Assembly: GCF_030209445.1 (NCBI RefSeq)
Contig: NZ_JARVSD010000004.1
Coordinates: 62,001 to 126,000 of the forward strand
Length of the DNA: 64,000 nt
Direction: 5' to 3'
From: Promicromonospora sp. MEB111
GTDB taxonomy: Bacteria; Actinomycetota; Actinomycetes; Actinomycetales; Cellulomonadaceae
The notes under the pieces were generated by a model, which saw nothing but the letters and a program-made list of their open reading frames with translations, was not told where the DNA came from and did not search any database. A program made the position numbers and the translations under genes. Shown one piece after another: positions 1 to 64,000 of the stretch (position 1 is the stretch's first letter; each line of letters starts with the position of its first letter).

Positions 1-183
1 GCCGGGATCTTCGGCCTGCTGGACATAACGCCCTACGGACGCGGCGAGGCCTGGGAGGACGTGCCCGAGGGCTGGCCCGCTGGCCACACCTCGTGCTGGT
101 ACTGGGCCGCCGACGCGGACGGCGAGGCCACCTGGGGACCGACCAGCCGGCCCACGCCGCAGTGGACCCGGCCGGGGGCCTGA
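1..183 (+). CDS. 3' end of an unrecognised protein (partial)
   Basis: The first 60 codons are open in frame 1 and end at TGA 181-183; the start lies outside the window. The tail is rich in Trp, Gly and Pro and includes the string WYWAADADGEATWGP near its end. I do not recognise the family. The codons are strongly GC-ending, as in neighbouring real genes, so I take it as the C-terminus of a real protein rather than chance. Bases 184-276, between this stop and the convergent gene, hold no gene. Confidence 0.5.
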   Translation, partial: AGIFGLLDITPYGRGEAWEDVPEGWPAGHTSCWYWAADADGEATWGPTSRPTPQWTRPGA

Positions 184-203
184 TGTTGACGGGCGCGATC
201 GCC

Positions 204-219
204 GGCACGGGGCCGTGCC
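204..219. terminator. possible weak hairpin between convergent genes
   Basis: GGCACGG and CCGTGCC form a short inverted repeat around a GG centre, between the partial gene ending at 183 and the convergent gene ending at 277. There is no T-run, and the tight centre would open a few pairs, so its role as a terminator is a weak inference. Confidence 0.2.
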
Positions 220-276
220 ACACGCACGTCACGGGCGACGGGTGGTTCGTGCAGGAGCCGGACGACCGACCCGGCC

Positions 277-1143
277 TCAGGCCGGGAGCGTCCAGGCGCC
301 CGACGCCGCGGCCCGGCGGGCGAAGGCGTCGAACGGCGTCGCGGGCCGGCCGAGCACCCGCTCGACCGTGTCCGTGGTCGCCGTGTTGCGCCCGTCGAGC
401 ACCTCCTGGAAGAGCCAGGCGAGGCCCTCGGCTTCCTCGGGGTGCACGCCGGCGGCGGTGAGCTCGGCGACGAAGTCGGCGGGCGTGAGCGGCACGTGCT
501 GGACCGTCCGTCCGGTCGCCGCGCTCAGCACGCGCGCGACCTCGGTGAACGTCAGGGCCTCGGGGCCCGTCAGCTCCAGGACCTCGCCGGCGTGGGTATC
601 GCTGGTGAGCGCGAGGGTGGCGACGTCGGCGACGTCCTCCAGGCTGACGAACGGCTCGCGCACCTGGTCGGCAGGGACGGCGATGCGGCCGTCGAGCACG
701 CCGCCGAGCAGGAAGTGCTCGCTGAAGTTCTCCTGGAACCAGGAGCAGCGCACCACGGTCGTGGCGGCCGAGGCGGCGAGGGCGAGGTCCTCGCAGGCCC
801 GCGCGCCGTCCTCCCCGCGGCCCGAGAGCAGGACGATGCGCTCGACGCCGTGCCGGACGGCGCGCGCGGTGAACGCGTCGATCACCGCGTCGGCGCCGGG
901 CAGTGCCAGGTCGGGGGAGTAGCAGACGTAGACGGCGGAGGTCCCGTCCAGTGCGGCGTCCCAGCCGGCGTCGTCGTGCCAGTCGAAGGGGGCCGCACCG
1001 GAGCGCGAGGCGATGCGGGGCTGGCGGCCCTGGGCGCGGAGCCGGTCGGCGACGCGGCGGCCGGTGCGGCCGGTGCCGCCGGTGACGAGGATCGGCGCGG
1101 TGATCGTGGTGGTGGTCCGTGCGGTGCTCTCCGAAGTGGTCAT
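277..1143 (-). CDS. NmrA/SDR-type NAD(P)-binding protein
   Basis: A 288-residue atypical short-chain dehydrogenase of the NmrA/HSCARG type. The dinucleotide-binding motif GGTGRTG lies at residues 22-28 at the end of the first beta strand. The usual Tyr-x3-Lys catalytic pair is not obvious, which is typical of NmrA-like redox sensors and NAD(P)-dependent epimerase-like proteins. The ATG at 1141-1143 gives a 17-residue Thr-rich lead before the fold, so the true start may be slightly inside. It is divergent from the AraC-type regulator at 1224, 80 bases away, a common arrangement in which the regulator controls the reductase. Substrate unknown. Confidence 0.85.
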   Translation of the reverse strand: MTTSESTARTTTTITAPILVTGGTGRTGRRVADRLRAQGRQPRIASRSGAAPFDWHDDAGWDAALDGTSAVYVCYSPDLALPGADAVIDAFTARAVRHGVERIVLLSGRGEDGARACEDLALAASAATTVVRCSWFQENFSEHFLLGGVLDGRIAVPADQVREPFVSLEDVADVATLALTSDTHAGEVLELTGPEALTFTEVARVLSAATGRTVQHVPLTPADFVAELTAAGVHPEEAEGLAWLFQEVLDGRNTATTDTVERVLGRPATPFDAFARRAAASGAWTLPA

Positions 1144-1172
1144 GGGTCCATCGAAGCGGCGCCGGCCTGGAC

Positions 1173-1187
1173 TCTGAATAGCTCAGA
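1173..1187. promoter_or_regulatory. inverted repeat in divergent promoter region
   Basis: TCTGA and TCAGA face each other across a 5-base spacer (ATAGC) in the 80-base gap between the divergent NmrA-like and AraC-type genes. The flanking GGA/TCC-like bases extend the symmetry imperfectly. It is a candidate operator for the adjacent AraC-family regulator; only the symmetry is seen directly. Confidence 0.35.
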
Positions 1188-1223
1188 ATCCATGCCTCAT
1201 GTTCCAGCGTCTAAGGTGGGGGG

Positions 1224-2198
1224 ATGGACCCCCTGTCGCAGCTCCTCGCGCACCCGCACGCCGAGGGCGCCTTCACGCTGCTGATGTCGATGCGCGCGCC
1301 CTGGGCGGTCCGGGTCGAGGACGAGGCCGCGCTCACGGTCGTGATCGTCACCTCGGGCGGCGGCCTGCTGGAGGCCGGCGACGCGGTGCACGAGCTGCGC
1401 ACGGGGGACGTCGCGCTGGTCCGCGGCCCGCTGCCCTACCGCGTGGCCGACGCCGCGGGCAGCGCGACGGTCGCGATCATCGAGCCCGGCCAGCGCTGCG
1501 TCACGCCGGACGGCGCCCCGCTCGACCTGGCCCTCGCGCACGGGCTGCGGCACTGGGGCAACGACCCCGACGGCCCCGACCGGATGATCGTCGCCTCCTA
1601 CGCCGACGTCGGCAGCGTCGGGCGGTTCGTCACCGAGGTGCTGCCCGACGCCGCCGTGGTCGATGCGGGGGCGCTCGACCCGGCGCTCGTCGGCCACCTG
1701 GCGCGGGAGATCGCGCGCGACGACCTCGGCCAGAGCGTGGTGCTGGACCGCCTGGTCGACGTGGTGACCATCGAGTCGATCCGCGCCTGGACCGGCGCGC
1801 ACCCGCCTGCCGGGCCCAGCTGGGTGGGTGGGATCGGCGACCCCGCGGTGAACGCGGCCCTCCGGGCGATGCACGCCGAACCCGAGCGCGCCTGGACCGT
1901 CGCCGGCCTCGCGCAGGCGTCCGCCGTCTCCCGCGCGACGCTCGCCGCGCGGTTCACCGAGCTCGTCGGCACGCCCCCGCTGCGGTACCTGACGAGCTGG
2001 CGGCTCGCCCTCGCGCGCGACCTGCTCGTGGACCGCTCGCTCACGCTCGACGCCGTGGCCCAGCGCGTCGGGTACTCGAGCGGGTTCGCGCTGAGCACGG
2101 CGTTCACGCGCGCGTTCGACGTCAGCCCGGCCGCGTACCGGCGCCGTCTCGCGGAGGGTCCGCGGTCGGTCGGGGCGACGAGGGTGATGCGGGGCTGA
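1224..2198 (+). CDS. AraC-family regulator with cupin ligand domain
   Basis: A 324-residue transcription factor. Residues about 15-100 resemble the cupin-like ligand domain of the AraC cupin_6 type. Residues about 222-310 hold the two helix-turn-helix units of the AraC family, including the helix WTVAGLAQASAVSRATL and the second unit LDAVAQRVGYSSGFALSTAF. It ends in the usual FDVSPAAYRRR. The start ATG follows an AAGGTGGGG ribosome site. It is divergent from the NmrA-like gene at 277-1143 and probably regulates it. The inducer cannot be read from the sequence. Confidence 0.92.
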   Translation: MDPLSQLLAHPHAEGAFTLLMSMRAPWAVRVEDEAALTVVIVTSGGGLLEAGDAVHELRTGDVALVRGPLPYRVADAAGSATVAIIEPGQRCVTPDGAPLDLALAHGLRHWGNDPDGPDRMIVASYADVGSVGRFVTEVLPDAAVVDAGALDPALVGHLAREIARDDLGQSVVLDRLVDVVTIESIRAWTGAHPPAGPSWVGGIGDPAVNAALRAMHAEPERAWTVAGLAQASAVSRATLAARFTELVGTPPLRYLTSWRLALARDLLVDRSLTLDAVAQRVGYSSGFALSTAFTRAFDVSPAAYRRRLAEGPRSVGATRVMRG

Positions 2199-2289
2199 GC
2201 CCGGATCGTCGTGGCCGCGCCCGGTGCCCGCGATACGGTCCCCCGCGAGTTCTTCGGGCTCTGACCAGGTCCTGATACCGTGCCGACCC

Positions 2290-2664
2290 GTGAACCGACA
2301 AGCAGAGCAGCATGTCGAACGGCACGTCGAGCCGCAGGTCGAGCGGCACGGGCTCGTGGTCGACGTGGTGCCCGAGAAGCGCGAGGAGTACCTGCGCCTG
2401 CACGCCGCCGTCTGGCCACAGGTCGAGGCGACGCTCCAGGCCTGCAACGTGCACAACTACACGATCTTCGTGCTGGAGAACACGCTGTTCGCCTACTACG
2501 AGTACACCGGCGACGATCATGAGGCCGACATGGCGCGGATCGCGGAGGACCCCGTGACGCAGGAGTGGTGGACGCACACCGACCCGTGCCAGACGGCGTT
2601 CGGCACCGACGCCGCGCCGGGCGAGGGCTGGCGCGACATGCAGGAGGTCTGGCACCTGTCCTGA
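2290..2664 (+). CDS. rhaM: L-rhamnose mutarotase family protein
   Basis: Matches the small RhaM/YiiL family that interconverts alpha and beta anomers of L-rhamnose in the cytoplasm. Visible family features are the EYLRLHAAVWPQVEATL helix, HNYTIFVLENTLFAYYEY with the conserved Tyr pair, and the WWTHTDPCQ segment. I chose GTG 2290, giving 124 residues, because the family is about 104 residues and a further upstream GTG (2224) would add an unrelated head. The first 20 or so residues (Gln/Glu/His-rich) are still extra, so a GTG further in is possible. It may relate to the GH78 rhamnosidase at 41967-45272, but there is no rhamnose kinase or isomerase in the window. Confidence 0.85.
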   Translation: MNRQAEQHVERHVEPQVERHGLVVDVVPEKREEYLRLHAAVWPQVEATLQACNVHNYTIFVLENTLFAYYEYTGDDHEADMARIAEDPVTQEWWTHTDPCQTAFGTDAAPGEGWRDMQEVWHLS

Positions 2665-2700
2665 CGGGGCGGGTGCGGGGGCGACGTCGTCCCCGGGAGC

Positions 2701-2739
2701 GGGTGACGGAGACGTAGCAGTGCTACGTCTCCGTTACCC
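2701..2739. terminator. bidirectional hairpin terminator
   Basis: An 18-base-pair stem (one G-T pair) with a 3-base loop (AGT, 2719-2721) lies between the convergent rhaM and membrane-protein genes. The left arm starts at 2701 and the right arm ends at 2739. The TAA stop of the minus-strand membrane protein (2734-2736) lies inside the right arm, so on that strand the hairpin begins within the end of the coding region. Confidence 0.7.
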
Positions 2740-3228
2740 CTCCGGCTGGGTGACGTCTCCCGTCGGGCCTGCAATCGATTGCGGGCGGCGGCCCGGGACC
2801 AGCAGCCCGATCGCCAGCAGGATCGCGACGGCGAGCACCACGACCTGGCCTATCGCCTCGTCGGTCGGGAGGTGTCCGAGGTGGGTCACGTGGTACGCGA
2901 AGTGCAGGACGCCGAAGACCGTCCACGCGATGCCGAGCACGCGGCAGCCCGCCTGGGAGGGCCGGAAGAGCCCGTAGAGGCTCGCCGCGCCGAGCGCGAG
3001 GTACATGGCGCCGTGGTCGCGGACCAGGTGCTCGTTGTAGGGGCCGTCCTTGGAGACCCACTCGCCGAGCACGGACGGGAAGTGGTCGTAGTAGGCCTGC
3101 GGCAGGAAGTACGACCACGCGCCGACGAAGCCGACGATGATCACGGTCGCGACCAGGGACCCGTACTGGACGCGGCCCACCGGCCGCGTCCCGGCCGGTG
3201 CGGGCGCTGTGGTTGCCGGGTCAGTCAT
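2734..3228 (-). CDS. small integral membrane protein, co-transcribed with ECF41 sigma gene
   Basis: A 164-residue protein with about four hydrophobic helices (near residues 27-46, 72-90, 97-118 and 124-146) and short charged ends. A His-rich stretch, HFAYHVTHLGHL, lies between helices three and four. No catalytic motif is recognised; the layout is DoxX-like in size but I cannot assign that family firmly. Its ATG overlaps the end of the sigma gene by 8 bases (3221-3228), so it is translationally coupled to the sigma factor. It may be a target or accessory protein of that stress system. Confidence 0.8.
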   Translation of the reverse strand: MTDPATTAPAPAGTRPVGRVQYGSLVATVIIVGFVGAWSYFLPQAYYDHFPSVLGEWVSKDGPYNEHLVRDHGAMYLALGAASLYGLFRPSQAGCRVLGIAWTVFGVLHFAYHVTHLGHLPTDEAIGQVVVLAVAILLAIGLLVPGRRPQSIAGPTGDVTQPEG

Positions 3229-4180
3229 GGTCGTGTCCTTCGAGCTTCTCGGGGGTCGGGATCCAGTGGGTGAGCTTGGCGGGGTTGAGCATGATCCACA
3301 CGTCGGTGACCAGGTCGTTCTCCACGTGCAGGGTCATCACGCCGGCCACCTGGTCGCCGGTGCGCAGCACCACGCCCAGGCCGTCGGCGGTAGGTTCCAG
3401 GTGGTGGGTCAGCTCGGGCATCTTGGCGTCGACGCCGAGCACGAGCCGCGCCACCCGGCCCGGACCCTCGATGACGTTGAGCGCGGCGGTGACCAGGCCG
3501 TTCGCGTCCGTGCGGAGCTGGACGTCCGGCGCGAGCACCCGCATGAGCTGCTGGATGTCGCCGGCCTGGGCGGCGTGCAGGAACGCCCGGACCGTCCGGT
3601 CGTGCTCCTCGCGGGGCACGGCGGCGGTCCGGTTCTCGCGGACCTGCCGCCGTCCGGACGCCGCGAGCTGCCGGACGGCGGCGGGCGACCGCCCGACGAT
3701 CCCCGCGATCTCGTCGAACGGGACGGCGAACACGTCGTGCAGCACGAACGCGACCCGCTGCGCGGGGGTCATCGCCTCCAGGACGACGAGCAGCGCCGTG
3801 CTGACGGCGTCGTCCAGGGTGACCCTCTCCAGCGGGTCGGTCGTGCCGTCGAGCGGGGCCGTGCCGTCGAACAGGCCGGCGGGCACCGGCTCGGGCAGCC
3901 ACTGCCCGACGTACTGCTCCCGCCGCCGGCGCGCCGACGCCAGGAGGTCGAGGGCGATGCGGCCGGCCACGCGGGTCAGCCACCCGGCGGGGTTGACGAT
4001 CTCGGCGCGCTCGGCCTCGTCGATCCGGTACCAGCGCACGTAGGTCTCCTGCACCACGTCCTCGGCGTCGGCGAGGGTCCCGGTCATCCGGTACGCCAGC
4101 GACAGCAGGCGGCGGCGCTCGGCGAACACGTCGTCCAGCGTGTGGTCCGGCTGATCCGTGTGGTCCGGCTGGTCGTTCAT
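3221..4180 (-). CDS. sigJ: ECF41-family sigma factor with SnoaL-like C-terminal domain (SigJ type)
   Basis: A 319-residue extracytoplasmic-function sigma factor. Region 2 (about residues 18-90) includes SLAYRMTGTLADAEDVVQET for core binding and -10 recognition. Region 4 (about 125-180) has the -35 helix FDEIAGIVGRSPAAVRQLAA. Residues about 195-310 form the SnoaL/NTF2-like domain that defines ECF41 and tunes activity in place of a classical anti-sigma factor. I chose ATG 4180 over in-frame ATGs at 4219 and 4222, because the promoter element at 4229-4255 would start transcription at about 4222. The gene is followed by an overlapping membrane protein and is divergent from an NmrA-like gene, the usual ECF41 neighbourhood. 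Confidence 0.92.
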   Translation of the reverse strand: MNDQPDHTDQPDHTLDDVFAERRRLLSLAYRMTGTLADAEDVVQETYVRWYRIDEAERAEIVNPAGWLTRVAGRIALDLLASARRRREQYVGQWLPEPVPAGLFDGTAPLDGTTDPLERVTLDDAVSTALLVVLEAMTPAQRVAFVLHDVFAVPFDEIAGIVGRSPAAVRQLAASGRRQVRENRTAAVPREEHDRTVRAFLHAAQAGDIQQLMRVLAPDVQLRTDANGLVTAALNVIEGPGRVARLVLGVDAKMPELTHHLEPTADGLGVVLRTGDQVAGVMTLHVENDLVTDVWIMLNPAKLTHWIPTPEKLEGHDHD

Positions 4181-4228
4181 GGACGTTCCCGGCCTTCGGT
4201 GGGGTGGTCTCTCGTTCATCATCACCCT

Positions 4229-4255
4229 GACGACGCAGCCCCGCGGAGTGTGAGG
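4229..4255 (-). promoter_or_regulatory. ECF41-type promoter of the sigma gene
   Basis: Read on the minus strand, CCTCACA (4255-4249) is followed by exactly 16 bases and then CGTC (4232-4229). ECF41 promoters are known to have a TGTCACA-like -35 and a CGTC -10 about 16 bases apart. Transcription would begin about 4222, leaving a leader of about 40 bases before ATG 4180. The arrangement implies autoregulation. Confidence 0.65.
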
Positions 4256-4279
4256 CCGGGTGGGTGACCCTGCGGCGGA

Positions 4280-4306
4280 CCTCACACTTTCCGCGCCCGT
4301 CTCGTC
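4280..4306 (+). promoter_or_regulatory. ECF41-type promoter of the NmrA-like gene
   Basis: On the plus strand CCTCACA (4280-4286) is followed by exactly 16 bases and CGTC (4303-4306), the same layout as the oppositely oriented element at 4229-4255. The predicted start of transcription is about 4313, giving a leader of about 65 bases before ATG 4379. Confidence 0.65.
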
Positions 4307-4378
4307 AGGACCCCGGAGGGCTGGGGCGCGGCCCCGACCCTCCAGGGACACAATGAGGCAAGGACCGGAGGAAGAGCG

Positions 4379-5134
4379 ATGAGGATCGCAGTCGCAGGAG
4401 GAACAGGAACGGTCGGCAGGCACGTCGTCGCCGCGGCGCGCGAGCGCGGGCACGACGCGGTGGTGCTGTCGCGGTCGGACGGCGTGGACGTCACCACGGG
4501 CCGAGGGCTGACGGCGGCGCTGCACGGGGTGGACGTCGTCATCGACGTCACCAACACCACCACGTTCTTCGCGTCCACGGCGCGAAAGTTCTTCGAGACC
4601 GCGACGCACCACCTGCTCGCGGCAGAGCGGGCGAACGGCGTCGGCCACCACGTGGCCCTGTCGATCGTCGGGATCGACAACATCGACGCCTCCTACTACG
4701 CGGGCAAGATCGCGCAGGAGCGTGCCGTCATGGCGGGCGACGTGCCGTACACGATCGCGCGCGCGGCGCAGTTCCACGAGTTCGTCGGGCAGCTCCTGCA
4801 CAGCCAGAAGGGCCCGGTCGTGATCATGCCGACGGCGCCGATGCGCCCGGTCGCCGCCCGTGAGGTCGGCGAGCACCTCGTGACCGTGGCCGAGGGCGGG
4901 GCCGTGGGGCGGGCCACCGACCTGGTCGGGCCGCGGGACGAGCAGCTCGCCGACGTCGCGCGCCGCCAGCTCGCGCACGAGGGCATCCGCCGCAGGGTGT
5001 GGGAGGTCCGGCTGCCCGGCACCTACACCCGGGGCCTGGCCTCCGGCTCGCTGCGCGGCGGCAGCGAGCGCGTCGAGGGCAAGATCACCTTCGACGACTG
5101 GCTGGCGAGCGAGGACCACCGGCCGGTCGGCTGA
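4379..5134 (+). CDS. NmrA-like NAD(P)-binding protein, ECF41 partner
   Basis: A 251-residue atypical SDR of the NmrA type. The Rossmann motif GGTGTVG lies at residues 7-13, directly after the first beta strand. The segment HHVALSIVGIDNIDASYYAGK is typical of these epimerase/reductase-like proteins. An AGGAAGAG ribosome site lies just upstream of ATG 4379. It is divergent from the ECF41 sigma factor and has its own matching promoter, so it is probably a direct target. ECF41 loci are known to carry an oxidoreductase, epimerase or carboxymuconolactone-decarboxylase-like partner. The substrate is unknown. A diverged relative sits beside the second ECF41-like gene at 50532. Confidence 0.88.
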   Translation: MRIAVAGGTGTVGRHVVAAARERGHDAVVLSRSDGVDVTTGRGLTAALHGVDVVIDVTNTTTFFASTARKFFETATHHLLAAERANGVGHHVALSIVGIDNIDASYYAGKIAQERAVMAGDVPYTIARAAQFHEFVGQLLHSQKGPVVIMPTAPMRPVAAREVGEHLVTVAEGGAVGRATDLVGPRDEQLADVARRQLAHEGIRRRVWEVRLPGTYTRGLASGSLRGGSERVEGKITFDDWLASEDHRPVG

Positions 5135-5176
5135 CGGTCACGGGCCCCACGGGGCCGCGCCCTGGCGGACCCCCGC

Positions 5177-5650
5177 TCACCAGAGGTTGTGCGGGATCCA
5201 CCGGAGCACCACGAGCATGATGACGCCGCTGATCAGCAGCGGCGTCCATTCCTCGTGCCCGTTGGCCACCTGGATCACGCCGATCACCAGGCTGGGCAGC
5301 GCCGCGAGGGCGACCAGCGCGATCACGGCTCGCATCCAGGTGGGGAGCTTGACCGGCTGGTCCGACTGGTCCGGGCGGGCCGGTTGGGCGGGTCCGGGCT
5401 CCGGTACGAGCCCGAGCCCCGCCAGTTCCTCCTCGGTGAGGATCGGGCCGAGCGGGGTGACTGCGGCCGCGCGTGGGCCGTCGGCGTGCTGCGCGATCGC
5501 GAACGCGACCCGCTCGCCTCGCTCCAGCGCCTGGTCGCCGTGCGTCCGGATCTCGACCTGGTGCACGCGCAGCGGCGGCCCGCCGCCGTCCGGGACGATC
5601 ACGCCCCACCCGGTCCCGGCGTCGTACGCCGACACGGTCCCCTCGGCCAT
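5177..5650 (-). CDS. cold-shock-domain-like head fused to a two-helix membrane tail
   Basis: 157 residues. The first 66 resemble a cold-shock domain: EGTVSAYDAGTGWGVIV aligns with the RNP1 region of CspA-type proteins, but the aromatic RNA-binding residues are mostly replaced and the second RNP motif is lost. A Pro/Gln linker (about 80-98) leads to two hydrophobic helices near 103-121 and 133-150. I chose ATG 5650, which follows AGGGGGCACGTG. The protein would present the small beta-barrel on the cytoplasmic face of the membrane. Function unknown; nucleic-acid binding is uncertain because key residues are missing. Confidence 0.75.
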   Translation of the reverse strand: MAEGTVSAYDAGTGWGVIVPDGGGPPLRVHQVEIRTHGDQALERGERVAFAIAQHADGPRAAAVTPLGPILTEEELAGLGLVPEPGPAQPARPDQSDQPVKLPTWMRAVIALVALAALPSLVIGVIQVANGHEEWTPLLISGVIMLVVLRWIPHNLW

Positions 5651-5751
5651 CACGTGCCCCCTGTGCGGTGTGGTCGTGCGGTGCGGTCGTCTGGCCAGGA
5701 CCGTAGCGGGGGAGCCGGGCGGCGACAAGGAGGCCGGGCCGGTCGGCCCCG

Positions 5752-6726
5752 TCAGCGGCCCGGTCGGGGGCGCGGCGGGGCCGCCTCCAGCAGGGCGCGG
5801 CCGGCCACGGTGAGCTCGTGCGTGACCGTGCGTCCGGCCCGGCTGCTGTCGATCAGCCCGGCGTCGCGCAGGATCGTCAGGTGCTCGCTGGCCGTCGGCT
5901 TCGTGACGCTGACCAGGTCGGCCACCACGGAGGTCTGCAGCGGCGTGACGAGCGCGGCCAGGATCCGCGACCGGGTGACGCCCAGCGGCCGGTCCAGGGA
6001 CCTCGGGATCACGGGCGCCGACCAGAGGTAGCGTCCCGTCGCCGGGTAGCAGATCGCCGGGGACCAGTGGTCCGACGTGGTGCACTGCACCCGGTCGGTG
6101 ATGAACAGCGACGGCACCAGGATGAGCCCGTCCGGGCAGTCGACGCCGACGTCGACCGCCGACTCGATCGTGATCGTGTCGCCCTCGGCGCTCGCGGAGG
6201 AGTGCAGGCGTGGCACGACCGCGCGTAGCCCCTCGCGGTTGACCTGCACGGCCCGGTCCAGCATCTCGGCGCGGAGCGCCTGCCGCATGGACGGCCACTC
6301 CGGTTCCACGGCCGCCTTCCACAGGCGGCGCACCGCGGCGGCGGCCTGGGTGCGGGTCCGCTCGGGGTCGTCGAGCAGGCGGCGGCGGACGTCGTCGTCG
6401 TGCCTGGCCGTGGCGTCGACCAGCTCGGCGTGCACCTGGTCGAGCGGCGCGGCGAGCAGGGCGGCCAGGCCGTCGTCGAAGGTCGGCTCGCTGGACATGG
6501 GTGACGGGTCCAGGAAGTCGGGGCGGTAGGCGCCGTCGGCCATGAAGACCGTCAGCGCCGACAGGTCCAGGCCCGTCAGACGCTGCCGCCGCCGGCGCAG
6601 CCACGGCTGGAACACGGGGTGCCGCCGCGGCTCGGTCAGCAGCCGGGCGAGGCTGACCACCTCGTGGACCGGCGACATCGCCCACCGGACGCTCGCGGCG
6701 CCGGCGCCCAGTCGGTAGCGGATCAC
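5752..6726 (-). CDS. ArsR-like winged-helix regulator with DUF5937-type N-terminal domain
   Basis: A 324-residue protein. Residues about 245-320 form an ArsR/MarR-like winged helix, with TSVVADLVSVTKPTASEHLTIL as the DNA-reading part and HELTVAGRALLEA at the end. The long N-terminal half begins with VRWAMSPVHEVVSLARLL and is typical of the DUF5937-type actinobacterial ArsR proteins, whose ligand is unknown. It is divergent from a cupin gene starting at 6824. The gap carries two overlapping palindromes (6760-6783) that are probably its operator, so it likely represses the cupin gene and itself. Confidence 0.85.
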   Translation of the reverse strand: MIRYRLGAGAASVRWAMSPVHEVVSLARLLTEPRRHPVFQPWLRRRRQRLTGLDLSALTVFMADGAYRPDFLDPSPMSSEPTFDDGLAALLAAPLDQVHAELVDATARHDDDVRRRLLDDPERTRTQAAAAVRRLWKAAVEPEWPSMRQALRAEMLDRAVQVNREGLRAVVPRLHSSASAEGDTITIESAVDVGVDCPDGLILVPSLFITDRVQCTTSDHWSPAICYPATGRYLWSAPVIPRSLDRPLGVTRSRILAALVTPLQTSVVADLVSVTKPTASEHLTILRDAGLIDSSRAGRTVTHELTVAGRALLEAAPPRPRPGR

Positions 6727-6759
6727 CGCCTCATTGTCGGGGCATCACCGCAGGCGGGA

Positions 6760-6783
6760 CCGAACTGTTCGGCCACGGCCGAA
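6760..6783. promoter_or_regulatory. overlapping palindromes, probable operator of the winged-helix regulator
   Basis: CCGAAC-T-GTTCGG (6760-6772) is a perfect 13-base palindrome. It shares bases with TTCGGCC-AC-GGCCGAA (6768-6783), also perfect. Together they give three CCGAA half-sites in alternating orientation, in the 97-base gap between the divergent regulator and cupin genes. Confidence 0.6.
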
Positions 6784-6823
6784 TCGAGCGCGGGCGGCGT
6801 GGCCCGCTGGCGAGACTCGGGGC

Positions 6824-7267
6824 ATGACACAGGACACGACGCAGCAGACCGACGACCGGCTGATCCACCTCGGCGCCAGCGGTTCGACCATCGAGGTCCT
6901 CGCGAGCGTCGGGGAGACCGACGGGGCCTTGAGCCTCTACCGCTGGCGCCTGGCGCCCACCAGCAGGGGACCGGCCCCGCACTTCCACACCACGTTCGGC
7001 GAGACGTTCGTGGTCGAGGACGGCGAGGTCGACTACTTCGACGGGACCGCGTGGCGCACCCTCCGCGCGGGCGGCATGGCACACTCCCCGCGCGGCACCG
7101 TGCACGGGCTCCGCAAGGAGCGCGACGAGCCGGCCACCCTGCTCATGGTGCTCTCGCCGGGCGTGCGGCGGGAGGACTACTTCGCGCAGCTCGCCACCGT
7201 CCGGGAGGCGGACATGGACCGGCTGCACGAGGCGCACGACAACCACTTCGTCGACGAGGACCGGTGA
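6824..7267 (+). CDS. single-domain cupin protein
   Basis: 147 residues with a conserved cupin barrel. The first metal motif supplies His53, His55 and Glu60 (PHFHTTFGETF) and the second supplies His94 (PRGTVHG), so all four ligands for a divalent metal are present. I chose ATG 6824; the longer frame from 6734 has no cupin sequence upstream. Small cupins of this type include quercetin-dioxygenase-like and sugar-binding proteins; the substrate cannot be told. It is divergent from the winged-helix regulator at 5752-6726 and shares its palindromic control region. Confidence 0.87.
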   Translation: MTQDTTQQTDDRLIHLGASGSTIEVLASVGETDGALSLYRWRLAPTSRGPAPHFHTTFGETFVVEDGEVDYFDGTAWRTLRAGGMAHSPRGTVHGLRKERDEPATLLMVLSPGVRREDYFAQLATVREADMDRLHEAHDNHFVDEDR

Positions 7268-7323
7268 CGGCGGCCGGCGGCGGACCCCGACGGCGATACC
7301 GGGCGGCGTCTGACCCTGCTCGC

Positions 7324-7386
7324 CTTCGAGGGCCCGACTTTCTTCGCTTTGGACGGCTCCAAAGCGAAGAAAGTCGGGCCTCGAAG
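7324..7386. repeat. large near-perfect inverted repeat (29-bp arms)
   Basis: Bases 7324-7353 and 7358-7386 pair along 29 base pairs with one unpaired G (near 7332) and a 4-base loop, CGGC. The arm interior (ACTTTCTTCGCTTT) is much poorer in GC than the surroundings. It lies in the 253-base gap between the cupin gene and the TPR gene, 57 bases after the cupin stop. It could end transcription, but it has no T-run and the arms are longer than the other terminators here. A small mobile palindrome is an alternative. Confidence 0.75.
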
Positions 7387-7520
7387 ATGAGCTGGCCATG
7401 CCCGCCGTCGGCCACGGCCGGTCAGCGGCTCGATGGCCCCCTCGACCGTCCCCTCGACGGCCGCCCGGTCGGCGTCCCCGCGCGGCTAGGCTCACCGGGG
7501 CTACGAGAAAGGCAACCCGG

Positions 7521-8285
7521 ATGAGTTTCAGTGAGACCGCGCGCGCTGCGTTCCGGCGCGGGGACGACGCCGCCGTCGCGCGGCTGGCGCACGACGAGGT
7601 CGAGCGGGCCCGCGTGGCCGACGACCTGCCCGCGCTCGTCGAGGCGCTCTACATGCAGTCGCGGCTGGCGATCCGGGGCGGCGACCTGGCCGAGGCGGCG
7701 CGCATCGCCTCGGACGCGCTGGCGGCCGCCGTCCGGACCGGCGATCGGAGCCTGGAGGAACGACCGCGGCACGTCCTGGCCGGCGTGACGCGGATGGCGG
7801 GCGACCTGCCCCGCGCCCGCGTGCTCTACCAGGAGAGCATCGACCTCAACGAGGCGCTGGGCAACGACGACACCGTCACCTCCGAGCTGCACAACCTGGC
7901 GTTCACGGAGCTGAGCCTCGGCGAGACGGCGGCGGCCCGCGAGCGGTTCGCGACGAGCCGGTCCCGGATCGTCGGCGCCGGGTACCGCGACTTCGTCCCG
8001 TACGCGTACGTCGGGGCCGCCGCGACGGCGGTGGCCGACGACGACCTGGTCCGGGCGGCCCGCCTGCTCGGCCTCGCGCGGCGCGCCTTCGACGACCTGG
8101 GCCAGGTCCCCGACCCGGACGACGCCGAGGAGCTCGCCGCCGTCGAGACGGCGGTGCGGAGCGCGCTCGGCGCGGTCCGGGCCGAGGAGGAACGCGTGGC
8201 CGGGGCCGGGCTGGACCCGTGGGAGACGCTGGTCCGCGCCGTGGAACGAGGCGTCGAGCCCGGCGTCGCCCGAACCGGGAAGTAG
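7521..8285 (+). CDS. TPR-repeat protein
   Basis: 254 residues, almost wholly helical, with paired alpha-helices spaced at about 34-40 residues. Recognisable TPR-like units include ALYMQSRLAIRGGDLAEAAR and LHNLAFTELSLGETAAARER. Such proteins act as scaffolds for protein-protein contacts. No enzymatic domain, signal peptide or membrane segment is seen. The sequence resembles the C-terminal TPR part of LuxR/NB-ARC-type regulators, so it may be a freestanding version of such a sensor tail. ATG 7521 follows GAGAAAGG. The stop lies inside an 18-base tandem repeat. Confidence 0.8.
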   Translation: MSFSETARAAFRRGDDAAVARLAHDEVERARVADDLPALVEALYMQSRLAIRGGDLAEAARIASDALAAAVRTGDRSLEERPRHVLAGVTRMAGDLPRARVLYQESIDLNEALGNDDTVTSELHNLAFTELSLGETAAARERFATSRSRIVGAGYRDFVPYAYVGAAATAVADDDLVRAARLLGLARRAFDDLGQVPDPDDAEELAAVETAVRSALGAVRAEEERVAGAGLDPWETLVRAVERGVEPGVARTGK

Positions 8286-8316
8286 AGCCGGCCCGGGAAG
8301 TAGAGCCGGCCCGGGA
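8277..8316 (+). repeat. 18-bp tandem duplication spanning a stop codon
   Basis: The 18-base unit GGGAAGTAGAGCCGGCCC occurs at 8277-8294 and again, unchanged, at 8295-8312, followed by GGGA of a third copy. The first copy contains the TAG stop (8283-8285) of the TPR gene. Confidence 0.85.
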
Positions 8317-8363
8317 GGACCAGCCGCCGAACCGGCAGCGCGCTCAGGGTTCGCCGGCCCCGG

Positions 8364-9113
8364 TCAGACCTGCACCTCACCACCGTCGACGAACAGCTCG
8401 GTGCCCGTCACGAAGCTGCTCTGGTCGGAGGCCAGGAACAGCACCGCGTTCGCGATCTCCTCGGGCCTGCCGAGCCGGCCCAGCGGGACGTTGCCGGCGA
8501 GCATGGTGAGCAGGCCGGGGGCCTGGGCGGGGTCGGGCGCGAGGCCGCTCAGCCCAGGCGTCTCGGTGGGTCCGGGGGCGATCGCGTTCACGCGGATCCC
8601 GCGGCCGGTCAGCTCCGCGGCCCAGGTCCGGGTGAAGGACCGCAGCGCGGCCTTGGTCGCCGAGTAGACGCCGAACGACGGGGCCCCCTTGCTGGCGGCG
8701 GTGGAGCCGGTGATCACGACGGACGCGCCGTCGTTGAGCACGGGCAGGGCCTTCTGCACGGTGAACACCGTGCCGCGGACGTTGACGCCGAAGGTCTCGT
8801 CGAAGCCTGCCGGCGTCAGCTCCTGGAGGGTGGCGAACCGGCCGCCCCCGGCGTTGACGAACAGCACGTCGAGCCCCCGGCCGTGCGCGGTGACCGTCGC
8901 GAAGACCCGGTCGAGGTCGTCGAGGTCGGAGACGTCGCCGCGGATACCGGTGGCGTTGTCACCGAGCTCCGCCACCGCGGCGTCGAGCTCCGCCTGCCGG
9001 CGGCCGGTGAGGAAGACGTGCGCCCCCTCGGCCGCGAACCTGCGCGCGGTGGCCAGGCCGATGCCCGACGTGCCGCCGGTGACCAGTGCGGTCTTGTTCT
9101 GGAGCTGTCCCAT
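8364..9113 (-). CDS. classical short-chain dehydrogenase/reductase
   Basis: A 249-residue SDR with all family hallmarks: TGGTSGIG (residues 12-19) for NAD(P) binding, the NAG motif near 87-89, catalytic Ser137, and Tyr150-x3-Lys154. A Gly-Arg-Arg after the second beta strand suggests NADP(H) preference. It ends in the usual FVDGG segment. ATG 9113 follows AAGAAGAAG. It lies downstream of the LLM oxidoreductase in the same orientation, so the two probably form one operon controlled by the divergent TetR gene. Substrate unknown. Confidence 0.93.
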   Translation of the reverse strand: MGQLQNKTALVTGGTSGIGLATARRFAAEGAHVFLTGRRQAELDAAVAELGDNATGIRGDVSDLDDLDRVFATVTAHGRGLDVLFVNAGGGRFATLQELTPAGFDETFGVNVRGTVFTVQKALPVLNDGASVVITGSTAASKGAPSFGVYSATKAALRSFTRTWAAELTGRGIRVNAIAPGPTETPGLSGLAPDPAQAPGLLTMLAGNVPLGRLGRPEEIANAVLFLASDQSSFVTGTELFVDGGEVQV

Positions 9114-9160
9114 GTCGATCTTCTTCTTTCGTGGTGGTCAGGGTAGGGCTGGTAGGTGGG

Positions 9161-10054
9161 TCAGGCCTCGGCGAGCGACGGCAGGAACGTCGCCAGCTCG
9201 CGCCAGGTGGCCTGCGGGAGGTCGTCGGAGCCCAGGACGTGGACGGCGACGTGGTCGGCCCCGGCGTCGAGGTGCGCACGCACCCGCGCCTGGATCGAGT
9301 CGACGTCACCCCGGGCGACGACGGCGTCGATCAGCCGGTCGCTCCCGCCCGGCACGAGGTCGTCGTCGTCGAAGCCGAGGCGGCGGAGGTTGTTCCGGTA
9401 GGCGGGGAGACCGACGAACATGCCGACGCCGGCGCGGGCGGTCGCCCGCGCGCGGTCCGGGTCGCTGTCCAGGACGACCGCCTGGTGCGGGGCGATGAGC
9501 GGGCTCGGGCCGAGCGCCGCCCGCAAGCGTGCGGTGTACCGCGGTGTGACCAGGAAGGGGTGGGTGCCGGCGGTTCGCGCCGCCCCGAGGGTCGCCATGC
9601 GCGGCCCCAGGGCGCCGAGCAGCCGACGGTCCGCCGGCAGCGGCGTCGGTGCGGCGTCCAGGTCGTCGAGGTACCGGGTCATGGAGACGACGGGCCTGCC
9701 GAACTGGTGCCCGTGGCCGCGCGCCGAGCCGGGGTCGCTGATCCCGAGACCCACGACGGTCCGGGGCCCGTGCAGCCGGTCGAGCCGGGCCACCTCGTGC
9801 GCGACCTTCTCGGCCGGGGTGCCCCAGATGCCCAGGACGCCCAGTGCGACCGTGGTCTCCGGCGCCGCGCGCAGGAGGTTCTCGGTGTCCTCGAGCACGC
9901 CCTTCCCGTCGAGCCCGGGGATCCACAGCGCGCGCAGCCCGAGCTCGTTCAGCTCGGCGGCCGCGTCCTGCACCACCGGCCGGTCCGCACCCCGGAGCTG
10001 CATGCTCCACACGCCCAGGGGCCCCAGGATTCTGGCCAGCTCGCGTCCTGCCAT
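9161..10054 (-). CDS. LLM-class F420/flavin-dependent oxidoreductase
   Basis: About 297 residues with the luciferase-like monooxygenase barrel; ELGLRALWIPGL, the LGVLGIWG strand and the RTVVGLGISD segment are typical of the short actinobacterial F420-dependent group. An ATG at 10063 also exists, but its AGGAG ribosome site directly abuts that codon. ATG 10054 (or GTG 10057) has the normal spacing, so I chose 10054. It is first in an operon with the SDR at 8364-9113. A palindrome at 10076-10087, matching one upstream of the divergent TetR gene, implies TetR control. Together the pair probably modifies a xenobiotic or secondary metabolite. Confidence 0.88.
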   Translation of the reverse strand: MAGRELARILGPLGVWSMQLRGADRPVVQDAAAELNELGLRALWIPGLDGKGVLEDTENLLRAAPETTVALGVLGIWGTPAEKVAHEVARLDRLHGPRTVVGLGISDPGSARGHGHQFGRPVVSMTRYLDDLDAAPTPLPADRRLLGALGPRMATLGAARTAGTHPFLVTPRYTARLRAALGPSPLIAPHQAVVLDSDPDRARATARAGVGMFVGLPAYRNNLRRLGFDDDDLVPGGSDRLIDAVVARGDVDSIQARVRAHLDAGADHVAVHVLGSDDLPQATWRELATFLPSLAEA

Positions 10055-10075
10055 CACGCTCATCTCCTAGTTTCT

Positions 10076-10087
10076 AACCGTTCGGTT
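10076..10087. promoter_or_regulatory. TetR operator, proximal to LLM operon
   Basis: AACCG-TT-CGGTT is a perfect palindrome just upstream of the LLM oxidoreductase start. A related site lies at 10134-10144 next to the TetR gene. Confidence 0.6.
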
Positions 10088-10133
10088 AAGAACTGGAACG
10101 TAGCACGCTGCGATCGCGAGCGCCAAGTTTCTG

Positions 10134-10144
10134 AACGATCGGTT
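10134..10144. promoter_or_regulatory. TetR operator, proximal to the regulator gene
   Basis: AACGATCGGTT read on the opposite strand is AACCGATCGTT, matching the palindrome at 10076-10087 in its outer bases. It precedes a TACACT -10-like element (10155-10160) and the TetR gene starting at 10191. Confidence 0.55.
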
Positions 10145-10190
10145 GTAAATTGGGTACACTGCAGGCGGAGACACTCGGGAAGGAGTGGTC

Positions 10191-10796
10191 ATGGCGGGCG
10201 GAAGGCCGCGGACGTTCGATGCCGAGGCAGCGCTGGACCGTGCGGTCGAGGTGTTCTGGCGACAGGGCTACGAGGGCACGGCCGTCTCGGAGCTGACCGA
10301 GCGGATGGGCGTCAACAAGCCGAGCCTGTACGCGGTGTTCGGCACCAAGGAGGAGCTGTTCCAGCAGGTCGTGCGGCGCTACGCCGAGGTGGAGCTCGCC
10401 TACTTCCGCGACGCCCTCACCCGCCCGACGGCGATGGAGGTGGTGCGCGACTACCTCGACCGCAACGCGGTCGCGCTCACGCGCCCCGACCGCCCCCGGG
10501 GGTGCCTGTCGATCCAGGGCGGGTTGTCCGCCAACCCCGCCCACGACACGGTGACGCAGTTCCTCGCGAGCAGCCGCCGGGCCGGTGAGGACGCGCTGGC
10601 CGAGCGTCTCACCCGGGCGCGCGAGGAGGGCGACCTGCCCGCCGACGCCGACCCTGCGGCCCTCGCCCGCTACGTCATGGTCGTGTCCGAGGGGCAGGCC
10701 GTCCACGCGTCCGCGGGCGCCACGCGCGACGAGCTGATGCAGTCCGCGGCGATCGCCCTCAAGGCGTTCGAGCAGGCTCTCGCGCCCGCGGGCTGA
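10191..10796 (+). CDS. TetR/AcrR-family repressor
   Basis: 201 residues. The N-terminal helix-turn-helix includes GYEGTAVSELTERMGVNKPSLYAVFGTKEELF (about residues 29-60), with the conserved Tyr of the recognition helix. The C-terminal ligand domain is of the TetR_C type seen in reductase-controlling regulators. I chose ATG 10191 because AAGGAG lies at the right distance, rather than GTG 10185. It is divergent from the LLM/SDR operon, and two matching palindromes between them mark the likely binding sites. Confidence 0.93.
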   Translation: MAGGRPRTFDAEAALDRAVEVFWRQGYEGTAVSELTERMGVNKPSLYAVFGTKEELFQQVVRRYAEVELAYFRDALTRPTAMEVVRDYLDRNAVALTRPDRPRGCLSIQGGLSANPAHDTVTQFLASSRRAGEDALAERLTRAREEGDLPADADPAALARYVMVVSEGQAVHASAGATRDELMQSAAIALKAFEQALAPAG

Positions 10797-10822
10797 CCGG
10801 GCCGCGACGGGGTGGACGCGAC

Positions 10823-10851
10823 GGGGTGGACGCGGCAGGCGCGTCCACCCC
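10823..10851. terminator. hairpin terminator between convergent genes
   Basis: GGGGTGGACGCG (10823-10834) pairs perfectly with CGCGTCCACCCC (10840-10851) around a 5-base loop. It lies between the ends of the TetR gene (10796) and the convergent oxidoreductase gene (10887). A second copy of the left arm occurs 15 bases upstream. Confidence 0.65.
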
Positions 10852-10886
10852 GGGCCCCGGCCCCGGCCGGTGCCGACGCCGCTGCC

Positions 10887-11486
10887 TCAGTCGGTGATGA
10901 CGACGACGCCCGAGGGCGCGTCCAACAGCTCGACGGTCAGCTTCGCGGCGTGGTCGATCTGCACCCGCGGCTCGGTGGGGACCGGCCCCTCGTTGTAGGT
11001 GCCGGGGCCGTAGAACTGCCCGTAGCTCAGCACGACGCCGCCCTCCGCGAGGGTGGTGCGCTCCAGCTCGGCCACGGCCAGCGCGTCCGGTCCGTCGGGC
11101 AGCTGCCAGGCGACCGTCTGCGCGAGGTACCTCGGCGACCCGCTCGCGCGAGCGGCCTCGATCAGGTTCTGGTTCCCCTCCGTGCGGATGCGGGCGTTCA
11201 GTTCCGCATGGGCGCCGATGCTCCCGACGTCGTCCGGCAGGTCGGTGAGCTCGTTCAGGATCACGTCGGGCGCGAAGTCACGGACCACCTGGACCAGCCT
11301 CTCGCGGTCGAACACGTCGCAGACGATCGCCTCGGCGCCGAGCTGCCTGAGCAGGTCGGCCTTGCCGGCAGTTCGTGTCATCCCGCCGACGACGTAGCCG
11401 GCCTCGACCAGCCGAGGGACCAGTAGCTGACCGATGACGCCGGACGCTCCGGCGACGAACACTCGTCGGCCGTTGGTGCTGGGCAT
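10887..11486 (-). CDS. NAD(P)-dependent epimerase-like oxidoreductase
   Basis: 199 residues with the extended-SDR Rossmann motif GASGVIG near residues 13-19 and an APDVILNELTDLP strand typical of NAD-dependent epimerase/dehydratase-like proteins. It is shorter than a full sugar epimerase (about 310 residues) and lacks an obvious Tyr-x3-Lys pair, so it may be a truncated or regulatory relative. ATG 11486 follows GAAGGTAGG. It lies 47 bases downstream of the MFS gene on the same strand, suggesting an operon controlled by the MocR-type gene beyond. Confidence 0.82.
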   Translation of the reverse strand: MPSTNGRRVFVAGASGVIGQLLVPRLVEAGYVVGGMTRTAGKADLLRQLGAEAIVCDVFDRERLVQVVRDFAPDVILNELTDLPDDVGSIGAHAELNARIRTEGNQNLIEAARASGSPRYLAQTVAWQLPDGPDALAVAELERTTLAEGGVVLSYGQFYGPGTYNEGPVPTEPRVQIDHAAKLTVELLDAPSGVVVITD

Positions 11487-11533
11487 GTGCCTACCTTCTT
11501 TCCTTGTGGGGGTTTCTTCTTGTGGGTAGCTGG

Positions 11534-12811
11534 TCATGCGCGGCTGAGCTCGCGCGGGCCGGCCGGGTCGCCGGCGTCCTGCCCCAGCCCGCGGCGCTTC
11601 AGGTGCTGCTGTGCGCCGAGGCTGAGCAGCGAGAGGGCGACGACGACCGCGCTGTACCAGCCGACGGTGGGCACCACCCCGAGGGCGTCCGTGAGCTGGC
11701 CGGCGACGACGACGGGCAGCCCCAGGCCGAGGTACGACACGACATAGACGCCCGCGACCACTCCTGCCCGCTGGTGCGCGGCCACGAGCGGGATGATCAG
11801 GCCCAGGGCCGCGGTGAACGCCGCGCCGAACCCGACGCCGGCGACCGCCTGCCCCACGAACATGGCACCGAGGCTGCCCGCCCAGGCTCCGGCGATGATC
11901 CCGACGGCGCCCAGGGACGCCGAGTAGATCCCGATGGTGACCGCCGTCCGGGGGCGCACCCGCGCGAACGACAGGCCGACGACCACGGAGACCGCCGGTG
12001 CGATGAACCCGGCGAGCCCGTCGAGCAGGCCGCTGTCGAGGTGGAACACGCTGTGCACCATGCTCGGGGCGAGGCCGCCCGAGAGGCCCGCGAGCATCCA
12101 CACCGCCGCCACCACGGGAGCCGCGGCGAGGAACTCGGGGCGCGCCGCGGGCGGCACGGCGACCTGGGGGATCATCGACCGGAGGGCGCCGGGGCCTCTC
12201 CGGATGGTCTCCGGGGACGCGGCGACGGCGAGTCCGCCGACCACGGTCAGCACGCTCAGCACGACGAAGACGATCGTGTTGGCCGAGGGTGTGAGCTGGA
12301 TCGCGAGACCGGCGAGGAGCGAGCCGACGGCCAGGCCGCCGGTGAGCCCGACGCTGCCGAGGATCGGGCCGAGGCCCTTCCGGCCGTCGGGCGCGTGCTC
12401 GACCAGTGCGGCGGTGAAGGCGGCGGTCGCCGCGCCGCTGGCGATCCCCTGGATGATCCGGCCCGCGATGACCCAGCCGACGTCGGGCGCGAGGAGAAAG
12501 ACCAGGTTCGACGCGAGCTGGACGACCAGGGCGCCGATCAGCACCGGCCGTCGCCCGAGATGGTCCGACAGCGAGCCCAGGACGAGCGCCGCGGCGAGGA
12601 AGCCGACCGCGTAGACCGCGAACGCCACCGTGAGCAAGGACGGCGGGAAGTCCCACCGGGCCCGGTAGACGACGAGCAGGGGCGTGAGCGCACCTGCCGC
12701 GAGATACATGCTGGTGAACGCGAGAGCCGCACCCGCCAGTGCCAGGCCTGCAGGAAGCGTGCGCCGCTCGGGGCTGCTGCCCGCGGCGCCATGGAGCTGG
12801 TTGTTGCGCAT
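11534..12811 (-). CDS. MFS transporter (drug-efflux type)
   Basis: 425 residues with about 12 hydrophobic helices. The helix 2-3 loop motif GSLSDHLGRRPVL is the MFS signature, and helix 5 carries GSVGLTGGLAVGSLLAG, resembling the motif C of drug:proton antiporters. I chose ATG 12811; a TTG 21 bases upstream is also in frame. It is followed by an NAD(P)-oxidoreductase and divergent from a MocR-type regulator only 47 bases away, so that regulator probably controls it. Substrate unknown. Confidence 0.88.
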   Translation of the reverse strand: MRNNQLHGAAGSSPERRTLPAGLALAGAALAFTSMYLAAGALTPLLVVYRARWDFPPSLLTVAFAVYAVGFLAAALVLGSLSDHLGRRPVLIGALVVQLASNLVFLLAPDVGWVIAGRIIQGIASGAATAAFTAALVEHAPDGRKGLGPILGSVGLTGGLAVGSLLAGLAIQLTPSANTIVFVVLSVLTVVGGLAVAASPETIRRGPGALRSMIPQVAVPPAARPEFLAAAPVVAAVWMLAGLSGGLAPSMVHSVFHLDSGLLDGLAGFIAPAVSVVVGLSFARVRPRTAVTIGIYSASLGAVGIIAGAWAGSLGAMFVGQAVAGVGFGAAFTAALGLIIPLVAAHQRAGVVAGVYVVSYLGLGLPVVVAGQLTDALGVVPTVGWYSAVVVALSLLSLGAQQHLKRRGLGQDAGDPAGPRELSRA

Positions 12812-12858
12812 GCCGTCGACTTTACGAAGCAAGCGGTCCGGGCATACCGTCCACTTTC

Positions 12859-14319
12859 ATGGAAGTTTCGCAGACCAATTCGGGGGCGGAGTTCCTCTCG
12901 GCCGCTGGGATCGACCTGCACCTGGAACCGAAGGGCCCCGGCGTCCGGGCAGGACTCACCGACGCCCTCCGGCAGGCGGTGCGTACCGGACGCCTGGTTC
13001 CCGGCACCCGGCTCCCCGCGTCCCGCACGCTGGCCGCCGACCTCGGGATGGCGCGCAGCACCGTGACCGAGTGCTACGCCGAGCTGGTGGCCGAGGGCTG
13101 GCTCACCGCCCAGCAGGGCTCCGGCACCCGGGTGGCCGCCCGGCCCGGTCCTGGGTCCGGCGGGCCGACGCCGCCCCACCCGCACCGCGTGCACCGGCGA
13201 CCTGCCCAAGGACTGGTCCCGGGCGCCGAGGACTTCGCGGAGTTCCCCCGGACCGCATGGGTGGCCGCCGCGCGACGGGCCCTGGCCGCGGCGCCGTACG
13301 ACGCGTTCGGGTACGGCGACCCGCTCGGCCGCATCGAGCTGCGCTCCGCGCTGGCGGAGTACCTCGCCCGCGTACGGGGCGTGTACGCCGAGCCGGAGAG
13401 AATCATCATCAGCGCGGGCTTCCACCAGGGGCTGGGCCTGCTCGCCCGCGCCCTGAAGGCGCAGGGCGTCCGGGCCGTCGCCGTCGAGTCCTACGGTCTC
13501 GACCTCTACCGCGAGCTGCTGGCCGACGCCGGGCTCGACATCCCTGGGCTGCGCGTCGACGCCGACGGTGCGCGGACGGGCGACCTGGCCACCCTGCCCG
13601 GGGTCGGTGCCGTCCTGCTGACACCGGCGCACCAGTTCCCGACCGGCGTCGCGCTGGCTCCCGGACGCCGGGCGGCAGTGCTCGACTGGGCGCACCGCAC
13701 CGGCGGGCTGATCGTGGAGGACGACTACGACGGGGAGTTCAGGTACGACAGGCAGCCCATCGGGGCGCTCCAGGGACTGGACCCCGAACGGGTCGCGTAC
13801 TTCGGCACGGCGAGCAAGTCGCTGGCCCCCGCGCTGCGCCTCGCCTGGATGGTCCTGCCCAAGGACTGGGTCCCGAGGGTGGCCGCGGTCAAGGGGCCGG
13901 TCGAGGTGACGAGCGTCCTCGACCAGCTGACCTTCGCGGAGCTCATCGCCTCGGGCGGGTTCGACCGCCACGTGCGGGCGATGCGGCAGCGCTATCGCCG
14001 TCGGCGCGACCAGCTGATCACGGCCCTGGCGGAGCACGCGCCGGGCGTCCGGGTGACGGGTATGGCGGCGGGCCTGCAGGCGGTGGTGGAGCTACCACCC
14101 GGGACCGAGCGGGCGGCGCTCCGGTCGGCGGCGCAGCACGGTCTCCTGGTGAGCGGGCTCACCGAGTTCCGGCACGAGGGCCTGACCACCGGCTCGCACG
14201 TGTCGGATCGGGCAGCGCTCGTCGTCAACTACTCCGCGGTGTCGGACAGCGCCTGGCCGCGTGCGCTGGACGCGCTCTGCCGCATCATGCCGCCAGGGCC
14301 GGACCGGCGGCCCGGGTGA
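12859..14319 (+). CDS. MocR/PdxR-type GntR regulator with aminotransferase domain
   Basis: 486 residues. Residues about 30-95 form the GntR winged helix, with GTRLPASRTLAADLGMARSTVTECYAEL as the DNA-reading part. After a Pro-rich linker, residues about 125-480 form a fold-type I aminotransferase domain; Lys320 in GTASKSLAPALRLAWM is the pyridoxal-phosphate lysine, and VEDDYDGEF supplies the ring-binding Asp. MocR proteins usually use PLP as a sensing ligand, not for catalysis. ATG 12859 was chosen over upstream in-frame codons because the fold begins there. The 47-base gap to the divergent MFS gene suggests direct mutual control. Confidence 0.92.
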   Translation: MEVSQTNSGAEFLSAAGIDLHLEPKGPGVRAGLTDALRQAVRTGRLVPGTRLPASRTLAADLGMARSTVTECYAELVAEGWLTAQQGSGTRVAARPGPGSGGPTPPHPHRVHRRPAQGLVPGAEDFAEFPRTAWVAAARRALAAAPYDAFGYGDPLGRIELRSALAEYLARVRGVYAEPERIIISAGFHQGLGLLARALKAQGVRAVAVESYGLDLYRELLADAGLDIPGLRVDADGARTGDLATLPGVGAVLLTPAHQFPTGVALAPGRRAAVLDWAHRTGGLIVEDDYDGEFRYDRQPIGALQGLDPERVAYFGTASKSLAPALRLAWMVLPKDWVPRVAAVKGPVEVTSVLDQLTFAELIASGGFDRHVRAMRQRYRRRRDQLITALAEHAPGVRVTGMAAGLQAVVELPPGTERAALRSAAQHGLLVSGLTEFRHEGLTTGSHVSDRAALVVNYSAVSDSAWPRALDALCRIMPPGPDRRPG

Positions 14320-14376
14320 GCCCCTCAGGGACGACGTGACCAGTGCAGGGCGGTGTCGCACGGCGACGCGGCCGGA

Positions 14377-16110
14377 TCAGTCGAACAGGCGCCGGAACAC
14401 GTTCGTGTCGGCGAGGTCCACCAGCTCGTCGCCGCGCCCGGACATGATCGTACGGATCGCGTACAGCGTGAAGCCCTTGACCTGCTGGGCGCTGATCGCG
14501 GGCGGGATCGACAGCTCCTGGCGGGCCGTCACGACGTCCACCAGCGCCGGGCCGTCGTGCTCGAAGCCGGCGCGCAGGGCGTCCTCCAGGTCGTCGGGCT
14601 GCTCGACCCGCCGGCCGTGGATCCCCATCGCGTTCGCGACGTCCGCGAAGTTCGGGTTGTCGAGCTGGGTGCCGAAGTTCACGAAGCCGGCGGCCTTCAT
14701 CTCCACCTCGACGAAGTTCAGCGAGGAGTTGTTGAACACCACGATCTTCACGGGCAGCTTGTTCTGCCGCAGGGTGAGCAGCTCGCCCAGCAGCATCGCG
14801 AGCCCGCCGTCGCCCGCCAGCGCGACCACCTGACGCTCCGGGAACGCCGACTGGGCGCCGATGGCGTGGGGCAGGGCGTTCGCCATGGTCCCGTGGTTGA
14901 ACGACCCGATCAGCCGGCGCCTGCCGTTCATCTCCAGGTAGCGGGCCGCCCAGACCACGGGGGAGCCGACATCGGGGATGAACACCGCGTCGTCGCTCGC
15001 CAGCTCGCTCACCAGCCGCGCGACATACTGCGGGTGGATCGGCTCGCGGTTGCGGTCGTTGTCGGCCAGCTCGTCGAGGCTCTTGCGCGCCCGCGCGTAG
15101 TGCTTGAGGGAGGAGTCGAGGTGCCGGCGGTTGCCGCGCTCGTCCAACCGCGGCAACAGCGCCTCGATGGTGTCGCCGACGTCGCCCACCAGGCCCAGGT
15201 CGATCGGCGTGCGCCGGCCGAGCTGCTCGCCCCGCAGGTCGACCTGCACGATCTGCGCCTTGGACGGGTAGAACTGCTGGTAGGGAAAGTCGGTGCCGAG
15301 CATGAGCAGGGCGTCGCAGCTCTCCATGGCCCGGTAGCCGGAGGCGAAGCCGAGCAGCCCCGTCATGCCGACGTCGTACGGGTTGTCGTACTCCAGGAAC
15401 TCCTTGCCGCGCAGCGCGTGCACGACGGGCGCCTTGAGCTTCTCGGCGATCCGGACCACCTGCTCGTGGGCGCCCTCCGTGCCGGCGCCGCCCAGGATGG
15501 TCACCTTCTTCGCCTCGTTCAGGATCTGCGCCGCGATCCCCAGCTCGTGCTCGCCCGGGCGCACCACGGGCTGGGTCGCCCGGATCGGCGCCGACTTCTT
15601 GCGGCCCGCGCTCTCGGCGAGGAACACCTCGCCCGGCACGACGACGACGGCGACGCCGCGCCGCTCCACGGCGGTGCGCATCGCGATCTCGAGCACCCGC
15701 GGGAGCTGCTCCGGCATGCTCACCAGCTCGGTGTAGTCGCTGCACTCGCGGAACAGCTCCTGCGGGTGCGTCTCCTGGAAGTAGGTGCTGCCGATCTCGG
15801 CCCCGGGGATGTGCGCCGCGATCGCGAGCACGGGGACCCGGCTCCGGTTGGCGTCGTAGAGCCCGTTGATCAGGTGCAGGTTGCCGGGCCCGCAGCTCCC
15901 CGCGCACACCGCGAGCTCGCCGGTCAGCGCGGCCTCGGCGGCCGCCGCGAACGCCGCCGCCTCCTCGTGGCGCACGTGCTGCCAGGTGACCGTGTCGTTG
16001 CGCCGGATGGCGTCCGTGAACCCGTTCAGCGAGTCGCCCGGCAGGCCGTAGACCCGCTCGACCCCCGCGTCCTCGATGATCTCGACGATGGTCTCGGCAA
16101 CGTTGGTCAT
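14377..16110 (-). CDS. poxB: pyruvate:quinone oxidoreductase / pyruvate oxidase-like ThDP enzyme
   Basis: 577 residues, the usual length of PoxB. The N-terminal pyrimidine-binding domain holds the catalytic Glu in RHEEAAAFAAAAEAALTG. A central FAD/NAD-like domain follows. The C-terminal domain carries the ThDP motif GDGGLAMLLGEL through to FNNSSLNF. It would decarboxylate pyruvate to acetate and CO2, passing electrons to quinone or O2. The C-terminal residues (FRRLFD) lack a clear membrane-binding amphipathic helix like that of E. coli PoxB, so the electron acceptor is uncertain. It starts at ATG 16110 and stands alone, convergent with the MocR gene. Confidence 0.9.
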   Translation of the reverse strand: MTNVAETIVEIIEDAGVERVYGLPGDSLNGFTDAIRRNDTVTWQHVRHEEAAAFAAAAEAALTGELAVCAGSCGPGNLHLINGLYDANRSRVPVLAIAAHIPGAEIGSTYFQETHPQELFRECSDYTELVSMPEQLPRVLEIAMRTAVERRGVAVVVVPGEVFLAESAGRKKSAPIRATQPVVRPGEHELGIAAQILNEAKKVTILGGAGTEGAHEQVVRIAEKLKAPVVHALRGKEFLEYDNPYDVGMTGLLGFASGYRAMESCDALLMLGTDFPYQQFYPSKAQIVQVDLRGEQLGRRTPIDLGLVGDVGDTIEALLPRLDERGNRRHLDSSLKHYARARKSLDELADNDRNREPIHPQYVARLVSELASDDAVFIPDVGSPVVWAARYLEMNGRRRLIGSFNHGTMANALPHAIGAQSAFPERQVVALAGDGGLAMLLGELLTLRQNKLPVKIVVFNNSSLNFVEVEMKAAGFVNFGTQLDNPNFADVANAMGIHGRRVEQPDDLEDALRAGFEHDGPALVDVVTARQELSIPPAISAQQVKGFTLYAIRTIMSGRGDELVDLADTNVFRRLFD

Positions 16111-16209
16111 GGCGTGAACGTATGCCCGGTCGAATCGCGTCGCAACGCCGGATGCCGGGTCACCCGCACTTGCCTGGAACGCGCGACCGTCGCGCTCTAG
16201 TCTCGGCGT

Positions 16210-17208
16210 ATGACCTCCTCGCGGGTGTCCGACGACGTGCTGGCCTGGCTGCTCGACAGCGACCCGGCGCTGCGCTGGCAGGTCGAGCGGGACCTGCTGC
16301 GCGCGCCCGACGCCGTCTGGCGGGCCACTCGCGCCCGCGTGGCCACGGAGGGCCTGGGTGCCGGCCTCCTCGCCCGGCAGGACGACGCTGGTACCTGGGC
16401 CGGCGGGGCGTTCTTCCCCGCGGGCTTCGACTTCTCCGGGCCGGAGGCCCAGCCCGGAGCCGGGCAGCCGTGGACGGCCACCACGTGGTCGCTCAACTCC
16501 CGGGAGTGGGGCCTGGACGCCGCGGTGCTGCGCGAGCGGGACACCGCCGGGCTGATCGCGGCCAACGCCCGGTGGGAGTACGACGACCTGCCGTACTGGG
16601 GCGGCGAGGTGGACGCGTGCATCAACGGGTTCACGCTGGCCAACGGCGTCTGGCTCGGGGCGGACGTCCAGGGGATCGCCGACTGGTTCGTGGCGCACCA
16701 GATGGACGAGGGCGGCTGGAACTGCGAGTGGGTCGAGGGGTCGACCCGCGCCTCGGTGCGCTCCACGCTCAACTCCCTCAAGGGCCTGCTCGCCTACGAG
16801 GAGGCGACCGGCGGCACGGACGCCGTCCGCCAGGCGCAGGCCCGCGGTGAGGAGTACCTCCTGGAGCGGCACCTGATCCGGCGGCTGACCACCGGCGAGC
16901 CCGTCGCCGACTGGGTCTTCCGGCTCGCGTACCCGTTCCGGTCGTTCTACGACGTGCTCAGCGCCACCGACTACTTCCGTGCGGCCTCCGTGCTCCGCGG
17001 CACGCCGCCCGACGCACGGGTCGCGGAGGCGGTCGAGCTGGTCCGCGCGCAGCGGCAGCCGGACGGCACCTGGCTGCAGGCGCGGCGCCACCCGGGCCGC
17101 GTGTGGTTCGAGGTCGACGTCGACGCGGGGCAGCCGTCGAAGTGGCTGACGTTCCACGCCGCGCGGGTGCTGGCCTGGTGGGACGACGCCGCCCACGGGA
17201 GCTGCTGA
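16210..17208 (+). CDS. terpenoid-cyclase-fold (squalene-cyclase-like) protein
   Basis: 332 residues rich in Trp and Gly with spaced helices of the alpha/alpha toroid type found in prenyltransferases and squalene/hopene cyclases (for example DEGGWNCEWVEGSTRASV and QRQPDGTWLQARRHPGRVWFE). The DxDD protonation motif of true class II cyclases is absent, so it is probably not a terpene cyclase. Many actinobacteria carry this soluble family with no known role. ATG 16210 has no clear ribosome site and may be translated from a very short leader. Confidence 0.75.
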   Translation: MTSSRVSDDVLAWLLDSDPALRWQVERDLLRAPDAVWRATRARVATEGLGAGLLARQDDAGTWAGGAFFPAGFDFSGPEAQPGAGQPWTATTWSLNSREWGLDAAVLRERDTAGLIAANARWEYDDLPYWGGEVDACINGFTLANGVWLGADVQGIADWFVAHQMDEGGWNCEWVEGSTRASVRSTLNSLKGLLAYEEATGGTDAVRQAQARGEEYLLERHLIRRLTTGEPVADWVFRLAYPFRSFYDVLSATDYFRAASVLRGTPPDARVAEAVELVRAQRQPDGTWLQARRHPGRVWFEVDVDAGQPSKWLTFHAARVLAWWDDAAHGSC

Positions 17209-17230
17209 GGCGCGTCCGGCCGGAACGGGG

Positions 17231-18097
17231 TCAGGACGAGGCGCTCGCCGCCAGGTGCGCCGCGGTCTCCAGGAGGCCGTCCAGCGCCGCCGACCGGGCG
17301 CCCGCCGGCCAGGCGAGCAGCGTCGTCACCTCGGGTGCGTCGACGACGGGCACCGCCACGTGCTCCGGCCACTGCCAGGCCCGGCTGGAGCCCGGGATGA
17401 CCAGCAGCGTGCGGCCGAGGGCGACGAGCTGCGCGAGCTGGGACTGGGTGCGGACCTCGGGCCCGGGACCGGGCGGGTAGGTGCCGTCGTGCTGCGGCCA
17501 GCGCGCGATCGGCAGGCCGGGCACGTCGCTCACCTCGGCCACGGTCAGGCTGGTGCGCTGCGCGAGCGGGTGCGCGGCGGGGACGATCGCGACCTGGCCC
17601 TCGGTCACGATCTCGACGGTGTCCAGGCCCGTCAGCACGTCGAACGGGGAGTGCACGAGCGCGACGTCCGCGCTGCCGTTGCGCAGGAGCTGGCCCTGCC
17701 CACCGATCTCGCAGAGCAGCACGTCGACCTCCACGGCACCGGGTCGCGCCGCGTACGCGTCGAGCAACCGCTTGAGCAGCTCGTGGGAGGCGCCGGCCTT
17801 CGTGGTCAGGACCAGCCCTGGCGTCGGCGCCGCCGCACGCCGGGTCCGGCGTACGACGGCGTCCACCGCGTCGAGGGCGAGCCGCGCCTCGGCCAGCATG
17901 GCCGCCCCGGCGGCCGTGAGCGAGACGCCCCGGCGGTCCCGGTCCAGGAGTACGACACCGAGGCGCCGCTCGAGCTGCTGGACGGCGCGCGACAGCGGCG
18001 GCTGGGCCATGTTCAGGCGCTCCGCGGCCCGGCCGAAGTGCAGCTCCTCCGCCACGGCGACGAAGTACCTCAGCTCGCGGGTCTCCAGTCCGTCCAC
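17231..18097 (-). CDS. LysR-family transcriptional regulator
   Basis: 288 residues. The N-terminal winged helix includes FVAVAEELHFGRAAERLNMAQPPLSRAVQQLE, a near-perfect LysR helix-turn-helix. The rest is the two-lobed effector domain. I chose GTG 18097, where the family alignment begins (DGLETRELRYFVAVAEE). It is divergent from an aldo/keto reductase, and a LysR-type box (T-N11-A inside a palindrome) lies in the gap, so it probably activates that gene and represses itself. The effector is unknown. Confidence 0.93.
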   Translation of the reverse strand: MDGLETRELRYFVAVAEELHFGRAAERLNMAQPPLSRAVQQLERRLGVVLLDRDRRGVSLTAAGAAMLAEARLALDAVDAVVRRTRRAAAPTPGLVLTTKAGASHELLKRLLDAYAARPGAVEVDVLLCEIGGQGQLLRNGSADVALVHSPFDVLTGLDTVEIVTEGQVAIVPAAHPLAQRTSLTVAEVSDVPGLPIARWPQHDGTYPPGPGPEVRTQSQLAQLVALGRTLLVIPGSSRAWQWPEHVAVPVVDAPEVTTLLAWPAGARSAALDGLLETAAHLAASASS

Positions 18098-18114
18098 AGG
18101 CCCAGGGTAGCGGT

Positions 18115-18131
18115 GATACCGGTGGGGTATC
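18115..18131. promoter_or_regulatory. LysR box (T-N11-A palindrome)
   Basis: GATACC, five bases, then GGTATC form a perfect inverted repeat. T117 and A129 (within 18115-18131) are exactly 11 bases apart, the rule for LysR-family sites. It lies 18 bases upstream of the LysR start and 119 bases before the aldo/keto reductase GTG. Confidence 0.7.
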
Positions 18132-18249
18132 AGTCCCGATCGAACCGGTCTTGGACGCCGCCGTGGTGGCGGCCGCACGATCGACGTCGGGGCCGGACGG
18201 CCGCACACCTGCCGTCGTCCGCGACCTCCACCGACGAGAGGCCACGATC

Positions 18250-19122
18250 GTGAGCACCACCGCTCCCACCCTGCCCGGCGGCACCTGGACCCTGGGGGAC
18301 ATGACCGTCACCCGCTTCGGCTACGGCGCCATGCAGCTCGCCGGTCCCGGGGTGCTGGGTCCGCCCGCCGACCGGGACGGCGCCCTCGCCGTCCTGCGCG
18401 AGGCCGTCGACCTGGGTATCACCCACATCGACACCGCCGGCGCCTACGGGCCGCGGATCACCAACGAGCTCATCCGCGAGGCCCTGCACCCCTACCCCGA
18501 CACGCTGCACGTGGTCACGAAGGCAGGCGCCTACCGCGACGAGCAGGGTGGCTGGCCGGTCGAGCGCCGGCCCGACCAGCTCCGGCGGCAGATCCACAGC
18601 GACCTGGAGACCCTCGGGCTGAACACGCTGGACCTGGTCCATCTGCGCCTCGGCGACGCGTCGGGCCGGAAGGAGGGTTCGCTCGCGGAGGCCTTCGAGA
18701 CGATGGCCGCGCTGCAGCAGGAAGGGCTGGTCCGGCACCTGGGCCTGACCAACGTGACCGCCCGTCAGGTCGCGGAGGCCCGGACCATCGCGCCGATCGT
18801 GAGCGTGCAGAACATGTACAACCTGGCCCACCGCGAGGACGACGGGCTGGTGGATCGGCTCGCCGCCGACGGCATCGCCTACGTGCCCTGGTTCCCGCTC
18901 GGCGGGTTCAGCCCGTTGCAGTCCGATGCGCTGACCGCCGTCGCCGCCCGGCTGGGCACCACGACGATCGCGGTGGCGCTGGCGTGGCTGCTCCAGCGCT
19001 CCGCCAACGTGCTGCTGATCCCGGGCACGTCGTCGGTCGCGCACCTGCGGGAGAACGTGGCCGGCGCGGGCCTGGTGCTCGGCGCGGACGAGCTCGCCGA
19101 GCTGGACCGGATCGGGGGATAG
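18250..19122 (+). CDS. aldo/keto reductase
   Basis: 290 residues with a TIM-barrel aldo/keto reductase pattern. The tetrad residues are visible: Asp and Tyr in HIDTAGAYGP, Lys in VVTKAG and His in LVHLRLGD. C-terminal LLIPGTSSVAHLREN is the NADPH-binding segment. I chose GTG 18250, preceded by GAGAGG, rather than the longer frame from 18151. It is divergent from the LysR gene and probably under its control. It likely reduces an aldehyde or ketone with NADPH; the natural substrate is unknown. Confidence 0.9.
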   Translation: MSTTAPTLPGGTWTLGDMTVTRFGYGAMQLAGPGVLGPPADRDGALAVLREAVDLGITHIDTAGAYGPRITNELIREALHPYPDTLHVVTKAGAYRDEQGGWPVERRPDQLRRQIHSDLETLGLNTLDLVHLRLGDASGRKEGSLAEAFETMAALQQEGLVRHLGLTNVTARQVAEARTIAPIVSVQNMYNLAHREDDGLVDRLAADGIAYVPWFPLGGFSPLQSDALTAVAARLGTTTIAVALAWLLQRSANVLLIPGTSSVAHLRENVAGAGLVLGADELAELDRIGG

Positions 19123-19166
19123 CGTGCTCGCCGGCGCGCACGATTCGATCATTACCGATCAGAATA

Positions 19167-19257
19167 TTGACCTCGTCGTGCGCCCCGGCCTACGTTCTGG
19201 CTGAGCAGAGCACGGGGTGATCGCGCGAAGCGATCACAAACGATCATCGCTGATCGT
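19167..19257 (+). promoter_or_regulatory. promoter and stacked GATC palindromes of the first GH59 gene
   Basis: A -35 TTGACC (19167-19172) and a weak -10 TACGTT (19191-19196) are 18 bases apart. Downstream of the likely start point lie two perfect inverted repeats: GTGATCGC with GCGATCAC around 5 bases (19217-19237), and ACGATCA with TGATCGT around 4 bases (19240-19257). Similar GATCA/CGATCA words occur just upstream of the -35 (about 19147-19162). The layout suggests a repressor that blocks the promoter of the secreted glycosidase. Confidence 0.55.
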
Positions 19258-19301
19258 CGCCCCGTGCGCCCGGTCCAGTCAACGACGACGGAGAGTGCCC
19301 C

Positions 19302-22079
19302 ATGCCACGTCCCCACCGCCGCACGGCCAGATCCACCGCGGTCGCCGCGGTCCTCGTCCTCGCCGCGGGCGGCCTCCTGGCCCCCTCGGCGAGCGCGAGC
19401 GCACCGCGCGACGCGACCACGACGCCGTCGTCGGCCACCGCAGCCCAGCCAGAGCTGCCGGTGCTCCGGCTGGACGACCCCTCGATCGACTGGCGGGAGC
19501 TCCTGGTCGACGGCGACGACGTGGAGCGCCGCGCCGACGGCGGCGCGTACAACACGTTCGGCGGGTTCGGCTCGGTGTCCTGCAACAACACCTCCAACCT
19601 GCTGCTCGACTACAAGGAGGAGCAGCCGGAGGCCTACTGGCGGATCATGCGGATGCTCTTCGACCCGGTCACGGGCGCGGGGCTCAAGCACATCAAGGTG
19701 GAGCTCGGCGCGGACAGCAACAGCTCGTCGGGGGCGGAGCCGGCCACGAAGCGCAGCGCCGACGAGCCCGCGAACGTGCTGCGTGGCGCCGGCTTCCACT
19801 TCATCGCGGACGCGCTGACGATCAACCCGGACATCGAGACCGAGGCGCTGCGCTGGGGCGAGCCGTCCTGGACCGGGAACGACCCGGTGAAGCGGTACCA
19901 GTGGTACAAGGAGACGATCGACGCCGCGTACGACACGTACGGGGTGGAGCTCGACTGGATGAGCCCGTCGCAGAACGAGGTGCGCGGCGCGACCTACCAG
20001 GCGTCCGAGCTGGCGTGGACCGTACGGTTCGCGCAGTGGCTGGAGCGGGACGCCGCGGCGCCGGACGCCCGCTACGACTACTCGCACATCAAGATCGTGG
20101 CGCTGGACTCCTACCGCGAGGGCGACGCCGTCGCGGCGCGCATCCTGGCCGACCCGGCGGCGCTGGAACAGGTGGACGCGCTCGCCTTCCACTACGACAT
20201 CGTCGGCGGGCCCAACGTCACGCGGCTGAACAAGGAGTTCGGCAAGGAGGTCCTGTACTCCGAGGGCGTGGCCCCGATGATCGACCCGCAGTACCGGGTC
20301 GCGGCCGACCCGGCCCGCGGCGGCGTGGGCGGCACGGTCTCGGCCGCCGACATCGCGGACCGGTTCATCAACGCCTACCGCTGGAGCGGCGCCGGGAACG
20401 ACCCCGCGCACATGACCACGTTCCTGTTCCAGCCGGCGGTCAGCGCCATGTACGAGGGCACGCAGTACTCGCCCAAGCACCTGGTGCGGGCCTCCGACCC
20501 GTGGTCCGGCTACTGGGAGGGCGATGTCGGCCTGGTCGCCGTGCGGCACTTCCACCAGTTCGTCGGGGACGGCTGGGAGTACGTCGAGGGCGCCACGGGC
20601 GGCGACGGCACCAAGGGCGACGGCGGCACCAACGTCGACACGTCGACCCGCACCGTTCTGACCGCCCGCACGCCCGCGGACGCCGACGGCGAGGCGCAGT
20701 GGTCGCAGGTGCACGCGAACAACACCCGCACCGACCGGTACTTCGAGGTGAAGGTCGCGGACCTGGGCCCGGCCGACCGGCCGCTGTACGCGTGGGAGAC
20801 GCGCGGGCCGGACGCCGGCCAGGAACACGACGAGAACTACTTCCAGAACACCGGCGTCTATGAGCCGGTCCGCACGGAGACGGTCGGCGGTGTCGAGCAC
20901 GACGTCTACCGCGTCAAGGTCCCGGCGTACTCGATCGTCACGCTGTCCACGCTCGCGCACGGTGTGGCCGGCACCACGGAGCCGTACGCGCCGGGCGACT
21001 TCGCGCCCGACGCCGAGGACACGATCCTCCCGCTGCCCTACCGGGACGACTTCGAGTACGCCGGGTACCCGGTCAAGCGGGTCGGCGGGCAGAAGATGAC
21101 CTACCTGGAGCGGCGGGGCGGCACGCCACGCTACACGGCGGACCAGGACGGCGCGTTCGAGGTGGTCGACGCCGGCGACCGCCGCAAGGGGCACGTGCTC
21201 CAGCAGCAGATCAACGCCGACAACCGCGGGTTCACCTGGAACGTCTGGGGCAACGGGCGCCAGGACGTGCTCCAGACGGCGGCCCCGTCGACCGTGCTGG
21301 GCGACCACCGCTGGGCCGACTACACCGCGGCGGTGGACTTCCGGCTCGACGCCGTGGACCGCGACGCGGCGCTGGAGAACTTCGCCGGGCTCGGCGTGCG
21401 CCAGGTCTACGCCCGCGGCGGCGACCAGGCCACCTACGCGGTCCGCGTGCACGAGGACGGCCGCTGGCAGCTGCGCAAGCTCGACCAGGTCGTGGCCTCG
21501 GGCACGGTGGCCGGGTTCGACGGCGGCCGGTGGCACCGGCTCGCGGTCGAGGCGCGGGGGAACATCGTGACGGCGACCCTCGACGGCGACCGGTTCGCCC
21601 GGTGGACCGACGCCGGGGCGAACCCGGTGCTGACCGGCCGGATCGCCCTGACCAGCGGGTTCTACAACACGCAGTACGACAACCTCGCGGTCACCGCGGT
21701 GCCGGGCCACGCCTGGGCGTCGGAGAAGATCGACGACTCGGACGCGCGGCTGACCTACCCCGACGGCTTCACGTTCACCCAGGCGGGCTACGCGCACTTC
21801 AACCGGACGCAGCACGTCCTGAGGGCGGGCCAGTCGGTGGACGTGGCGTTCACCGGCACCGGCCTGAACCTGTTCGGTGCCACGGCGGCCGCGACGCTGG
21901 AGGTGGCCGTGGACGGCGGCGCGCCCACGACCGTGCAGGTCGGGCCCGCGGGCACCCGCGAGACGTCGTACTGGCTGCGCGACCTGCGGCAGCGGTCGCA
22001 CACGGTCGCGGTCCGCGTGGTCGGCGGCACCTTCACGCTCGACGGCGTGGACGTGCTGTCCGTCAGGGGACGATCCTGA
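19302..22079 (+). CDS. secreted GH59-like (galactocerebrosidase-family) glycoside hydrolase
   Basis: 925 residues. A signal peptide (to about residue 33) precedes a clan GH-A barrel. GFGSVSCNNTSNLLLDY and HIKVELGADSN track the N-terminus of GH59. Glu226 (PSQNEVRG) fits the acid/base and Glu321 (LYSEGV) the nucleophile. A lectin-like beta-sandwich from about residue 580 follows GALC architecture, and residues about 804-925 form a further beta-sandwich module. It is more diverged from human GALC than the second GH59 gene at 35761. It probably removes terminal beta-galactose or a related sugar from extracellular glycans. It ends 17 bases inside the convergent RNA-ligase-like gene. Confidence 0.78.
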   Translation: MPRPHRRTARSTAVAAVLVLAAGGLLAPSASASAPRDATTTPSSATAAQPELPVLRLDDPSIDWRELLVDGDDVERRADGGAYNTFGGFGSVSCNNTSNLLLDYKEEQPEAYWRIMRMLFDPVTGAGLKHIKVELGADSNSSSGAEPATKRSADEPANVLRGAGFHFIADALTINPDIETEALRWGEPSWTGNDPVKRYQWYKETIDAAYDTYGVELDWMSPSQNEVRGATYQASELAWTVRFAQWLERDAAAPDARYDYSHIKIVALDSYREGDAVAARILADPAALEQVDALAFHYDIVGGPNVTRLNKEFGKEVLYSEGVAPMIDPQYRVAADPARGGVGGTVSAADIADRFINAYRWSGAGNDPAHMTTFLFQPAVSAMYEGTQYSPKHLVRASDPWSGYWEGDVGLVAVRHFHQFVGDGWEYVEGATGGDGTKGDGGTNVDTSTRTVLTARTPADADGEAQWSQVHANNTRTDRYFEVKVADLGPADRPLYAWETRGPDAGQEHDENYFQNTGVYEPVRTETVGGVEHDVYRVKVPAYSIVTLSTLAHGVAGTTEPYAPGDFAPDAEDTILPLPYRDDFEYAGYPVKRVGGQKMTYLERRGGTPRYTADQDGAFEVVDAGDRRKGHVLQQQINADNRGFTWNVWGNGRQDVLQTAAPSTVLGDHRWADYTAAVDFRLDAVDRDAALENFAGLGVRQVYARGGDQATYAVRVHEDGRWQLRKLDQVVASGTVAGFDGGRWHRLAVEARGNIVTATLDGDRFARWTDAGANPVLTGRIALTSGFYNTQYDNLAVTAVPGHAWASEKIDDSDARLTYPDGFTFTQAGYAHFNRTQHVLRAGQSVDVAFTGTGLNLFGATAAATLEVAVDGGAPTTVQVGPAGTRETSYWLRDLRQRSHTVAVRVVGGTFTLDGVDVLSVRGRS

Positions 22080-22587
22080 GCGGGTAGGCGATCCCGGTCC
22101 CGGCGTCCACCAGCGCGGCCCGGCTCAGCGTGCCGGTGAGCGGCACGATCTCGTAGACCGCCTCCAGCACCAGCGGCGTCTGGTCGAGCCGGGCGCGGGT
22201 GGCCACGGTGACGTGCGGCGTCCAGACGCCGGGCACGTAGTGCTTGTGCAGCTCGTCGTCGGTCGCGCCGAGCGCCTCGACGACCCGCTCCTGGCGGGCC
22301 GCGAGCGCGCTCGTCACCGCCGGGACCAGGCTCATCCGGCCCCGGCGGAACGCGGCGACGGCGTCGAACCGCACGGTCGTGGGGCCGGCGTCGGGCAGCG
22401 CCTCCATGGCGGCGCGCACCTTGTCCAGGTCCCAGGAGCGCAGCACCGCCAGGGAGAGGTGCGGCACGTGCCGGCGGTGGGTGTGGCCGGCGAGCGTGGG
22501 CACGCCCTGGTCCTCGAGTCGCTGCCACAGCCGTCGCAGGACCCGCTCGGTGGGCCTGTCGAAGAGCAGGCAGACGGCCAGCGCCAC
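22063..22587 (-). CDS. 2'-5' RNA ligase / 2H phosphoesterase family protein
   Basis: 174 residues with the two H-x-(S/T) motifs that define 2H phosphoesterases: His43-Leu-Ser45 and His125-Val-Thr127. They are about 80 residues apart, as in the ThpR/LigT fold. Such enzymes hydrolyse or form 2'-5' or cyclic phosphate bonds in RNA or nucleotides. The start is GTG 22587. The last 17 bases overlap the end of the convergent GH59-like gene. It is close upstream of nothing on its strand except the MFS gene at 22625, which reads toward it with a 37-base gap, so co-transcription is possible. Confidence 0.85.
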   Translation of the reverse strand: MALAVCLLFDRPTERVLRRLWQRLEDQGVPTLAGHTHRRHVPHLSLAVLRSWDLDKVRAAMEALPDAGPTTVRFDAVAAFRRGRMSLVPAVTSALAARQERVVEALGATDDELHKHYVPGVWTPHVTVATRARLDQTPLVLEAVYEIVPLTGTLSRAALVDAGTGIAYPLRIVP

Positions 22588-22624
22588 GAGGACAGCCTAG
22601 GACGGTGGCCGCCCGCCGCGGCGG

Positions 22625-23914
22625 CTACCGCACCTGCTTGACCCGCGTGACGCTGATCGCGCCCAGGACGCCGAGGAGGGCGCCGCTGAGGAACAGGCCC
22701 GGATAGCCGAACGCGGCGATCAGGCCGGGTGCCGCGACCGGGATCAGCGACTGGGGGAGCGACTGCGCGAGGTTGGCCACGCCCAGGTCCTTGCCCGCGG
22801 TGTCCGAGCTGGGCAGCACGTCGGCGATCAGGGCCAGCTCGACGGCGAAGAACGCGCCCAGGCCCGCGCCGAGCACGAGCTCGCCGAGCAGCACGACCTC
22901 GATCGACGGCGCCAGCGCGATCACCGTGAGCCCGACGATGGCGATCGCCGCGGAGACGATCACGAACGGCTTGCGGCGCCGGAGGCGGTCCGAGAGCCAG
23001 CCGAGCAGGGGTGCGACGAGCACGATGCCGACCGCGTTGGCGAGGATCGCCTGGAAGACCAGGGTGGGTGCCTCGGCGTCGGACACCCCGAACTGGGCGA
23101 TGAGGAAGTAGGTGAGGTAGCTGGTCGCGGTGAACTGCGTGGTGGTCAGGAAGAACCGCGTGAGCCACGCCCAGCCGAAGTCCGGGTTCTTGCGCGGGTC
23201 GAAGACGAACGAGCCGAGGAGGGCCCGCAGACCGAAGGGCTCCCGGGTGCGCTCCGTGCGCACCCGGTCCTTGACGGGCGCCACCATGACGACCATCAGC
23301 ACCACGCCGATCAGGCTGGGCACCAGGTACTGCACCAGCCCGGACGGGAAGAGCTGCACGAGGAACGTCGCGGCGACGCCGCCGACATTCTGCGCCAGGC
23401 TGATGAACGACGCAGTCCGCCCGCGCCGCTCGGGACCGACCTGGTCCGGGAGCATGGCCACGAGCGCCGCGAGCGCGAAGTTCAGGCCGACCTGCGCGAT
23501 GCTCCATCCCACGAGCACCAGCGGTACGTTCGGTGCGAAGGCGATGACGACGATCCCGGCGTAGCCGACGGCGGCACCCGAGAAGATCCACGGCTTGCGC
23601 ATGCCGAGGCGGCTGGTCGTCCGGTCCGAGAACCGTCCCGCCAGGGGGTTGGCGATGAGCGAGAAGATCGCGCCGACGCCGAGGATCAGGCCGAGGTCGG
23701 CGGCGGCGTTGTCCAGGTCGAGCTCGCGCAGCCGCAGCGCGATGGTGACGACGAGCGGCGGGACCAGGGCGATCGAGAACCCGAGGATGGCCAGCGGGAC
23801 GGCGACCTGGGGATAGCGCGAGCGCAGTGTCCCGGCGCCGGGCGCCGGGGTCGGGGGAGCGGCGACGGCCGTCGGGCCGCCGTCGGTGGGCACGGGATGG
23901 GGGTTCTCGTCCAC
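22625..23914 (-). CDS. MFS transporter, sugar-type, TetR-controlled
   Basis: 429 residues with about 12 membrane helices. Helix 2-3 loop motif AGRFSDRTTSRLGMRKPWI and the second-half counterpart GWLSDRLRRRKPF are MFS signatures, close to the glycoside-cation symporter-like and SLC45-type groups. A Pro-rich 30-residue head precedes helix 1. Start GTG 23914 follows AGAGAGAAG. The operator at 23972-24003 upstream matches the operator of the GH38 gene, with the TetR gene in between. It therefore probably imports mannose-containing oligosaccharides cut by the mannosidase; substrate is inference. Confidence 0.85.
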   Translation of the reverse strand: MDENPHPVPTDGGPTAVAAPPTPAPGAGTLRSRYPQVAVPLAILGFSIALVPPLVVTIALRLRELDLDNAAADLGLILGVGAIFSLIANPLAGRFSDRTTSRLGMRKPWIFSGAAVGYAGIVVIAFAPNVPLVLVGWSIAQVGLNFALAALVAMLPDQVGPERRGRTASFISLAQNVGGVAATFLVQLFPSGLVQYLVPSLIGVVLMVVMVAPVKDRVRTERTREPFGLRALLGSFVFDPRKNPDFGWAWLTRFFLTTTQFTATSYLTYFLIAQFGVSDAEAPTLVFQAILANAVGIVLVAPLLGWLSDRLRRRKPFVIVSAAIAIVGLTVIALAPSIEVVLLGELVLGAGLGAFFAVELALIADVLPSSDTAGKDLGVANLAQSLPQSLIPVAAPGLIAAFGYPGLFLSGALLGVLGAISVTRVKQVR

Positions 23915-23971
23915 GTCGACTTCTCTCTGCGAGCATTCCGGGCTGCGGTGCCCGGGCAGGAGTCAACGTAA

Positions 23972-24003
23972 CACCAAAAAGTTCCGCGTGGAACTTTTTG
24001 GTG
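23972..24003. promoter_or_regulatory. TetR operator upstream of the MFS gene
   Basis: CACCAAAAAGTTCC (23972-23985), a 4-base centre GCGT, and the perfect inverse GGAACTTTTTGGTG (23990-24003). The 14-base arms are exact. The core AAAAGTTCC is shared with the site at 24725-24748 before the GH38 gene. Confidence 0.8.
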
Positions 24004-24042
24004 GCCCGCCTCTCGTCGGCCGTCTCGCGCTCCCGTCCGTCC

Positions 24043-24681
24043 CTACCCCTCGGCCGGCCGCAGGAGGTTCTCCAGGAGCGTCATCCCCTGGAGCATGTCC
24101 ACGTCCGGGTCGAGCAGCCACTGCGTCGAGAGCCCGTCCATGGCGGCGATCACCAGGGAGGCCGCCACCTGCGGCGAGATGTCGGACCGCACGGTGCCGG
24201 CGGCCTGCGCGACGCGCAGGATCGCCAGCGCCTCGTCGCGCAGCGACCGGTAGCGGTCGACGAAGAACGTGCGGGAGTGCTCGTTGTCGGACTCCAGCGC
24301 CCGGGCCACCATGCTGTGCCGCAGGGCCATGAGTCCCGGCGTCCGCCGGGCGTAGGCCTCCAGGTGCGCGGTGAAGTCGGTCGGGGCGGCGCCGCTCTCG
24401 CGGGCGTCGGCCAGGGCCTGGCGGTCCTTCTCGTGGAGCACCTCGAGGAAGAGCTCCTCGCGGGTCTCGAAATACCGGCGCAGGGCGGCGTGGCTCACGC
24501 CGATCGCCTCACCGATCGCGCGCAGGCTGGTGCCCTCGGACCCCAGCTCGGCGAACACCCCGATGGTGCGGTCGAGGATCTGCTGCCGGCGCAGGATCCC
24601 CTTGGGGTACCTGCCGCGCGGTCGTGACCGGCTCTCCGGTTCCGTGCTCACGGGCGCCTCGGCGCGCTCGCTCTGCGACAC
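24043..24681 (-). CDS. TetR-family repressor of the mannosidase/MFS unit
   Basis: 212 residues. After a charged 25-residue head, the helix-turn-helix spans about residues 30-80 (SLRAIGEAIGVSHAALRRYFETREELF). The C-terminal part is a typical TetR ligand domain. The start is GTG 24681 with GGAGGTGGG upstream. It lies between the MFS gene (same strand, downstream) and the GH38 gene (divergent), and each is preceded by the same palindrome. It most likely represses both until a mannose-derived inducer binds. Confidence 0.92.
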   Translation of the reverse strand: MSQSERAEAPVSTEPESRSRPRGRYPKGILRRQQILDRTIGVFAELGSEGTSLRAIGEAIGVSHAALRRYFETREELFLEVLHEKDRQALADARESGAAPTDFTAHLEAYARRTPGLMALRHSMVARALESDNEHSRTFFVDRYRSLRDEALAILRVAQAAGTVRSDISPQVAASLVIAAMDGLSTQWLLDPDVDMLQGMTLLENLLRPAEG

Positions 24682-24724
24682 GTCCCACCTCCATGTTGCT
24701 CGCCGGACCTCAACCTATCAGCGC

Positions 24725-24748
24725 GAAAAGTTCCACGCGGAGCTTTTC
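24725..24748. promoter_or_regulatory. TetR operator upstream of the GH38 gene
   Basis: GAAAAGTTCC (24725-24734), centre ACGC, and GGAGCTTTTC (24739-24748) form a near-perfect palindrome with one mismatch. It has the same core and the same 4-base spacing as the site at 23972-24003, and lies 16 bases before the GH38 start codon. Confidence 0.8.
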
Positions 24749-24763
24749 TGTTACGGTGCCCTC

Positions 24764-27700
24764 ATGAACGACAACGCCGTCCAGGTCGAGCACCGGGTCA
24801 ACAACACGGTCCGCGACCTCCTCGTACCCGCCCTCTTCCCGCGCAGGGCGCCCGTCCGTGTCACGGCCTGGGAGGTGCCCGACGAGCCCGTGCCCTTCGC
24901 GGAGGCCGTGCGGCACGAGTTCACGCCGTTCGAGGTGGGCCAGGCCTGGAGCAGGCCCTGGGGGACCACGTGGTTCCACGTCACGGGCTCCGTCCCGGAC
25001 GGCTGGGGGCGGGCGGGCACCACCGTCCAGCTCTTCGTCGACCTCGGCTTCTCGCGCCTGATGCCCGCCTTCCAGGCGGAGGGCCTGCTGTACCGGCCGG
25101 ACGGCTCGATCATCAAGGGCGTCGAGCCGTTCAACCACGTCGTCGACGTCGACGGCGACACGGTCGACGTCTTCGTGGAGGCGGCGTCCAACCCGAACAT
25201 GCTGGAGCACTTCTTCGCCTCGGCACCGCCCACCCCGGCGGCGGGGATGGCGGCGGCGCTCCCGGGGACCTTCCTGCCCGCCGGCACGTCCCACATCGCG
25301 CGCCTGGGCCACAAGGCGACGGCCGGCTCCGAGCCCGTCTACACGCTGCGCGACGTGACGCTCGTCGAGCGCGACCTCGACGTGGACGCGCTGCTGAGCG
25401 ACATCTCCGCGCTGGTCGGCCTGGCGCGCGAGCTCGACCCGGGGCTCCCGCGCCGGGCCGGGATCGTGCGCGCGCTGGAGCGGGCGTGCGACGCGATCGA
25501 CCCGGACGACGTCGCGGCGACCGTGGCGGCCGCCCGGGGCGAGCTCGCGGCCGTGCTCGCCGCCCCGGCCCATGCGACCGCCCACTCGATCGTCGCCGTC
25601 GGCCACGCGCACCTCGACTCCGCCTGGCTGTGGCCCACGCGCGAGACCGTGCGCAAGTGCGCCCGCACGTTCTCCAACGTGCTCGACCTGATGGACGCCG
25701 ACCCCGACTTCGTCTTCGCCTGCTCCAGCGCGCAGCAGCTCGCGTGGGTCAAGGAGTACTACCCCCAGCTCTTCGAGCGCATCCGGGCCCGGGTCGCCGA
25801 GGGGCGGTTCGTCCCCGTGGGCGGCATGTGGGTGGAGAGCGACACGAACATGCCGGGCGGCGAGGCGCTGGTGCGCCAGTTCCTGCACGGGCAGGGGTTC
25901 TTCCTCCGCGAGTTCGGGACGCTCTCGCGGGAGGCCTGGCTGCCCGACTCCTTCGGGTTCACCGCGGCCTTCCCGCAGATCGCGCGCTCGGCGGGCACGG
26001 ACAGCTTCCTCACCCAGAAGATGTCCTGGAACGACACCAACCGGATGCCGCACCACACCTTCCTCTGGGAGGGCCTGGACGGCACCCGGCTCTTCACGCA
26101 CTTCCCGCCGAACGACACCTACGGCTCGGACCTCGGCGCCGCCGACCTCGCCAAGGCGCAGCGGCAGCACACCGAGAAGGCGACGTCGAACACGTCGGTC
26201 ACCCTGTTCGGCTGGTCCGACGGCGGCGGCGGGCCCACCCGCGAGATGATCGCCGCCGCGCGGCGCACCCGTGACCTCGAGGGCTCCCCGCGGGTGACGC
26301 TCGGCGCGCCGGCCGACTTCTTCGCGGCGGCCAAGGAGAACCTGCCCCGGCCCGCCGTCTGGACCGGCGAGATGTACCTGGAGACCCATCGAGGCACCTA
26401 CACCTCCCAGGCCCGGACCAAGCTCGGCAACCGGCGCAGCGAGCACCTGCTGCGGGAGGCCGAGCTGTGGAGCGCGACGGCTGCCGTCCGCGGACTGCTC
26501 GACTACCCCTACGAGCGGCTCGACACGATCTGGCACACGGTGCTGCTGCAGCAGTTCCACGACATCCTCCCCGGCTCGGCGATCGCGTGGGTCCACGAGG
26601 AGGCCGAGGAGGCCTACCGGCGGGTCGGCGAGGAGCTGGAGGGCATCATCGCGTCCGCCCAGCGGGCGCTCGCCGGCGACGGGGGAGCCACCGTCGTCTT
26701 CAACGCGGCACCGTTCGACCACGGGGACGTGCCGGCGCTGGGCGCCGCCGTCCTCGCCCCGCAGGACGTCGCCGCGGGGCAGGGTGCGGGGCCGGGCGCC
26801 GGCCCGGGTTCGACGCCGAACGTGGCCCCGGCCGCCGTGCCCGGCGGCTACCGCCTGGACAACGGCCGCCTCTCGGCGCGCTTCGACGCCGCGGGGCTGC
26901 TGGTCTCCCTGGTCGATCTGTCGTCGGGCCGCGACCTCGTCCCCGACGGCGAGCAGGCAGCGCTGCTGCAGGTCTTCCGGGACCGCCCCAACATGTTCGA
27001 GGCGTGGGACATCGACCGCTCCTACGCCAACGCCGTCACCGAGCTGCGCACCCCGGACACGGTCGAGGTCACGGGCGACGCCCTGACCGTGACGCACACC
27101 CACGGCGGCTCCACGATCGTCCAGCGGTTCCGGCTGGCCGCCGGCGCCGCGGAGCTGCAGGTCGAGACGGAGGTCGACTGGCACGAGCAGGAGAAGCTGC
27201 TCAAGCTCGCCTTCCCCGTGGACGTGCGCGCCGACGACTTCGCCTCCGAGATCCAGTTCGGGCACGTCATGCGCCCCACCTTCGCGAACACGTCCTGGGA
27301 CGCCGCGCGGTTCGAGACCGTCGCCCACCGGTGGGTGCACGTCGGCGAGCCGGGGTTCGGGGTGGCCGTGGCCAACGCGTCCACGTACGGGCACGACGTG
27401 ACTCGCTCCACGCGCGACGACGGCGGCACGACGACCCTGGTCCGGCAGTCCCTGCTGCGGGCGCCGAAGTTCCCGGACCCCGAGGCCGACCAAGGGGCCC
27501 ACGTCTTCCGGACCACGATCGGCCCGGCGGCGACGGTGCTCGACGCCGCGGCCGCCGGCTACCGGCTCAACCTCCCGGCGCGGCACGTTCCGGGGGACCC
27601 GGACGCCGTCGTCGACCCGATCGTGACCGTCTCGGCGCCCTCGGTCCTGGTCGAGTCGGTGAAGCTCGCCGAGGACCGGTCGGGCGACCTCGTCGTCCGG

Positions 27701-27886
27701 CTGTACGAGGCGCAGGGCGCACGGACCGCGGTCACCCTCGGGCTCGGCACGCCCTTCTCGGCGGCGTGGCGCACCGATCTCCTCGAGCGCGACCTGGGCG
27801 AGCAGTCCTGGGCGGGCGGGGAGCCGATCGGCCTGGAGCTGCGCCCGTTCCAGATCGCGACCGTCCGCGTGCGGACGACGTCCTGA
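24764..27886 (+). CDS. GH38 alpha-mannosidase
   Basis: 1040 residues, the normal size of cytosolic GH38 enzymes. The Zn site and catalytic start are seen in HAHLD (His281, His283, Asp285). Asp395 in WLPDSFG is the nucleophile, and QQFHDILPGS supplies His599 and Asp600. A middle helical bundle (about 600-670) and a large C-terminal beta-sandwich complete the fold. There is no signal peptide, so it acts inside the cell on imported manno-oligosaccharides. A TetR operator overlaps its promoter, and the TetR gene is divergent. ATG 24764 is the only start that fits the operator position. Confidence 0.93.
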   Translation: MNDNAVQVEHRVNNTVRDLLVPALFPRRAPVRVTAWEVPDEPVPFAEAVRHEFTPFEVGQAWSRPWGTTWFHVTGSVPDGWGRAGTTVQLFVDLGFSRLMPAFQAEGLLYRPDGSIIKGVEPFNHVVDVDGDTVDVFVEAASNPNMLEHFFASAPPTPAAGMAAALPGTFLPAGTSHIARLGHKATAGSEPVYTLRDVTLVERDLDVDALLSDISALVGLARELDPGLPRRAGIVRALERACDAIDPDDVAATVAAARGELAAVLAAPAHATAHSIVAVGHAHLDSAWLWPTRETVRKCARTFSNVLDLMDADPDFVFACSSAQQLAWVKEYYPQLFERIRARVAEGRFVPVGGMWVESDTNMPGGEALVRQFLHGQGFFLREFGTLSREAWLPDSFGFTAAFPQIARSAGTDSFLTQKMSWNDTNRMPHHTFLWEGLDGTRLFTHFPPNDTYGSDLGAADLAKAQRQHTEKATSNTSVTLFGWSDGGGGPTREMIAAARRTRDLEGSPRVTLGAPADFFAAAKENLPRPAVWTGEMYLETHRGTYTSQARTKLGNRRSEHLLREAELWSATAAVRGLLDYPYERLDTIWHTVLLQQFHDILPGSAIAWVHEEAEEAYRRVGEELEGIIASAQRALAGDGGATVVFNAAPFDHGDVPALGAAVLAPQDVAAGQGAGPGAGPGSTPNVAPAAVPGGYRLDNGRLSARFDAAGLLVSLVDLSSGRDLVPDGEQAALLQVFRDRPNMFEAWDIDRSYANAVTELRTPDTVEVTGDALTVTHTHGGSTIVQRFRLAAGAAELQVETEVDWHEQEKLLKLAFPVDVRADDFASEIQFGHVMRPTFANTSWDAARFETVAHRWVHVGEPGFGVAVANASTYGHDVTRSTRDDGGTTTLVRQSLLRAPKFPDPEADQGAHVFRTTIGPAATVLDAAAAGYRLNLPARHVPGDPDAVVDPIVTVSAPSVLVESVKLAEDRSGDLVVRLYEAQGARTAVTLGLGTPFSAAWRTDLLERDLGEQSWAGGEPIGLELRPFQIATVRVRTTS

Positions 27887-27947
27887 ACCGTCAGGCCACG
27901 GGGCCGGCGGGGCGGGGGCCGGCCGGCGACGGCGGCGGGTCCCAGCT

Positions 27948-29084
27948 CTAGGACGTCCCCGCCTCCTTCATCCGGTAGAAGCGGAAGAACCCGAAGTCCT
28001 CGATCGGCAGCACCTCGAACTCGCTGAACCCGGCGGCCGCGCCGTACTCCCGCAGCAGGGACGGCCGCATCACCGTCCCGGTGGCCGCGCTCGGCCGGCT
28101 GGAGCGGCCGTCGGGCAGGCAGACGAAGAGGCTGAAGCCGTACATCATGCGCTCGAGCTCGTCGCCGTGCGGCGCGAACGACTCGGCCACGGCCTCGTCC
28201 ATCACGATCAACGGCGCCCCCGGTGCGAGAGACGCCCGGACGGCCGCGAGCACGTCGACCGGGCGGGGCAGGTCGTGGACGCACTCGAAGGCGAAGGCCG
28301 CGTCGTACCGGCCGGCCGGCAGCTCGGCGGCGTCGCCATGGGAGAAACGGACCCGCTCGGCGACGCCGGCGGCGCGTGCGTTCTCGGTGGCCATCGCCAC
28401 CGACGGCGCGTCGATGTCGATGCCGTGGACCGTCGCGCCGGGGTACGCCCGGCCGAGGGCGATGCTGGACCAGCCGCCGCCGGAGCCGACGTCGAGCACC
28501 TGGGCGCCGGGTCGCGCGAGCCGCTCGTGGAGGTCGGCGACGCCGGCCAGCGCGTCGGCCAGCCGGTGCTCGAACCACGGCCGGTTCGCGTCCGCCTGCC
28601 CCTCGCGGGCATGGTCGCCGAGGTCGTCCCAGCTCACGCCGTCGCCTGTACGGTAGGCGGCCAGCAGCCGGGGGAGCGCGGGGCCGACGGCTCCGAACAT
28701 CCGTCCCACGGGGGCCAGGAAGTTGAGGCTGTCCCGGTTGGTCAGCACCTCCGCGGTGCCCGGCGGGATGCTGAAGACGCGTTCGTCCGGTGTGCCGTCC
28801 GAGTCGAGGTGCAGCAGACCGGTGACGGTCTGCTGCTCCAGCCACTCCCGCGCGTAGCGGGCGTCCGTGCCGGTGCGCTCGGCGAGCTGGGGCGGTGTCG
28901 CGGGACCGTCGTCGGCCAGCGACCGGTACCAGCCCAGGCGGTCGCCCAGGAACGTCGACATCAGGTCGACGGTGCCGAGGACGGCGCCGAAGAGGCGTTC
29001 GGCCACGGCATCGGCGGAGGGGGTGTCGTTCGGTGTCGCGTCCGTCGCCGCGTCGGTCGAGGCCGCGTCCGGGGTGGGATCCAT
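27948..29084 (-). CDS. class I SAM-dependent methyltransferase with winged-helix N-terminal domain
   Basis: 378 residues. The SAM-binding motif VLDVGSGGGWSSIALGRAYPG lies near the middle, followed by GIDIDAPSVAMA and the FAFECVHDLPRP segment. The N-terminal part (about 20-110) is a winged-helix dimerisation-like region, as in small-molecule methyltransferases of the rRNA-adenine- or Hmd-like groups, so the enzyme probably methylates a small metabolite. I chose ATG 29084; the region upstream to 29165 looks non-coding. It is convergent with the GH38 gene. The acceptor is unknown. Confidence 0.85.
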   Translation of the reverse strand: MDPTPDAASTDAATDATPNDTPSADAVAERLFGAVLGTVDLMSTFLGDRLGWYRSLADDGPATPPQLAERTGTDARYAREWLEQQTVTGLLHLDSDGTPDERVFSIPPGTAEVLTNRDSLNFLAPVGRMFGAVGPALPRLLAAYRTGDGVSWDDLGDHAREGQADANRPWFEHRLADALAGVADLHERLARPGAQVLDVGSGGGWSSIALGRAYPGATVHGIDIDAPSVAMATENARAAGVAERVRFSHGDAAELPAGRYDAAFAFECVHDLPRPVDVLAAVRASLAPGAPLIVMDEAVAESFAPHGDELERMMYGFSLFVCLPDGRSSRPSAATGTVMRPSLLREYGAAAGFSEFEVLPIEDFGFFRFYRMKEAGTS

Positions 29085-29197
29085 CTCTCCACGGTCCGCC
29101 TGTCGCGCGCGGCCCACCACTGCGGGAGCGGGGGATCTTTCGGGGCGCGCGGCACGGCGGCTCAACGGTTGTCGGCTCTCGGGCCGGCGGCGACGGC

Positions 29198-29944
29198 ATG
29201 TCGGACCGGGTCGAGCTCTACTGTGTGCAGGTGCAGCATGTCTGGGTTAGTCCCCGTCCGGGCGGTCTTCTGGCGTTCGCCTGGTTCGTTGAGAACGTGA
29301 CGTCGCCGATCTTCATCACGCGCAGCCTGGCAATCGGCACGGCGCCCGAGTCGGGAATCGATCGGTGGGTCGTCGTCGTCGACCCCTCCGCGCCGCCGGA
29401 TGCGCTCGCGGCTGCTCAAAGCCGGCTCCGTGAGGTCGGGCGCAGGGCGCGGTCGCGCTACGTGCCGGCCCGCGTGTTGACCGGGTTGTTCTACGCCTGG
29501 CCCGTGCTCTTCATTGCCCTCGTGGCCACAGCCGGCCAGGCTGCGGGCGGCGACACCGGGGCGGCCTTCGACGACGCGACACCGGTGACTCTCACGTACC
29601 TCGCGGTTCTCGGGATCGCAGCTTTTGTCGCCGGCTGGCTCGCCCGCGGTTCCGTCCGCGAGATCCGAGAGCTGCGCGTCGACCGGACGGCGCGCAGCGC
29701 GGTGCTGGGCCGGAACCGCGACGTGCTGCGCCTGATCTCGCGGTTCGACCAGCTGGGCGTCGTCGAACGGCGGATGTTCCTGGACCACCTGTGGAGCGTC
29801 GCAACGGCCGACCAGGCGCGCTCCCGCTACCTCGCCGGCGACACGCCCTTCGACGAGACCGAGTTCGCGGCACTGCGACGTGACGTCGAGGCGGCCGAGG
29901 CGGCGCTCGGACGCTGGGCGACCACCGCACAGGTTCACGTCTGA
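29198..29944 (+). CDS. membrane protein of unknown function
   Basis: 248 residues with two hydrophobic helices (about 100-121 and 142-163). An N-terminal soluble half with alternating beta-like stretches and a C-terminal helical, charged tail (LRVDRTARSAVLGRNRDVLRLISRF) flank them. No family recognised. Codon use is less GC-extreme than in the neighbours (several T- and A-ending codons, and TTTT runs), which may mean recent arrival. ATG 29198 is the first start consistent with that coding pattern. Confidence 0.65.
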   Translation: MSDRVELYCVQVQHVWVSPRPGGLLAFAWFVENVTSPIFITRSLAIGTAPESGIDRWVVVVDPSAPPDALAAAQSRLREVGRRARSRYVPARVLTGLFYAWPVLFIALVATAGQAAGGDTGAAFDDATPVTLTYLAVLGIAAFVAGWLARGSVREIRELRVDRTARSAVLGRNRDVLRLISRFDQLGVVERRMFLDHLWSVATADQARSRYLAGDTPFDETEFAALRRDVEAAEAALGRWATTAQVHV

Positions 29945-29966
29945 GCGGCCCGTGCCCCACCAGCTG

Positions 29967-30404
29967 CTACCGGTCCCCGGTCCCCCGGTAGTGCGCGTGC
30001 GCCCGCGCCCGTAGCTCCGGCGTCGCCGCCGCGCGGAGCGCGTCGAAGTACTCGCGCAGCGGCTGGCCGGTCTCGATCCAGCGCAGCTCCGCCTTCGACA
30101 CGTAGTCGCCGCAGCCGGTGCAGAACGAGCGGTCACCGTAGAGGAACGGGTTGGCGAGGTAGCTGCGGACGATCTCCTCGGGCATGCCCGTGCCCGCTCC
30201 GCAGACCAGGTGGCGGTAGGCCTGGGGGACGCCGTCGAGCGAGCCCTCGTACCGGGCATCAGGCGTCAGGGTCACGTGCTCCTTCTGCTGGCCGTCCCGG
30301 CGGCGCCGCTGGTGCCACCACGAGTGCAGGCGGAGCGTGGCCGGCGAGACGGCCCGGTGACAGAACGGGCAGGTGAGGCGTGCGGCGTCGGACATGCGGG
30401 CCAT
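29967..30404 (-). CDS. zinc-ribbon-like protein of unknown function
   Basis: 145 residues with two likely metal sites: CPFC plus two His residues (about residues 12-32, CPFCHRAVSPATLRLHSWWH) and CTGC near residue 95. A central segment, GMPEEIVRSYLANPFLYGDRSF, is helical. I chose ATG 30404 because GGAAG lies 10 bases upstream; ATG 30395 would shorten it by three residues. No family assigned. It may be a small nucleic-acid- or protein-binding zinc protein. It is divergent from the GH87 gene, whose promoter starts about 30 bases upstream of it. Confidence 0.7.
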   Translation of the reverse strand: MARMSDAARLTCPFCHRAVSPATLRLHSWWHQRRRRDGQQKEHVTLTPDARYEGSLDGVPQAYRHLVCGAGTGMPEEIVRSYLANPFLYGDRSFCTGCGDYVSKAELRWIETGQPLREYFDALRAAATPELRARAHAHYRGTGDR

Positions 30405-30435
30405 GATGCCAGCGCTTCCGGGTGGCTCCGGACCC

Positions 30436-30525
30436 TTGACGTCCCAGGTTTCGCCCTCGTAATATCCGAACCGCAAGACTGCAAGAACTTGACAGACAAC
30501 GAGCACAAAGCAGTGCACGTACTGC
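30436..30525 (+). promoter_or_regulatory. promoter and palindromes upstream of the GH87 gene
   Basis: TTGACG (30436-30441) and TAATAT (30460-30465) are 18 bases apart, the best -35/-10 pair in the window. Just downstream are CAAG-AA-CTTG (30482-30491) and GCAGT with ACTGC across 6 bases (30510-30525), both perfect inverted repeats. Transcription from about 30472 would leave a leader of about 215 bases before ATG 30687. The palindromes lie where a repressor would block elongation. Confidence 0.6.
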
Positions 30526-30686
30526 AACTCTGCACTCTCGCCCCCGGCACGCAGCCCTCTTCGGCTGCCTCGGTGGCGCCGACCCGACCCACCCAGGACG
30601 TCGACGCACCAGCCGGTCGCGCCGTCGTCGGGCGCCGTTGCCCGTGGGTGGCCGAGCCCGCCACCGGCGGGAGAACGAGGACGTTC

Positions 30687-33600
30687 ATGAGAATCCCCTG
30701 GAAGCACACGGTCGTGACGGGCGCCGCGCTGGCGCTCGTCGCGCCGCTCGGCCTGGCCGCCGTCGCGCACGCCGCGGACGCCACCAATCTCGCCCTCGGC
30801 AAGCCGATCACGGCGTCGTCCGTGACGCAGAACTACGTCGCGGGCAACGCGAACGACGGGAACACCGCCTCCTACTGGGAGGGCGCGGGCGGGCAGTACC
30901 CGGCGCACCTCACGGTCGACCTCGGGCAGGACTCCGACGTCGAGCGCGTGGTCGTCAAGCTCCCGCCGCCTGCCGCGTGGTCCCCGCGCACCCAGACGTT
31001 CAGCGTGCTCGGCCGGTCCGACGGCGAGTCGTCGTACCGGACGCTCAAGGCCTCCGCGTCGTACGGCTTCGACCCCGCGACCGGCAACACGGTCGAGATC
31101 CCGCTCGACGCCGAGGCCGACGAGGTGCGCCTCGCGTTCAGCGCCAACACCGGCGCGGGCAACGGCCAGGTCTCCGAGCTGCAGGTCTGGGGCACGCCCA
31201 CGGGCGACCCGACCGACCCGCCGGACCCGACCGATCCCACCGACCCGACCGGCACCAACTACGCCCTGAACCGGCCCGCGGCGGCGTCGTCGACCGAGTG
31301 GACGTACGTCGCGGCGAACGCCGTGGACGGGCAGACCGGCACGTACTGGGAGGGTGCCGGCGGGCAGTACCCGTCGACGCTCGACGCCTCGCTGGCCGCG
31401 CCCACGCAGGTCAGCAGCGTGCGCGTGCGGGTCAACCCGGACGCCGCCTGGGGCGCGCGCACGCAGACGTTCTCCGTCTGGGGGCGCTCGGGAACCGGCG
31501 CGTGGCAGGAGATCAAGGCGTCCGCCGGGTACGCGTTCGCACCCGCGAGCGGCAACCTCGTGGACATCCCGGTCACCAGCACCGTCACCGACGTGCGCCT
31601 GCGCTTCACCGGCAACACGGGGGCGGGCAACGGCCAGGTCGCCGAGCTCGAGGTCTACGGCGCCCCGGCGCCCAACCCGAACCTCACGGTCACGGCGGTG
31701 ACGGCGTCCCCGGCGTCGCCCACGGCGACCACCCCGGTGACGCTCACCGCGACCGTGAAGAACACGGGCGACCGGGCGTCGGCGGCCACGTCGCTGGACG
31801 GGAAGATCGGCGGCAGCACGGCCGGTTCGGCGGACGTCGCCGCGCTGCAGCCCGGCGCGACCGCCCAGGTGACGGTCGCGGCCGGCACCCGGCCCGCGGG
31901 CGAGTACACGGTCGGCGCCGTCGTCGACCCAGGCAACACGGTGGCCGAGCAGGACGAGACCGACAACGCGTTCACGGCCACGGCGAAGCTCGTCGTGGGC
32001 GAGGCGCCCGGGCCCGACCTGGAGGTCGTCTCGGTCTCCTCCAACCCGGCCAACCCCGCCGTCGGTGCGGCCGTGTCCTTCTCGGTCCAGGTGCGCAACC
32101 GCGGCAACCAGGCGGTCGCGGCCGGTTCCGTCACGCGCGTGGTGGCGGGTTCGACCACCCTGAACGGCACGACGCCGGCCGTCCCGGCGGGCGGCACCGT
32201 CACCGTCACGCCCTCGGCGACGTGGACGGCGACCAACGGCGGTGTCACGGTGACGGCCACGGCCGACGCGACCGACGTCGTCGACGAGACGAACGAGGAG
32301 AACAACACCGGCACGCTCGCGGTGACCGTGGGCCGCGGCGCCGCCGTGCCGTACACCACCTACGAGGCCGAGGCCGGCCAGTACACGGGCGCGCTGCTGC
32401 AGACCGACCCGCTGCGCACGTTCGGGCACACCAACTTCGCGACCGAGTCGTCGGGCCGCGAGTCGGTGCGGCTGAACAGTACCGGCCAGTACGTGCAGTT
32501 CACGTCGACCAACCAGACCAACTCGATCGTCGTCCGCAACTCGATCCCCGACGCCGCCGGCGGCGGGGGACAGGAGAAGACGATCAGCCTCTACGCGGAC
32601 GGCCAGTTCGTGCAGAAGCTGACGCTGTCGTCCAAGCACTCGTGGCTGTACGGCACGACCGACCAGCCCGAGGGCCTCGTCAACACGCCGGGCGGCGACG
32701 CGCGCCGCCTCTTCGACGAGTCGCACGCCCTGCTGAGCCGGTCCTTCCCGGCGGGCACGGTGTTCAAGCTCCAGCGCGACGCCGGGGACGACGCCGCGTT
32801 CTACATCATCGACCTGGTCGAGCTCGAGCAGGTGGCGCCGCCCACCTCGAAGCCCGCGCAGTGCACGTCGATCACCGAGTACGGCGCGATCCCGAACGAC
32901 GGGCTCGAGGACACGGCAGCCATCCAGGCCGCCGTCACCGCGAACCAGGAGGGCGAGATCGACTGCGTGTGGATCCCGGCGGGCCAGTGGCGCCAGGAGA
33001 AGAAGATCCTCACCGACGACCCGCTCAACCGCGGCACGCACAACCAGGTGGGCATCAGCGACGTCACGATCCGCGGCGCGGGCATGTGGCACTCGCAGCT
33101 CTACAGCCTCATCAAGCCGCACCTCGCCCCGGGCGTCATCAACCACCCGCACGAGGGCAACTTCGGGTTCGACATCGACGACAACGTCCAGATCTCCGAC
33201 ATCGCGATCTTCGGCTCCGGCGACATCCGCGGCAACAACGGCCAGGAGGAGGGCGGCGTCGGCCTCAACGGGCGCTTCGGCCAGAACACGAAGGTCACCA
33301 ACGTGTGGATCGAGCACGCGAACGTCGGCGTGTGGGTGGGTCGCGACTACACCAACATCCCCGAGCTGTGGGGGCCGGGCGACGGCGTCGAGTTCTCCGG
33401 CATGCGCATCCGCAACACCTACGCGGACGGCATCAACTTCAGCAACGGCACGCGCAACTCGCTCGTGTTCAACTCGTCGTTCCGCAACACCGGCGACGAC
33501 GCGCTGGCCGTCTGGGCCAACCCGTACGTCAAGGACCGCAACGTCGACATCGGCCACGACAACGCGTTCCGCAACAACACCGTCCAGCTCCCGTGGCGCG

Positions 33601-34082
33601 CCAACGGCATCGCCATCTACGGCGGCTACGACAACTCCATCGAGAACAACCTGGTCTACGACACGATGAACTACCCCGGCATCATGCTGGCGACCGACCA
33701 CGACCCCCTGCCGTTCTCGGGGACCACGCTCATCGCCAACAACGGCCTGTACCGCACGGGCGGGGCGTTCTGGAACGAGGACCAGGAGTTCGGGGCGATC
33801 ACGATCTTCCCGCAGACCCACGACATCGTGGGCGTCACCATCCGCGACACGGACATCGTCGACTCCACCTACGACGGCATCCAGTTCAAGAACGGCGGCG
33901 GCAACATGCCCGACGTCCGCATCACGAACGTGCGGATCGACCGGTCGAACAACGGCTCCGGCATCCTCGCGATGGCCGGCGCCCGCGGCAACGCGATCCT
34001 GTCGAACGTGACCGTCACCAACTCCCGTGACGGGGACGTCGAGAAGGAGCCGGGTTCGCCGTTCGTGTTCACCGGCCAGTAG
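30687..34082 (+). CDS. secreted GH87 alpha-1,3-glucanase (mycodextranase-type)
   Basis: 1131 residues. A signal peptide (to about residue 30) is followed by two discoidin-like carbohydrate-binding domains (about 33-170 and 190-325) joined by a PTD-rich linker. Next come two CARDB-type beta-sandwich repeats (from about 331 and 443), a CBM35-like domain beginning YEAEAGQYTG (555-715) and a right-handed beta-helix catalytic domain (about 720-1131). In the helix, Asp914 and Asp937-Asp938 are spaced as the three catalytic Asp of GH87 enzymes (23 residues, then adjacent). Discoidin-type domains are known to bind alpha-1,3-glucan in this family. It likely cuts fungal cell-wall or exopolysaccharide alpha-glucan. 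A polygalacturonase-type helix is the alternative. Confidence 0.78.
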   Translation: MRIPWKHTVVTGAALALVAPLGLAAVAHAADATNLALGKPITASSVTQNYVAGNANDGNTASYWEGAGGQYPAHLTVDLGQDSDVERVVVKLPPPAAWSPRTQTFSVLGRSDGESSYRTLKASASYGFDPATGNTVEIPLDAEADEVRLAFSANTGAGNGQVSELQVWGTPTGDPTDPPDPTDPTDPTGTNYALNRPAAASSTEWTYVAANAVDGQTGTYWEGAGGQYPSTLDASLAAPTQVSSVRVRVNPDAAWGARTQTFSVWGRSGTGAWQEIKASAGYAFAPASGNLVDIPVTSTVTDVRLRFTGNTGAGNGQVAELEVYGAPAPNPNLTVTAVTASPASPTATTPVTLTATVKNTGDRASAATSLDGKIGGSTAGSADVAALQPGATAQVTVAAGTRPAGEYTVGAVVDPGNTVAEQDETDNAFTATAKLVVGEAPGPDLEVVSVSSNPANPAVGAAVSFSVQVRNRGNQAVAAGSVTRVVAGSTTLNGTTPAVPAGGTVTVTPSATWTATNGGVTVTATADATDVVDETNEENNTGTLAVTVGRGAAVPYTTYEAEAGQYTGALLQTDPLRTFGHTNFATESSGRESVRLNSTGQYVQFTSTNQTNSIVVRNSIPDAAGGGGQEKTISLYADGQFVQKLTLSSKHSWLYGTTDQPEGLVNTPGGDARRLFDESHALLSRSFPAGTVFKLQRDAGDDAAFYIIDLVELEQVAPPTSKPAQCTSITEYGAIPNDGLEDTAAIQAAVTANQEGEIDCVWIPAGQWRQEKKILTDDPLNRGTHNQVGISDVTIRGAGMWHSQLYSLIKPHLAPGVINHPHEGNFGFDIDDNVQISDIAIFGSGDIRGNNGQEEGGVGLNGRFGQNTKVTNVWIEHANVGVWVGRDYTNIPELWGPGDGVEFSGMRIRNTYADGINFSNGTRNSLVFNSSFRNTGDDALAVWANPYVKDRNVDIGHDNAFRNNTVQLPWRANGIAIYGGYDNSIENNLVYDTMNYPGIMLATDHDPLPFSGTTLIANNGLYRTGGAFWNEDQEFGAITIFPQTHDIVGVTIRDTDIVDSTYDGIQFKNGGGNMPDVRITNVRIDRSNNGSGILAMAGARGNAILSNVTVTNSRDGDVEKEPGSPFVFTGQ

Positions 34083-34368
34083 CTCGCCCCAGCAGCTCAC
34101 CGCGCTCAGCAAGGACGACGACGGCGGGTCGTCGGCACGTCGTGCCGGCGCCCCGCCGCCGAGTGTCAGAGGTGACGCGTACTCGACCTGCGGACGTGAG
34201 GCGGGCGGGGGACCGGTCGGAATCTCACCCCGGGAGTCCTGTCCTGAACGGGCTTTTTCCGATACTTGTCCGGGCTTGACCCGTACGATTCTCAGCCAGG
34301 GAGCGCCGGTCGTTCCGACGGAACGGGTGCCGGCTACAGACGCGCGACGCGGCGACGGGGGTACACGG

Positions 34369-35625
34369 GTGGACGAGCGGGAGTCGGAACGGACCCAGGA
34401 CCTGCGGTTCACCGCGCCGGAGCCGCCGGTCGGGGACACGCGGCCGATGGCGCCGCCGTCGTCCGCCGCAGGGCCCACCCCGCCGTCCGCCGCCCCTGGG
34501 CCCACCCCGCCGTCCGCCGTCCCTGGGCCCACCCCGCCGTCCGTGGTGCCGCGCCCGTACGAGCCGTATCCGCAGGGGTCCTACCAGCAGGCGCCGTACC
34601 AGCACACGCAGTACCAGCAGGCGCCGTACCAGCACACGCAGTACCAGCAGCCGCCGTACGCGCCCGGCACCGGGCCGGCGGCACCGACCAACCCGCAGGC
34701 GACGGCAAGCCTCGTGCTGGGGATCTCGTCGCTGTTCCTCGGCCTGCTGTTCGTGCCCTCGATCCTCGGCGTGGTGCTCGGGGCCGTGGGGGTCGCGCGC
34801 GCGGGCCGCACCGACCCGCCGATCGGGCGGGGTGCGGCGATCACCGGGATCATGCTCTCGCTGGCCGGCGCCGTCCTCGGTGTGTTCGCCGCGGCGGCCG
34901 TGACGGACTTCGTGACCGACACGGCGCGGACGATCGTCGAGGAGGGCGTCACCACGCCATCGGAGGAGGACGACGGCGTCCCGACCCCCGCCCGGGAGGA
35001 GTTCGTCCGGCTCGACGCGGCGCAGTGGGAGTCCATCGCCAAGAACCCCGACGAGGCCCAGGGGCGTGCCGTCGTGGTGTTCGCCGAGGTCATGCAGTTC
35101 GACGGCAGCACGGGCCCGGACCGCTTCCTGGCGGGCGCGGGTGTGGACCAGCCGGGCTCCGCGTACGAGCTGGAGACCCAGTCCGTCTTCGTCGCCGAGG
35201 AGGCCCTGCTCGACGGCGTGGAGGCCGGCGACGTGCTGAAGATCCACGCCGTGGTGGACGGGTCCTTCACGTACGAGAACCAGATCGGTGGCGCCTCGAC
35301 GGTCCCGGCGCTGACCGTCGCGAAGATCGAGGACGTCGGCCTGGCCGACCTGAGCAAGGACGTCGAGTTCGGGGCGATCGAGCTCATGGCGCCCGCCCTG
35401 AACAGGGTGCCGGTCACCGTGACGAACAGCGGCCCGCGGGCGTTCGACTACTTCATCGACGTGGTGGTCGAGAGCAGGGACGGCAGGACGACGTACGACA
35501 CCGGCACGGCCTTCGTCCGGGCCGTGAAGCCGGGAGCGACGGCCGAGACGTCCGTCGACTTCTTCGTGGACATCCCGGCGGGCGCCGTCGTCCGCGCCGA
35601 GCTGGTGGAACGGTACGACGGGTGA
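34369..35625 (+). CDS. DUF4190-containing membrane-anchored protein with Pro/Gln/Tyr repeats
   Basis: 418 residues. The cytoplasmic head (about 1-110) is low-complexity, with Pro-Thr-Pro and Tyr-Gln repeats. Two hydrophobic helices (about 112-133 and 148-172) with RTDPPIGRGAAITG between them match DUF4190. The outer part (about 195-418) is a beta-rich domain that includes an FxLYD-like tail (APALNRVPVTVTNSGPRAFDYFIDVVVES). I chose GTG 34369 after GGGGGT, because upstream frame sequence is not protein-like. DUF4190 proteins with such heads often bind other envelope or division proteins, but the function is unknown. The 286 bases before it (34083-34368) hold no gene that I can see. Confidence 0.75.
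   Translation: MDERESERTQDLRFTAPEPPVGDTRPMAPPSSAAGPTPPSAAPGPTPPSAVPGPTPPSVVPRPYEPYPQGSYQQAPYQHTQYQQAPYQHTQYQQPPYAPGTGPAAPTNPQATASLVLGISSLFLGLLFVPSILGVVLGAVGVARAGRTDPPIGRGAAITGIMLSLAGAVLGVFAAAAVTDFVTDTARTIVEEGVTTPSEEDDGVPTPAREEFVRLDAAQWESIAKNPDEAQGRAVVVFAEVMQFDGSTGPDRFLAGAGVDQPGSAYELETQSVFVAEEALLDGVEAGDVLKIHAVVDGSFTYENQIGGASTVPALTVAKIEDVGLADLSKDVEFGAIELMAPALNRVPVTVTNSGPRAFDYFIDVVVESRDGRTTYDTGTAFVRAVKPGATAETSVDFFVDIPAGAVVRAELVERYDG
34471..34659 (+). repeat. tandem coding repeats in the DUF4190 gene
   Basis: Three 27-base units begin GGGCCCACCCCGCCGTCC (34471-34497, 34498-34524, and 34525-34551 partly changed). Two identical 30-base units (34591-34620 and 34621-34650) encode Ala-Pro-Tyr-Gln-His-Thr-Gln-Tyr-Gln-Gln and a third is partial. 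They lie in frame, so copy number can change without shifting the reading frame. Confidence 0.85.
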
Positions 35626-35653
35626 CGGCCCTCCGGCGCTGACTCGCCTCATC

Positions 35654-35710
35654 TTGTCATTCGTCATACATCTCATTAGTCTGTGGCGACCGGGCATGTT
35701 AGCGCTCACA
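35654..35710 (+). promoter_or_regulatory. promoter and LacI-type operator of the second GH59 gene
   Basis: TTGTCA (35654-35659) and TAGTCT (35677-35682) are 17 bases apart. TGTTAGCGCTCACA (35697-35710) follows, a close match to the TGTNAGCGCTNACA pattern typical of LacI-family regulators of sugar genes in actinobacteria. The site lies downstream of the start of transcription, as a repressor site would. No LacI gene is in the window. Confidence 0.6.
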
Positions 35711-35760
35711 AAGATGGGGCGGCCCGGCGCAGCGGCACGGATACGAGGGAGTAGTCCAGC

Positions 35761-38685
35761 ATGCAAGCCACCCATACCCCCGAGCGCCCGGGACCATCGG
35801 CGCGGACGCCGGGCTCACGGCGGGGCAGCAGACGACGGGGCCTCACGGCGTCGGTCCTGGCCGGGGCCCTGCTCGCCGCGGGCGCTCTGGCGGGCAGCGT
35901 CTCGGCCGCCGCCGAGGTCGCCCCGGCCGACACCGCCGCCGCGACCATCGTCGTCGACGGCGCGAGCGGCGGCCGCACCTACGACGGCGTCGGCGCGATC
36001 TCCGGCGGCGGGGCGACGTCCCGGCTGCTGCTGGACTACCCGCGCGAGGAGCGAGCGGAGATTCTCGACTACCTCTTCACGCCGGGCTACGGGGCGTCGC
36101 TGGAGATGCTGAAGGTCGAGATCGGCGGCGACACCAACACGACCGACGGCTCGGAGTCGAGCCACGAGCACGTGCGCGGCGAGGTGAGCTGTGACGCGGG
36201 CTACGAGTGGTGGCTCATGCGGGAGGCGGTCAAGCGCAACCCGGACATCACGCTCGGTGCCCTCGCCTGGGGCGCACCCGGTTGGCTGGGTGACGGCGAG
36301 TACTACTCGCAGGACACGATCGACTACTTCGTCGACTGGCTCGACTGCGCGGCCGGGCACGGGCTCACCATCGACAACGTGGGCATCCGCAACGAGCGCG
36401 AGTACGAGGCGCAGTGGGTCAAGGACTACCGCACGGCCCTCGACGCGGCCGGCTACACGGACGTGCGGATCATCGCCTCCGACGAGGCCGCGCGCCGCGG
36501 GGAGTGGCCCATCGCCGTCGACATGGCGAACGACCCGGAGCTCTTCGACGCCGTGGACCTGCTCGGCAACCACTACTCGCGCGGGCCCAGCTCCGCCACG
36601 GCCCAGGCGCTGGGCAAGCCGCTGTGGATCTCCGAGGGCGGGCCGTGGTCGGCCGAGTGGGGCGCGGGCGGCTCGTCCGCCTCGGTGCCCTCGCTCATCA
36701 ACCACGCCTACCTCGAGGGCCGCATCACCGGCGTGAACTTCTGGAACCTGCTCACGGCCTACTACGACGGCCTGAGCATCTCCGACGCGGGCCTGATGCG
36801 GGCGAACACCCCCTGGTCGGGGGCGTACCAGGTGCAGTCCGCGATCTGGGCGGTCGCGCAGACCACGCAGTTCGCCGAGCCGGGCTGGCAGCACCTGGAC
36901 GCGTCGTCGGGCTACCTCGACGCGGCCGACACCACGCAGGGCAGCTTCGTCACGCGCAAGGCGCCGCGCGGCGGTGACTGGAGCACCGTGATCGAGACGA
37001 TCGGCGCGGCCGCGCCCCGCACGGTCACGCTCTCGGCGGAGGGCGGGCTCAAGGAACGCGACCTGCACGTCTGGCAGTCGACGGCGGACGACCGGCTGGT
37101 CCGGCAGCCGGACCTCCGGCGCGCCGCCGACGGCACGTACTCGGTGACCGTTCCTGCGAACGCGGTGGTCACGGTGACCACGGTCAGCGACAAGGGCGCG
37201 GGCAAGGGCGCGGCCAAGGGTCTCGGCGACGCCGAGGGCGGGCACGAGTCCGCGTTCCCGTTCCCGTACGAGAACAGCCTCGCCGACGGCGGTCCCAGCG
37301 GGCAGACGCCGTACTTCTCCCAGATGGAGGGCGCCTACGAGGAGCGTCCGTGCGCGGGCGACCGTAGCGGCACGTGCCTGACGCAGGTGTCGCCGCAGCC
37401 CGCGATCTCCTGGGCGGCGTGGAAGAAGCCGACCGGGATCCTGGGCGACCTGAACTGGTCCGACTACTCGGTGGGTGTCACGGCGTACGCGCCCGCGGGC
37501 GGCACGGCCGAGGTGCTGGGCCGCGTGTCGAACGACGCGATGCAGCCGGTGCCGAACGGTTACGGCCTGAGCCTGGGCGCCGACGGCACGTGGTCGCTCG
37601 GCCGGGGCGAGCCCGGCGGGCGGGCCTGGCTGGAGCTCGGCACGGGGACGCTGGACGGCGGGTCCGGCGGCGAGGGTGCCGGCGCCGGCTGGCACGACCT
37701 GGAGCTGTCCTTCGACCAGGACGTGATCACCGCGACGGTCGACGGCGCGCAGGTTGCCGAGGTCACCGACTCCACCTGGACGTCCGGCATGGTCGGGCTC
37801 TCGGGCGACTACGCGCCGGTGCAGTTCGCCGACCTCGCCGTCGGCCCGCTCCGGCCGGTCGCGACGATCGACGACGCCGATGCGGCGATCGCCTACGAGG
37901 GCGACGGCTGGACCCACTGCTCGGCGGGTGCGCGGCACGGGGACCGGTGCCCCGCCGTGACCGCCAGGCAGCTCCGCGACGCCGTCGGCGGCACGGTCAG
38001 CGCGAGCCGCGACCGCGGCGACGCCCTGACCGTGACCTTCGACGGGACGCAGGCCACGCTGACCGGTGTGGCCGGGCCGCGAGGCGGGACGGCGAGGATC
38101 TCGATCGACGGGAACGAGCCCGTGACGGTGTCCTACGCCGATCGCGGCGCGGTGGAGTGGCGCACCCCGGTGCTGGTCGACGGCCCGCACGCCCTGCGGT
38201 TCGAGGTGGCTTCCGGGCGCTCCGGCGGCTGGGTCTCGGTCGACCGGGTCGACGTCGCGCCCGGGGGCGGCGGGACGAGCTCGGTGGACGACCAGAGCGA
38301 GGGCACCGGCCAGGGCCGCCTCGACTACCACGGGGACGGCTGGCTGAGCTGCCCCGGCTGCATCAACCGCACGGGCCTGTACCACTCGTCGGTGACGTCG
38401 ACGACGGTGGCCGGCGAATCCGTGGACTTCCGGTTCTCGGGCTCGTCCGTGGACCTGTACGGGCTGCGCGCCTCCAACCAGGGGCTCGCCACCGTGCTGG
38501 TCGACGGCGTGGAGGTCGGTGCCGCCGACTTCTACGGCCGCACCCGCGTGGGCAACCAGCTCATCTGGTCGAGCCCCGACCTGGGCGCCGGCGAGCACAC
38601 GCTGACCCTCGTGGCGACGGGTCAGGGCAGCGAGTCGGCCTCCGGGACCGGCGTCAACGTGGACCGGCTGGTGGTGCGCCGGTAG
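35761..38685 (+). CDS. secreted GH59 galactocerebrosidase-family enzyme
   Basis: 974 residues. An N-terminal twin-Arg-containing signal (to about residue 50) precedes a barrel that aligns closely with human GALC: GVGAISGGGATSRLLLDYP, LKVEIGGDTNTTDGSESSHEH and APGWLG. Glu212 (IRNEREYEA) is the acid/base and Glu292 (WISEGGPWS) the nucleophile. A beta-sandwich and lectin-like domain (about 497-700) follow GALC order. Two extra C-terminal beta-sandwich modules (about 700-850 and 852-974) probably bind carbohydrate. Family activity is release of beta-galactose, from galactosylceramide in animals; here extracellular galactosides are more likely. A LacI-type operator lies upstream. Confidence 0.88.
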   Translation: MQATHTPERPGPSARTPGSRRGSRRRGLTASVLAGALLAAGALAGSVSAAAEVAPADTAAATIVVDGASGGRTYDGVGAISGGGATSRLLLDYPREERAEILDYLFTPGYGASLEMLKVEIGGDTNTTDGSESSHEHVRGEVSCDAGYEWWLMREAVKRNPDITLGALAWGAPGWLGDGEYYSQDTIDYFVDWLDCAAGHGLTIDNVGIRNEREYEAQWVKDYRTALDAAGYTDVRIIASDEAARRGEWPIAVDMANDPELFDAVDLLGNHYSRGPSSATAQALGKPLWISEGGPWSAEWGAGGSSASVPSLINHAYLEGRITGVNFWNLLTAYYDGLSISDAGLMRANTPWSGAYQVQSAIWAVAQTTQFAEPGWQHLDASSGYLDAADTTQGSFVTRKAPRGGDWSTVIETIGAAAPRTVTLSAEGGLKERDLHVWQSTADDRLVRQPDLRRAADGTYSVTVPANAVVTVTTVSDKGAGKGAAKGLGDAEGGHESAFPFPYENSLADGGPSGQTPYFSQMEGAYEERPCAGDRSGTCLTQVSPQPAISWAAWKKPTGILGDLNWSDYSVGVTAYAPAGGTAEVLGRVSNDAMQPVPNGYGLSLGADGTWSLGRGEPGGRAWLELGTGTLDGGSGGEGAGAGWHDLELSFDQDVITATVDGAQVAEVTDSTWTSGMVGLSGDYAPVQFADLAVGPLRPVATIDDADAAIAYEGDGWTHCSAGARHGDRCPAVTARQLRDAVGGTVSASRDRGDALTVTFDGTQATLTGVAGPRGGTARISIDGNEPVTVSYADRGAVEWRTPVLVDGPHALRFEVASGRSGGWVSVDRVDVAPGGGGTSSVDDQSEGTGQGRLDYHGDGWLSCPGCINRTGLYHSSVTSTTVAGESVDFRFSGSSVDLYGLRASNQGLATVLVDGVEVGAADFYGRTRVGNQLIWSSPDLGAGEHTLTLVATGQGSESASGTGVNVDRLVVRR

Positions 38686-38698
38686 TCCGAGGCCGTTC

Positions 38699-38720
38699 CG
38701 CCGGCGTCGTCACGCCGGCG
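38699..38720. terminator. hairpin between convergent GH59 and zinc-protein genes
   Basis: CGCCGGCGT (38699-38707) pairs perfectly with ACGCCGGCG (38712-38720) around a 4-base loop. It follows the GH59 stop by 13 bases, and the right arm runs into the end of the minus-strand gene at 38710. Confidence 0.6.
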
Positions 38721-38979
38721 TCGGCGCCCGCGACGCGCCGCCGGCCGCCCTGCTCAGGGGCGCCGGCGGCGCGTCCGTGCGCCGCTGCAGGTCCACGCGG
38801 TGCGCCCCGCACGCCGTGCACCGCACGTAGAGCACGTATCCGGCCGAGGTCCGGTGCCGCGAGTCCGTGGTCCACGCGTGCTCGTGGCCGACGTCGCGGG
38901 CGGTGCCGGCGGCGCTTCCGGTGCCGGCGGAGGTGGTGGCAGTGGTGCGGAGCGTGGAACCGGTCCCGGTCGTCGTCAT
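38710..38979 (-). CDS. small zinc-ribbon-like protein
   Basis: 89 residues. A Thr/Ser/Ala-rich head is followed by a folded-looking core, HEHAWTTDSRHRTSAGYV, then VRCTACGAHRVDLQ. The CxxC with His residues suggests half of a zinc ribbon. ATG 38979 follows GAGGTGC. It is divergent from the CGNR-family gene, with only 26 bases between the starts. I recognise the pattern from small actinobacterial proteins but know no function. Confidence 0.6.
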   Translation of the reverse strand: MTTTGTGSTLRTTATTSAGTGSAAGTARDVGHEHAWTTDSRHRTSAGYVLYVRCTACGAHRVDLQRRTDAPPAPLSRAAGGASRAPTPA

Positions 38980-39005
38980 GCACCTCACGATGCTGTAATG
39001 GCCTT

Positions 39006-39527
39006 GTGCATCTCAACCCTTACGGCGAGTACGCGGTGCTGCTCGCGGCGTCTCTTGCCAACGACTGGCCCGACGACCGGGCGGGCATCGAGGCACGCAC
39101 GCGTGAGTTCGGCATGACGATGACGTTCCTGGAGGTGCCGGAGGACCACGCGCGCTCCCGCGAGGCGATCGACGACTGGCTGCGTGTCGTGGACACCCCC
39201 GACCCGGCCGAGCGGGCCGCACTGCTGAACGCCCAGATGGCCGCCGTCGCCGCCTACCCCCGGCTGACGAACCACGACGGGGAGGACTGGCACCTGCACT
39301 ACCGGGACGACAACCAGGTGCTGTCCGCGGTGCTGCGCGCCGTGATCGGTGTGGGCACCTCGCTGCACCTCGTCACGCGCGGGATGCACCGGCTGGGGCG
39401 GTGCGCGTCGGAGCCGTGCACCAACGTGGTGGTCGACGTCACCCGGAACGGGCGGCAGCGGTACTGCTCCGTGCGCTGCGCCAACCGGGCGGCGGTGCGC
39501 CGGCACCGGGAGCGGGCGGTCCCGTAG
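39006..39527 (+). CDS. ABATE/CGNR zinc-finger regulator
   Basis: 173 residues. The N-terminal half resembles the ABATE domain of stress-related actinobacterial proteins. The C-terminal part (about 133-170), CASEPC...YCSVRCANRAAVRRHRER, matches the CGNR zinc finger, with Cys-Ala-Asn-Arg in place of the name-giving CGNR. The Cys pairs bind zinc and the Arg-rich end binds DNA. I chose GTG 39006. The -10-like TGTAAT at 38994-38999 is only 6 bases upstream, so the mRNA is probably leaderless. Likely a transcription factor with unknown targets. Confidence 0.82.
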   Translation: MHLNPYGEYAVLLAASLANDWPDDRAGIEARTREFGMTMTFLEVPEDHARSREAIDDWLRVVDTPDPAERAALLNAQMAAVAAYPRLTNHDGEDWHLHYRDDNQVLSAVLRAVIGVGTSLHLVTRGMHRLGRCASEPCTNVVVDVTRNGRQRYCSVRCANRAAVRRHRERAVP

Positions 39528-39627
39528 CTCCGGCGGTCCCGGTCGCACGCCGCCGCCGGATCGCGGGCGGGCGCTCGCCGGGTGACTAGGACAGCGGTTG
39601 TCCTCCACCACGCCTAACGTGGCCGGC

Positions 39628-40032
39628 ATGGACCAGATCGAGCTGTTGCAGCCAGAAGGACTCGTGAAGAGCCCCGCCTTCAGCCACGTCGCCGTCGTCC
39701 CGCCCGGGGCCACGACGATCCACGTGGGCGGGCAGAACGCCGTCGACGCGACCGGTCAGCTGGTCGGCGGCGACGACGTCGGGGCGCAGACCCGGCGAGT
39801 CATGGAGAACCTGACCACGGCGCTCGCCGCCGCCGGAGCCGGCATCGAGCACCTGGTGAGCGTGACCGTCGTGCTCGTCGAGGGCGTCGACATCAACGCC
39901 GCCTACGGCGCGGCGTCCGCCTCGCTCGCCGGACTGCCCGTGCCGCCGTTGGTCATGGGCATGTTCGTCCGCGGGCTCGGCGTGCCGGGCGCGCTGGTCG
40001 AGGTGTCGGCGCTCGCGGCCGTGGTGCGCTGA
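39628..40032 (+). CDS. RidA family protein
   Basis: 134 residues of the YjgF/YER057c/UK114 fold. Visible family elements are HVGGQNAVDATGQLVGGDD and LVSVTVVLVEGVDINAAY. RidA-type enzymes deaminate reactive enamine/imine intermediates; the conserved Arg of true RidA is not clearly in place, so a subfamily member with another role is possible. Its last 130 bases overlap, on the opposite strand, the end of the convergent membrane-protein reading frame. Confidence 0.85.
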   Translation: MDQIELLQPEGLVKSPAFSHVAVVPPGATTIHVGGQNAVDATGQLVGGDDVGAQTRRVMENLTTALAAAGAGIEHLVSVTVVLVEGVDINAAYGAASASLAGLPVPPLVMGMFVRGLGVPGALVEVSALAAVVR

Positions 40033-40931
40033 TCGCCGTCGCCGTCGCCGTCATCGTCGCCGTCGGCCCGGTCGCGCGTGCGGGCGATGCCGACGGCCAC
40101 GCCGGCCGCCAGGGCCACCAGCCAGAGCAGCGCGAGCCAGTGGAGGACGATCAGATGCGTGCCCGGCTCGGCGAACGCCGCCCGGAAGACGTCCCAGGCG
40201 ATCATCAGCGGCCCGTCCGGGTTGGCGGTCAGCCAGGTGGCCCCGGGGTAGACCGAGCTCGCCGCCGTGTAGAGGGCGGGGGCGGCCGACTGTGCGACCC
40301 AGAACACGAGGAGCGCCGGGACCCACGACAGCCACGACCAGCGGCTGCGCGTGACGCTGACGCCGAGCACCACGCCGAGAAGCACGAACACGAGCACGGT
40401 GACCGTGTGCCCGAGGCTCAGCCCGCTGGTGCGCAGGCCGCTCGTGGCGAGGCGCAGGACGTCCTGCGCGAAGAACACCGGGGCCGCGAGCCAGAACCCG
40501 CGCAGCCACACCGGGCCGAGCACGGCGAACAGGCCCGCGAGCAGGCCCAGCAGCGACGCGGCCAGGGCGACGAGGAAGGTCGCCTGGGCCACCACGGTCC
40601 CCGCGGAGCCTGCCCGCCACGTGGTCGCGAGCAGCGCGTCGAGGTGCTGGGCCTGGCCGATCAGCCAGATGGCACCCGCCACGACGACGATCCCCAGGGC
40701 GCCGGCGCCCGCCGCCCAGCGGGGCCTCGGGCTGAGCCACGACGTGCAGAGCGCGGCGGCCGCGCCGGCGAAGGCCACCGTCGCGACGGCCGAGGCCTCG
40801 GGCATGCTCGGCGTGGAGACGGCGGCGAGCAGCGCCGCCTGCGGGCCCGCACCCACCACCAGCCACGTCACCGGCGCGATGAGCAGGAAGAACCAGGGCG
40901 AGATCCGAGCACGCCGGGTGGTCGTCGACAT
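39903..40931 (-). CDS. polytopic membrane protein of unknown function
   Basis: 342 residues with about eight hydrophobic helices in the first 280 residues, starting with PWFFLLIAPVTWLVVGAG. A charged Asp/Gly-rich tail (DGDDDGDGDGD) follows. The last 43 codons lie antisense to the RidA gene, since no stop occurs until 39903 (TAG); that tail is Thr/Ser/Pro-rich and probably disordered. No family recognised. ATG 40931 is followed by the first helix within 15 residues. The long convergent overlap is unusual for this compact region. Confidence 0.75.
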   Translation of the reverse strand: MSTTTRRARISPWFFLLIAPVTWLVVGAGPQAALLAAVSTPSMPEASAVATVAFAGAAAALCTSWLSPRPRWAAGAGALGIVVVAGAIWLIGQAQHLDALLATTWRAGSAGTVVAQATFLVALAASLLGLLAGLFAVLGPVWLRGFWLAAPVFFAQDVLRLATSGLRTSGLSLGHTVTVLVFVLLGVVLGVSVTRSRWSWLSWVPALLVFWVAQSAAPALYTAASSVYPGATWLTANPDGPLMIAWDVFRAAFAEPGTHLIVLHWLALLWLVALAAGVAVGIARTRDRADGDDDGDGDGDQRTTAASADTSTSAPGTPSPRTNMPMTNGGTGSPASEADAAP

Positions 40932-41064
40932 GCGGCGGATTGTTTCACACAGTTCGGGCGGAAGATCCTATTTGTCCCATCCGGTGACCTGCGCGACCGG
41001 CCCGGCGGCGGATGCCGGCCGGGCGAGGCAGGATCAGAAGAGCGGAACCGACCTGGAGGACGTC

Positions 41065-41958
41065 ATGGCTGACACACCCACCACGCCCCGGACCTACCCG
41101 CACGGCGTGCCCAGCTGGGTCGACCTGGAGACACCGGACGTCGACGCGGCGCTCGGCTTCTACGGCGACCTGTTCGGCTGGAGGTTCACCGAGATGCTGC
41201 CGCCCGGCACGCCGGAGCGCTACGCGGTCGCGTCGCTGGACGGCACGGACGCGACCACGGTCGCGGCGATCGCCACCCCCTCCGCGGGCCTCGACGGCGA
41301 GGTCGCGTGGCACACCTACGTCGCCGTGGACGACGTCGACGCCACGGCCGCGCGCGTCCCGGAGCTGGGCGGCGTCGTGAGCTCCGGGCCCGAGGACGTG
41401 GGACCGCCGGGCGAGCCCGCCGGGCGGATGGCGCGGATCGTCGACCCGCAGGGGGCGCCCAGCCGGCTGGTCCAGGCGGGCACCCGCCCCGGCGCGCAGG
41501 CCGTCAACGCCCCGAACACGTGGAACTTCAGCAACCTGTTCACCCCGGACGTCGACGCCGCGCTGCGGTTCTACGGCCCGCTGCTCGGCTGGGAGCGCAG
41601 CGACGACCTCGGCGCCGGCATGGCGCGCGTCCCCGGTTACGGCGACCACCTGGCCCGCACGGTCGATCCCCGCATCCTGGAGCGGCAGGAGTTCGTCCCT
41701 CCGGGTTTCTCCGACGTCGCGGCCGGGATCCTGCGCGGCGAGGGGCCCGCGCACTGGTCGGTGGCCTTCGCCGTCGCCGACCGGGACGCCTCCGTCGCGG
41801 TCGCGGAGGGCTCCGGCGCGACGGTCCTGGGCACGGAGGACGGCGAGTGGAGCAAGGAGGCGGTGATCCGCGACCCGTTCGGCGCCGAGCTCGTGCTCGC
41901 GCAGTTCGATCCGCCGGACTCGTACCTCGAGGCCGAGCGACAGGCCCCGAAGACCTGA
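41065..41958 (+). CDS. two-domain VOC (glyoxalase/bleomycin-resistance) protein
   Basis: 297 residues with two tandem vicinal-oxygen-chelate modules. Each begins with the family pattern: WVDLETPDVDAALGFYGDLFGW near residue 18 and FSNLFTPDVDAALRFYGPLLGW near 155. Each ends with a conserved Asp-Pro-x-Gly/Phe turn (IVDPQGAP and IRDPFGAEL). The metal-binding His/Glu residues are only partly present, as in the binding-protein members. GGAGG precedes ATG 41065. It is convergent with the GH78 gene. Role: binding or conversion of a small hydrophobic compound. Confidence 0.88.
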   Translation: MADTPTTPRTYPHGVPSWVDLETPDVDAALGFYGDLFGWRFTEMLPPGTPERYAVASLDGTDATTVAAIATPSAGLDGEVAWHTYVAVDDVDATAARVPELGGVVSSGPEDVGPPGEPAGRMARIVDPQGAPSRLVQAGTRPGAQAVNAPNTWNFSNLFTPDVDAALRFYGPLLGWERSDDLGAGMARVPGYGDHLARTVDPRILERQEFVPPGFSDVAAGILRGEGPAHWSVAFAVADRDASVAVAEGSGATVLGTEDGEWSKEAVIRDPFGAELVLAQFDPPDSYLEAERQAPKT

Positions 41959-41966
41959 GCCCCGGA

Positions 41967-44900
41967 CTACGCGACGAACGCGTACCGGCCGGACCCGACC
42001 CGCACCACGACCGCGCCGTCCTCGACCGAGACGCCCGTGACGCCCTCCGCGCGCCGGAGCGGGCGACCCTGCTCGGTGACGGCCTCGGGGTCGTCGACCG
42101 GGAGCCGCACCGTCGCCGTCGACCCCACCGGGACCGTCACGTTCAGCCGGAGCCTGCCGCCGGCGCGCCGCCAGTCGCTCGCGACCGTGCCGAACGGCGT
42201 CCGGACGCTCGCACTCGCCCGGTCCAGGTGCTCCGTGACCGCCGGGGCGATCGTCACATCGCGGAACCCGGTCTCGGGCGAGGCCTGGATGCCGGCCACG
42301 TGCTGGTAGAACCAGTCGTCCACGGTGCCGAGGAAGTAGTGGCCGTAGGAGCGCGCCTCCCGTGACCAGTGCTCCCACATCGAGGTCGCGCCGCTCTCGA
42401 TCATGTAGCCCCAGCTCGGGTAGACGGTCTGCACGGCGAGCTCGTAGGCGACGTCCGCGTGCCCGTGCCGGGTCAGCACCGGCAGCAGCCACTTGGTGCC
42501 GAGCACGCCCGTGTTGAGCGTGGTGCCCTTGGCCCGGACGTCGGCCACGATGCTGTCGACCACCCGCCGTGTCGTCGCGGCGTCCGGCGCGAGCCCGAAC
42601 TCCACCGCGAGCACGTTGTGGGTCTGCCGGTACCCGCGGTCCCCGTCGCCGCGGTAGTACCCGGCGTCGGCGTCGAGGAAGGTCTCGTTGAACGCGGCCC
42701 TGATCGTGGCGGCGTTCCGGGCGAAGTGCTCGACGTCGGCGGCCTTGCCGAGGAAGCCGGCGCTGCGGCGCATGAAGAGCGTCATGGAGTACAGGAACGC
42801 CGTGGCGGAGACCCGGAGGTCCTCGGGCGCGTTGCCGCCCGCGGGGCTCGCCTCGGGGCTGACCCAGTCGCCCAGGCGGGCGTCCGGGACGATCCCGCCC
42901 TGGGACCGGTCGAACTCGAGGTCGACGTACCGCTTCATGCCGTCGTAGCACTCGGTCAGCACGCGGGTGTCCCCGCCGTACTGGTAGAGCCACCAGGGGA
43001 TCATCACGTAGGCCGCGTGCCACGGCGGGCACACGCCCCACTCGCCCCAGTCGCCGGAGCTGGGCGCGATGACGAGCGGCCGGCCCTGCTCGTCGCGCGT
43101 CTCGTGCACGTCGCGCAGCCACTTGGCGAACAGCTCGTGCACGTCGAGGTTGAGCAGGAACATCTCCGCGCCGATCGCGGCGTCGCCGGTCCAGCCGTTC
43201 TTCTCGAACATCGGGGTGTCGGTCGGGATGCCGTGGATGTTGTTGGTCAACGTGTCCACGACCGCCCGGTGGGTCCGGTTCATGATCTCGCTGGAGCTGT
43301 GGAACGACCCGGTCTCCGCGGCGGCCGTGTGCACCACCCGCGCGGTGAACGCGTCGAGCGGCGGCGGGCCGTCCTGCGGCCACCCGGTGACCTCGATGTA
43401 CTGGAAGCCCTTGTAGGAGAAGCGCGGCTCCCACGTCTCCGGCTCCGGCGTCCCGGCCAGCGTGAACCGGTCGGTCTGGAACCCGGCCTGGAACCCGCCG
43501 TTGTTGCTCAGGTTCACGCGCCCCGCGGCGGTCAGCTTCTCGCCGTGGGCGGCCCGGACCGTCGCCCCGGCCGGTCCGGTCACGGTGTACCGCACCCAGC
43601 CCGCGAGCACCCGCGGGAACGTGACGACGTACACGCCCGGTGCCGGCTCGGTCACCTCGACGGCGGGAAGCGACTCGATCACCTCGATCGGCTGCTGGCG
43701 CTGGCCCGTCAGCACCCCGCGCGGGCCGGGCGCCACGGTGGCGGTGGCCCAGCCGGCGTCGTCGAACCCGGCCGTGTCCCAGCCGGGAAGCGTGCGGCGC
43801 GCGTCGTAGGCCTCGCCGCCGTAGAGGTCGTCGAACACCGTCGGCCCGGCGTGGACGCGCCAGGTCGCGTCCGTGACCACGTGCTCGACGGCGCCCCCGG
43901 CGTACTCCAGGCGCAGCACCGCGCGCACCACGGGTTCGTCGTGCCACGGCGGCGCCTCCCAGCGCCACACGTTGCCGCCCGTCATGCCGTAGAAGCCACG
44001 GCCCAGCTCGATGCCCAGCGCGTTGCGGCCCCGGCGCAGCCTCCGGGTCAGGTCGGTCGCGGTGTACTGGACCGTGTCGTCGTAGTCGGTGAACCCCGGC
44101 GCGAGCACCTGGTCGTCGGCGGGCCCGCCGTTCAGCGACACGTTCGCGTACCCGCCCGCGGCCAGGTAGAGGGTGGCGCTCCGCAGGCCCGCCCGCACGT
44201 CGAGCTCCGTGCGCAGCAGCGGGGCCGGCAGCGGGTCCGGCGTCGGCAGCCGCACGCCGCGGCCCCAGGGCCCCGAGCCGTAGGTCGCGATCTGCTCGGC
44301 GTGCGCCCAGGTGGAGTCGTCCAGGTCCGGCCGGGCGAAGTCCGCCCCGAACGCGGTGGCGGCCTTCCAGCCGCTCCCACTCGTGAGGGTCGCCGTGGTC
44401 CCGTCCGAGTAGGTCAGGCGGACGACGGCGAGCACCGCGCCCGCGCTGACCGCGTCGTTGGTGCCGCGCACGGCGAGCACCGTGGCGGCGCCGGGCGTCC
44501 CGGGCGACCCGGCAGGCAGGTCGACGTCGTGGAAGCGTGCCGCCTGCCAGCCGTTCTCGGCGGGCTCCGTGCCGCCCGCCTCGACGCCGTCGACCCAGAG
44601 CGTGAACGAGTCGTCGGCCGTGATCAGCACCTCCGCCCGGGTGGCGTGCGCGCCGTCGGGCGCCGGGCGCGCGATCCGGAACGCCCGGTCCTGGCCCGGC
44701 AGCTCACCCTCGGCCGCCCACATCCACGCGGCGCCGTCGAACCTCAGGTCGGTGACCTCGTCCGGGACGCGCTCGTTGCCGATCCACGCGGCACCCGCCC
44801 AGTCGCGCTCGGCGTACAGCCCGGTGCGGAATGCCGACGTCGTCGAGCCCGCCCCGTGCGTCGTCGCGACGTCGACCCGCCAGGCGTACTCCGTCGCGGC

Positions 44901-45272
44901 GCGCAGCGCCGGCCCCGCGTACCCGACGTTCGCCGACTCACGGGACGGCACCACGCCGCTGTCCCACACGGTGCGGGAACCCGGCCCGCGGGTGCTGACC
45001 CGCAGCCGGTAGGACTCCTGCTCGACGCCGCGCCGGTCGGTCTCGATCGTCCACGAGAACCGGGGGCGGTCCACGTCGATCCCGAGCGGGCTCGTCTTCT
45101 TCTCGACGAGCGGGTCGGTCAGCCGGATGCCGCCGGTCCCGTCGGGCCGGGGCCCCGCCGCGTCGCCGTCGCCCGCCAGAGCGGCGGCGGTGCTTGCGGC
45201 CACGGTGGGGAGCGCGGCGGCGGTGGACGCCACGCCGGCGGTCTTGAGGAACGTTCTGCGGTCGAGGGCCAT
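41967..45272 (-). CDS. Tat-exported GH78 alpha-L-rhamnosidase
   Basis: 1101 residues. The start MALDRRTFLKTAGVAS carries a twin-Arg signal, so the enzyme is exported folded. The order then follows GH78: N-terminal beta-sandwiches (about 45-560) and an (alpha/alpha)6 barrel from about 640. Glu690 in FEKNGWTGDAAIGAEMF fits the general acid of the family, and the SSGDWGEWG segment the substrate-binding loop. A final beta-sandwich (about 1010-1101) includes RASASVRTPFGTVASDWRR. It removes terminal L-rhamnose from plant or bacterial glycans. ATG 45272 has GGAGG at a good distance. A LacI-type operator precedes it. Confidence 0.92.
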   Translation of the reverse strand: MALDRRTFLKTAGVASTAAALPTVAASTAAALAGDGDAAGPRPDGTGGIRLTDPLVEKKTSPLGIDVDRPRFSWTIETDRRGVEQESYRLRVSTRGPGSRTVWDSGVVPSRESANVGYAGPALRAATEYAWRVDVATTHGAGSTTSAFRTGLYAERDWAGAAWIGNERVPDEVTDLRFDGAAWMWAAEGELPGQDRAFRIARPAPDGAHATRAEVLITADDSFTLWVDGVEAGGTEPAENGWQAARFHDVDLPAGSPGTPGAATVLAVRGTNDAVSAGAVLAVVRLTYSDGTTATLTSGSGWKAATAFGADFARPDLDDSTWAHAEQIATYGSGPWGRGVRLPTPDPLPAPLLRTELDVRAGLRSATLYLAAGGYANVSLNGGPADDQVLAPGFTDYDDTVQYTATDLTRRLRRGRNALGIELGRGFYGMTGGNVWRWEAPPWHDEPVVRAVLRLEYAGGAVEHVVTDATWRVHAGPTVFDDLYGGEAYDARRTLPGWDTAGFDDAGWATATVAPGPRGVLTGQRQQPIEVIESLPAVEVTEPAPGVYVVTFPRVLAGWVRYTVTGPAGATVRAAHGEKLTAAGRVNLSNNGGFQAGFQTDRFTLAGTPEPETWEPRFSYKGFQYIEVTGWPQDGPPPLDAFTARVVHTAAAETGSFHSSSEIMNRTHRAVVDTLTNNIHGIPTDTPMFEKNGWTGDAAIGAEMFLLNLDVHELFAKWLRDVHETRDEQGRPLVIAPSSGDWGEWGVCPPWHAAYVMIPWWLYQYGGDTRVLTECYDGMKRYVDLEFDRSQGGIVPDARLGDWVSPEASPAGGNAPEDLRVSATAFLYSMTLFMRRSAGFLGKAADVEHFARNAATIRAAFNETFLDADAGYYRGDGDRGYRQTHNVLAVEFGLAPDAATTRRVVDSIVADVRAKGTTLNTGVLGTKWLLPVLTRHGHADVAYELAVQTVYPSWGYMIESGATSMWEHWSREARSYGHYFLGTVDDWFYQHVAGIQASPETGFRDVTIAPAVTEHLDRASASVRTPFGTVASDWRRAGGRLRLNVTVPVGSTATVRLPVDDPEAVTEQGRPLRRAEGVTGVSVEDGAVVVRVGSGRYAFVA

Positions 45273-45309
45273 GACGCCTCCATGTGCGGTGTCGAGAGAA
45301 CGAGCTCCG

Positions 45310-45342
45310 TTGCAACGTTTCAAACACGCGGTCGCCAGTGTA
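45310..45342 (-). promoter_or_regulatory. LacI-type operator and -10 element of the GH78 gene
   Basis: TTGCAACGTTTCAA (45310-45323) matches the palindrome TTGNAACGTTNCAA typical of LacI-family sites; one symmetric position differs. On the minus strand a TACACT -10-like element lies at 45342-45337, so the operator sits over the start of transcription, about 40 bases before ATG 45272. Confidence 0.6.
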
Positions 45343-45380
45343 TGGGCGACGAGCCGCCGCGGACCAGGGGGGGCGGCGGA

Positions 45381-46781
45381 TCAGACGCCCGCGGGGAACG
45401 CCTTGCCCGGGTTGAGGAGCCCGCGCGGGTCCAGCGCGTCCTTGACCGCCCGGTGCATCGCGAGCACCACGGGGCTGAGCTCCGCCGCCGCACCCGGGAG
45501 CTTGAGCAGCCCCACGCCGTGCTCGCCGGTCACGGTGCCGCCCAGCGCCCGGCACTCGTCGACGATGCGGTCGAACGCCACCTTGGCGCGGGCCTTGGCC
45601 GCGTCGTCGCCCTCGGGCGCGATGATCAGCGGGTGCAGATTGCCGTCGCCGGCGTGCGCGATGTTGGCGATCACCACGTCGGCCTCGCGGGCGATGGCCT
45701 CGATGCGGCCGAGCATCGCGGGCACGGCGCCGCGCGGCACGCAGACGTCCTCGGTGAGCACGGGCCCGAGCCGTTCCAGCGCGGGGTAGGCGAGGCGGCG
45801 GGCCAGGAACAGCCGGTCGACGTCGTCCGGCGCGAAGGCGCGCTCCACGTGGGTGCCGCCCGCCTGCTCGAAGTACGCGGCGACCCGGTCGGCCAGCGCC
45901 TCGCCCGCGGCCCCGGGCTCGTCGACCTTCGCCAGGAGCAGCGCGGCCGCGCCCTCGGGGAGCGTCCAGTCCTGCCAGTCGGCGACGGCGCGCAGGCACG
46001 TGCTGTCGATGAGCTCCAGGGCGGCGGGCACGATGCCCGCGGCCGAGACGGCGGCCACGGCGTCGCCGGCGTCGGCCAGCGAGGGGAACCAGCCCACGAT
46101 CGCCCGGTCCTCGCGGCCGCCGAGCGGCCGGAGCTTCAGGGTGACGTCGACGATGATGCCCAGCGTGCCCTCGGAGCCGACCAGCAGCCCCGTCAGGTCG
46201 TAGCCCGTCACGCCCTTCGCGGTGGTGCGACCGAGCCGGGCGACCGAGCCGTCGGCGAGCACCACCGTCATGCCCAGCACGTAGTCGCGCGTGACGCCGT
46301 ACTTGACGCAGCACAGGCCGCCCGCGTTCGTGGCGACGTTGCCCCCGATCGTGGAGATCGCCTGGCTCGCCGGGTCCGGCGGGTACCAGAGCCCGTGCTC
46401 GGCGACGTGCCGGCGCAGGTCGTCGTTGAGCACGCCGGCCTCGACCACGGCGAACCGCTCGGCCGTGTTCACCTCGGCGATCCGTGTCATCCGTTCCAGC
46501 GACAGCACCACGGCACCGGCCATCGCGTTCGCCCCGCCGGACAGGCCCGTCCCCGCACCGCGCGGCACCACGGGCGCGCCGAGCTCGCCCGCGATCCGCA
46601 CCGTGGCGACCACGTCGTCCAGGCTCGTGGCGAGCACGACGGCGGCGGGCGTGGCGTACTCGGCCCACTCGGCGTCGTCGTGGGCGTAGCGCTCGACCGC
46701 TTCCGGGGCGGTGAGCACGGCGCCGTCGGGCAGGGCGGTCTGCAGGGCCGCGGCCAGCGCGGAGGACTCGTCGGTGGTCAT
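45381..46781 (-). CDS. FAD-linked oxidase, glycolate/D-lactate dehydrogenase (GlcD) family
   Basis: 466 residues. FAD_binding_4 domain covers about 40-215, with VPRGAGTGLSGGANA, STIGGNVATNAGG and GLLVGSEGTLGIIV as flavin-binding motifs. The C-terminal oxidase domain has IAHAGDGNLHPLI and TGEHGVGLLKL, which supply the metal/substrate His residues. It oxidises a D-2-hydroxy acid such as glycolate or D-lactate, probably passing electrons to the quinone pool or a partner Fe-S protein. No GlcE or GlcF gene is adjacent. I chose ATG 46781; the longer frame from 46844 adds sequence without homology. Confidence 0.9.
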   Translation of the reverse strand: MTTDESSALAAALQTALPDGAVLTAPEAVERYAHDDAEWAEYATPAAVVLATSLDDVVATVRIAGELGAPVVPRGAGTGLSGGANAMAGAVVLSLERMTRIAEVNTAERFAVVEAGVLNDDLRRHVAEHGLWYPPDPASQAISTIGGNVATNAGGLCCVKYGVTRDYVLGMTVVLADGSVARLGRTTAKGVTGYDLTGLLVGSEGTLGIIVDVTLKLRPLGGREDRAIVGWFPSLADAGDAVAAVSAAGIVPAALELIDSTCLRAVADWQDWTLPEGAAALLLAKVDEPGAAGEALADRVAAYFEQAGGTHVERAFAPDDVDRLFLARRLAYPALERLGPVLTEDVCVPRGAVPAMLGRIEAIAREADVVIANIAHAGDGNLHPLIIAPEGDDAAKARAKVAFDRIVDECRALGGTVTGEHGVGLLKLPGAAAELSPVVLAMHRAVKDALDPRGLLNPGKAFPAGV

Positions 46782-46874
46782 CGGTCCCGGATCGTAGTCC
46801 CGCCACCTGGGGACCGCCCGCGCCCTGCTCAGGTATCGGTCCACCGGGGTCGCGTTCGCGAGCCCGGTGCCCGC

Positions 46875-49685
46875 TCAGGCCGTGGCCACCGCCCGGTCCA
46901 GGAGCTGTCCCCGGAGCTGCTTGCGCGAGACGATGCCGAGCTTCTGGAAGACCTTGCGCAGGTGCCACTCGACGGTGTGCGGGCTGATGAAGAGCTGCGT
47001 GCCGATCTGCGGGTTGGTCAGCCCCTCCCCGGCGAGCCGGGCGATGTGCGACTCCTGCGGGGTGAGCACCGTGTGCGGCTGGGGCAGGCGCCGGCGGACC
47101 GTCTCCCCGGCGGCCTGCAGACCGCGCCGGGCGCGCTCGGCGAACGCCTCCGCCCCCATCTCGCTGAGCATCTCGTACGCGACCCCGAGCTGCTCGCGGG
47201 CGTCCACGCGACGGTTGCCCAGACGCAGCCACTCGCCGTACAGCAGGTGGGCGCGGGCCAGCATCACCCGGACCTCGGTGCGGCCGAGCCGCTCGACCGA
47301 CTCCCGGTACGCCTCCTCCGCGTCGGCGCCCTCGCTCACCTGGGCGCGGGCGCTCGCGGCGACCCCGAGCGCCCAGTCGGTGCCGCTCTCCCGCGCCAGC
47401 ACGTCGAGCTGCCGCGCGGCCTCGGCGGCCCGGGCCGGGCGTCCGCTGCGGGCCGCCGCCTCCACGAGCTCGGTCAGCGACCGGTTGAAGGGGCCGCCCA
47501 GCGGCGCCGGGTGCTCGCAGCCGCGCTCGGCCGCTGCGTACGCCTCCTCGTAGCGGCCGAGCCCGTTGTAGAGCACGGCGCTCGCCCACCCGGTGGCGGT
47601 GGCCACCTTTCCCTCGCCGCGCAGGGCGGGGTTGCCTGCGACGGCGTCGATGGCCCGCCGGGTGGCGGCCTCCCGGCCCCGCCAGGGTTCGAGGACCAGC
47701 GCCGCGTACTGGGCGGGGAACCGGCTGCCGGTCACCTCGCCGACCGTCACGGCCTCGGCGAGCAGCGTGTCCGCGACGGCGAGCTCGCCGGCCAGCGCCC
47801 GGTTCGAGAGGAGCAGGTGCAGCGCGGTCGGCAGCACCGACAGCGTCCCGGTCTCGCGGGCCGCGTCGACCAGCCGCCGGGACAGGGTGGTCCAGGCGTC
47901 GAACTCCCAGGCGTTGTGGGCCACGCGGCACGCGAGGGGGAGCCAGTCCAGGCTCTCCTCGACGGAGCCCGCCTCGGCGCAGAAGGCGTCGAGGGCCAGC
48001 CGCACCATCGGCACGCCCGCCGCGGCGCCCTCGGTGGCCATCACCGCCGCGCCGTCGAGCAGCAGGTCCCCGCGGCCGGGCGGCGACCCTGCCGGCACCG
48101 CGAGCACCGACCGTGCGACCTCCGCGAGCCGGCCGCCGCCGGGCAGGTCCCCGGCCGTGACGGCGGCCTCGAACGCGTCCCGGTAGGCCGTACGGGCGAG
48201 TGCGGGGTCCAGCGGCTCCAGGTCCTCGGCCACCGCGACCAGGAGCGGCAGCGCGACGCCGGGGCTCGTGGACGCGAGGGCGACCTGGCCGCGCAGCAGG
48301 CCTGACCGGGCCCGTCCGAGCGCGTCGAGGGGGCCGAGCTCGGCGGCGCCCAGCAGCTCCAGCGCGGCGTCGAACCCGCCGGCCTGGAGCTTGGCCCGGG
48401 CCGCGGCCAGCGCCCGTGTGCCGCGGCGGCCGGGGTCGGGCGTGAGCTCGGTCGCCCGCTCCAGCAGCGCGGCCGACGCCGCGGCCCCGGCGCGGGCGCG
48501 CACCCGTTCGGCGTAGCGCTCCAGCTCGGCGGCCACGGACTCGTCGTGGCCGGCCAGCGCGTTGGCCAGGTGCCACGCCCGGCGCTCCGGGTCGGCCACG
48601 GGGTCGGTCGAGTCGGCCAGCGCGCGGTGTGCGTCCTGCCGGTCCTGCGGCGAGGCGCCCTGGTAGGTGGCCGAGCGCACCAGGGGATGGTTGAACAGGA
48701 CGCGTGTGCCCAGCGTGATCAGCCCGGCGCCGACGGCGGGGGCCGCGCTCGCCAGGTCGAGGCCCAACAGGTCCGCCGCCCGGTTCAGCAGGGTGACGTC
48801 GCCCATGGGCTCCGCCGCGGCGGTCAGCAGCAGCCGCCGGGCCGGGTCCGGGAGCGCCCGCACGCGCCGCAGCAGGCTCTGCTCGACGTCGCCGGCCGCC
48901 GGCCGCACGTCGGGCCGCCCGAACCCGCCGGCCAGCTCGGCGGGCGTGAGCCCCAGCGGGAGGACGAGCAGGGCCCGCGGGTTGCCCTGCGTCTCGGCGA
49001 CCATGCGGTCCCGGACCCGGTCGTCCAGCCGCCCCGGCGTGACCGACTCCAGCAGGGCGCGGGCCTCGCCGTCGCTCAGCCGCCCCACCTCGCGCTCCGG
49101 CAGCTCCGTCAGCTCGGCCCGCAGGTGGGGGTCGCGCACCGCGAGCACCAGCCCGACCGCCGCGACGGGCAGCCGCCGCGCGACGAAGGCGAGGGTGCGG
49201 GCCGAGACCTCGTCCAGCCACTGCGCGTCGTCGACCAGACAGACGAGCGGTCCCTTCTCCGCGGCGGCGGCCAGCAGGTTGAGCACCGCGAGGCCGACCA
49301 GGAAGCGGTCCGGCGTGTCGCCGGAGGTCAGGCCGAACGCCGTGGACAGTGCGTCGCGCTGCGGGCCGGGCAGGCGCAGCAGGTGGTCCAGGAACGGGGC
49401 GCACAGCCGGTGCAGGCCCCCGAAGGCCAGCTCCGACTCGGCCTCGACCCCCGTGGTGCGGGCGATCCGGCAGCCCGCCGCGCTGCCGTGGGCGTACTCC
49501 AGCAGCACCGTCTTGCCGATCCCGGCCGCGCCGCGCAGCACCAGGACCGCGCTGCGCCCGGCCTGGACCGTCGCGACGAGCTGGTCCAGGGCCTCGCACT
49601 CCGCCTGCCGGCCGTACAGCGGCAGCCGCCGGTCCCCGCTCGCGAGCAGCACCGTGGGGGCGGAGGGGATCGGTGAGGTGCTCAT
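46875..49685 (-). CDS. large LuxR-family ATPase regulator (LAL type)
   Basis: 936 residues, the size expected for LAL regulators. Walker A GAAGIGKT lies at residues 52-59, with a Walker B-like VCLVDDAQW about 75 residues later. A long middle of TPR-like helices follows. The C-terminus carries a LuxR helix-turn-helix: LTPQESHIARLAGEGLTNPQIGTQLFISPHTVEWHL. ATP-dependent signal sensing and transcription activation are the family role. I chose ATG 49685; the frame extends to 49859 but that part is antisense-like. It is divergent from the second ECF sigma gene with 164 bases between, so it may control it. Confidence 0.9.
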   Translation of the reverse strand: MSTSPIPSAPTVLLASGDRRLPLYGRQAECEALDQLVATVQAGRSAVLVLRGAAGIGKTVLLEYAHGSAAGCRIARTTGVEAESELAFGGLHRLCAPFLDHLLRLPGPQRDALSTAFGLTSGDTPDRFLVGLAVLNLLAAAAEKGPLVCLVDDAQWLDEVSARTLAFVARRLPVAAVGLVLAVRDPHLRAELTELPEREVGRLSDGEARALLESVTPGRLDDRVRDRMVAETQGNPRALLVLPLGLTPAELAGGFGRPDVRPAAGDVEQSLLRRVRALPDPARRLLLTAAAEPMGDVTLLNRAADLLGLDLASAAPAVGAGLITLGTRVLFNHPLVRSATYQGASPQDRQDAHRALADSTDPVADPERRAWHLANALAGHDESVAAELERYAERVRARAGAAASAALLERATELTPDPGRRGTRALAAARAKLQAGGFDAALELLGAAELGPLDALGRARSGLLRGQVALASTSPGVALPLLVAVAEDLEPLDPALARTAYRDAFEAAVTAGDLPGGGRLAEVARSVLAVPAGSPPGRGDLLLDGAAVMATEGAAAGVPMVRLALDAFCAEAGSVEESLDWLPLACRVAHNAWEFDAWTTLSRRLVDAARETGTLSVLPTALHLLLSNRALAGELAVADTLLAEAVTVGEVTGSRFPAQYAALVLEPWRGREAATRRAIDAVAGNPALRGEGKVATATGWASAVLYNGLGRYEEAYAAAERGCEHPAPLGGPFNRSLTELVEAAARSGRPARAAEAARQLDVLARESGTDWALGVAASARAQVSEGADAEEAYRESVERLGRTEVRVMLARAHLLYGEWLRLGNRRVDAREQLGVAYEMLSEMGAEAFAERARRGLQAAGETVRRRLPQPHTVLTPQESHIARLAGEGLTNPQIGTQLFISPHTVEWHLRKVFQKLGIVSRKQLRGQLLDRAVATA

Positions 49686-49849
49686 GTCACCGATCCAACT
49701 CGACGGTCGAATGCTTGACGAGGCAGAACGGCAGGCAGAAGTAGGGGGCGGTCTCTGCCCGGGGGCACGGCTCCCCGGGGTGCACCACGGACCCGACCAC
49801 GGAGTCACCGTGGCGCGGTCCGCCCGACGCCGCGCCGAGGGTGAACGGC

Positions 49850-50518
49850 ATGACGACACACGAGATCCCCACCGGTCCGGCCGAGCACGACGCCGCGCTC
49901 TCGGTCTTCCTCGCCCAGCGGACCCAGCTGGTCCGCATCGCCCGCCGGGTGACCGGCAACCCCGCGGAGGCCGACGACGTGGTCCAGGAGGCGTGGGTGC
50001 GCTGGCAGCGCACCGACCGCACGAAGGTCAGGAACCCCGCCGCCTTCCTCACCTCCACCACGACCAACCTGGCCCTCAACGTCATCCAGTCCGCCCGGTA
50101 CCGCCGGGAGTCCCTGCTGTCCACGGTGCCGGTGCCCGACGCCGCGCGCTCGGCCTCCGACCAGGACCCGGGCCTGCAGGCCGAGCAGACAGGGGCGGCC
50201 GAGGAGGCGTTCGCGCTGCTGCTGACGAGGCTGACGCCGGGGGAGCTGGCCGCCTACGTGCTGCGGCGCGGCTTCGACTACCCGTACGCCGACCTGGCGC
50301 GGCTGCTCCGGACCAGCGCCGCGAACTCCCGGCAGCTCGTCAGCCGCGCGCAGGCGCGCCTCGTCGGTGACCGCGCGCGCCCGGTTTCGCCCACGGCGTG
50401 CCGCCGCCTCGTCGCGGCGTTCCTGGACGCGGCCCGCAACGGTGACCTGGGCGACCTCGAGCGGCTGCTGGTGGCCGACGACGGCAGGTCCGCCACGCCG
50501 CCCGCGGCCGCGGCCTGA
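49850..50518 (+). CDS. ECF41-like sigma factor lacking the SnoaL domain
   Basis: 222 residues. Region 2 (about 25-95) includes TGNPAEADDVVQEAWVRWQR and region 4 (about 120-165) includes FDYPYADLARLLRTSAANSRQLVSRA. The following segment FLDAARNGDLGDLERLL aligns with the start of the SnoaL domain seen in the gene at 3221-4180, but the protein then ends in an Ala-rich tail. So it looks like an ECF41 sigma factor cut short at the regulatory domain. ATG 49850 was chosen over GTG 49841 for its GAGGG site. It is 13 bases upstream of an NmrA-like gene, probably its partner. Confidence 0.82.
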   Translation: MTTHEIPTGPAEHDAALSVFLAQRTQLVRIARRVTGNPAEADDVVQEAWVRWQRTDRTKVRNPAAFLTSTTTNLALNVIQSARYRRESLLSTVPVPDAARSASDQDPGLQAEQTGAAEEAFALLLTRLTPGELAAYVLRRGFDYPYADLARLLRTSAANSRQLVSRAQARLVGDRARPVSPTACRRLVAAFLDAARNGDLGDLERLLVADDGRSATPPAAAA

Positions 50519-50531
50519 GCTGGGGGGCGTC

Positions 50532-51128
50532 ATGAGGATCGTCGTCGTGGGCCGGACGCGCCTGATCTGCTCGAAGGTGGTCACCCGGCTCCGCGCGAGC
50601 GGGTGCGACGCGGCTCTGGCCACCCCGGGCACCGGCTGCGACGCGCTCGCCGACGAGGGGCTGACCGAGGCGGCGTCCGGCGCCGACGTGCTGGTGGACA
50701 TGTCGAGCGCGCCCTGGTCGGACGCCACGGACCTCGCCGCCCACTTCGTGACGTCGACGGGCAACCTGCTCGCCGCCGCCCGGCGCGCGGGCGTGGGCCA
50801 CTACGTCGCGCTCTCGGTCGTCGGCGGCGACCGCCTCCCCGGTAGCGACTACCTGCGGGCCCGGGCCGCCCAGGAGCGGCTCGTCGCCGCGTCCGGGCTC
50901 CGCTACTCGATCGTCCGCGCCACGCACCTGCTCGACTACGCGAGGGTCGTCCGGGAGCCCGCGGCCGCCGACACGCCCGTGCGGGTGCTGCTGGGCCACC
51001 TCCAGCCGATCGGCTCCGGGGAGATCGCCGGTGCGGTCGCGCGCCGGGCGGCCGGCGGCCCGGTCGACGGCGTCGTCGAGGCGGGCTGGCCGGAGCAGGC
51101 GGGGAGGAGCGCGGCGATCAGTGCCTGA
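50532..51128 (+). CDS. diverged NmrA-like protein paired with the short ECF41 sigma factor
   Basis: 198 residues. The fold and central segment (GVGHYVALSVVGGDRLPGSDYLRARAAQERLV) closely match the NmrA-like protein at 4379-5134. However, the glycine-rich loop has become GRTRLICSKV in place of GGTGTVGRHV, so two of the three binding glycines are missing. The C-terminal half is shorter by about 50 residues. It may have lost NAD(P) binding and serve as a sensor. GGGGGG precedes ATG 50532. It follows the sigma gene in one operon and overlaps the convergent STAND gene by 11 bases. Confidence 0.82.
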   Translation: MRIVVVGRTRLICSKVVTRLRASGCDAALATPGTGCDALADEGLTEAASGADVLVDMSSAPWSDATDLAAHFVTSTGNLLAAARRAGVGHYVALSVVGGDRLPGSDYLRARAAQERLVAASGLRYSIVRATHLLDYARVVREPAAADTPVRVLLGHLQPIGSGEIAGAVARRAAGGPVDGVVEAGWPEQAGRSAAISA

Positions 51129-53412
51129 CGTCGAGCGACGCCAGCTTCTCCTTCATCCGCCCGAGCATCGCGGGGATCCACGTACCGCGCTCCTCCGCAC
51201 GCTCGATGCCCTGGGTCAGGTGGTCGCGGGCCGCGTCGTTCGCGCCGTACCCGGCATAGGCGGTGCCCAGCACCCAGTGCATCAACGAGATCCACCAGCT
51301 GCTGCCCCGCTCGACGCTCTCGGCCAGGGCAGGCTCGGCCACCTCGACGGCCTCCTCGAAGCGCTGCGCGAAGCAGAGCGCGCCCGCCAGGCTCGCCTGG
51401 GCGAACATGCGCGCGTGCTGCACGGCGGCGGAGGCCGATCCCAGCTCGTCGATGCTCCGCAGCACGTCCCGGTAGGCCTCGATCGCCTCGTCCCGCCGGT
51501 CGAGGTCGACGAGCGTCGCAGCGAGGCCGTTGCTCGCCCAGTAGAAGGTCCCGTGGTAGCCGTCGGCCTCGGCCAGCTCGCGGCCCCGGGCGTACGCCTG
51601 GAGCGCCTGGTCGTGGTCCAGGTAGATCCGCCAGGCCTCGGCCGCATTGCAGAGGGCGTCCGCCTGCTCCCGGACGGCGCCGGCGCTCGCGGCGAGCTCG
51701 TGGACCGCCATTGCCTGCTCCGCCGCCTCCCGCGCCCGCGTACCTCCCTGGGCGGTGTCGGCAGTGGTGAACGCCCAGGCGTAGCGGTTCATGTGCCAGA
51801 GCTCGCGACGGCGGTCGGGGAGCCGTGCCGCCGCGGCTCGGGTCAGCCCGAACACCTCCAGCCACTCACGGCACCATTGCTGGTTGTCGCCCGCGTACCA
51901 GCGCAGCGCCTCGCCGAGCTCGGCCACCTGCTCGTCCCGCTCCGCGGCGGCCGCCAGCCGCAGGGCGGCGAGCCACGTCTCCTGCTCCGCCTCCAGCCAC
52001 ACCCGAGCCTCCGTGGGCGTCGACAGCGCGACCAGGCCCGTGCGGGGTGGCGGCGGCGCGTCGTCGTCGGCCTCGAAGACCCGCCCGGCCACGGTCGCGG
52101 TCTCCAGCAGCCAGTCGGTCATCCGCCGCTCGGCCGCCGCCCGGTCCCCGGCGGTCTCCTCCTCGCGCAGGCGCTGACCCGCGTACAGCCGGATCAGGTC
52201 GTGGAACCGGTAGCGGTCGACACCCTCGTGCTGCAGCAGGCCCAGCTCGACCAGGTGGTCGAGCTCGTCCTCGGCGTCGTACGGGTCTGCCTCGGTCAGC
52301 ACCGCGGCGACCGGCACCCCGAGGACCACGGCGGGTACGAGCGCCAGCCGCCGGAAGCACCTCTTGTCCCGCTCCGACAGCGCCAGGTAGGACAGGGCGA
52401 AGGCCGCCTCCACCCCGACGTCCCCGACCGCCAGGTTCGCGAGCCGGCGGTCCTCGTCCGACAGGCGCTCGGCGAGGTGTCGCATCGTCCAGCCGGGTCG
52501 GGAGGCCAGCCGGGTGCCGGCGATCCGCAGCGCCAGCGGCAGGTGCCCGCACAGCTGTGCCACCCGCACCGCCTCCACCGAGTCGCCAGGGGCGGCCTCC
52601 GTACGGACGTCCCCGGAGACGGCGCGCAACAGCTCCGCGGACTCCTCCCGCGACAAGGGCGCGAGGGCGATCCTCGCGACGTCGTCCAGTCCGCCCAGGG
52701 CGCGACGGCTGGTCACGATCGTCATGCCCGCGCCCTCGCCGGGCAGCAGCGGCCGCACCTGGGCCTCGTCCGCGGCGTTGTCCAGCACGACGAGGAAGCG
52801 CCGTTCGGAGAGGGCGGCGCGGAGCTGTCCCGCTCGTTCCTGCTCGTCGTCGGCGATCGCCCGCGGGTCCAGGCCGACGGCGAGCAGCAGCCTGCGCAGC
52901 GCCTCCGTGGCCGCCATGGGCTCGGGGTCGACACCGCGCAGGTCCACGTAGACCTGCCCGTCGGGAAACTCCTCGGCCAGCAGCTCGGCTGCCCGCACCG
53001 CGCACGACGTCTTGCCCAGCCCCGCCGCTCCGTGCACCACCGCGACCGGCACGGGACCGTCCGCGGAAGCCGTCCGCGCCAGGTCGCACAGCGCCCCCAG
53101 CTCGGGCGCTCTGCCCACGAAGTCGGTGAGGCCGCGCGGCAGCCCGTACGAGCTCGGGCGTCGCGACGGCTGATCCGCCGTGCGCGGCCGGCCCGCCCGG
53201 GCGGCGTCGGCGAGCTCGGCCTGCTGCTCGGCGTCGAGCCCCAGCGCCTCGGCGAGGGCCTGGACCGTGCGCCGTTGCGGACCGCGGCTGACACCGCGCT
53301 CCATGTCGCCGATCGCTCGCACGCTCACGCCCGAGGTGTGGGAGAGCTCCTCGATCGTGAGCTGTGCGGCCTGGCGCAGGCTGCGCAGGTGCGGCCCGAA
53401 CGGACCGGTCAT
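51118..53412 (-). CDS. XRE-HTH / NB-ARC / TPR regulator, third of tandem triplet
   Basis: 764 residues. XRE-type helix-turn-helix (about 8-60: LTIEELSHTSGVSVRAIGDMERG), then a DFVGR box (97-101) starting the NB-ARC domain with Walker A GAAGLGKT (Lys134) and Walker B-like FLVVLDNA. Near residue 400 is HDLIRLYA, equivalent to the MHD switch motif. The rest is TPR-like helices (about 470-764). This is the STAND signal-ATPase layout: a ligand or protein partner triggers ATP-driven opening and DNA binding. ATG 53412 overlaps the stop of the preceding gene by 4 bases. It is last in the three-gene operon and ends 11 bases inside the convergent NmrA-like gene. Confidence 0.88.
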   Translation of the reverse strand: MTGPFGPHLRSLRQAAQLTIEELSHTSGVSVRAIGDMERGVSRGPQRRTVQALAEALGLDAEQQAELADAARAGRPRTADQPSRRPSSYGLPRGLTDFVGRAPELGALCDLARTASADGPVPVAVVHGAAGLGKTSCAVRAAELLAEEFPDGQVYVDLRGVDPEPMAATEALRRLLLAVGLDPRAIADDEQERAGQLRAALSERRFLVVLDNAADEAQVRPLLPGEGAGMTIVTSRRALGGLDDVARIALAPLSREESAELLRAVSGDVRTEAAPGDSVEAVRVAQLCGHLPLALRIAGTRLASRPGWTMRHLAERLSDEDRRLANLAVGDVGVEAAFALSYLALSERDKRCFRRLALVPAVVLGVPVAAVLTEADPYDAEDELDHLVELGLLQHEGVDRYRFHDLIRLYAGQRLREEETAGDRAAAERRMTDWLLETATVAGRVFEADDDAPPPPRTGLVALSTPTEARVWLEAEQETWLAALRLAAAAERDEQVAELGEALRWYAGDNQQWCREWLEVFGLTRAAAARLPDRRRELWHMNRYAWAFTTADTAQGGTRAREAAEQAMAVHELAASAGAVREQADALCNAAEAWRIYLDHDQALQAYARGRELAEADGYHGTFYWASNGLAATLVDLDRRDEAIEAYRDVLRSIDELGSASAAVQHARMFAQASLAGALCFAQRFEEAVEVAEPALAESVERGSSWWISLMHWVLGTAYAGYGANDAARDHLTQGIERAEERGTWIPAMLGRMKEKLASLDVRH

Positions 53413-55730
53413 CCGGCCTCCTTTGCGTCGAGGTCCGCCAGCATGGACTTCGCCCGCGCGAGCGTGCTGGGCTTCGGCTTCCATGCCCCGTGGTCCTCCA
53501 CCAGCTCGATCATCCGCACCAGGTGCTGGCGGGCCTCGCGGTCCGCACCCAGCTCGGCATGTGCCCGGCCGAGGGTCCAGTGCAGGAACGGCGTCCAGCC
53601 GCTGGCCAGCTGGACGAGCTCGGCCAGGGCGGGTTCCCCGACCTCGACGACCTCCCTGAAGCGACCTGCCGCGAGGAGCGCCTCGGTCAGCCGGAAGGCG
53701 GCGCCCGCCCGCCCGTGCTGCGCCGCGGCCGAGAGGTCTGGAACGCCGTCGGTGGACCTCAGCAGGGCGCGGTAGATGTCGACGGCCTCGTCGTGCCTGC
53801 CGAGGATGTCCAGGGCAGTTCCGATCCCGGACGTGGCCCAGGAGTAGATCTGGTGGTAGCCCGAGGCCTGGGCGAGCTCGAGCCCGCGCGAGTACGCATC
53901 CAACATCTGCTCGGCGTCGCCGACGTGCAGCCAGCCCTCACCCGCGTTGCAGAGCGCGTCGGCCTGCTCCTGGAGCGCTCCGGCGTGTTCGGCGAGCCGG
54001 TACGCCTCCATGGCGTACTCGACACGCTCCCGCAGGACGGACTCGCCGGACTGCCGCTGGATGGCGACGGTGAGGAGCGCCGAGGCGTGGCGGTTCATGT
54101 GCCAGAGCTCGCGACGGCGGTCGGGCAGCCGTGCGGCCGCCGCCAGCGTCAGGCCGAACACTTCCAGCCAGTCGCTCGACCACTGGTGCGCGTCGGCGGC
54201 GAACCAGCGCATCGACTCGCCGAGCCCGGCCACCAGCTCGTCGCGCTCCGAGGCGGCCGCGAGTCGCAGGGCGGCGAGCCAGGTGTCCTTCTCGGCCTGC
54301 AGCCAGGCCTTCGCTTCGTCCGGCGTGGTGAGCGGGACCAGGCGGTCGGGGTGGGGTGGCACGTCGCCGTCCGCCTCGAACACCCGGCCGGCCGTCGTCG
54401 CGGTCTCCAGCAGCCAGCTGACCATCCGCCGCTCGGCGGTGGCGCGGGCGTCGGCGGTCTCCTCCTCGTGCAGCCGCCGGTTCGCGTACAGGCGGATCAG
54501 GTCGTGGAAGCGGTAGCGACCGGCCCCCTCGGGCTGCAGGAGCCCCAGGTCGACCAGCTCGTCGAGCTGGTCCTCGGCGTCGTCGAGGTCGGCCTGGATG
54601 AGCACCGCCACGATCGGTGCGCCGAAGTCCACCGCGGGGACGAGGGCCAGCCGCCGGAAGCACTCCCTGGCCTGATCGGGCAGCGCGAGGTAGGACAGCG
54701 AGAAGGATGCCTCCACCCCGATGTCGCCTACGGCGAGGTTCGCGAGCCGGCGGTCCTCGTCCGACAGCCGTTCGGCGAGGTAGTGCATGGTCCACCCGGG
54801 CCGGGACGCCAGGCGGGTTCCCGCGATCCGCAGCGCCAGCGGCAGGTGCCCGCACAACCGCGCCACGCGCGCGACGTCCTCGTCCTCGGGTTCCACCTCC
54901 TCGGTGCCGGCCGCCACTTCGCGGCCGCCCCCGGACACGGTCCGCAGCAGCTCCGCCGACTCCCGTGACGAGAGCGGCGCGATCGGGATCCTCGTGACCC
55001 CGTCCAGACCGGCCAGCGTGCGGCGGCTGGTCACGATCGCCATGCCCGGACCGTCGCCAGGCAGCAGGAGCCGTACCTGGGCCTCGTCGGCGGCGTTGTC
55101 GAGCACGACGAGGCAGCGCCGCTCCGCCAGGATGTCGCGGAGCTGATCTGCTCGTTCCTGCTCGTCCTCGGCGACCGCCCGTGGTTCCAGGCCGACGGCG
55201 AGCAGGAGCCGGCGCAGCGCCTCCGCCGTCGGCATGGGCTCGGGGTCTACCCCGCGCAGGTCGACGTAGACCTGCCCGTCCGGGAACGCCTCGCGCAGCA
55301 GCTCAGCCGCCCGCACCACGCACGCCGTCTTGCCCACGCCACCCGGTCCGTGCACCACCACGACAGGTGTCCGGTCGTCCCCGAAGGCGGCGCGCCCGTG
55401 CTCGCCCAGCAGCTCCAGCTCCGCCGTCCGGCCCACGAAGTGGGCCGGGCCGCGCGGCAGCCCGTACCCGCGCGGAGGCTCCGGCACCTGGTCGGCTGCC
55501 CGCGGCCGGCCCGCCCGGGCGGCGTCGGCGAGCTCGGCCTGCTGCTCGGTGTCGAGCCCCAGCGCCTCGGCGAGGGCCTGGACCGTGCGCCGTTGCGGAC
55601 CGCGGCTGACGCCGCGCTCCATGTCGCCGATGGCGCGCACGCTCACGCCCGAGGTGTGGGAGAGCTCCTCGATCGTCAGGCCCGCGGACTGCCGCAGGCT
55701 CCGCAGGTACGGTCCGAAGGGGGCGGTCAT
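53409..55730 (-). CDS. XRE-HTH / NB-ARC / TPR regulator, second of tandem triplet
   Basis: 773 residues, the same layout as its neighbours. Over the first 80 residues it differs from the third gene at only 6 positions. Walker A is GPGGVGKT with Lys134 at the same residue number, and Walker B-like CLVVLDNAADEAQVR follows. The motif HDLIRLYA is present. The TPR tail is diverged from those of the other two genes, mainly after residue 560. The start overlaps the first gene's stop (ATGA, 55727-55730), and its own stop overlaps the next start the same way. Translational coupling suggests the three proteins are made in equal amounts, perhaps to form mixed complexes. Confidence 0.88.
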   Translation of the reverse strand: MTAPFGPYLRSLRQSAGLTIEELSHTSGVSVRAIGDMERGVSRGPQRRTVQALAEALGLDTEQQAELADAARAGRPRAADQVPEPPRGYGLPRGPAHFVGRTAELELLGEHGRAAFGDDRTPVVVVHGPGGVGKTACVVRAAELLREAFPDGQVYVDLRGVDPEPMPTAEALRRLLLAVGLEPRAVAEDEQERADQLRDILAERRCLVVLDNAADEAQVRLLLPGDGPGMAIVTSRRTLAGLDGVTRIPIAPLSSRESAELLRTVSGGGREVAAGTEEVEPEDEDVARVARLCGHLPLALRIAGTRLASRPGWTMHYLAERLSDEDRRLANLAVGDIGVEASFSLSYLALPDQARECFRRLALVPAVDFGAPIVAVLIQADLDDAEDQLDELVDLGLLQPEGAGRYRFHDLIRLYANRRLHEEETADARATAERRMVSWLLETATTAGRVFEADGDVPPHPDRLVPLTTPDEAKAWLQAEKDTWLAALRLAAASERDELVAGLGESMRWFAADAHQWSSDWLEVFGLTLAAAARLPDRRRELWHMNRHASALLTVAIQRQSGESVLRERVEYAMEAYRLAEHAGALQEQADALCNAGEGWLHVGDAEQMLDAYSRGLELAQASGYHQIYSWATSGIGTALDILGRHDEAVDIYRALLRSTDGVPDLSAAAQHGRAGAAFRLTEALLAAGRFREVVEVGEPALAELVQLASGWTPFLHWTLGRAHAELGADREARQHLVRMIELVEDHGAWKPKPSTLARAKSMLADLDAKEAG

Positions 55731-58045
55731 CCGATCTCCTCAGGGGCTCCGGCCTCATCGTCGAGAGCTGCGATCAGGGCATTCACCTCGTCGACGAACG
55801 CGGGCCGCGGCTGCCACCTTCCCCGGGCCTCTCCCCGCCCGATCGCCAGAGTGAGGTGCTCGCGGGCCTTGTCGTTCGCGCCGAGCCCGAGATACGCCCG
55901 GCCGACCGCCCGGTGCGTCAGCGGTGCCCAGTTGTTGCCCTCCTCGAGGAGGGCCGCCGCGGACGTCCTCGCGATCTCGACGACGTCGCCGTAGCGCCCC
56001 GCGTCGGCGAGGAGCGTGGACAAGCGGGCCAAGGCGAACCATCGGGTGTTCTCGGCCGCGGCCGTCGGTGCCGGGAGCTCCTCGATCGTCCTGAGCATGG
56101 AGCGGAAGGCCTTGAGGGCGTCGTCGTACCTGCCGGCCTGGGCGAGCCCCACCACGAGGCCGCCACTCGCCCAGAAGTAGGTGCTCTGGTCGCCGGCGGT
56201 CTCGGCCAGCTCTCGCCCGCGGGTGTAGGCCCAGAGCGACCGGTCGTCGTCGTGCGCGAGTCGCCAGGCCTCGGCCGCGTTGCAGACCGCCTCCGCCTGT
56301 TCCCTGACCGCCCCGAGGCCCTCGGCGAGCTGGTAGGCCTCCATCGCCTGCTCCGCGGCCTCCCGCAACGCCTTGTCGTCACGTCGCTGCGCGGCGACGG
56401 TGAGGCGTGCCCAGACATAACGGATCGTGTGCCAGAGCTCCCCGCGGCGGTCGGGCAGCCGCGCGGCGGCGGAGCGGGTGAGCCCGAACACCTCCAGCCA
56501 GTCGGTCGCCCACACCTGGGTCTCGTTGGCGATCCAGTTCATCGCCTCACCGAACCGGGCCACCTGCGCGTCCCGCCCTGCGACAGCCGCGAGCCGCAGC
56601 GCAGCCAGCCAGGACTCCTTCTCGACCAGCAGCCAGACCCGGGCTTCCTCCGGCGAGGTGAACCGGACGTGACCCTCGTCGCCCGCCGGTGGGGATTCGC
56701 CGTCGAACCACCGGCCGGCCGCCGTCGCGGTCTCCAGCAGCCAGTCCGTCATACGGCGCTCGGCCGTCGCCCGGGCCGCGTCGGACTCCTCCTCGTGCAG
56801 GCGCTGGTTCGCGTACAGCCGGATCAGGTCGTGAAAGCGGTAACGGTCCGTGCCCTCGTGCTGGAGGAGGCCCAGCTCGACCAGCTCGTCGAGCTGGTCC
56901 TCGGCGTCGTAGCGGTCGGTCTCGGTCAGCACCGCGGCGATCGGTGCCCCGAAGTCGACGGCGGGGACGAGCGCCAGCCGCCGGAAGCACTCCTTGGCCT
57001 GCTCGGGCAGCGCCACGTAGGACAGCGCGAACGCCGCCTCCACCCCGACGTCGCCCACCGCGAGGTTCGCCAGCCGGCGGTCCTCGTCCGACAGGCGCTC
57101 GGCCAGGTGCCGCATGGTCCACTCCGGCTGGGAAGCCAGGCGGGTGCCGGCGATCCGCAGGGCAAGCGGCAGGCGTCCGCACAGCTCGGACACCCGCGCC
57201 GTCTCCGCTGCCGTCTCCGTCACCGCGTTCCCGTCGGCGGTCCGGTTGGCGAGGGCCTCCAACAGCTCCGCGGACTCCTGCGGTGAGAACGGCGCCAGCG
57301 GGACCCGGGTCACTCCCTCCAGCCCGGCCAGCGTGCGGCGGCTGGTCACGATCACCATGCCCGCGCCGTGCGCAGGCAGCAGGGGCCGCACCTGGGCCTC
57401 GTCCGCGGCGTTGTCCAGCAGCACCAGGGACCGCCGGTCCGCCAGGATGGCCCTGAGCTGACCTGCGCGTTCGTGCTGGTCCTCGGCGATCGCGCGGGCA
57501 TCCAGCCCCGACGCCAGCAGCAGTCGGCGCAGCGCCTCCGTGGTCGCCATCGGCTCGGGGTCGACGCCGCGCAGGTCCACGTAGAGCCCGCCGTCGGGGA
57601 ACCTCTCGTGCAACAGCTCGGCCGCCCGCACCGCGCACGCCGTCTTGCCCAGTCCCGCCGCGCCGTGCACCACGACGACCGGGGTGGGGCCGTCCGCGGA
57701 GGCGGTCCGTGCCCGTTCGTCCAGCAGCTCCAGCTCCGCCGTCCGGCCCACGAAGTCGCCGAGGCTGCGCGGCAGCGCGTTCGAACCTGGCTGCTCGGGT
57801 GCGGGGTCGGCTGCCCGCGGCCGTCCGGCCCTGGCGGTGTCGGCGAGTTCTGCTCGCTGCTCGTCGTCGAGCCCCAGCGCGTCGGCCAGTGCCTCGACGG
57901 TGCGGCGCTGCGGGCCGCGGCTGACGCCGCGCTCCATGTCGCCGATGGCACGCACGCTCACGCCCGAGGCGTGCGAGAGCTCCTCGATCGTCAGTCCGGT
58001 GGACTGCCGCAGGCCGCGCAGGAGCGGGCCGAACGAACTGGCCAT
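55727..58045 (-). CDS. XRE-HTH / NB-ARC / TPR regulator, first of tandem triplet
   Basis: 772 residues and the promoter-proximal member. It has the same HTH (residues 21-50 differ from the second gene at one position), Walker A GAAGLGKT (Lys134), and HDLIRLYA motif. Its last third has its own sequence, for example ALPEQAKECFRRLALVPAVDFGAP before the TPR region and ENTRWFALARLSTLLADAGRYGD within it. GGGAGG lies before ATG 58045. It is the founder or the latest copy of a local triplication; direction cannot be told from the sequence. What each senses is unknown. Confidence 0.88.
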   Translation of the reverse strand: MASSFGPLLRGLRQSTGLTIEELSHASGVSVRAIGDMERGVSRGPQRRTVEALADALGLDDEQRAELADTARAGRPRAADPAPEQPGSNALPRSLGDFVGRTAELELLDERARTASADGPTPVVVVHGAAGLGKTACAVRAAELLHERFPDGGLYVDLRGVDPEPMATTEALRRLLLASGLDARAIAEDQHERAGQLRAILADRRSLVLLDNAADEAQVRPLLPAHGAGMVIVTSRRTLAGLEGVTRVPLAPFSPQESAELLEALANRTADGNAVTETAAETARVSELCGRLPLALRIAGTRLASQPEWTMRHLAERLSDEDRRLANLAVGDVGVEAAFALSYVALPEQAKECFRRLALVPAVDFGAPIAAVLTETDRYDAEDQLDELVELGLLQHEGTDRYRFHDLIRLYANQRLHEEESDAARATAERRMTDWLLETATAAGRWFDGESPPAGDEGHVRFTSPEEARVWLLVEKESWLAALRLAAVAGRDAQVARFGEAMNWIANETQVWATDWLEVFGLTRSAAARLPDRRGELWHTIRYVWARLTVAAQRRDDKALREAAEQAMEAYQLAEGLGAVREQAEAVCNAAEAWRLAHDDDRSLWAYTRGRELAETAGDQSTYFWASGGLVVGLAQAGRYDDALKAFRSMLRTIEELPAPTAAAENTRWFALARLSTLLADAGRYGDVVEIARTSAAALLEEGNNWAPLTHRAVGRAYLGLGANDKAREHLTLAIGRGEARGRWQPRPAFVDEVNALIAALDDEAGAPEEIG

Positions 58046-58076
58046 TCAGCCTCCCTCGGGGTGTCCGGTCTGAGGT

Positions 58077-58105
58077 CATGATGGCCCGATCGGCATCGTT
58101 GACAA
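58077..58105 (-). promoter_or_regulatory. possible promoter of the STAND triplet
   Basis: In the 134-base gap before the triplet, the minus strand has TTGTCA (58105-58100) followed after 17 bases by a weak ATCATG (58082-58077). The -10 is poor, so this is only a suggestion. A perfect CCACGTGG palindrome lies further upstream at about 58114. All three triplet genes depend on whatever starts here. Confidence 0.3.
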
Positions 58106-58179
58106 CCTGCCGTCCACGTGGCGATCGACACCCGTGGTGAAACATCGGCGTGCCCCGCGCAAGTCACCCGTGGGCGGCG

Positions 58180-58626
58180 TCAGTCGTCGCGCCGCGGCCG
58201 CGACGAGCGCAGCTTCTTGGTGGCCGACCGCTGCTTCTTGGCCGTCAGCCGCCGCTCCTGCGACCCGCGGGTCGCGCGGGTGGCGCGGCGGCTCCGCGGG
58301 CCGGGCGCCAGTCCGTCGTCGACGACGGCGGCCAGGCGCGTGGCGGCGGCGTCGCGGTTGCGGCGCTGCTCCCGGTGCTCCGAGGCGACGACGGTGAGGA
58401 CGCCGTCGACCAGGCGGCCCGCGAGTCGCTCCAGGAGGCGCTGGCGCTGCGTGTCGCTCAGCACGGCGGACCGACCCACGTCCCAGGACAGCTCGACGCG
58501 CGAGTCGGTGGTGTTCACGCCCTGACCGCCCGGGCCGGAGGAGCGGGAGAACCGCTCGGTGAGCTCGGCGCGGGGGATGGTCAGCGCGGGACTGACGGCC
58601 AGGCCGGGGCGGACAGGGGAGGGCAT
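58180..58626 (-). CDS. arfB: peptidyl-tRNA hydrolase ArfB (ribosome rescue)
   Basis: 148 residues, close to the 140 of E. coli ArfB (YaeJ). The catalytic Gly-Gly-Gln lies at residues 33-35 in SSGPGGQGVN. The body LSDTQRQRLLERLAGRL is the family helix, and the Lys/Arg-rich C-terminal tail (AKKQRSATKKLRSSRPRR) is the part that enters the empty mRNA channel of stalled ribosomes. It frees stalled peptides by hydrolysing peptidyl-tRNA. I chose ATG 58626; the frame extends upstream to 58755 but that part has no family match. Confidence 0.93.
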   Translation of the reverse strand: MPSPVRPGLAVSPALTIPRAELTERFSRSSGPGGQGVNTTDSRVELSWDVGRSAVLSDTQRQRLLERLAGRLVDGVLTVVASEHREQRRNRDAAATRLAAVVDDGLAPGPRSRRATRATRGSQERRLTAKKQRSATKKLRSSRPRRDD

Positions 58627-58758
58627 GTGCCCATGGTCTCGCACGCGGGGGCGTGGCCCGCGCTCCTCCCGGGTCGACGACGGCGTGACCAGGGCCTCCG
58701 CGCTGCCATACTCAGCGGCGTCATTGTCGGACCCGATGATCTGCGAGGGCATCACCCC

Positions 58759-59520
58759 ATGCGTTTCAGCTCACCGCCTGGCTGGCCCACGCCCCCGGAG
58801 GACTGGTCGCCGGCAGCCGGCTGGCGGCCCCAGCCCGACTGGCCGGCAGCCCCCGAGGACTGGTCGTTCTGGACCGACGACGAGGGACGCCCCGTCGAGG
58901 GGCCGTGGGTCCCGGAGCACCACGGCGCCTCGGAGTTCGACACGCCGAGCAGCCTTGCCCTCTGGGCGTTCACGGCCGTGCAGGTCGTCCTGGTCCTCGT
59001 CGACATCGTGCTCCTGAGGTCTGGCACGTCGTCGACCGGAGGGATCCTGGCCGTGGGTGGTGTCCTCAACCTGGCCTGTTTCGTCGCCGACGTGACCCTC
59101 CTGCGCCAGGCGGGTCACCGCGTGCCCGTCTACCTCTACGTCTGCGGAGTGCTGCTCGTGCCGCTCTACCTCATCTTCCGGATCCGGCTGACGAGGACGA
59201 GCTGGTGGCCCCTGGTGGGGTGGATCGGGGTGATCGTCGCTTCCGTCCTGGCGACGCCGCTCGTGGGATACGCGGGCGGCGTCGAGCTGGAGCCCACCGA
59301 TGTCGAGTCCTCGATCGAGGGTTCGTACTCGACCGGGGACGGCACCTCGCTCTACGAGAGCAGCATGCCGGTCCAGGTGAGCTGCCCGGACCCGCTCGTC
59401 GTCCGGGTCGGCGAGACCTTCGACTGCGAGACCGGGGTGGTCGGCGAGGCGCCCGAGACCGTCACCGTCACCCTGGAGTCGTGGCTGGGGGAGATGTCGT
59501 GGCGGAGGCCGACGAGGTGA
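58759..59520 (+). CDS. membrane protein with DUF4333-like outer domain
   Basis: 253 residues. The N-terminal Trp/Pro-rich segment PPGWPTPPEDWSPAAGWRPQPDW resembles the DUF2510 type of cytoplasmic head. About four hydrophobic helices span residues about 70-175. The outer end holds SCPDPLVVRVGETFDCET, typical of the DUF4333 domain with its Cys pair. The organisation suggests an envelope protein of unknown role, common in actinobacteria. ATG 58759 was chosen as the first codon of the Trp-rich head. Confidence 0.8.
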   Translation: MRFSSPPGWPTPPEDWSPAAGWRPQPDWPAAPEDWSFWTDDEGRPVEGPWVPEHHGASEFDTPSSLALWAFTAVQVVLVLVDIVLLRSGTSSTGGILAVGGVLNLACFVADVTLLRQAGHRVPVYLYVCGVLLVPLYLIFRIRLTRTSWWPLVGWIGVIVASVLATPLVGYAGGVELEPTDVESSIEGSYSTGDGTSLYESSMPVQVSCPDPLVVRVGETFDCETGVVGEAPETVTVTLESWLGEMSWRRPTR

Positions 59521-59557
59521 CGAGTACCCAACGACCAGCGGGGCGTCCTCGTCCGCG

Positions 59558-60097
59558 CTAGATACCGACCGACCCGTCGATCGCCTCGCGGAGCAGGTCC
59601 GCGTGGCCCAGGTGCCGGGCGTACTCCTGGATCAGGTGGAGCAGGATCCACCGCAGCGTGGCCTCCTGGCCGTCCCAGAACTTCTCCTGCGCGATCGTGT
59701 CGAGGTCTGCCGTCTCGGCGACGATCTGCTCCGTGGTGCGCTGGGCCTCGTCGAGCCAGGCCAGCAGCTGCTCGGGCGAGTCGTCCGCGGCGGTGCTGAA
59801 GGTCCAGTCGTTCCGTCCCTCCTGCTCCTTGTACTGGGCGTACCAGGTGGGCGTCTCGACCGTCCCCGCGAACGTCACGTTGACCCAGGCCGCCTCGATG
59901 ACGGCGAGGTGCTTGAGCAGACCGCCGAGCGACAGGGTGCTCGGCGCATGCCGGTAGGCCAGCAGCGTGCTGCTCAGCCCCGAGACCTTCCAGCGCAGCG
60001 TGTCGCGCTGGAACGCGAGGATCCCGAGGAGGGTCTGCTTCTCGTCGGCGGTGAACGGGATGTCGAAGCGGTCCGCGGGGTCGGTGATCGTCGTCAT
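59558..60097 (-). CDS. DinB/DUF664-family protein
   Basis: 179 residues with the four-helix-bundle pattern of the DinB/YfiT superfamily. HLAVIEAAWVN and EYARHLGHADLLREAIDG supply the His residues that bind metal in active members. DUF664 proteins of this size are often thiol-dependent transferases that use mycothiol or bacillithiol in actinobacteria and firmicutes. ATG 60097 is clear. It is divergent from the NUDIX gene with 39 bases between, and convergent with the DUF4333-like gene. Confidence 0.88.
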   Translation of the reverse strand: MTTITDPADRFDIPFTADEKQTLLGILAFQRDTLRWKVSGLSSTLLAYRHAPSTLSLGGLLKHLAVIEAAWVNVTFAGTVETPTWYAQYKEQEGRNDWTFSTAADDSPEQLLAWLDEAQRTTEQIVAETADLDTIAQEKFWDGQEATLRWILLHLIQEYARHLGHADLLREAIDGSVGI

Positions 60098-60136
60098 CCT
60101 GGAACCGTAGCGACGTCAGGAAGCAGACTGGACCCC

Positions 60137-60634
60137 ATGGCGACGACGAGCGCGGGACTCCTGCCCTTCCGGCGGCTGCCCGACGGAGGTGTCGAGGTGC
60201 TGCTCGGCCACATGGGCGGACCGTTCTGGGCCCGCAAGGATGCGGGATCGTGGTCGCTGCTCAAGGGCGAGCTCGAACCCGGTGAGGAGCCCCACGCGGC
60301 GGCCCTGCGCGAGGCGGGGGAGGAGCTCGGGCTGGAGCTGCCGCCGTCGTCGGGCCCGGACCTCGCGCTCGGGGAGGTGCGGCAGCGCGCCGGCAAGGTG
60401 GTCCACGCCTGGGCGCGCGAGTGGCCCGATCCCGGACCCGACCTGTCCGTGATCAGCAGCAACACGGTCGAGATCGAGTGGCCGCCGCGGTCCGGCAAGC
60501 GCCTTGAGATCCCCGAGATCGACCGCGTCGCCTGGTTCGCGCCCGACGACGCGCGGCGCGTCGTCGTCAGCGCGCAGGCGGCGTTCGTCGACCGGTTGGT
60601 GGGGGCGCTCGCGGGCGAGACGGGCACGGGGTGA
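60137..60634 (+). CDS. NUDIX hydrolase
   Basis: 165 residues. The NUDIX box is complete: GELEPGEEPHAAALREAGEELGL carries the G-x5-E-x7-RE-x2-EE-x-G pattern that binds Mg2+ and hydrolyses a nucleoside diphosphate linked to another group. The N-terminus (SAGLLPFRR) and the GGPFWARKDAGSWSLLKGE segment match the group related to diadenosine polyphosphate hydrolases and MutT. ATG 60137 fits the family start. A hairpin terminator follows. The specific nucleotide substrate is unknown. Confidence 0.92.
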   Translation: MATTSAGLLPFRRLPDGGVEVLLGHMGGPFWARKDAGSWSLLKGELEPGEEPHAAALREAGEELGLELPPSSGPDLALGEVRQRAGKVVHAWAREWPDPGPDLSVISSNTVEIEWPPRSGKRLEIPEIDRVAWFAPDDARRVVVSAQAAFVDRLVGALAGETGTG

Positions 60635-60665
60635 GGCGGGCCCCGGCACCGCGCCGGGACCCGCC
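60635..60665. terminator. hairpin after the NUDIX gene
   Basis: Two 13-base arms (60635-60647 and 60653-60665) pair with one C-A mismatch around a 5-base loop. It begins right after the NUDIX TGA and lies before the end of the convergent small gene at 60687. Confidence 0.6.
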
Positions 60666-60686
60666 TCTCCTCAGCTCAACCGGGGA

Positions 60687-60878
60687 TCAGGGTTCGATCG
60701 TGGGGACGAAGTTGTCCAGGAGGAACTGGCCCTCCTCGCCCGGGGGCAGCTCGCCCATGAACCGGCTGACGACGCCGGTGCTCTCCGACTCGACGAAGAC
60801 CTGGAAGTCGATCGTCTCGACGCCCGGGGCGCCCCAGTGCTCGGTCTGCGCGGCCATGAGCACGGCCTTTCCGGACAT
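60687..60878 (-). CDS. small protein of unknown function
   Basis: 63 residues: MSGKAVLMAAQTEHWG leads into a soluble-looking chain ending VVSRFMGELPPGEEGQFLLD. Codons are strongly GC-ending and the residue mix is protein-like, so I think it is translated. It starts 39 bases after the end of the metallophosphoesterase on the same strand and may be co-transcribed with it. No family recognised. It could also be the remnant of a longer gene. Confidence 0.45.
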   Translation of the reverse strand: MSGKAVLMAAQTEHWGAPGVETIDFQVFVESESTGVVSRFMGELPPGEEGQFLLDNFVPTIEP

Positions 60879-60917
60879 CAGTGCCCTGGTGCGTGCTGAC
60901 GACGGTCCGGGCGCGCC

Positions 60918-62774
60918 TCAGCGGCTCCGCGCCGTGAGGAACTGGTCCGGCCGCAGCGCGCGCGACACGATCCGGGTGTCGCCGATCCAGCCGTAGAACC
61001 CCTGGCCGTACGTCTCCGCCGACTGCGTGCCGCCGATCGCGAACGGCTTGCCGAGCGTCGAGATGCCGCGCGACTCCTCGGCGGCGTTGCGCACGATCTT
61101 CGAGCCGTCCACGTACATCACCGTGTGCCGGCCGTCGTTGACGAGCGCGACGTGCATCCAGCGGCCCACCGGCACGGCGTGGCTCCAGGACGTCGGGTCG
61201 GCGTCGACCGGCACGGGGTAGACGACGAACTGCAGGAAGCGCTCGCCGGACAGGTTCAGGCTGCACGTCGGCTCGTCGTCGGACCAGCCGCTGTGCTTGC
61301 CGGCGTCGCCCGCGCGGCCCTCCCAGCTGAGGATGCCCATCCAGGAGTGGTCGCCCTCGAAGGGCTCCGGCAGCTTGAGGAACGTCTCGATCGTGTAGCC
61401 GGACTCGAACGTCGCGCTGTTGACCGGCGCGTTCGGGCCGGTGCGCAGCACGGCGCCCCGGTCGGGCCCCTTGCCGCCGTCGAACCGCAGGCTCGCCCGG
61501 GCCGGCTGGGCGTCGTGGTGCTCGGCCGACCAGGTCAGCGCCTCCGGGGCGCTGGAGTGCAGGAGCTCGGAGGTCAGGTCGTTGCCGTTGCCCGTGAGGT
61601 CGCGGGCGACGGTGCCGGGCGCGACCGGGGCGCCGTCCGACCCCGCGGCGGCGAGGCCGGCGGCGTCGAACCGCCAGTACGCGACCGTGCCGCGCGGCAT
61701 CACTGCCGACGGCGGCAGCGGCGCGGGCAGCACCGGCGGCGCGAACGCGGCGAAGCGCTCGTCGAAGTCGATCTCGACGGTGAACCGGTCCACGTCGCCG
61801 CTGAGCTCGACGTGCTCCGCCTCCAGGGGCGTGGGGTCGTTCTTGGCGAGCAGCCAGGGCGAGAACGTCTCGACGTCGATCACGCCGCGCACCAGGTCGA
61901 AGCTGTAGTACCGCACCATGCCGGCGCCGCCGTAGTAGCGGTCCTGGTAGTTGGTGATGTGCAGGTGCACGGGGTTGCCCGCGTCGTTCGTGAGCGTGGT
62001 GCGGCCGGACGGCCAGTAGTGCCCGCCGAGCGCGAGGAAGATCTGGTCGTTGCCCTTGATGAGACGGTCCCACAGGCGCCGGCCGTTGTCGGAGAGGTGG
62101 GCCAGGCCGTCGTCCTCGGCCCAGACGAGGTCGTGGGTGGTGAGGATCGCGGGCAGCTCGCGGTGCTCGTCCAGCACGCCCTGGGTCCAGGCGAGCCCGG
62201 CGTCGGACAGGCGCCAGTCCAGCGCCAGGACCAGCCACTCCCGCCCGCCGCCGCGGACCACGTGGTAGCTGTTGTAGCCGTCGGGGGAGGAGCCGCCGTA
62301 GGTCTCCATCCGGGAGAAGCGCTGCGGCCCGAACGTACGCAGGTACGGGGAGTCGCCGCGCTGGTCGTCACCGCTGACGTCGTGGTTGCCGGCCAGCACG
62401 CTGTACGGCAGCCGGCCGGCGGCGTCGAACGCGCGGCTCGCCGCGCGCATCTCGGTGGCCGTGCCGTGCTCCGTCACGTCGCCGAGCTGGGTCATGAACA
62501 CGATGTTGTCCTGCGCGCGTTCGCGCACCAGGTGCCGCAGCGTCGCGCGGACGGGCTCGGCGTCGGAGCCGCCGTCGTCCAGCAGGTACTGCGTGTCGGG
62601 CAGGACGGCGATCGTGAACCGCGCGGCGGCCGCGTCGGGGCGGCCGCCGTTCGAGGAGGCCGACGACGGCGCGGCCGCCGCCGACGTCGTGCCGGCGGCC
62701 GCGGCGGCCGCCGAGAGGACCGGGACGGCCGCGGCCGCCTGGAGCAGGGAGCGGCGAGAGAGCTTGTTTTCCAC
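60918..62774 (-). CDS. Tat-exported metallophosphoesterase with LamG-like domain
   Basis: 618 residues. A twin-Arg signal (NKLSRRSLLQAAA) leads into a calcineurin-like phosphoesterase: IAVLPDTQYL, QLGDVTEHG, LAGNHD and GGHYWPSG carry the metal-binding Asp, His and Asn residues. From about residue 390, LRFDGGKGPDRGAV and FESGYTIETFLKLPEP mark a LamG/concanavalin-like domain, probably for binding glycans or the cell surface. GTG 62774 places the twin-Arg near the start; upstream frame sequence is not protein-like. It would cut phosphodiester or phosphomonoester bonds outside the cell. Confidence 0.88.
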   Translation of the reverse strand: MENKLSRRSLLQAAAAVPVLSAAAAAAGTTSAAAAPSSASSNGGRPDAAAARFTIAVLPDTQYLLDDGGSDAEPVRATLRHLVRERAQDNIVFMTQLGDVTEHGTATEMRAASRAFDAAGRLPYSVLAGNHDVSGDDQRGDSPYLRTFGPQRFSRMETYGGSSPDGYNSYHVVRGGGREWLVLALDWRLSDAGLAWTQGVLDEHRELPAILTTHDLVWAEDDGLAHLSDNGRRLWDRLIKGNDQIFLALGGHYWPSGRTTLTNDAGNPVHLHITNYQDRYYGGAGMVRYYSFDLVRGVIDVETFSPWLLAKNDPTPLEAEHVELSGDVDRFTVEIDFDERFAAFAPPVLPAPLPPSAVMPRGTVAYWRFDAAGLAAAGSDGAPVAPGTVARDLTGNGNDLTSELLHSSAPEALTWSAEHHDAQPARASLRFDGGKGPDRGAVLRTGPNAPVNSATFESGYTIETFLKLPEPFEGDHSWMGILSWEGRAGDAGKHSGWSDDEPTCSLNLSGERFLQFVVYPVPVDADPTSWSHAVPVGRWMHVALVNDGRHTVMYVDGSKIVRNAAEESRGISTLGKPFAIGGTQSAETYGQGFYGWIGDTRIVSRALRPDQFLTARSR

Positions 62775-62980
62775 GGGCCGATCGTGGCCGCGCTTGTTGG
62801 CCCCGGGGTGACGCGGGGCCGAACGGCGGCTGACCATTGGGCTGAACGGTCCCCGGCCGTAGGCGGGCCGCGTGGGTTCCGCGCGCGGCGACCACCCGCC
62901 GAACGTAGCCTCTGAGCACGTTCGGCCCACCCGACGACGGGAGCGCGCGTGGCGACGGACAACGGCTCGGGAGCCCACCG

Positions 62981-63814
62981 ATGACTGCCGTGGGCGACGC
63001 GATCGCGCAGTTCTTCTCGACGGACGACCTGGACGGCTGGGACGCCCTCCTGGCCGTCCTGACCCTGCTGGCCACCTGGCTGGCGACCCGGTACGCGCGC
63101 CGCGCGGCGCTCGCGGCGACGGCGCGGATCAAGGGGCTGCACCCGCAGGTCCGGGACGCGGTGGTGCGTGCCCTGCACTATCTCGTGCTGCTGGCGGGCA
63201 TCGGGGTGGCGCTCGGGTTCCTCGGCGCGCAGACCCAGCCGATCCTCACCGTGGCGGTCGTGGTCGGCATCGTGGTGGTCCTGACCGCGCGGGGCCTGGC
63301 CGACAACTTCGGCGCCGGGATCGTGCTGCAGACCAGGATGCCGGTCGTGGTGGGCGACGAGATGGCGTTCGGCTCGTGGGTGGGCACCGTCAAGGAGCTC
63401 AACAACCGCACCGTGGTCCTGGAGACGTACGACGGCGTGCAGGTGCACGTCCCCAACTCCCTGGTGATCGCCGAGCCGCTCGTGAACGGGTCCGCGCCGG
63501 GAGCCCGCCGCAGCGAGGTCGAGGTGCGGCTCGCGGACCTGCGCGACGACGAGACCGACGGTGTGCTGCTGGCTGTGTCGGCCGTGCCCGGCGTGCTGCT
63601 CGCTCCGCCGCCGGACCTGCTGTACGTCGCCGCCGACCCGGCCCGGACGACGCTCCGGCTGCGGTTCTGGCACGGTCCGACGGAGGGCGCCGCCGTGTCG
63701 TCGGCGACCGTCGCCGCCCTGGGCGCCGCGCTCCGCCCGCGCGCTGCCGCCTGGGCGGTGGACGCTCCTCCGCCCGCGGACGTCGAGCGACGGGTCCCGC
63801 CGCCGGCCGTGTGA
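62981..63814 (+). CDS. MscS-family mechanosensitive channel
   Basis: 277 residues. Three hydrophobic helices (about 20-38, 58-80 and 85-106) precede the soluble beta domain. The pore-helix part GLADNFGAGIVLQTRMPVVVGDEM and VHVPNSLV are typical of MscS. It opens under membrane tension to release solutes on hypo-osmotic shock. It is a short member with fewer N-terminal helices than large MscK-type proteins. ATG 62981 was chosen; the frame starts in a hydrophobic-charged lead. The adjacent metallophosphoesterase is divergent, with 206 bases between the starts. Confidence 0.9.
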   Translation: MTAVGDAIAQFFSTDDLDGWDALLAVLTLLATWLATRYARRAALAATARIKGLHPQVRDAVVRALHYLVLLAGIGVALGFLGAQTQPILTVAVVVGIVVVLTARGLADNFGAGIVLQTRMPVVVGDEMAFGSWVGTVKELNNRTVVLETYDGVQVHVPNSLVIAEPLVNGSAPGARRSEVEVRLADLRDDETDGVLLAVSAVPGVLLAPPPDLLYVAADPARTTLRLRFWHGPTEGAAVSSATVAALGAALRPRAAAWAVDAPPPADVERRVPPPAV

Positions 63815-63938
63815 CGTGCGGTCGCGGCCTCCGTGCGCGTGCCCGGGCCACGTCGCGGTTCGGCAGGCGCGGCAGGCACCCCGGTGCGACGATCGAGAGG
63901 CGGGGGCCTCGATGGTGCCAGGAGGATGAGGATCAACG

Positions 63939-64000
63939 ATGACCACGTTCACCGTGTGGAAGTTCGACGACCCCGACGGCGCGCAGGCCGCGGCGGGGAA
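63939..64000 (+). CDS. 5' end of a DUF1269-like protein (partial)
   Basis: Only the first 20 codons are present: MTTFTVWKFDDPDGAQAAAG, then the window ends. The opening TVWKFDDPDGA is typical of the start of DUF1269 membrane proteins. GGAGG and GAGG lie 11-18 bases upstream. The 124 bases before it hold no gene. Confidence 0.6.
   Translation, partial: MTTFTVWKFDDPDGAQAAAG

Follow-up and report, generated by a model that had tools for sequence, protein, structure and literature searches.

Three genes encoding XRE-NB-ARC-TPR proteins (A, B and C) lie in tandem in the window, the whole 64,000-nucleotide stretch of DNA that was analyzed, and our best reading is that a STAND transcription activator situated in a gene cluster has undergone a lineage-specific expansion in tandem; the triplet is not a recurrent system. 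Our computations revealed the anatomy of the triplet, the clade to which it belongs, the accessory block that carries it, a family operator, an association between recognition helix and operator, a conserved site before a LAL/LuxR gene and a contrast in substitution rates along the proteins. With slightly better than even confidence, we propose that A, B and C form a three-input switch, in which three sensors would act through one operator on one second-tier regulator.

Anatomy of the triplet and its accessory block

The earlier note had described three head-to-tail paralogues of 764-773 residues with 4-base overlaps, and the open frames agree with this description, with ATGA at both the A/B (55727-55730) and the B/C (53409-53412) junctions. 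B and C are full-length paralogues of A, with 64% and 66% identity to it, respectively. Each protein carries an XRE-type HTH at its N-terminus (HTH_31 and HTH_3 above the Pfam cut-off) and an NB-ARC domain (PF00931, 32.7-44.7 bits against a curated cut-off of 23.5), and a C-terminal LuxR HTH (GerE) is absent from all three by Pfam. TPR models scored below the Pfam cut-off. A structure model contains paired helices from about residue 510 to 765, mostly with pLDDT of 52-95; its mean pLDDT is 56 and its NB-ARC region is mostly below 50, too poor for interfaces. The Walker A Lys is indeed residue 134 in A, B and C, as previously noted, within the motif GxxGxGKT, and the alignment shows K134/T135, D211, T234-S235-R236, L292-P293-L294 and H405-D406 to be invariant, these being the usual positions of the ATPase motifs.

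Shine-Dalgarno-like stretches are found upstream of B (GAGGAG) and of C (AAAGGAGG). Because each downstream gene thus has its own ribosome site, the equal production suggested in the earlier note does not follow. A start for C 24 codons earlier (53484), given in the open-reading-frame list, was rejected, as the alignment and the ribosome site favor 53412. The interval 49600-58300 contains one sigma-70-like match, just before A (shuffles, mean 0.0, sd 0.2), in a stretch that is partly conserved in the genome of a second species, G004; thus, A, B and C are probably carried on a single transcript. No terminator-like site was found in 49600-58300, a weak negative that says little because shuffles yield only 0.7.

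Table 1. Positions of the triplet, its candidate signals and the neighboring genes in the window
Feature	Position	Strand	Basis
Accessory block with LAL, ECF, NmrA, C, B and A; ~11.3 kb	about 46805..58178	.	Flanks compared in five congeners
LAL/LuxR regulator of 936 aa, putative target of the triplet	46875..49685	-	Pfam AAA_16 and GerE above cut-off
-10-like TTGGAT of the LAL gene, 22 bp from operator, 7 nt before ATG	49693..49698	-	Motif match
Proposed operator AGGCAGAACGGCAGGCAGAAG, two half-sites 12 bp apart	49721..49741	+	Best match of the window; half-sites identical in G004
ECF sigma factor, SigJ-like, divergent from LAL, operator about 110 bp upstream	49850..50518	+	Pfam Sigma70_r2, r4_2
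NAD(P)H-binding (NmrA-like) gene, end overlaps end of C	50532..51128	+	Pfam NAD_binding_10 above cut-off
Gene C, XRE-NB-ARC-TPR, 764 aa	51118..53412	-	Open frame; overlap with B; AAAGGAGG ribosome site; Pfam
Gene B, XRE-NB-ARC-TPR, 773 aa	53409..55730	-	Open frame; overlap with A; GAGGAG ribosome site; Pfam
Gene A, XRE-NB-ARC-TPR, 772 aa, first gene of the operon	55727..58045	-	Open frame; Pfam HTH_31, HTH_3 and NB-ARC above cut-off
Sigma-70-like promoter match before A, TTGTCA, 16 nt, CATCAT	58078..58105	-	Consensus match only

The block is accessory in the five congeners compared, since its flanks adjoin in two and enclose other cargo in three. Specifically, the gene ending at 46781 directly adjoins the release-factor-like gene at 58180 in G011 and G001, and about 5.5-7 kb of other cargo lies between the flanking genes in G010, G009 and G007. 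The chromosomal site (46781-58180; L068-L072) is variable, with a FAD-oxidase-like gene on one side and the release-factor-like gene on the other. No tRNA was found in 44000-61000, and there are no RiPP genes among the called genes of the block. The variable site, the fast-changing repeat ends and the combination of NB-ARC with repeats, which is the layout of an NLR, would suit an NLR-like anti-phage defence cluster. However, Pfam detects no effector domain in A, B or C, PADLOC matches are mainly weak ones to HTH models (best E about 1e-5) and the operator evidence described below indicates a transcription factor, which makes defence a very improbable role.

In G004 the block is represented by the LAL, the ECF, the start of the NmrA gene, A and a second start that overlaps the stop of A by 4 bases (GTGA). 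This genome is a draft with gaps inside the repeats and shows at least two copies; only two can be counted because a fragment on its contig C77 could be the middle of the second. Separate trees, of the kind that the earlier note had called for, each group A, B and C with the G004 sequences in a single clade (support of 0.999 for residues 112-447 and 1.000 for the C-terminal part). The note had named chance duplication as the other outcome, but full-length paralogues in tandem, whose 4-base overlap is seen again in a second species, are not due to chance. In 13 genomes of the genus, including that of the window (G000), matches outside the G000 block and G004 were at most 42% identical, at E <= 1e-60.

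The earlier note called single regulators of this kind common in actinobacteria, and XRE-NB-ARC-TPR proteins recur across the actinobacterial genomes scanned. With G000 included in each count, matches were obtained in 21 of 221 family genomes (E <= 1e-90), 5 of 396 order genomes (1e-100) and, in the class, 25 of 78 (1e-45) and 19 of 394 genomes (1e-85). A scan of genome contigs with B returned one distant match only, and relatives were present in 114 plasmid records, all below 60% identity. The three-gene cluster does not emerge as a recurrent unit: the only comparable array is that of G004, with two copies, and the other fetched relatives are single except for a tandem pair in L111 (5534-10387; two XRE-STAND genes 174 bp apart and non-overlapping). 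Because no more than 2-4 candidates per genome were scored in the large scans, arrays could have been missed. By eye, the neighbors of the L111 pair are AraC-like, MFS-like and hydrolase-like genes. SARP-type NB-ARC/TPR pairs in L074, L078 and L079 were set aside as arrays of another kind; the L078 pair, from the genome of the window, consists of two SARP-like genes in the same orientation with about 1 kb between them (4622-7333 and 8378-11185). A module of three genes (72 aa, 186 aa and an NB-ARC/TPR gene) occurs as two tandem copies in L073 (3096-9221).

A family operator and its association with the recognition helix

We compared 46 loci: the window, G004, 37 loci chosen by protein similarity and 7 chosen by operator, many of them from the same genus and non-independent. 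An α/β-hydrolase gene lies within 5 kb in 30 of the 37 loci chosen by similarity, in 0 of 10 control loci and in 1 of 3 further loci picked for likeness or nearness to LAL. Gene calls beyond the window came from a rough script that missed some genes. The hydrolases are of three types, c1 (Abhydrolase_6), c2 (Abhydrolase_3) and c3 (Abhydrolase_1), none of which occurs in the window. Because c2 is of the family to which Aes also belongs, we speculate that the hydrolases might act back on the STAND protein. NmrA genes lie near relatives in four loci of genus g6 and, together with an ECF gene, in L142; LAL genes do so in L075, L115 and probably L112. The genome G593 has a hydrolase-LAL-NmrA-ECF cluster. 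Separately, 899 bases of the LAL gene of the window match DNA of G593, a genome from another family, at 80%.

With a model derived from eight sites, additional sites were detected in loci outside its building set (L081, L089, L090, L096, L097 and L098; 22-34 bits). The pattern ACCANGAAGRANNCANGCAGRANT, with at most one mismatch, matched 26 of 221 family genomes, once in each, and a reversed control matched 0 of 221. All 26 genomes have an XRE-STAND gene within about 2 kb of the match, plus a hydrolase. The single-regulator genomes from the family scan account for 19 of these (19 of 20 have the operator, the exception being G187), and the seven remaining matches are likewise all near an XRE-STAND gene and a hydrolase, although the former is fragmentary in G109, where a contig ends. 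The first gene past the site was scored on one strand, that opposite to GMAGRA; it is a hydrolase in 17 of 23 loci, a LAL in 2 (the window and G004) and, in the other four, a hydrolase missed by the gene caller (L087) or another gene (L113, L114 and L125). Seven of the 23 loci have an exact TTGGAT at a distance of 22-23 bp from the operator, and others have near variants. In our reading, the usual single protein would sense a signal through its TPR end, switch by means of its NB-ARC ATPase and bind a direct repeat of two half-sites upstream of an α/β-hydrolase promoter.

The recognition helix of the XRE domain covaries with this site. SDR helices go with GA at positions 3 and 4 of the first half-site in 21 of 21 loci, and SVR helices with GC in 10 of 10 (8 of 8 without the window and G004). 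Loci with an SAR helix are mixed, with one GA and three GC (n=4). These counts cover 35 of the 46 loci. Eleven were left out: L076, L084, L111, L117, L118 and L120-L124 have no accepted site, the best matches in L117 and L122 (15.3 and 22.4 bits) having been rejected, and L125 has a 29.4-bit site with no hydrolase after it on the expected strand. Weaker sites, of 19.4-21.7 bits, are those of L112, L114, L116 and L119. As judged from these pairings, the association is not just one of species descent, since both helix types occur within genera g4 and g6, and it links the XRE domain with the operator. The genome of the window also has a single regulator, on contig C22, which keeps an SDR helix with a GAAG site; thus, the C22 and triplet circuits look insulated from each other.

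The candidate operator before the LAL gene

A, B and C have a common recognition helix, SVRAIGDMERG, and both N-termini in G004 also read SVR. The site before the LAL gene was first spotted by eye in intergenic sequence, ahead of an unbiased rescan with models that allow a 12-bp spacing and exclude the window and the loci found through it. With the eight-locus model the site scored 26.7 bits, compared to 13.9 for the next match, at most 20.8 in ten background loci and at most 16.2 in twelve shuffles. With a model of SVR-type sites it scored 31.1 bits, compared to 19.1, 16.1 and 15.8, respectively. A lag-11, 26-base model missed it (best in the window 11.8, at 19449; best in the block 7.3); its spacing is 12 bp, whereas the family sites identified with the pattern have 11 bp. 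The two 9-base half-sites are unchanged in G004, two spacer bases differ and the surrounding stretch is 75% alike. Among the matches listed, the lag-12 pattern at zero mismatches occurs once in G000 and once in G004, both times at the LAL gene, and was not found in G007 or G009. At up to two mismatches it is unspecific (38 matches in G000 versus 9 for the control, with similar numbers in triplet-free genomes).

The LAL gene is the first gene past the operator on the target strand, and the operator ends 35 bp before its ATG. The position of TTGGAT relative to the ATG makes a leaderless LAL transcript possible; the sigma-70 scan did not recognize this hexamer. The G+C content of the LAL gene is 77.9% versus 73.7-74.8% for A, B and C, and this gene has perhaps moved horizontally. 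Autoregulation of the triplet through the same operator was considered and rejected, as neither the lag-11 nor the 12-bp models found a match in 58046-58180. The ECF protein matched SigX4 and SigJ models to about 192 of 281 and 199 of 293 positions, below cut-off, and is without the C-terminal SnoaL-like part present in a relative in L089 (10462-11349). The NmrA-like protein reads GRTRLICS versus GGTGLIGS in the L089 relative, with a similar change in G004 (GATRPICA).

The LAL operator could instead be bound by a SARP-type regulator or by the LAL itself, the triplet having another target. Its half-site resembles the PimR heptamer CGGCAAG, likewise arranged as direct repeats ahead of a LuxR gene (passages of PMC5930380), and could thus be recognized by a SARP-type protein; the genome of the window has SARP-like genes (L078). 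Yet in the 26 family genomes the operator always occurs with an XRE-STAND gene and its variable base goes with the XRE recognition helix, and we regard another binder as distinctly improbable.

Divergence of the sensor ends and comparison with known systems

Relative to the G004 orthologue of A, residues 112-447 are 81% (A), 74% (B) and 77% (C) identical, and the C-terminal half 73%, 47% and 53%. Simple Nei-Gojobori estimates, made in a G+C-rich genome, give dN/dS values among the three paralogues of 0.21-0.23 for the HTH, 0.35-0.46 for the nucleotide-binding part, 0.26-0.35 for the ARC/WHD, 0.48-0.67 for residues 441-600 and 0.86-1.10 for the TPR region. Thus, output and switch are conserved, and the sensor end drifts or diversifies. 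Gene conversion was rejected as the source of this contrast, as a long run of silent matches occurs only in the B/C HTH (11 sites, p = 0.002). Selection is the better cause because dS is similar outside that segment (0.32-0.63 among A, B and C, except 0.20 in the B/C HTH). Between A and its G004 orthologue the TPR dN/dS is 0.55, so the sensor of A is under some constraint. A TPR value near 1 may reflect relaxed constraint rather than new ligands.

The conserved HTH and NB-ARC, set beside a diverging C-terminal half, fit several sensors, an idea put forward in the earlier note; that the triplet is no recurrent unit speaks against the interpretation given there. In the three-input switch, each of A, B and C would stay inactive until a signal reaches its TPR end; ATP loading, oligomerization and binding of the direct repeat by A, B or C would follow, by analogy with MalT and AfsR. 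All three should bind the same operator, here the one preceding the LAL gene, because recognition helix and ATPase motifs are kept in all of them. Since the TPR ends have diverged, different inputs could each activate the LAL, as an OR gate in a cascade. We infer binding, activation rather than repression, the leaderless LAL transcript and distinct ligands. A tentative extension, for which we see a modest chance, likens the triplet to an NLR-cluster-like receptor array of co-expressed STAND activators with one DNA output and an interchangeable ATPase core, whose TPRs would evolve to different ligands, which might co-assemble on one operator, and whose three signals the LAL promoter would integrate.

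The same contrast of conserved NB-ARC and HTH with divergent TPR, and the overlapping genes on a probable single transcript, would also suit mixed rings, in which conserved NB-ARC faces would let the three proteins join in one hetero-oligomer that integrates several signals, with AND-like or hierarchical behavior. Separate ribosome sites enforce no ratio, however, and we consider such rings unlikely. Recent redundant duplication, with extra copies drifting under relaxed TPR constraint and gaining no new inputs, would account for the paralogue TPR dN/dS near 1 and for an array in just two species among the genomes scanned. We doubt it, given three open frames with intact ATPase motifs, the orthologue TPR value of 0.55 and the 4-base overlap kept in G004.

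A literature search of open-licence papers found no XRE-NB-ARC-TPR protein with an assigned operator or target. The family operator, its helix association and its usual place before α/β-hydrolase genes offer a testable DNA target for these proteins, and the family-wide operator is a more general gain than the triplet. The triplet is a natural experiment with three sensors and one output on one promoter, suited to studying changes of signal in a STAND receptor and the possible mixing of paralogues within one oligomer.

The closest known systems are the single XRE-NB-ARC-TPR regulators, such as that on C22 and L112 in G860, which share domain order, family and direct-repeat operator type with the triplet, but have one gene per locus and the operator before a hydrolase, whereas that of the triplet precedes the LAL. 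HaaT and the FxSxx-COOH TPR proteins of NCBIfam are related in their NB-ARC/TPR region; A, B and C score 232-248 bits against a HaaT (NF041717) cut-off of 1125, and 69-75 bits against an FxSxx-COOH TPR cut-off of 300. MalT has a DNA-binding domain different from that of A, B and C, and is of a different family. As portrayed in parts of PMC10427625, it is a STAND transcription activator that forms oligomers driven by nucleotide and ligand and is inhibited by partner proteins including Aes. It thus resembles the proposed mode of A, B and C, as an activator switched by nucleotide and ligand that works as an oligomer, and differs in being a single gene whose inhibitors MalY, MalK and Aes are separate proteins (PMC10427625, in part).

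AfsR is homologous in its NB-ARC region (PDB sequence match 8jke, E 7.7e-54, residues 62-491) but carries a SARP DNA-binding domain where A, B and C carry an XRE domain. Against the AfsR profile (NF053617) they score 256-274 bits, in the NB-ARC part only, versus an equivalog cut-off of 1430. Sections of PMC10936776 describe AfsR as a large SARP whose NOD and TPR modulate the DNA-binding domain and which uses direct-repeat operators, with 8 bp from the 3′ repeat to the -10 element versus 22-23 bp here. PimR, in passages of PMC5930380, is a large ATPase regulator that activates the LuxR-type gene pimM via direct repeats. The PimR-pimM cascade (SARP-LAL to PAS-LuxR) thereby resembles the proposed cascade from triplet to LAL, but PimR has a SARP domain, is encoded by one gene, uses 7-bp repeats with 4-bp spacers and targets a PAS-LuxR rather than a LAL regulator (PMC5930380, same passages).
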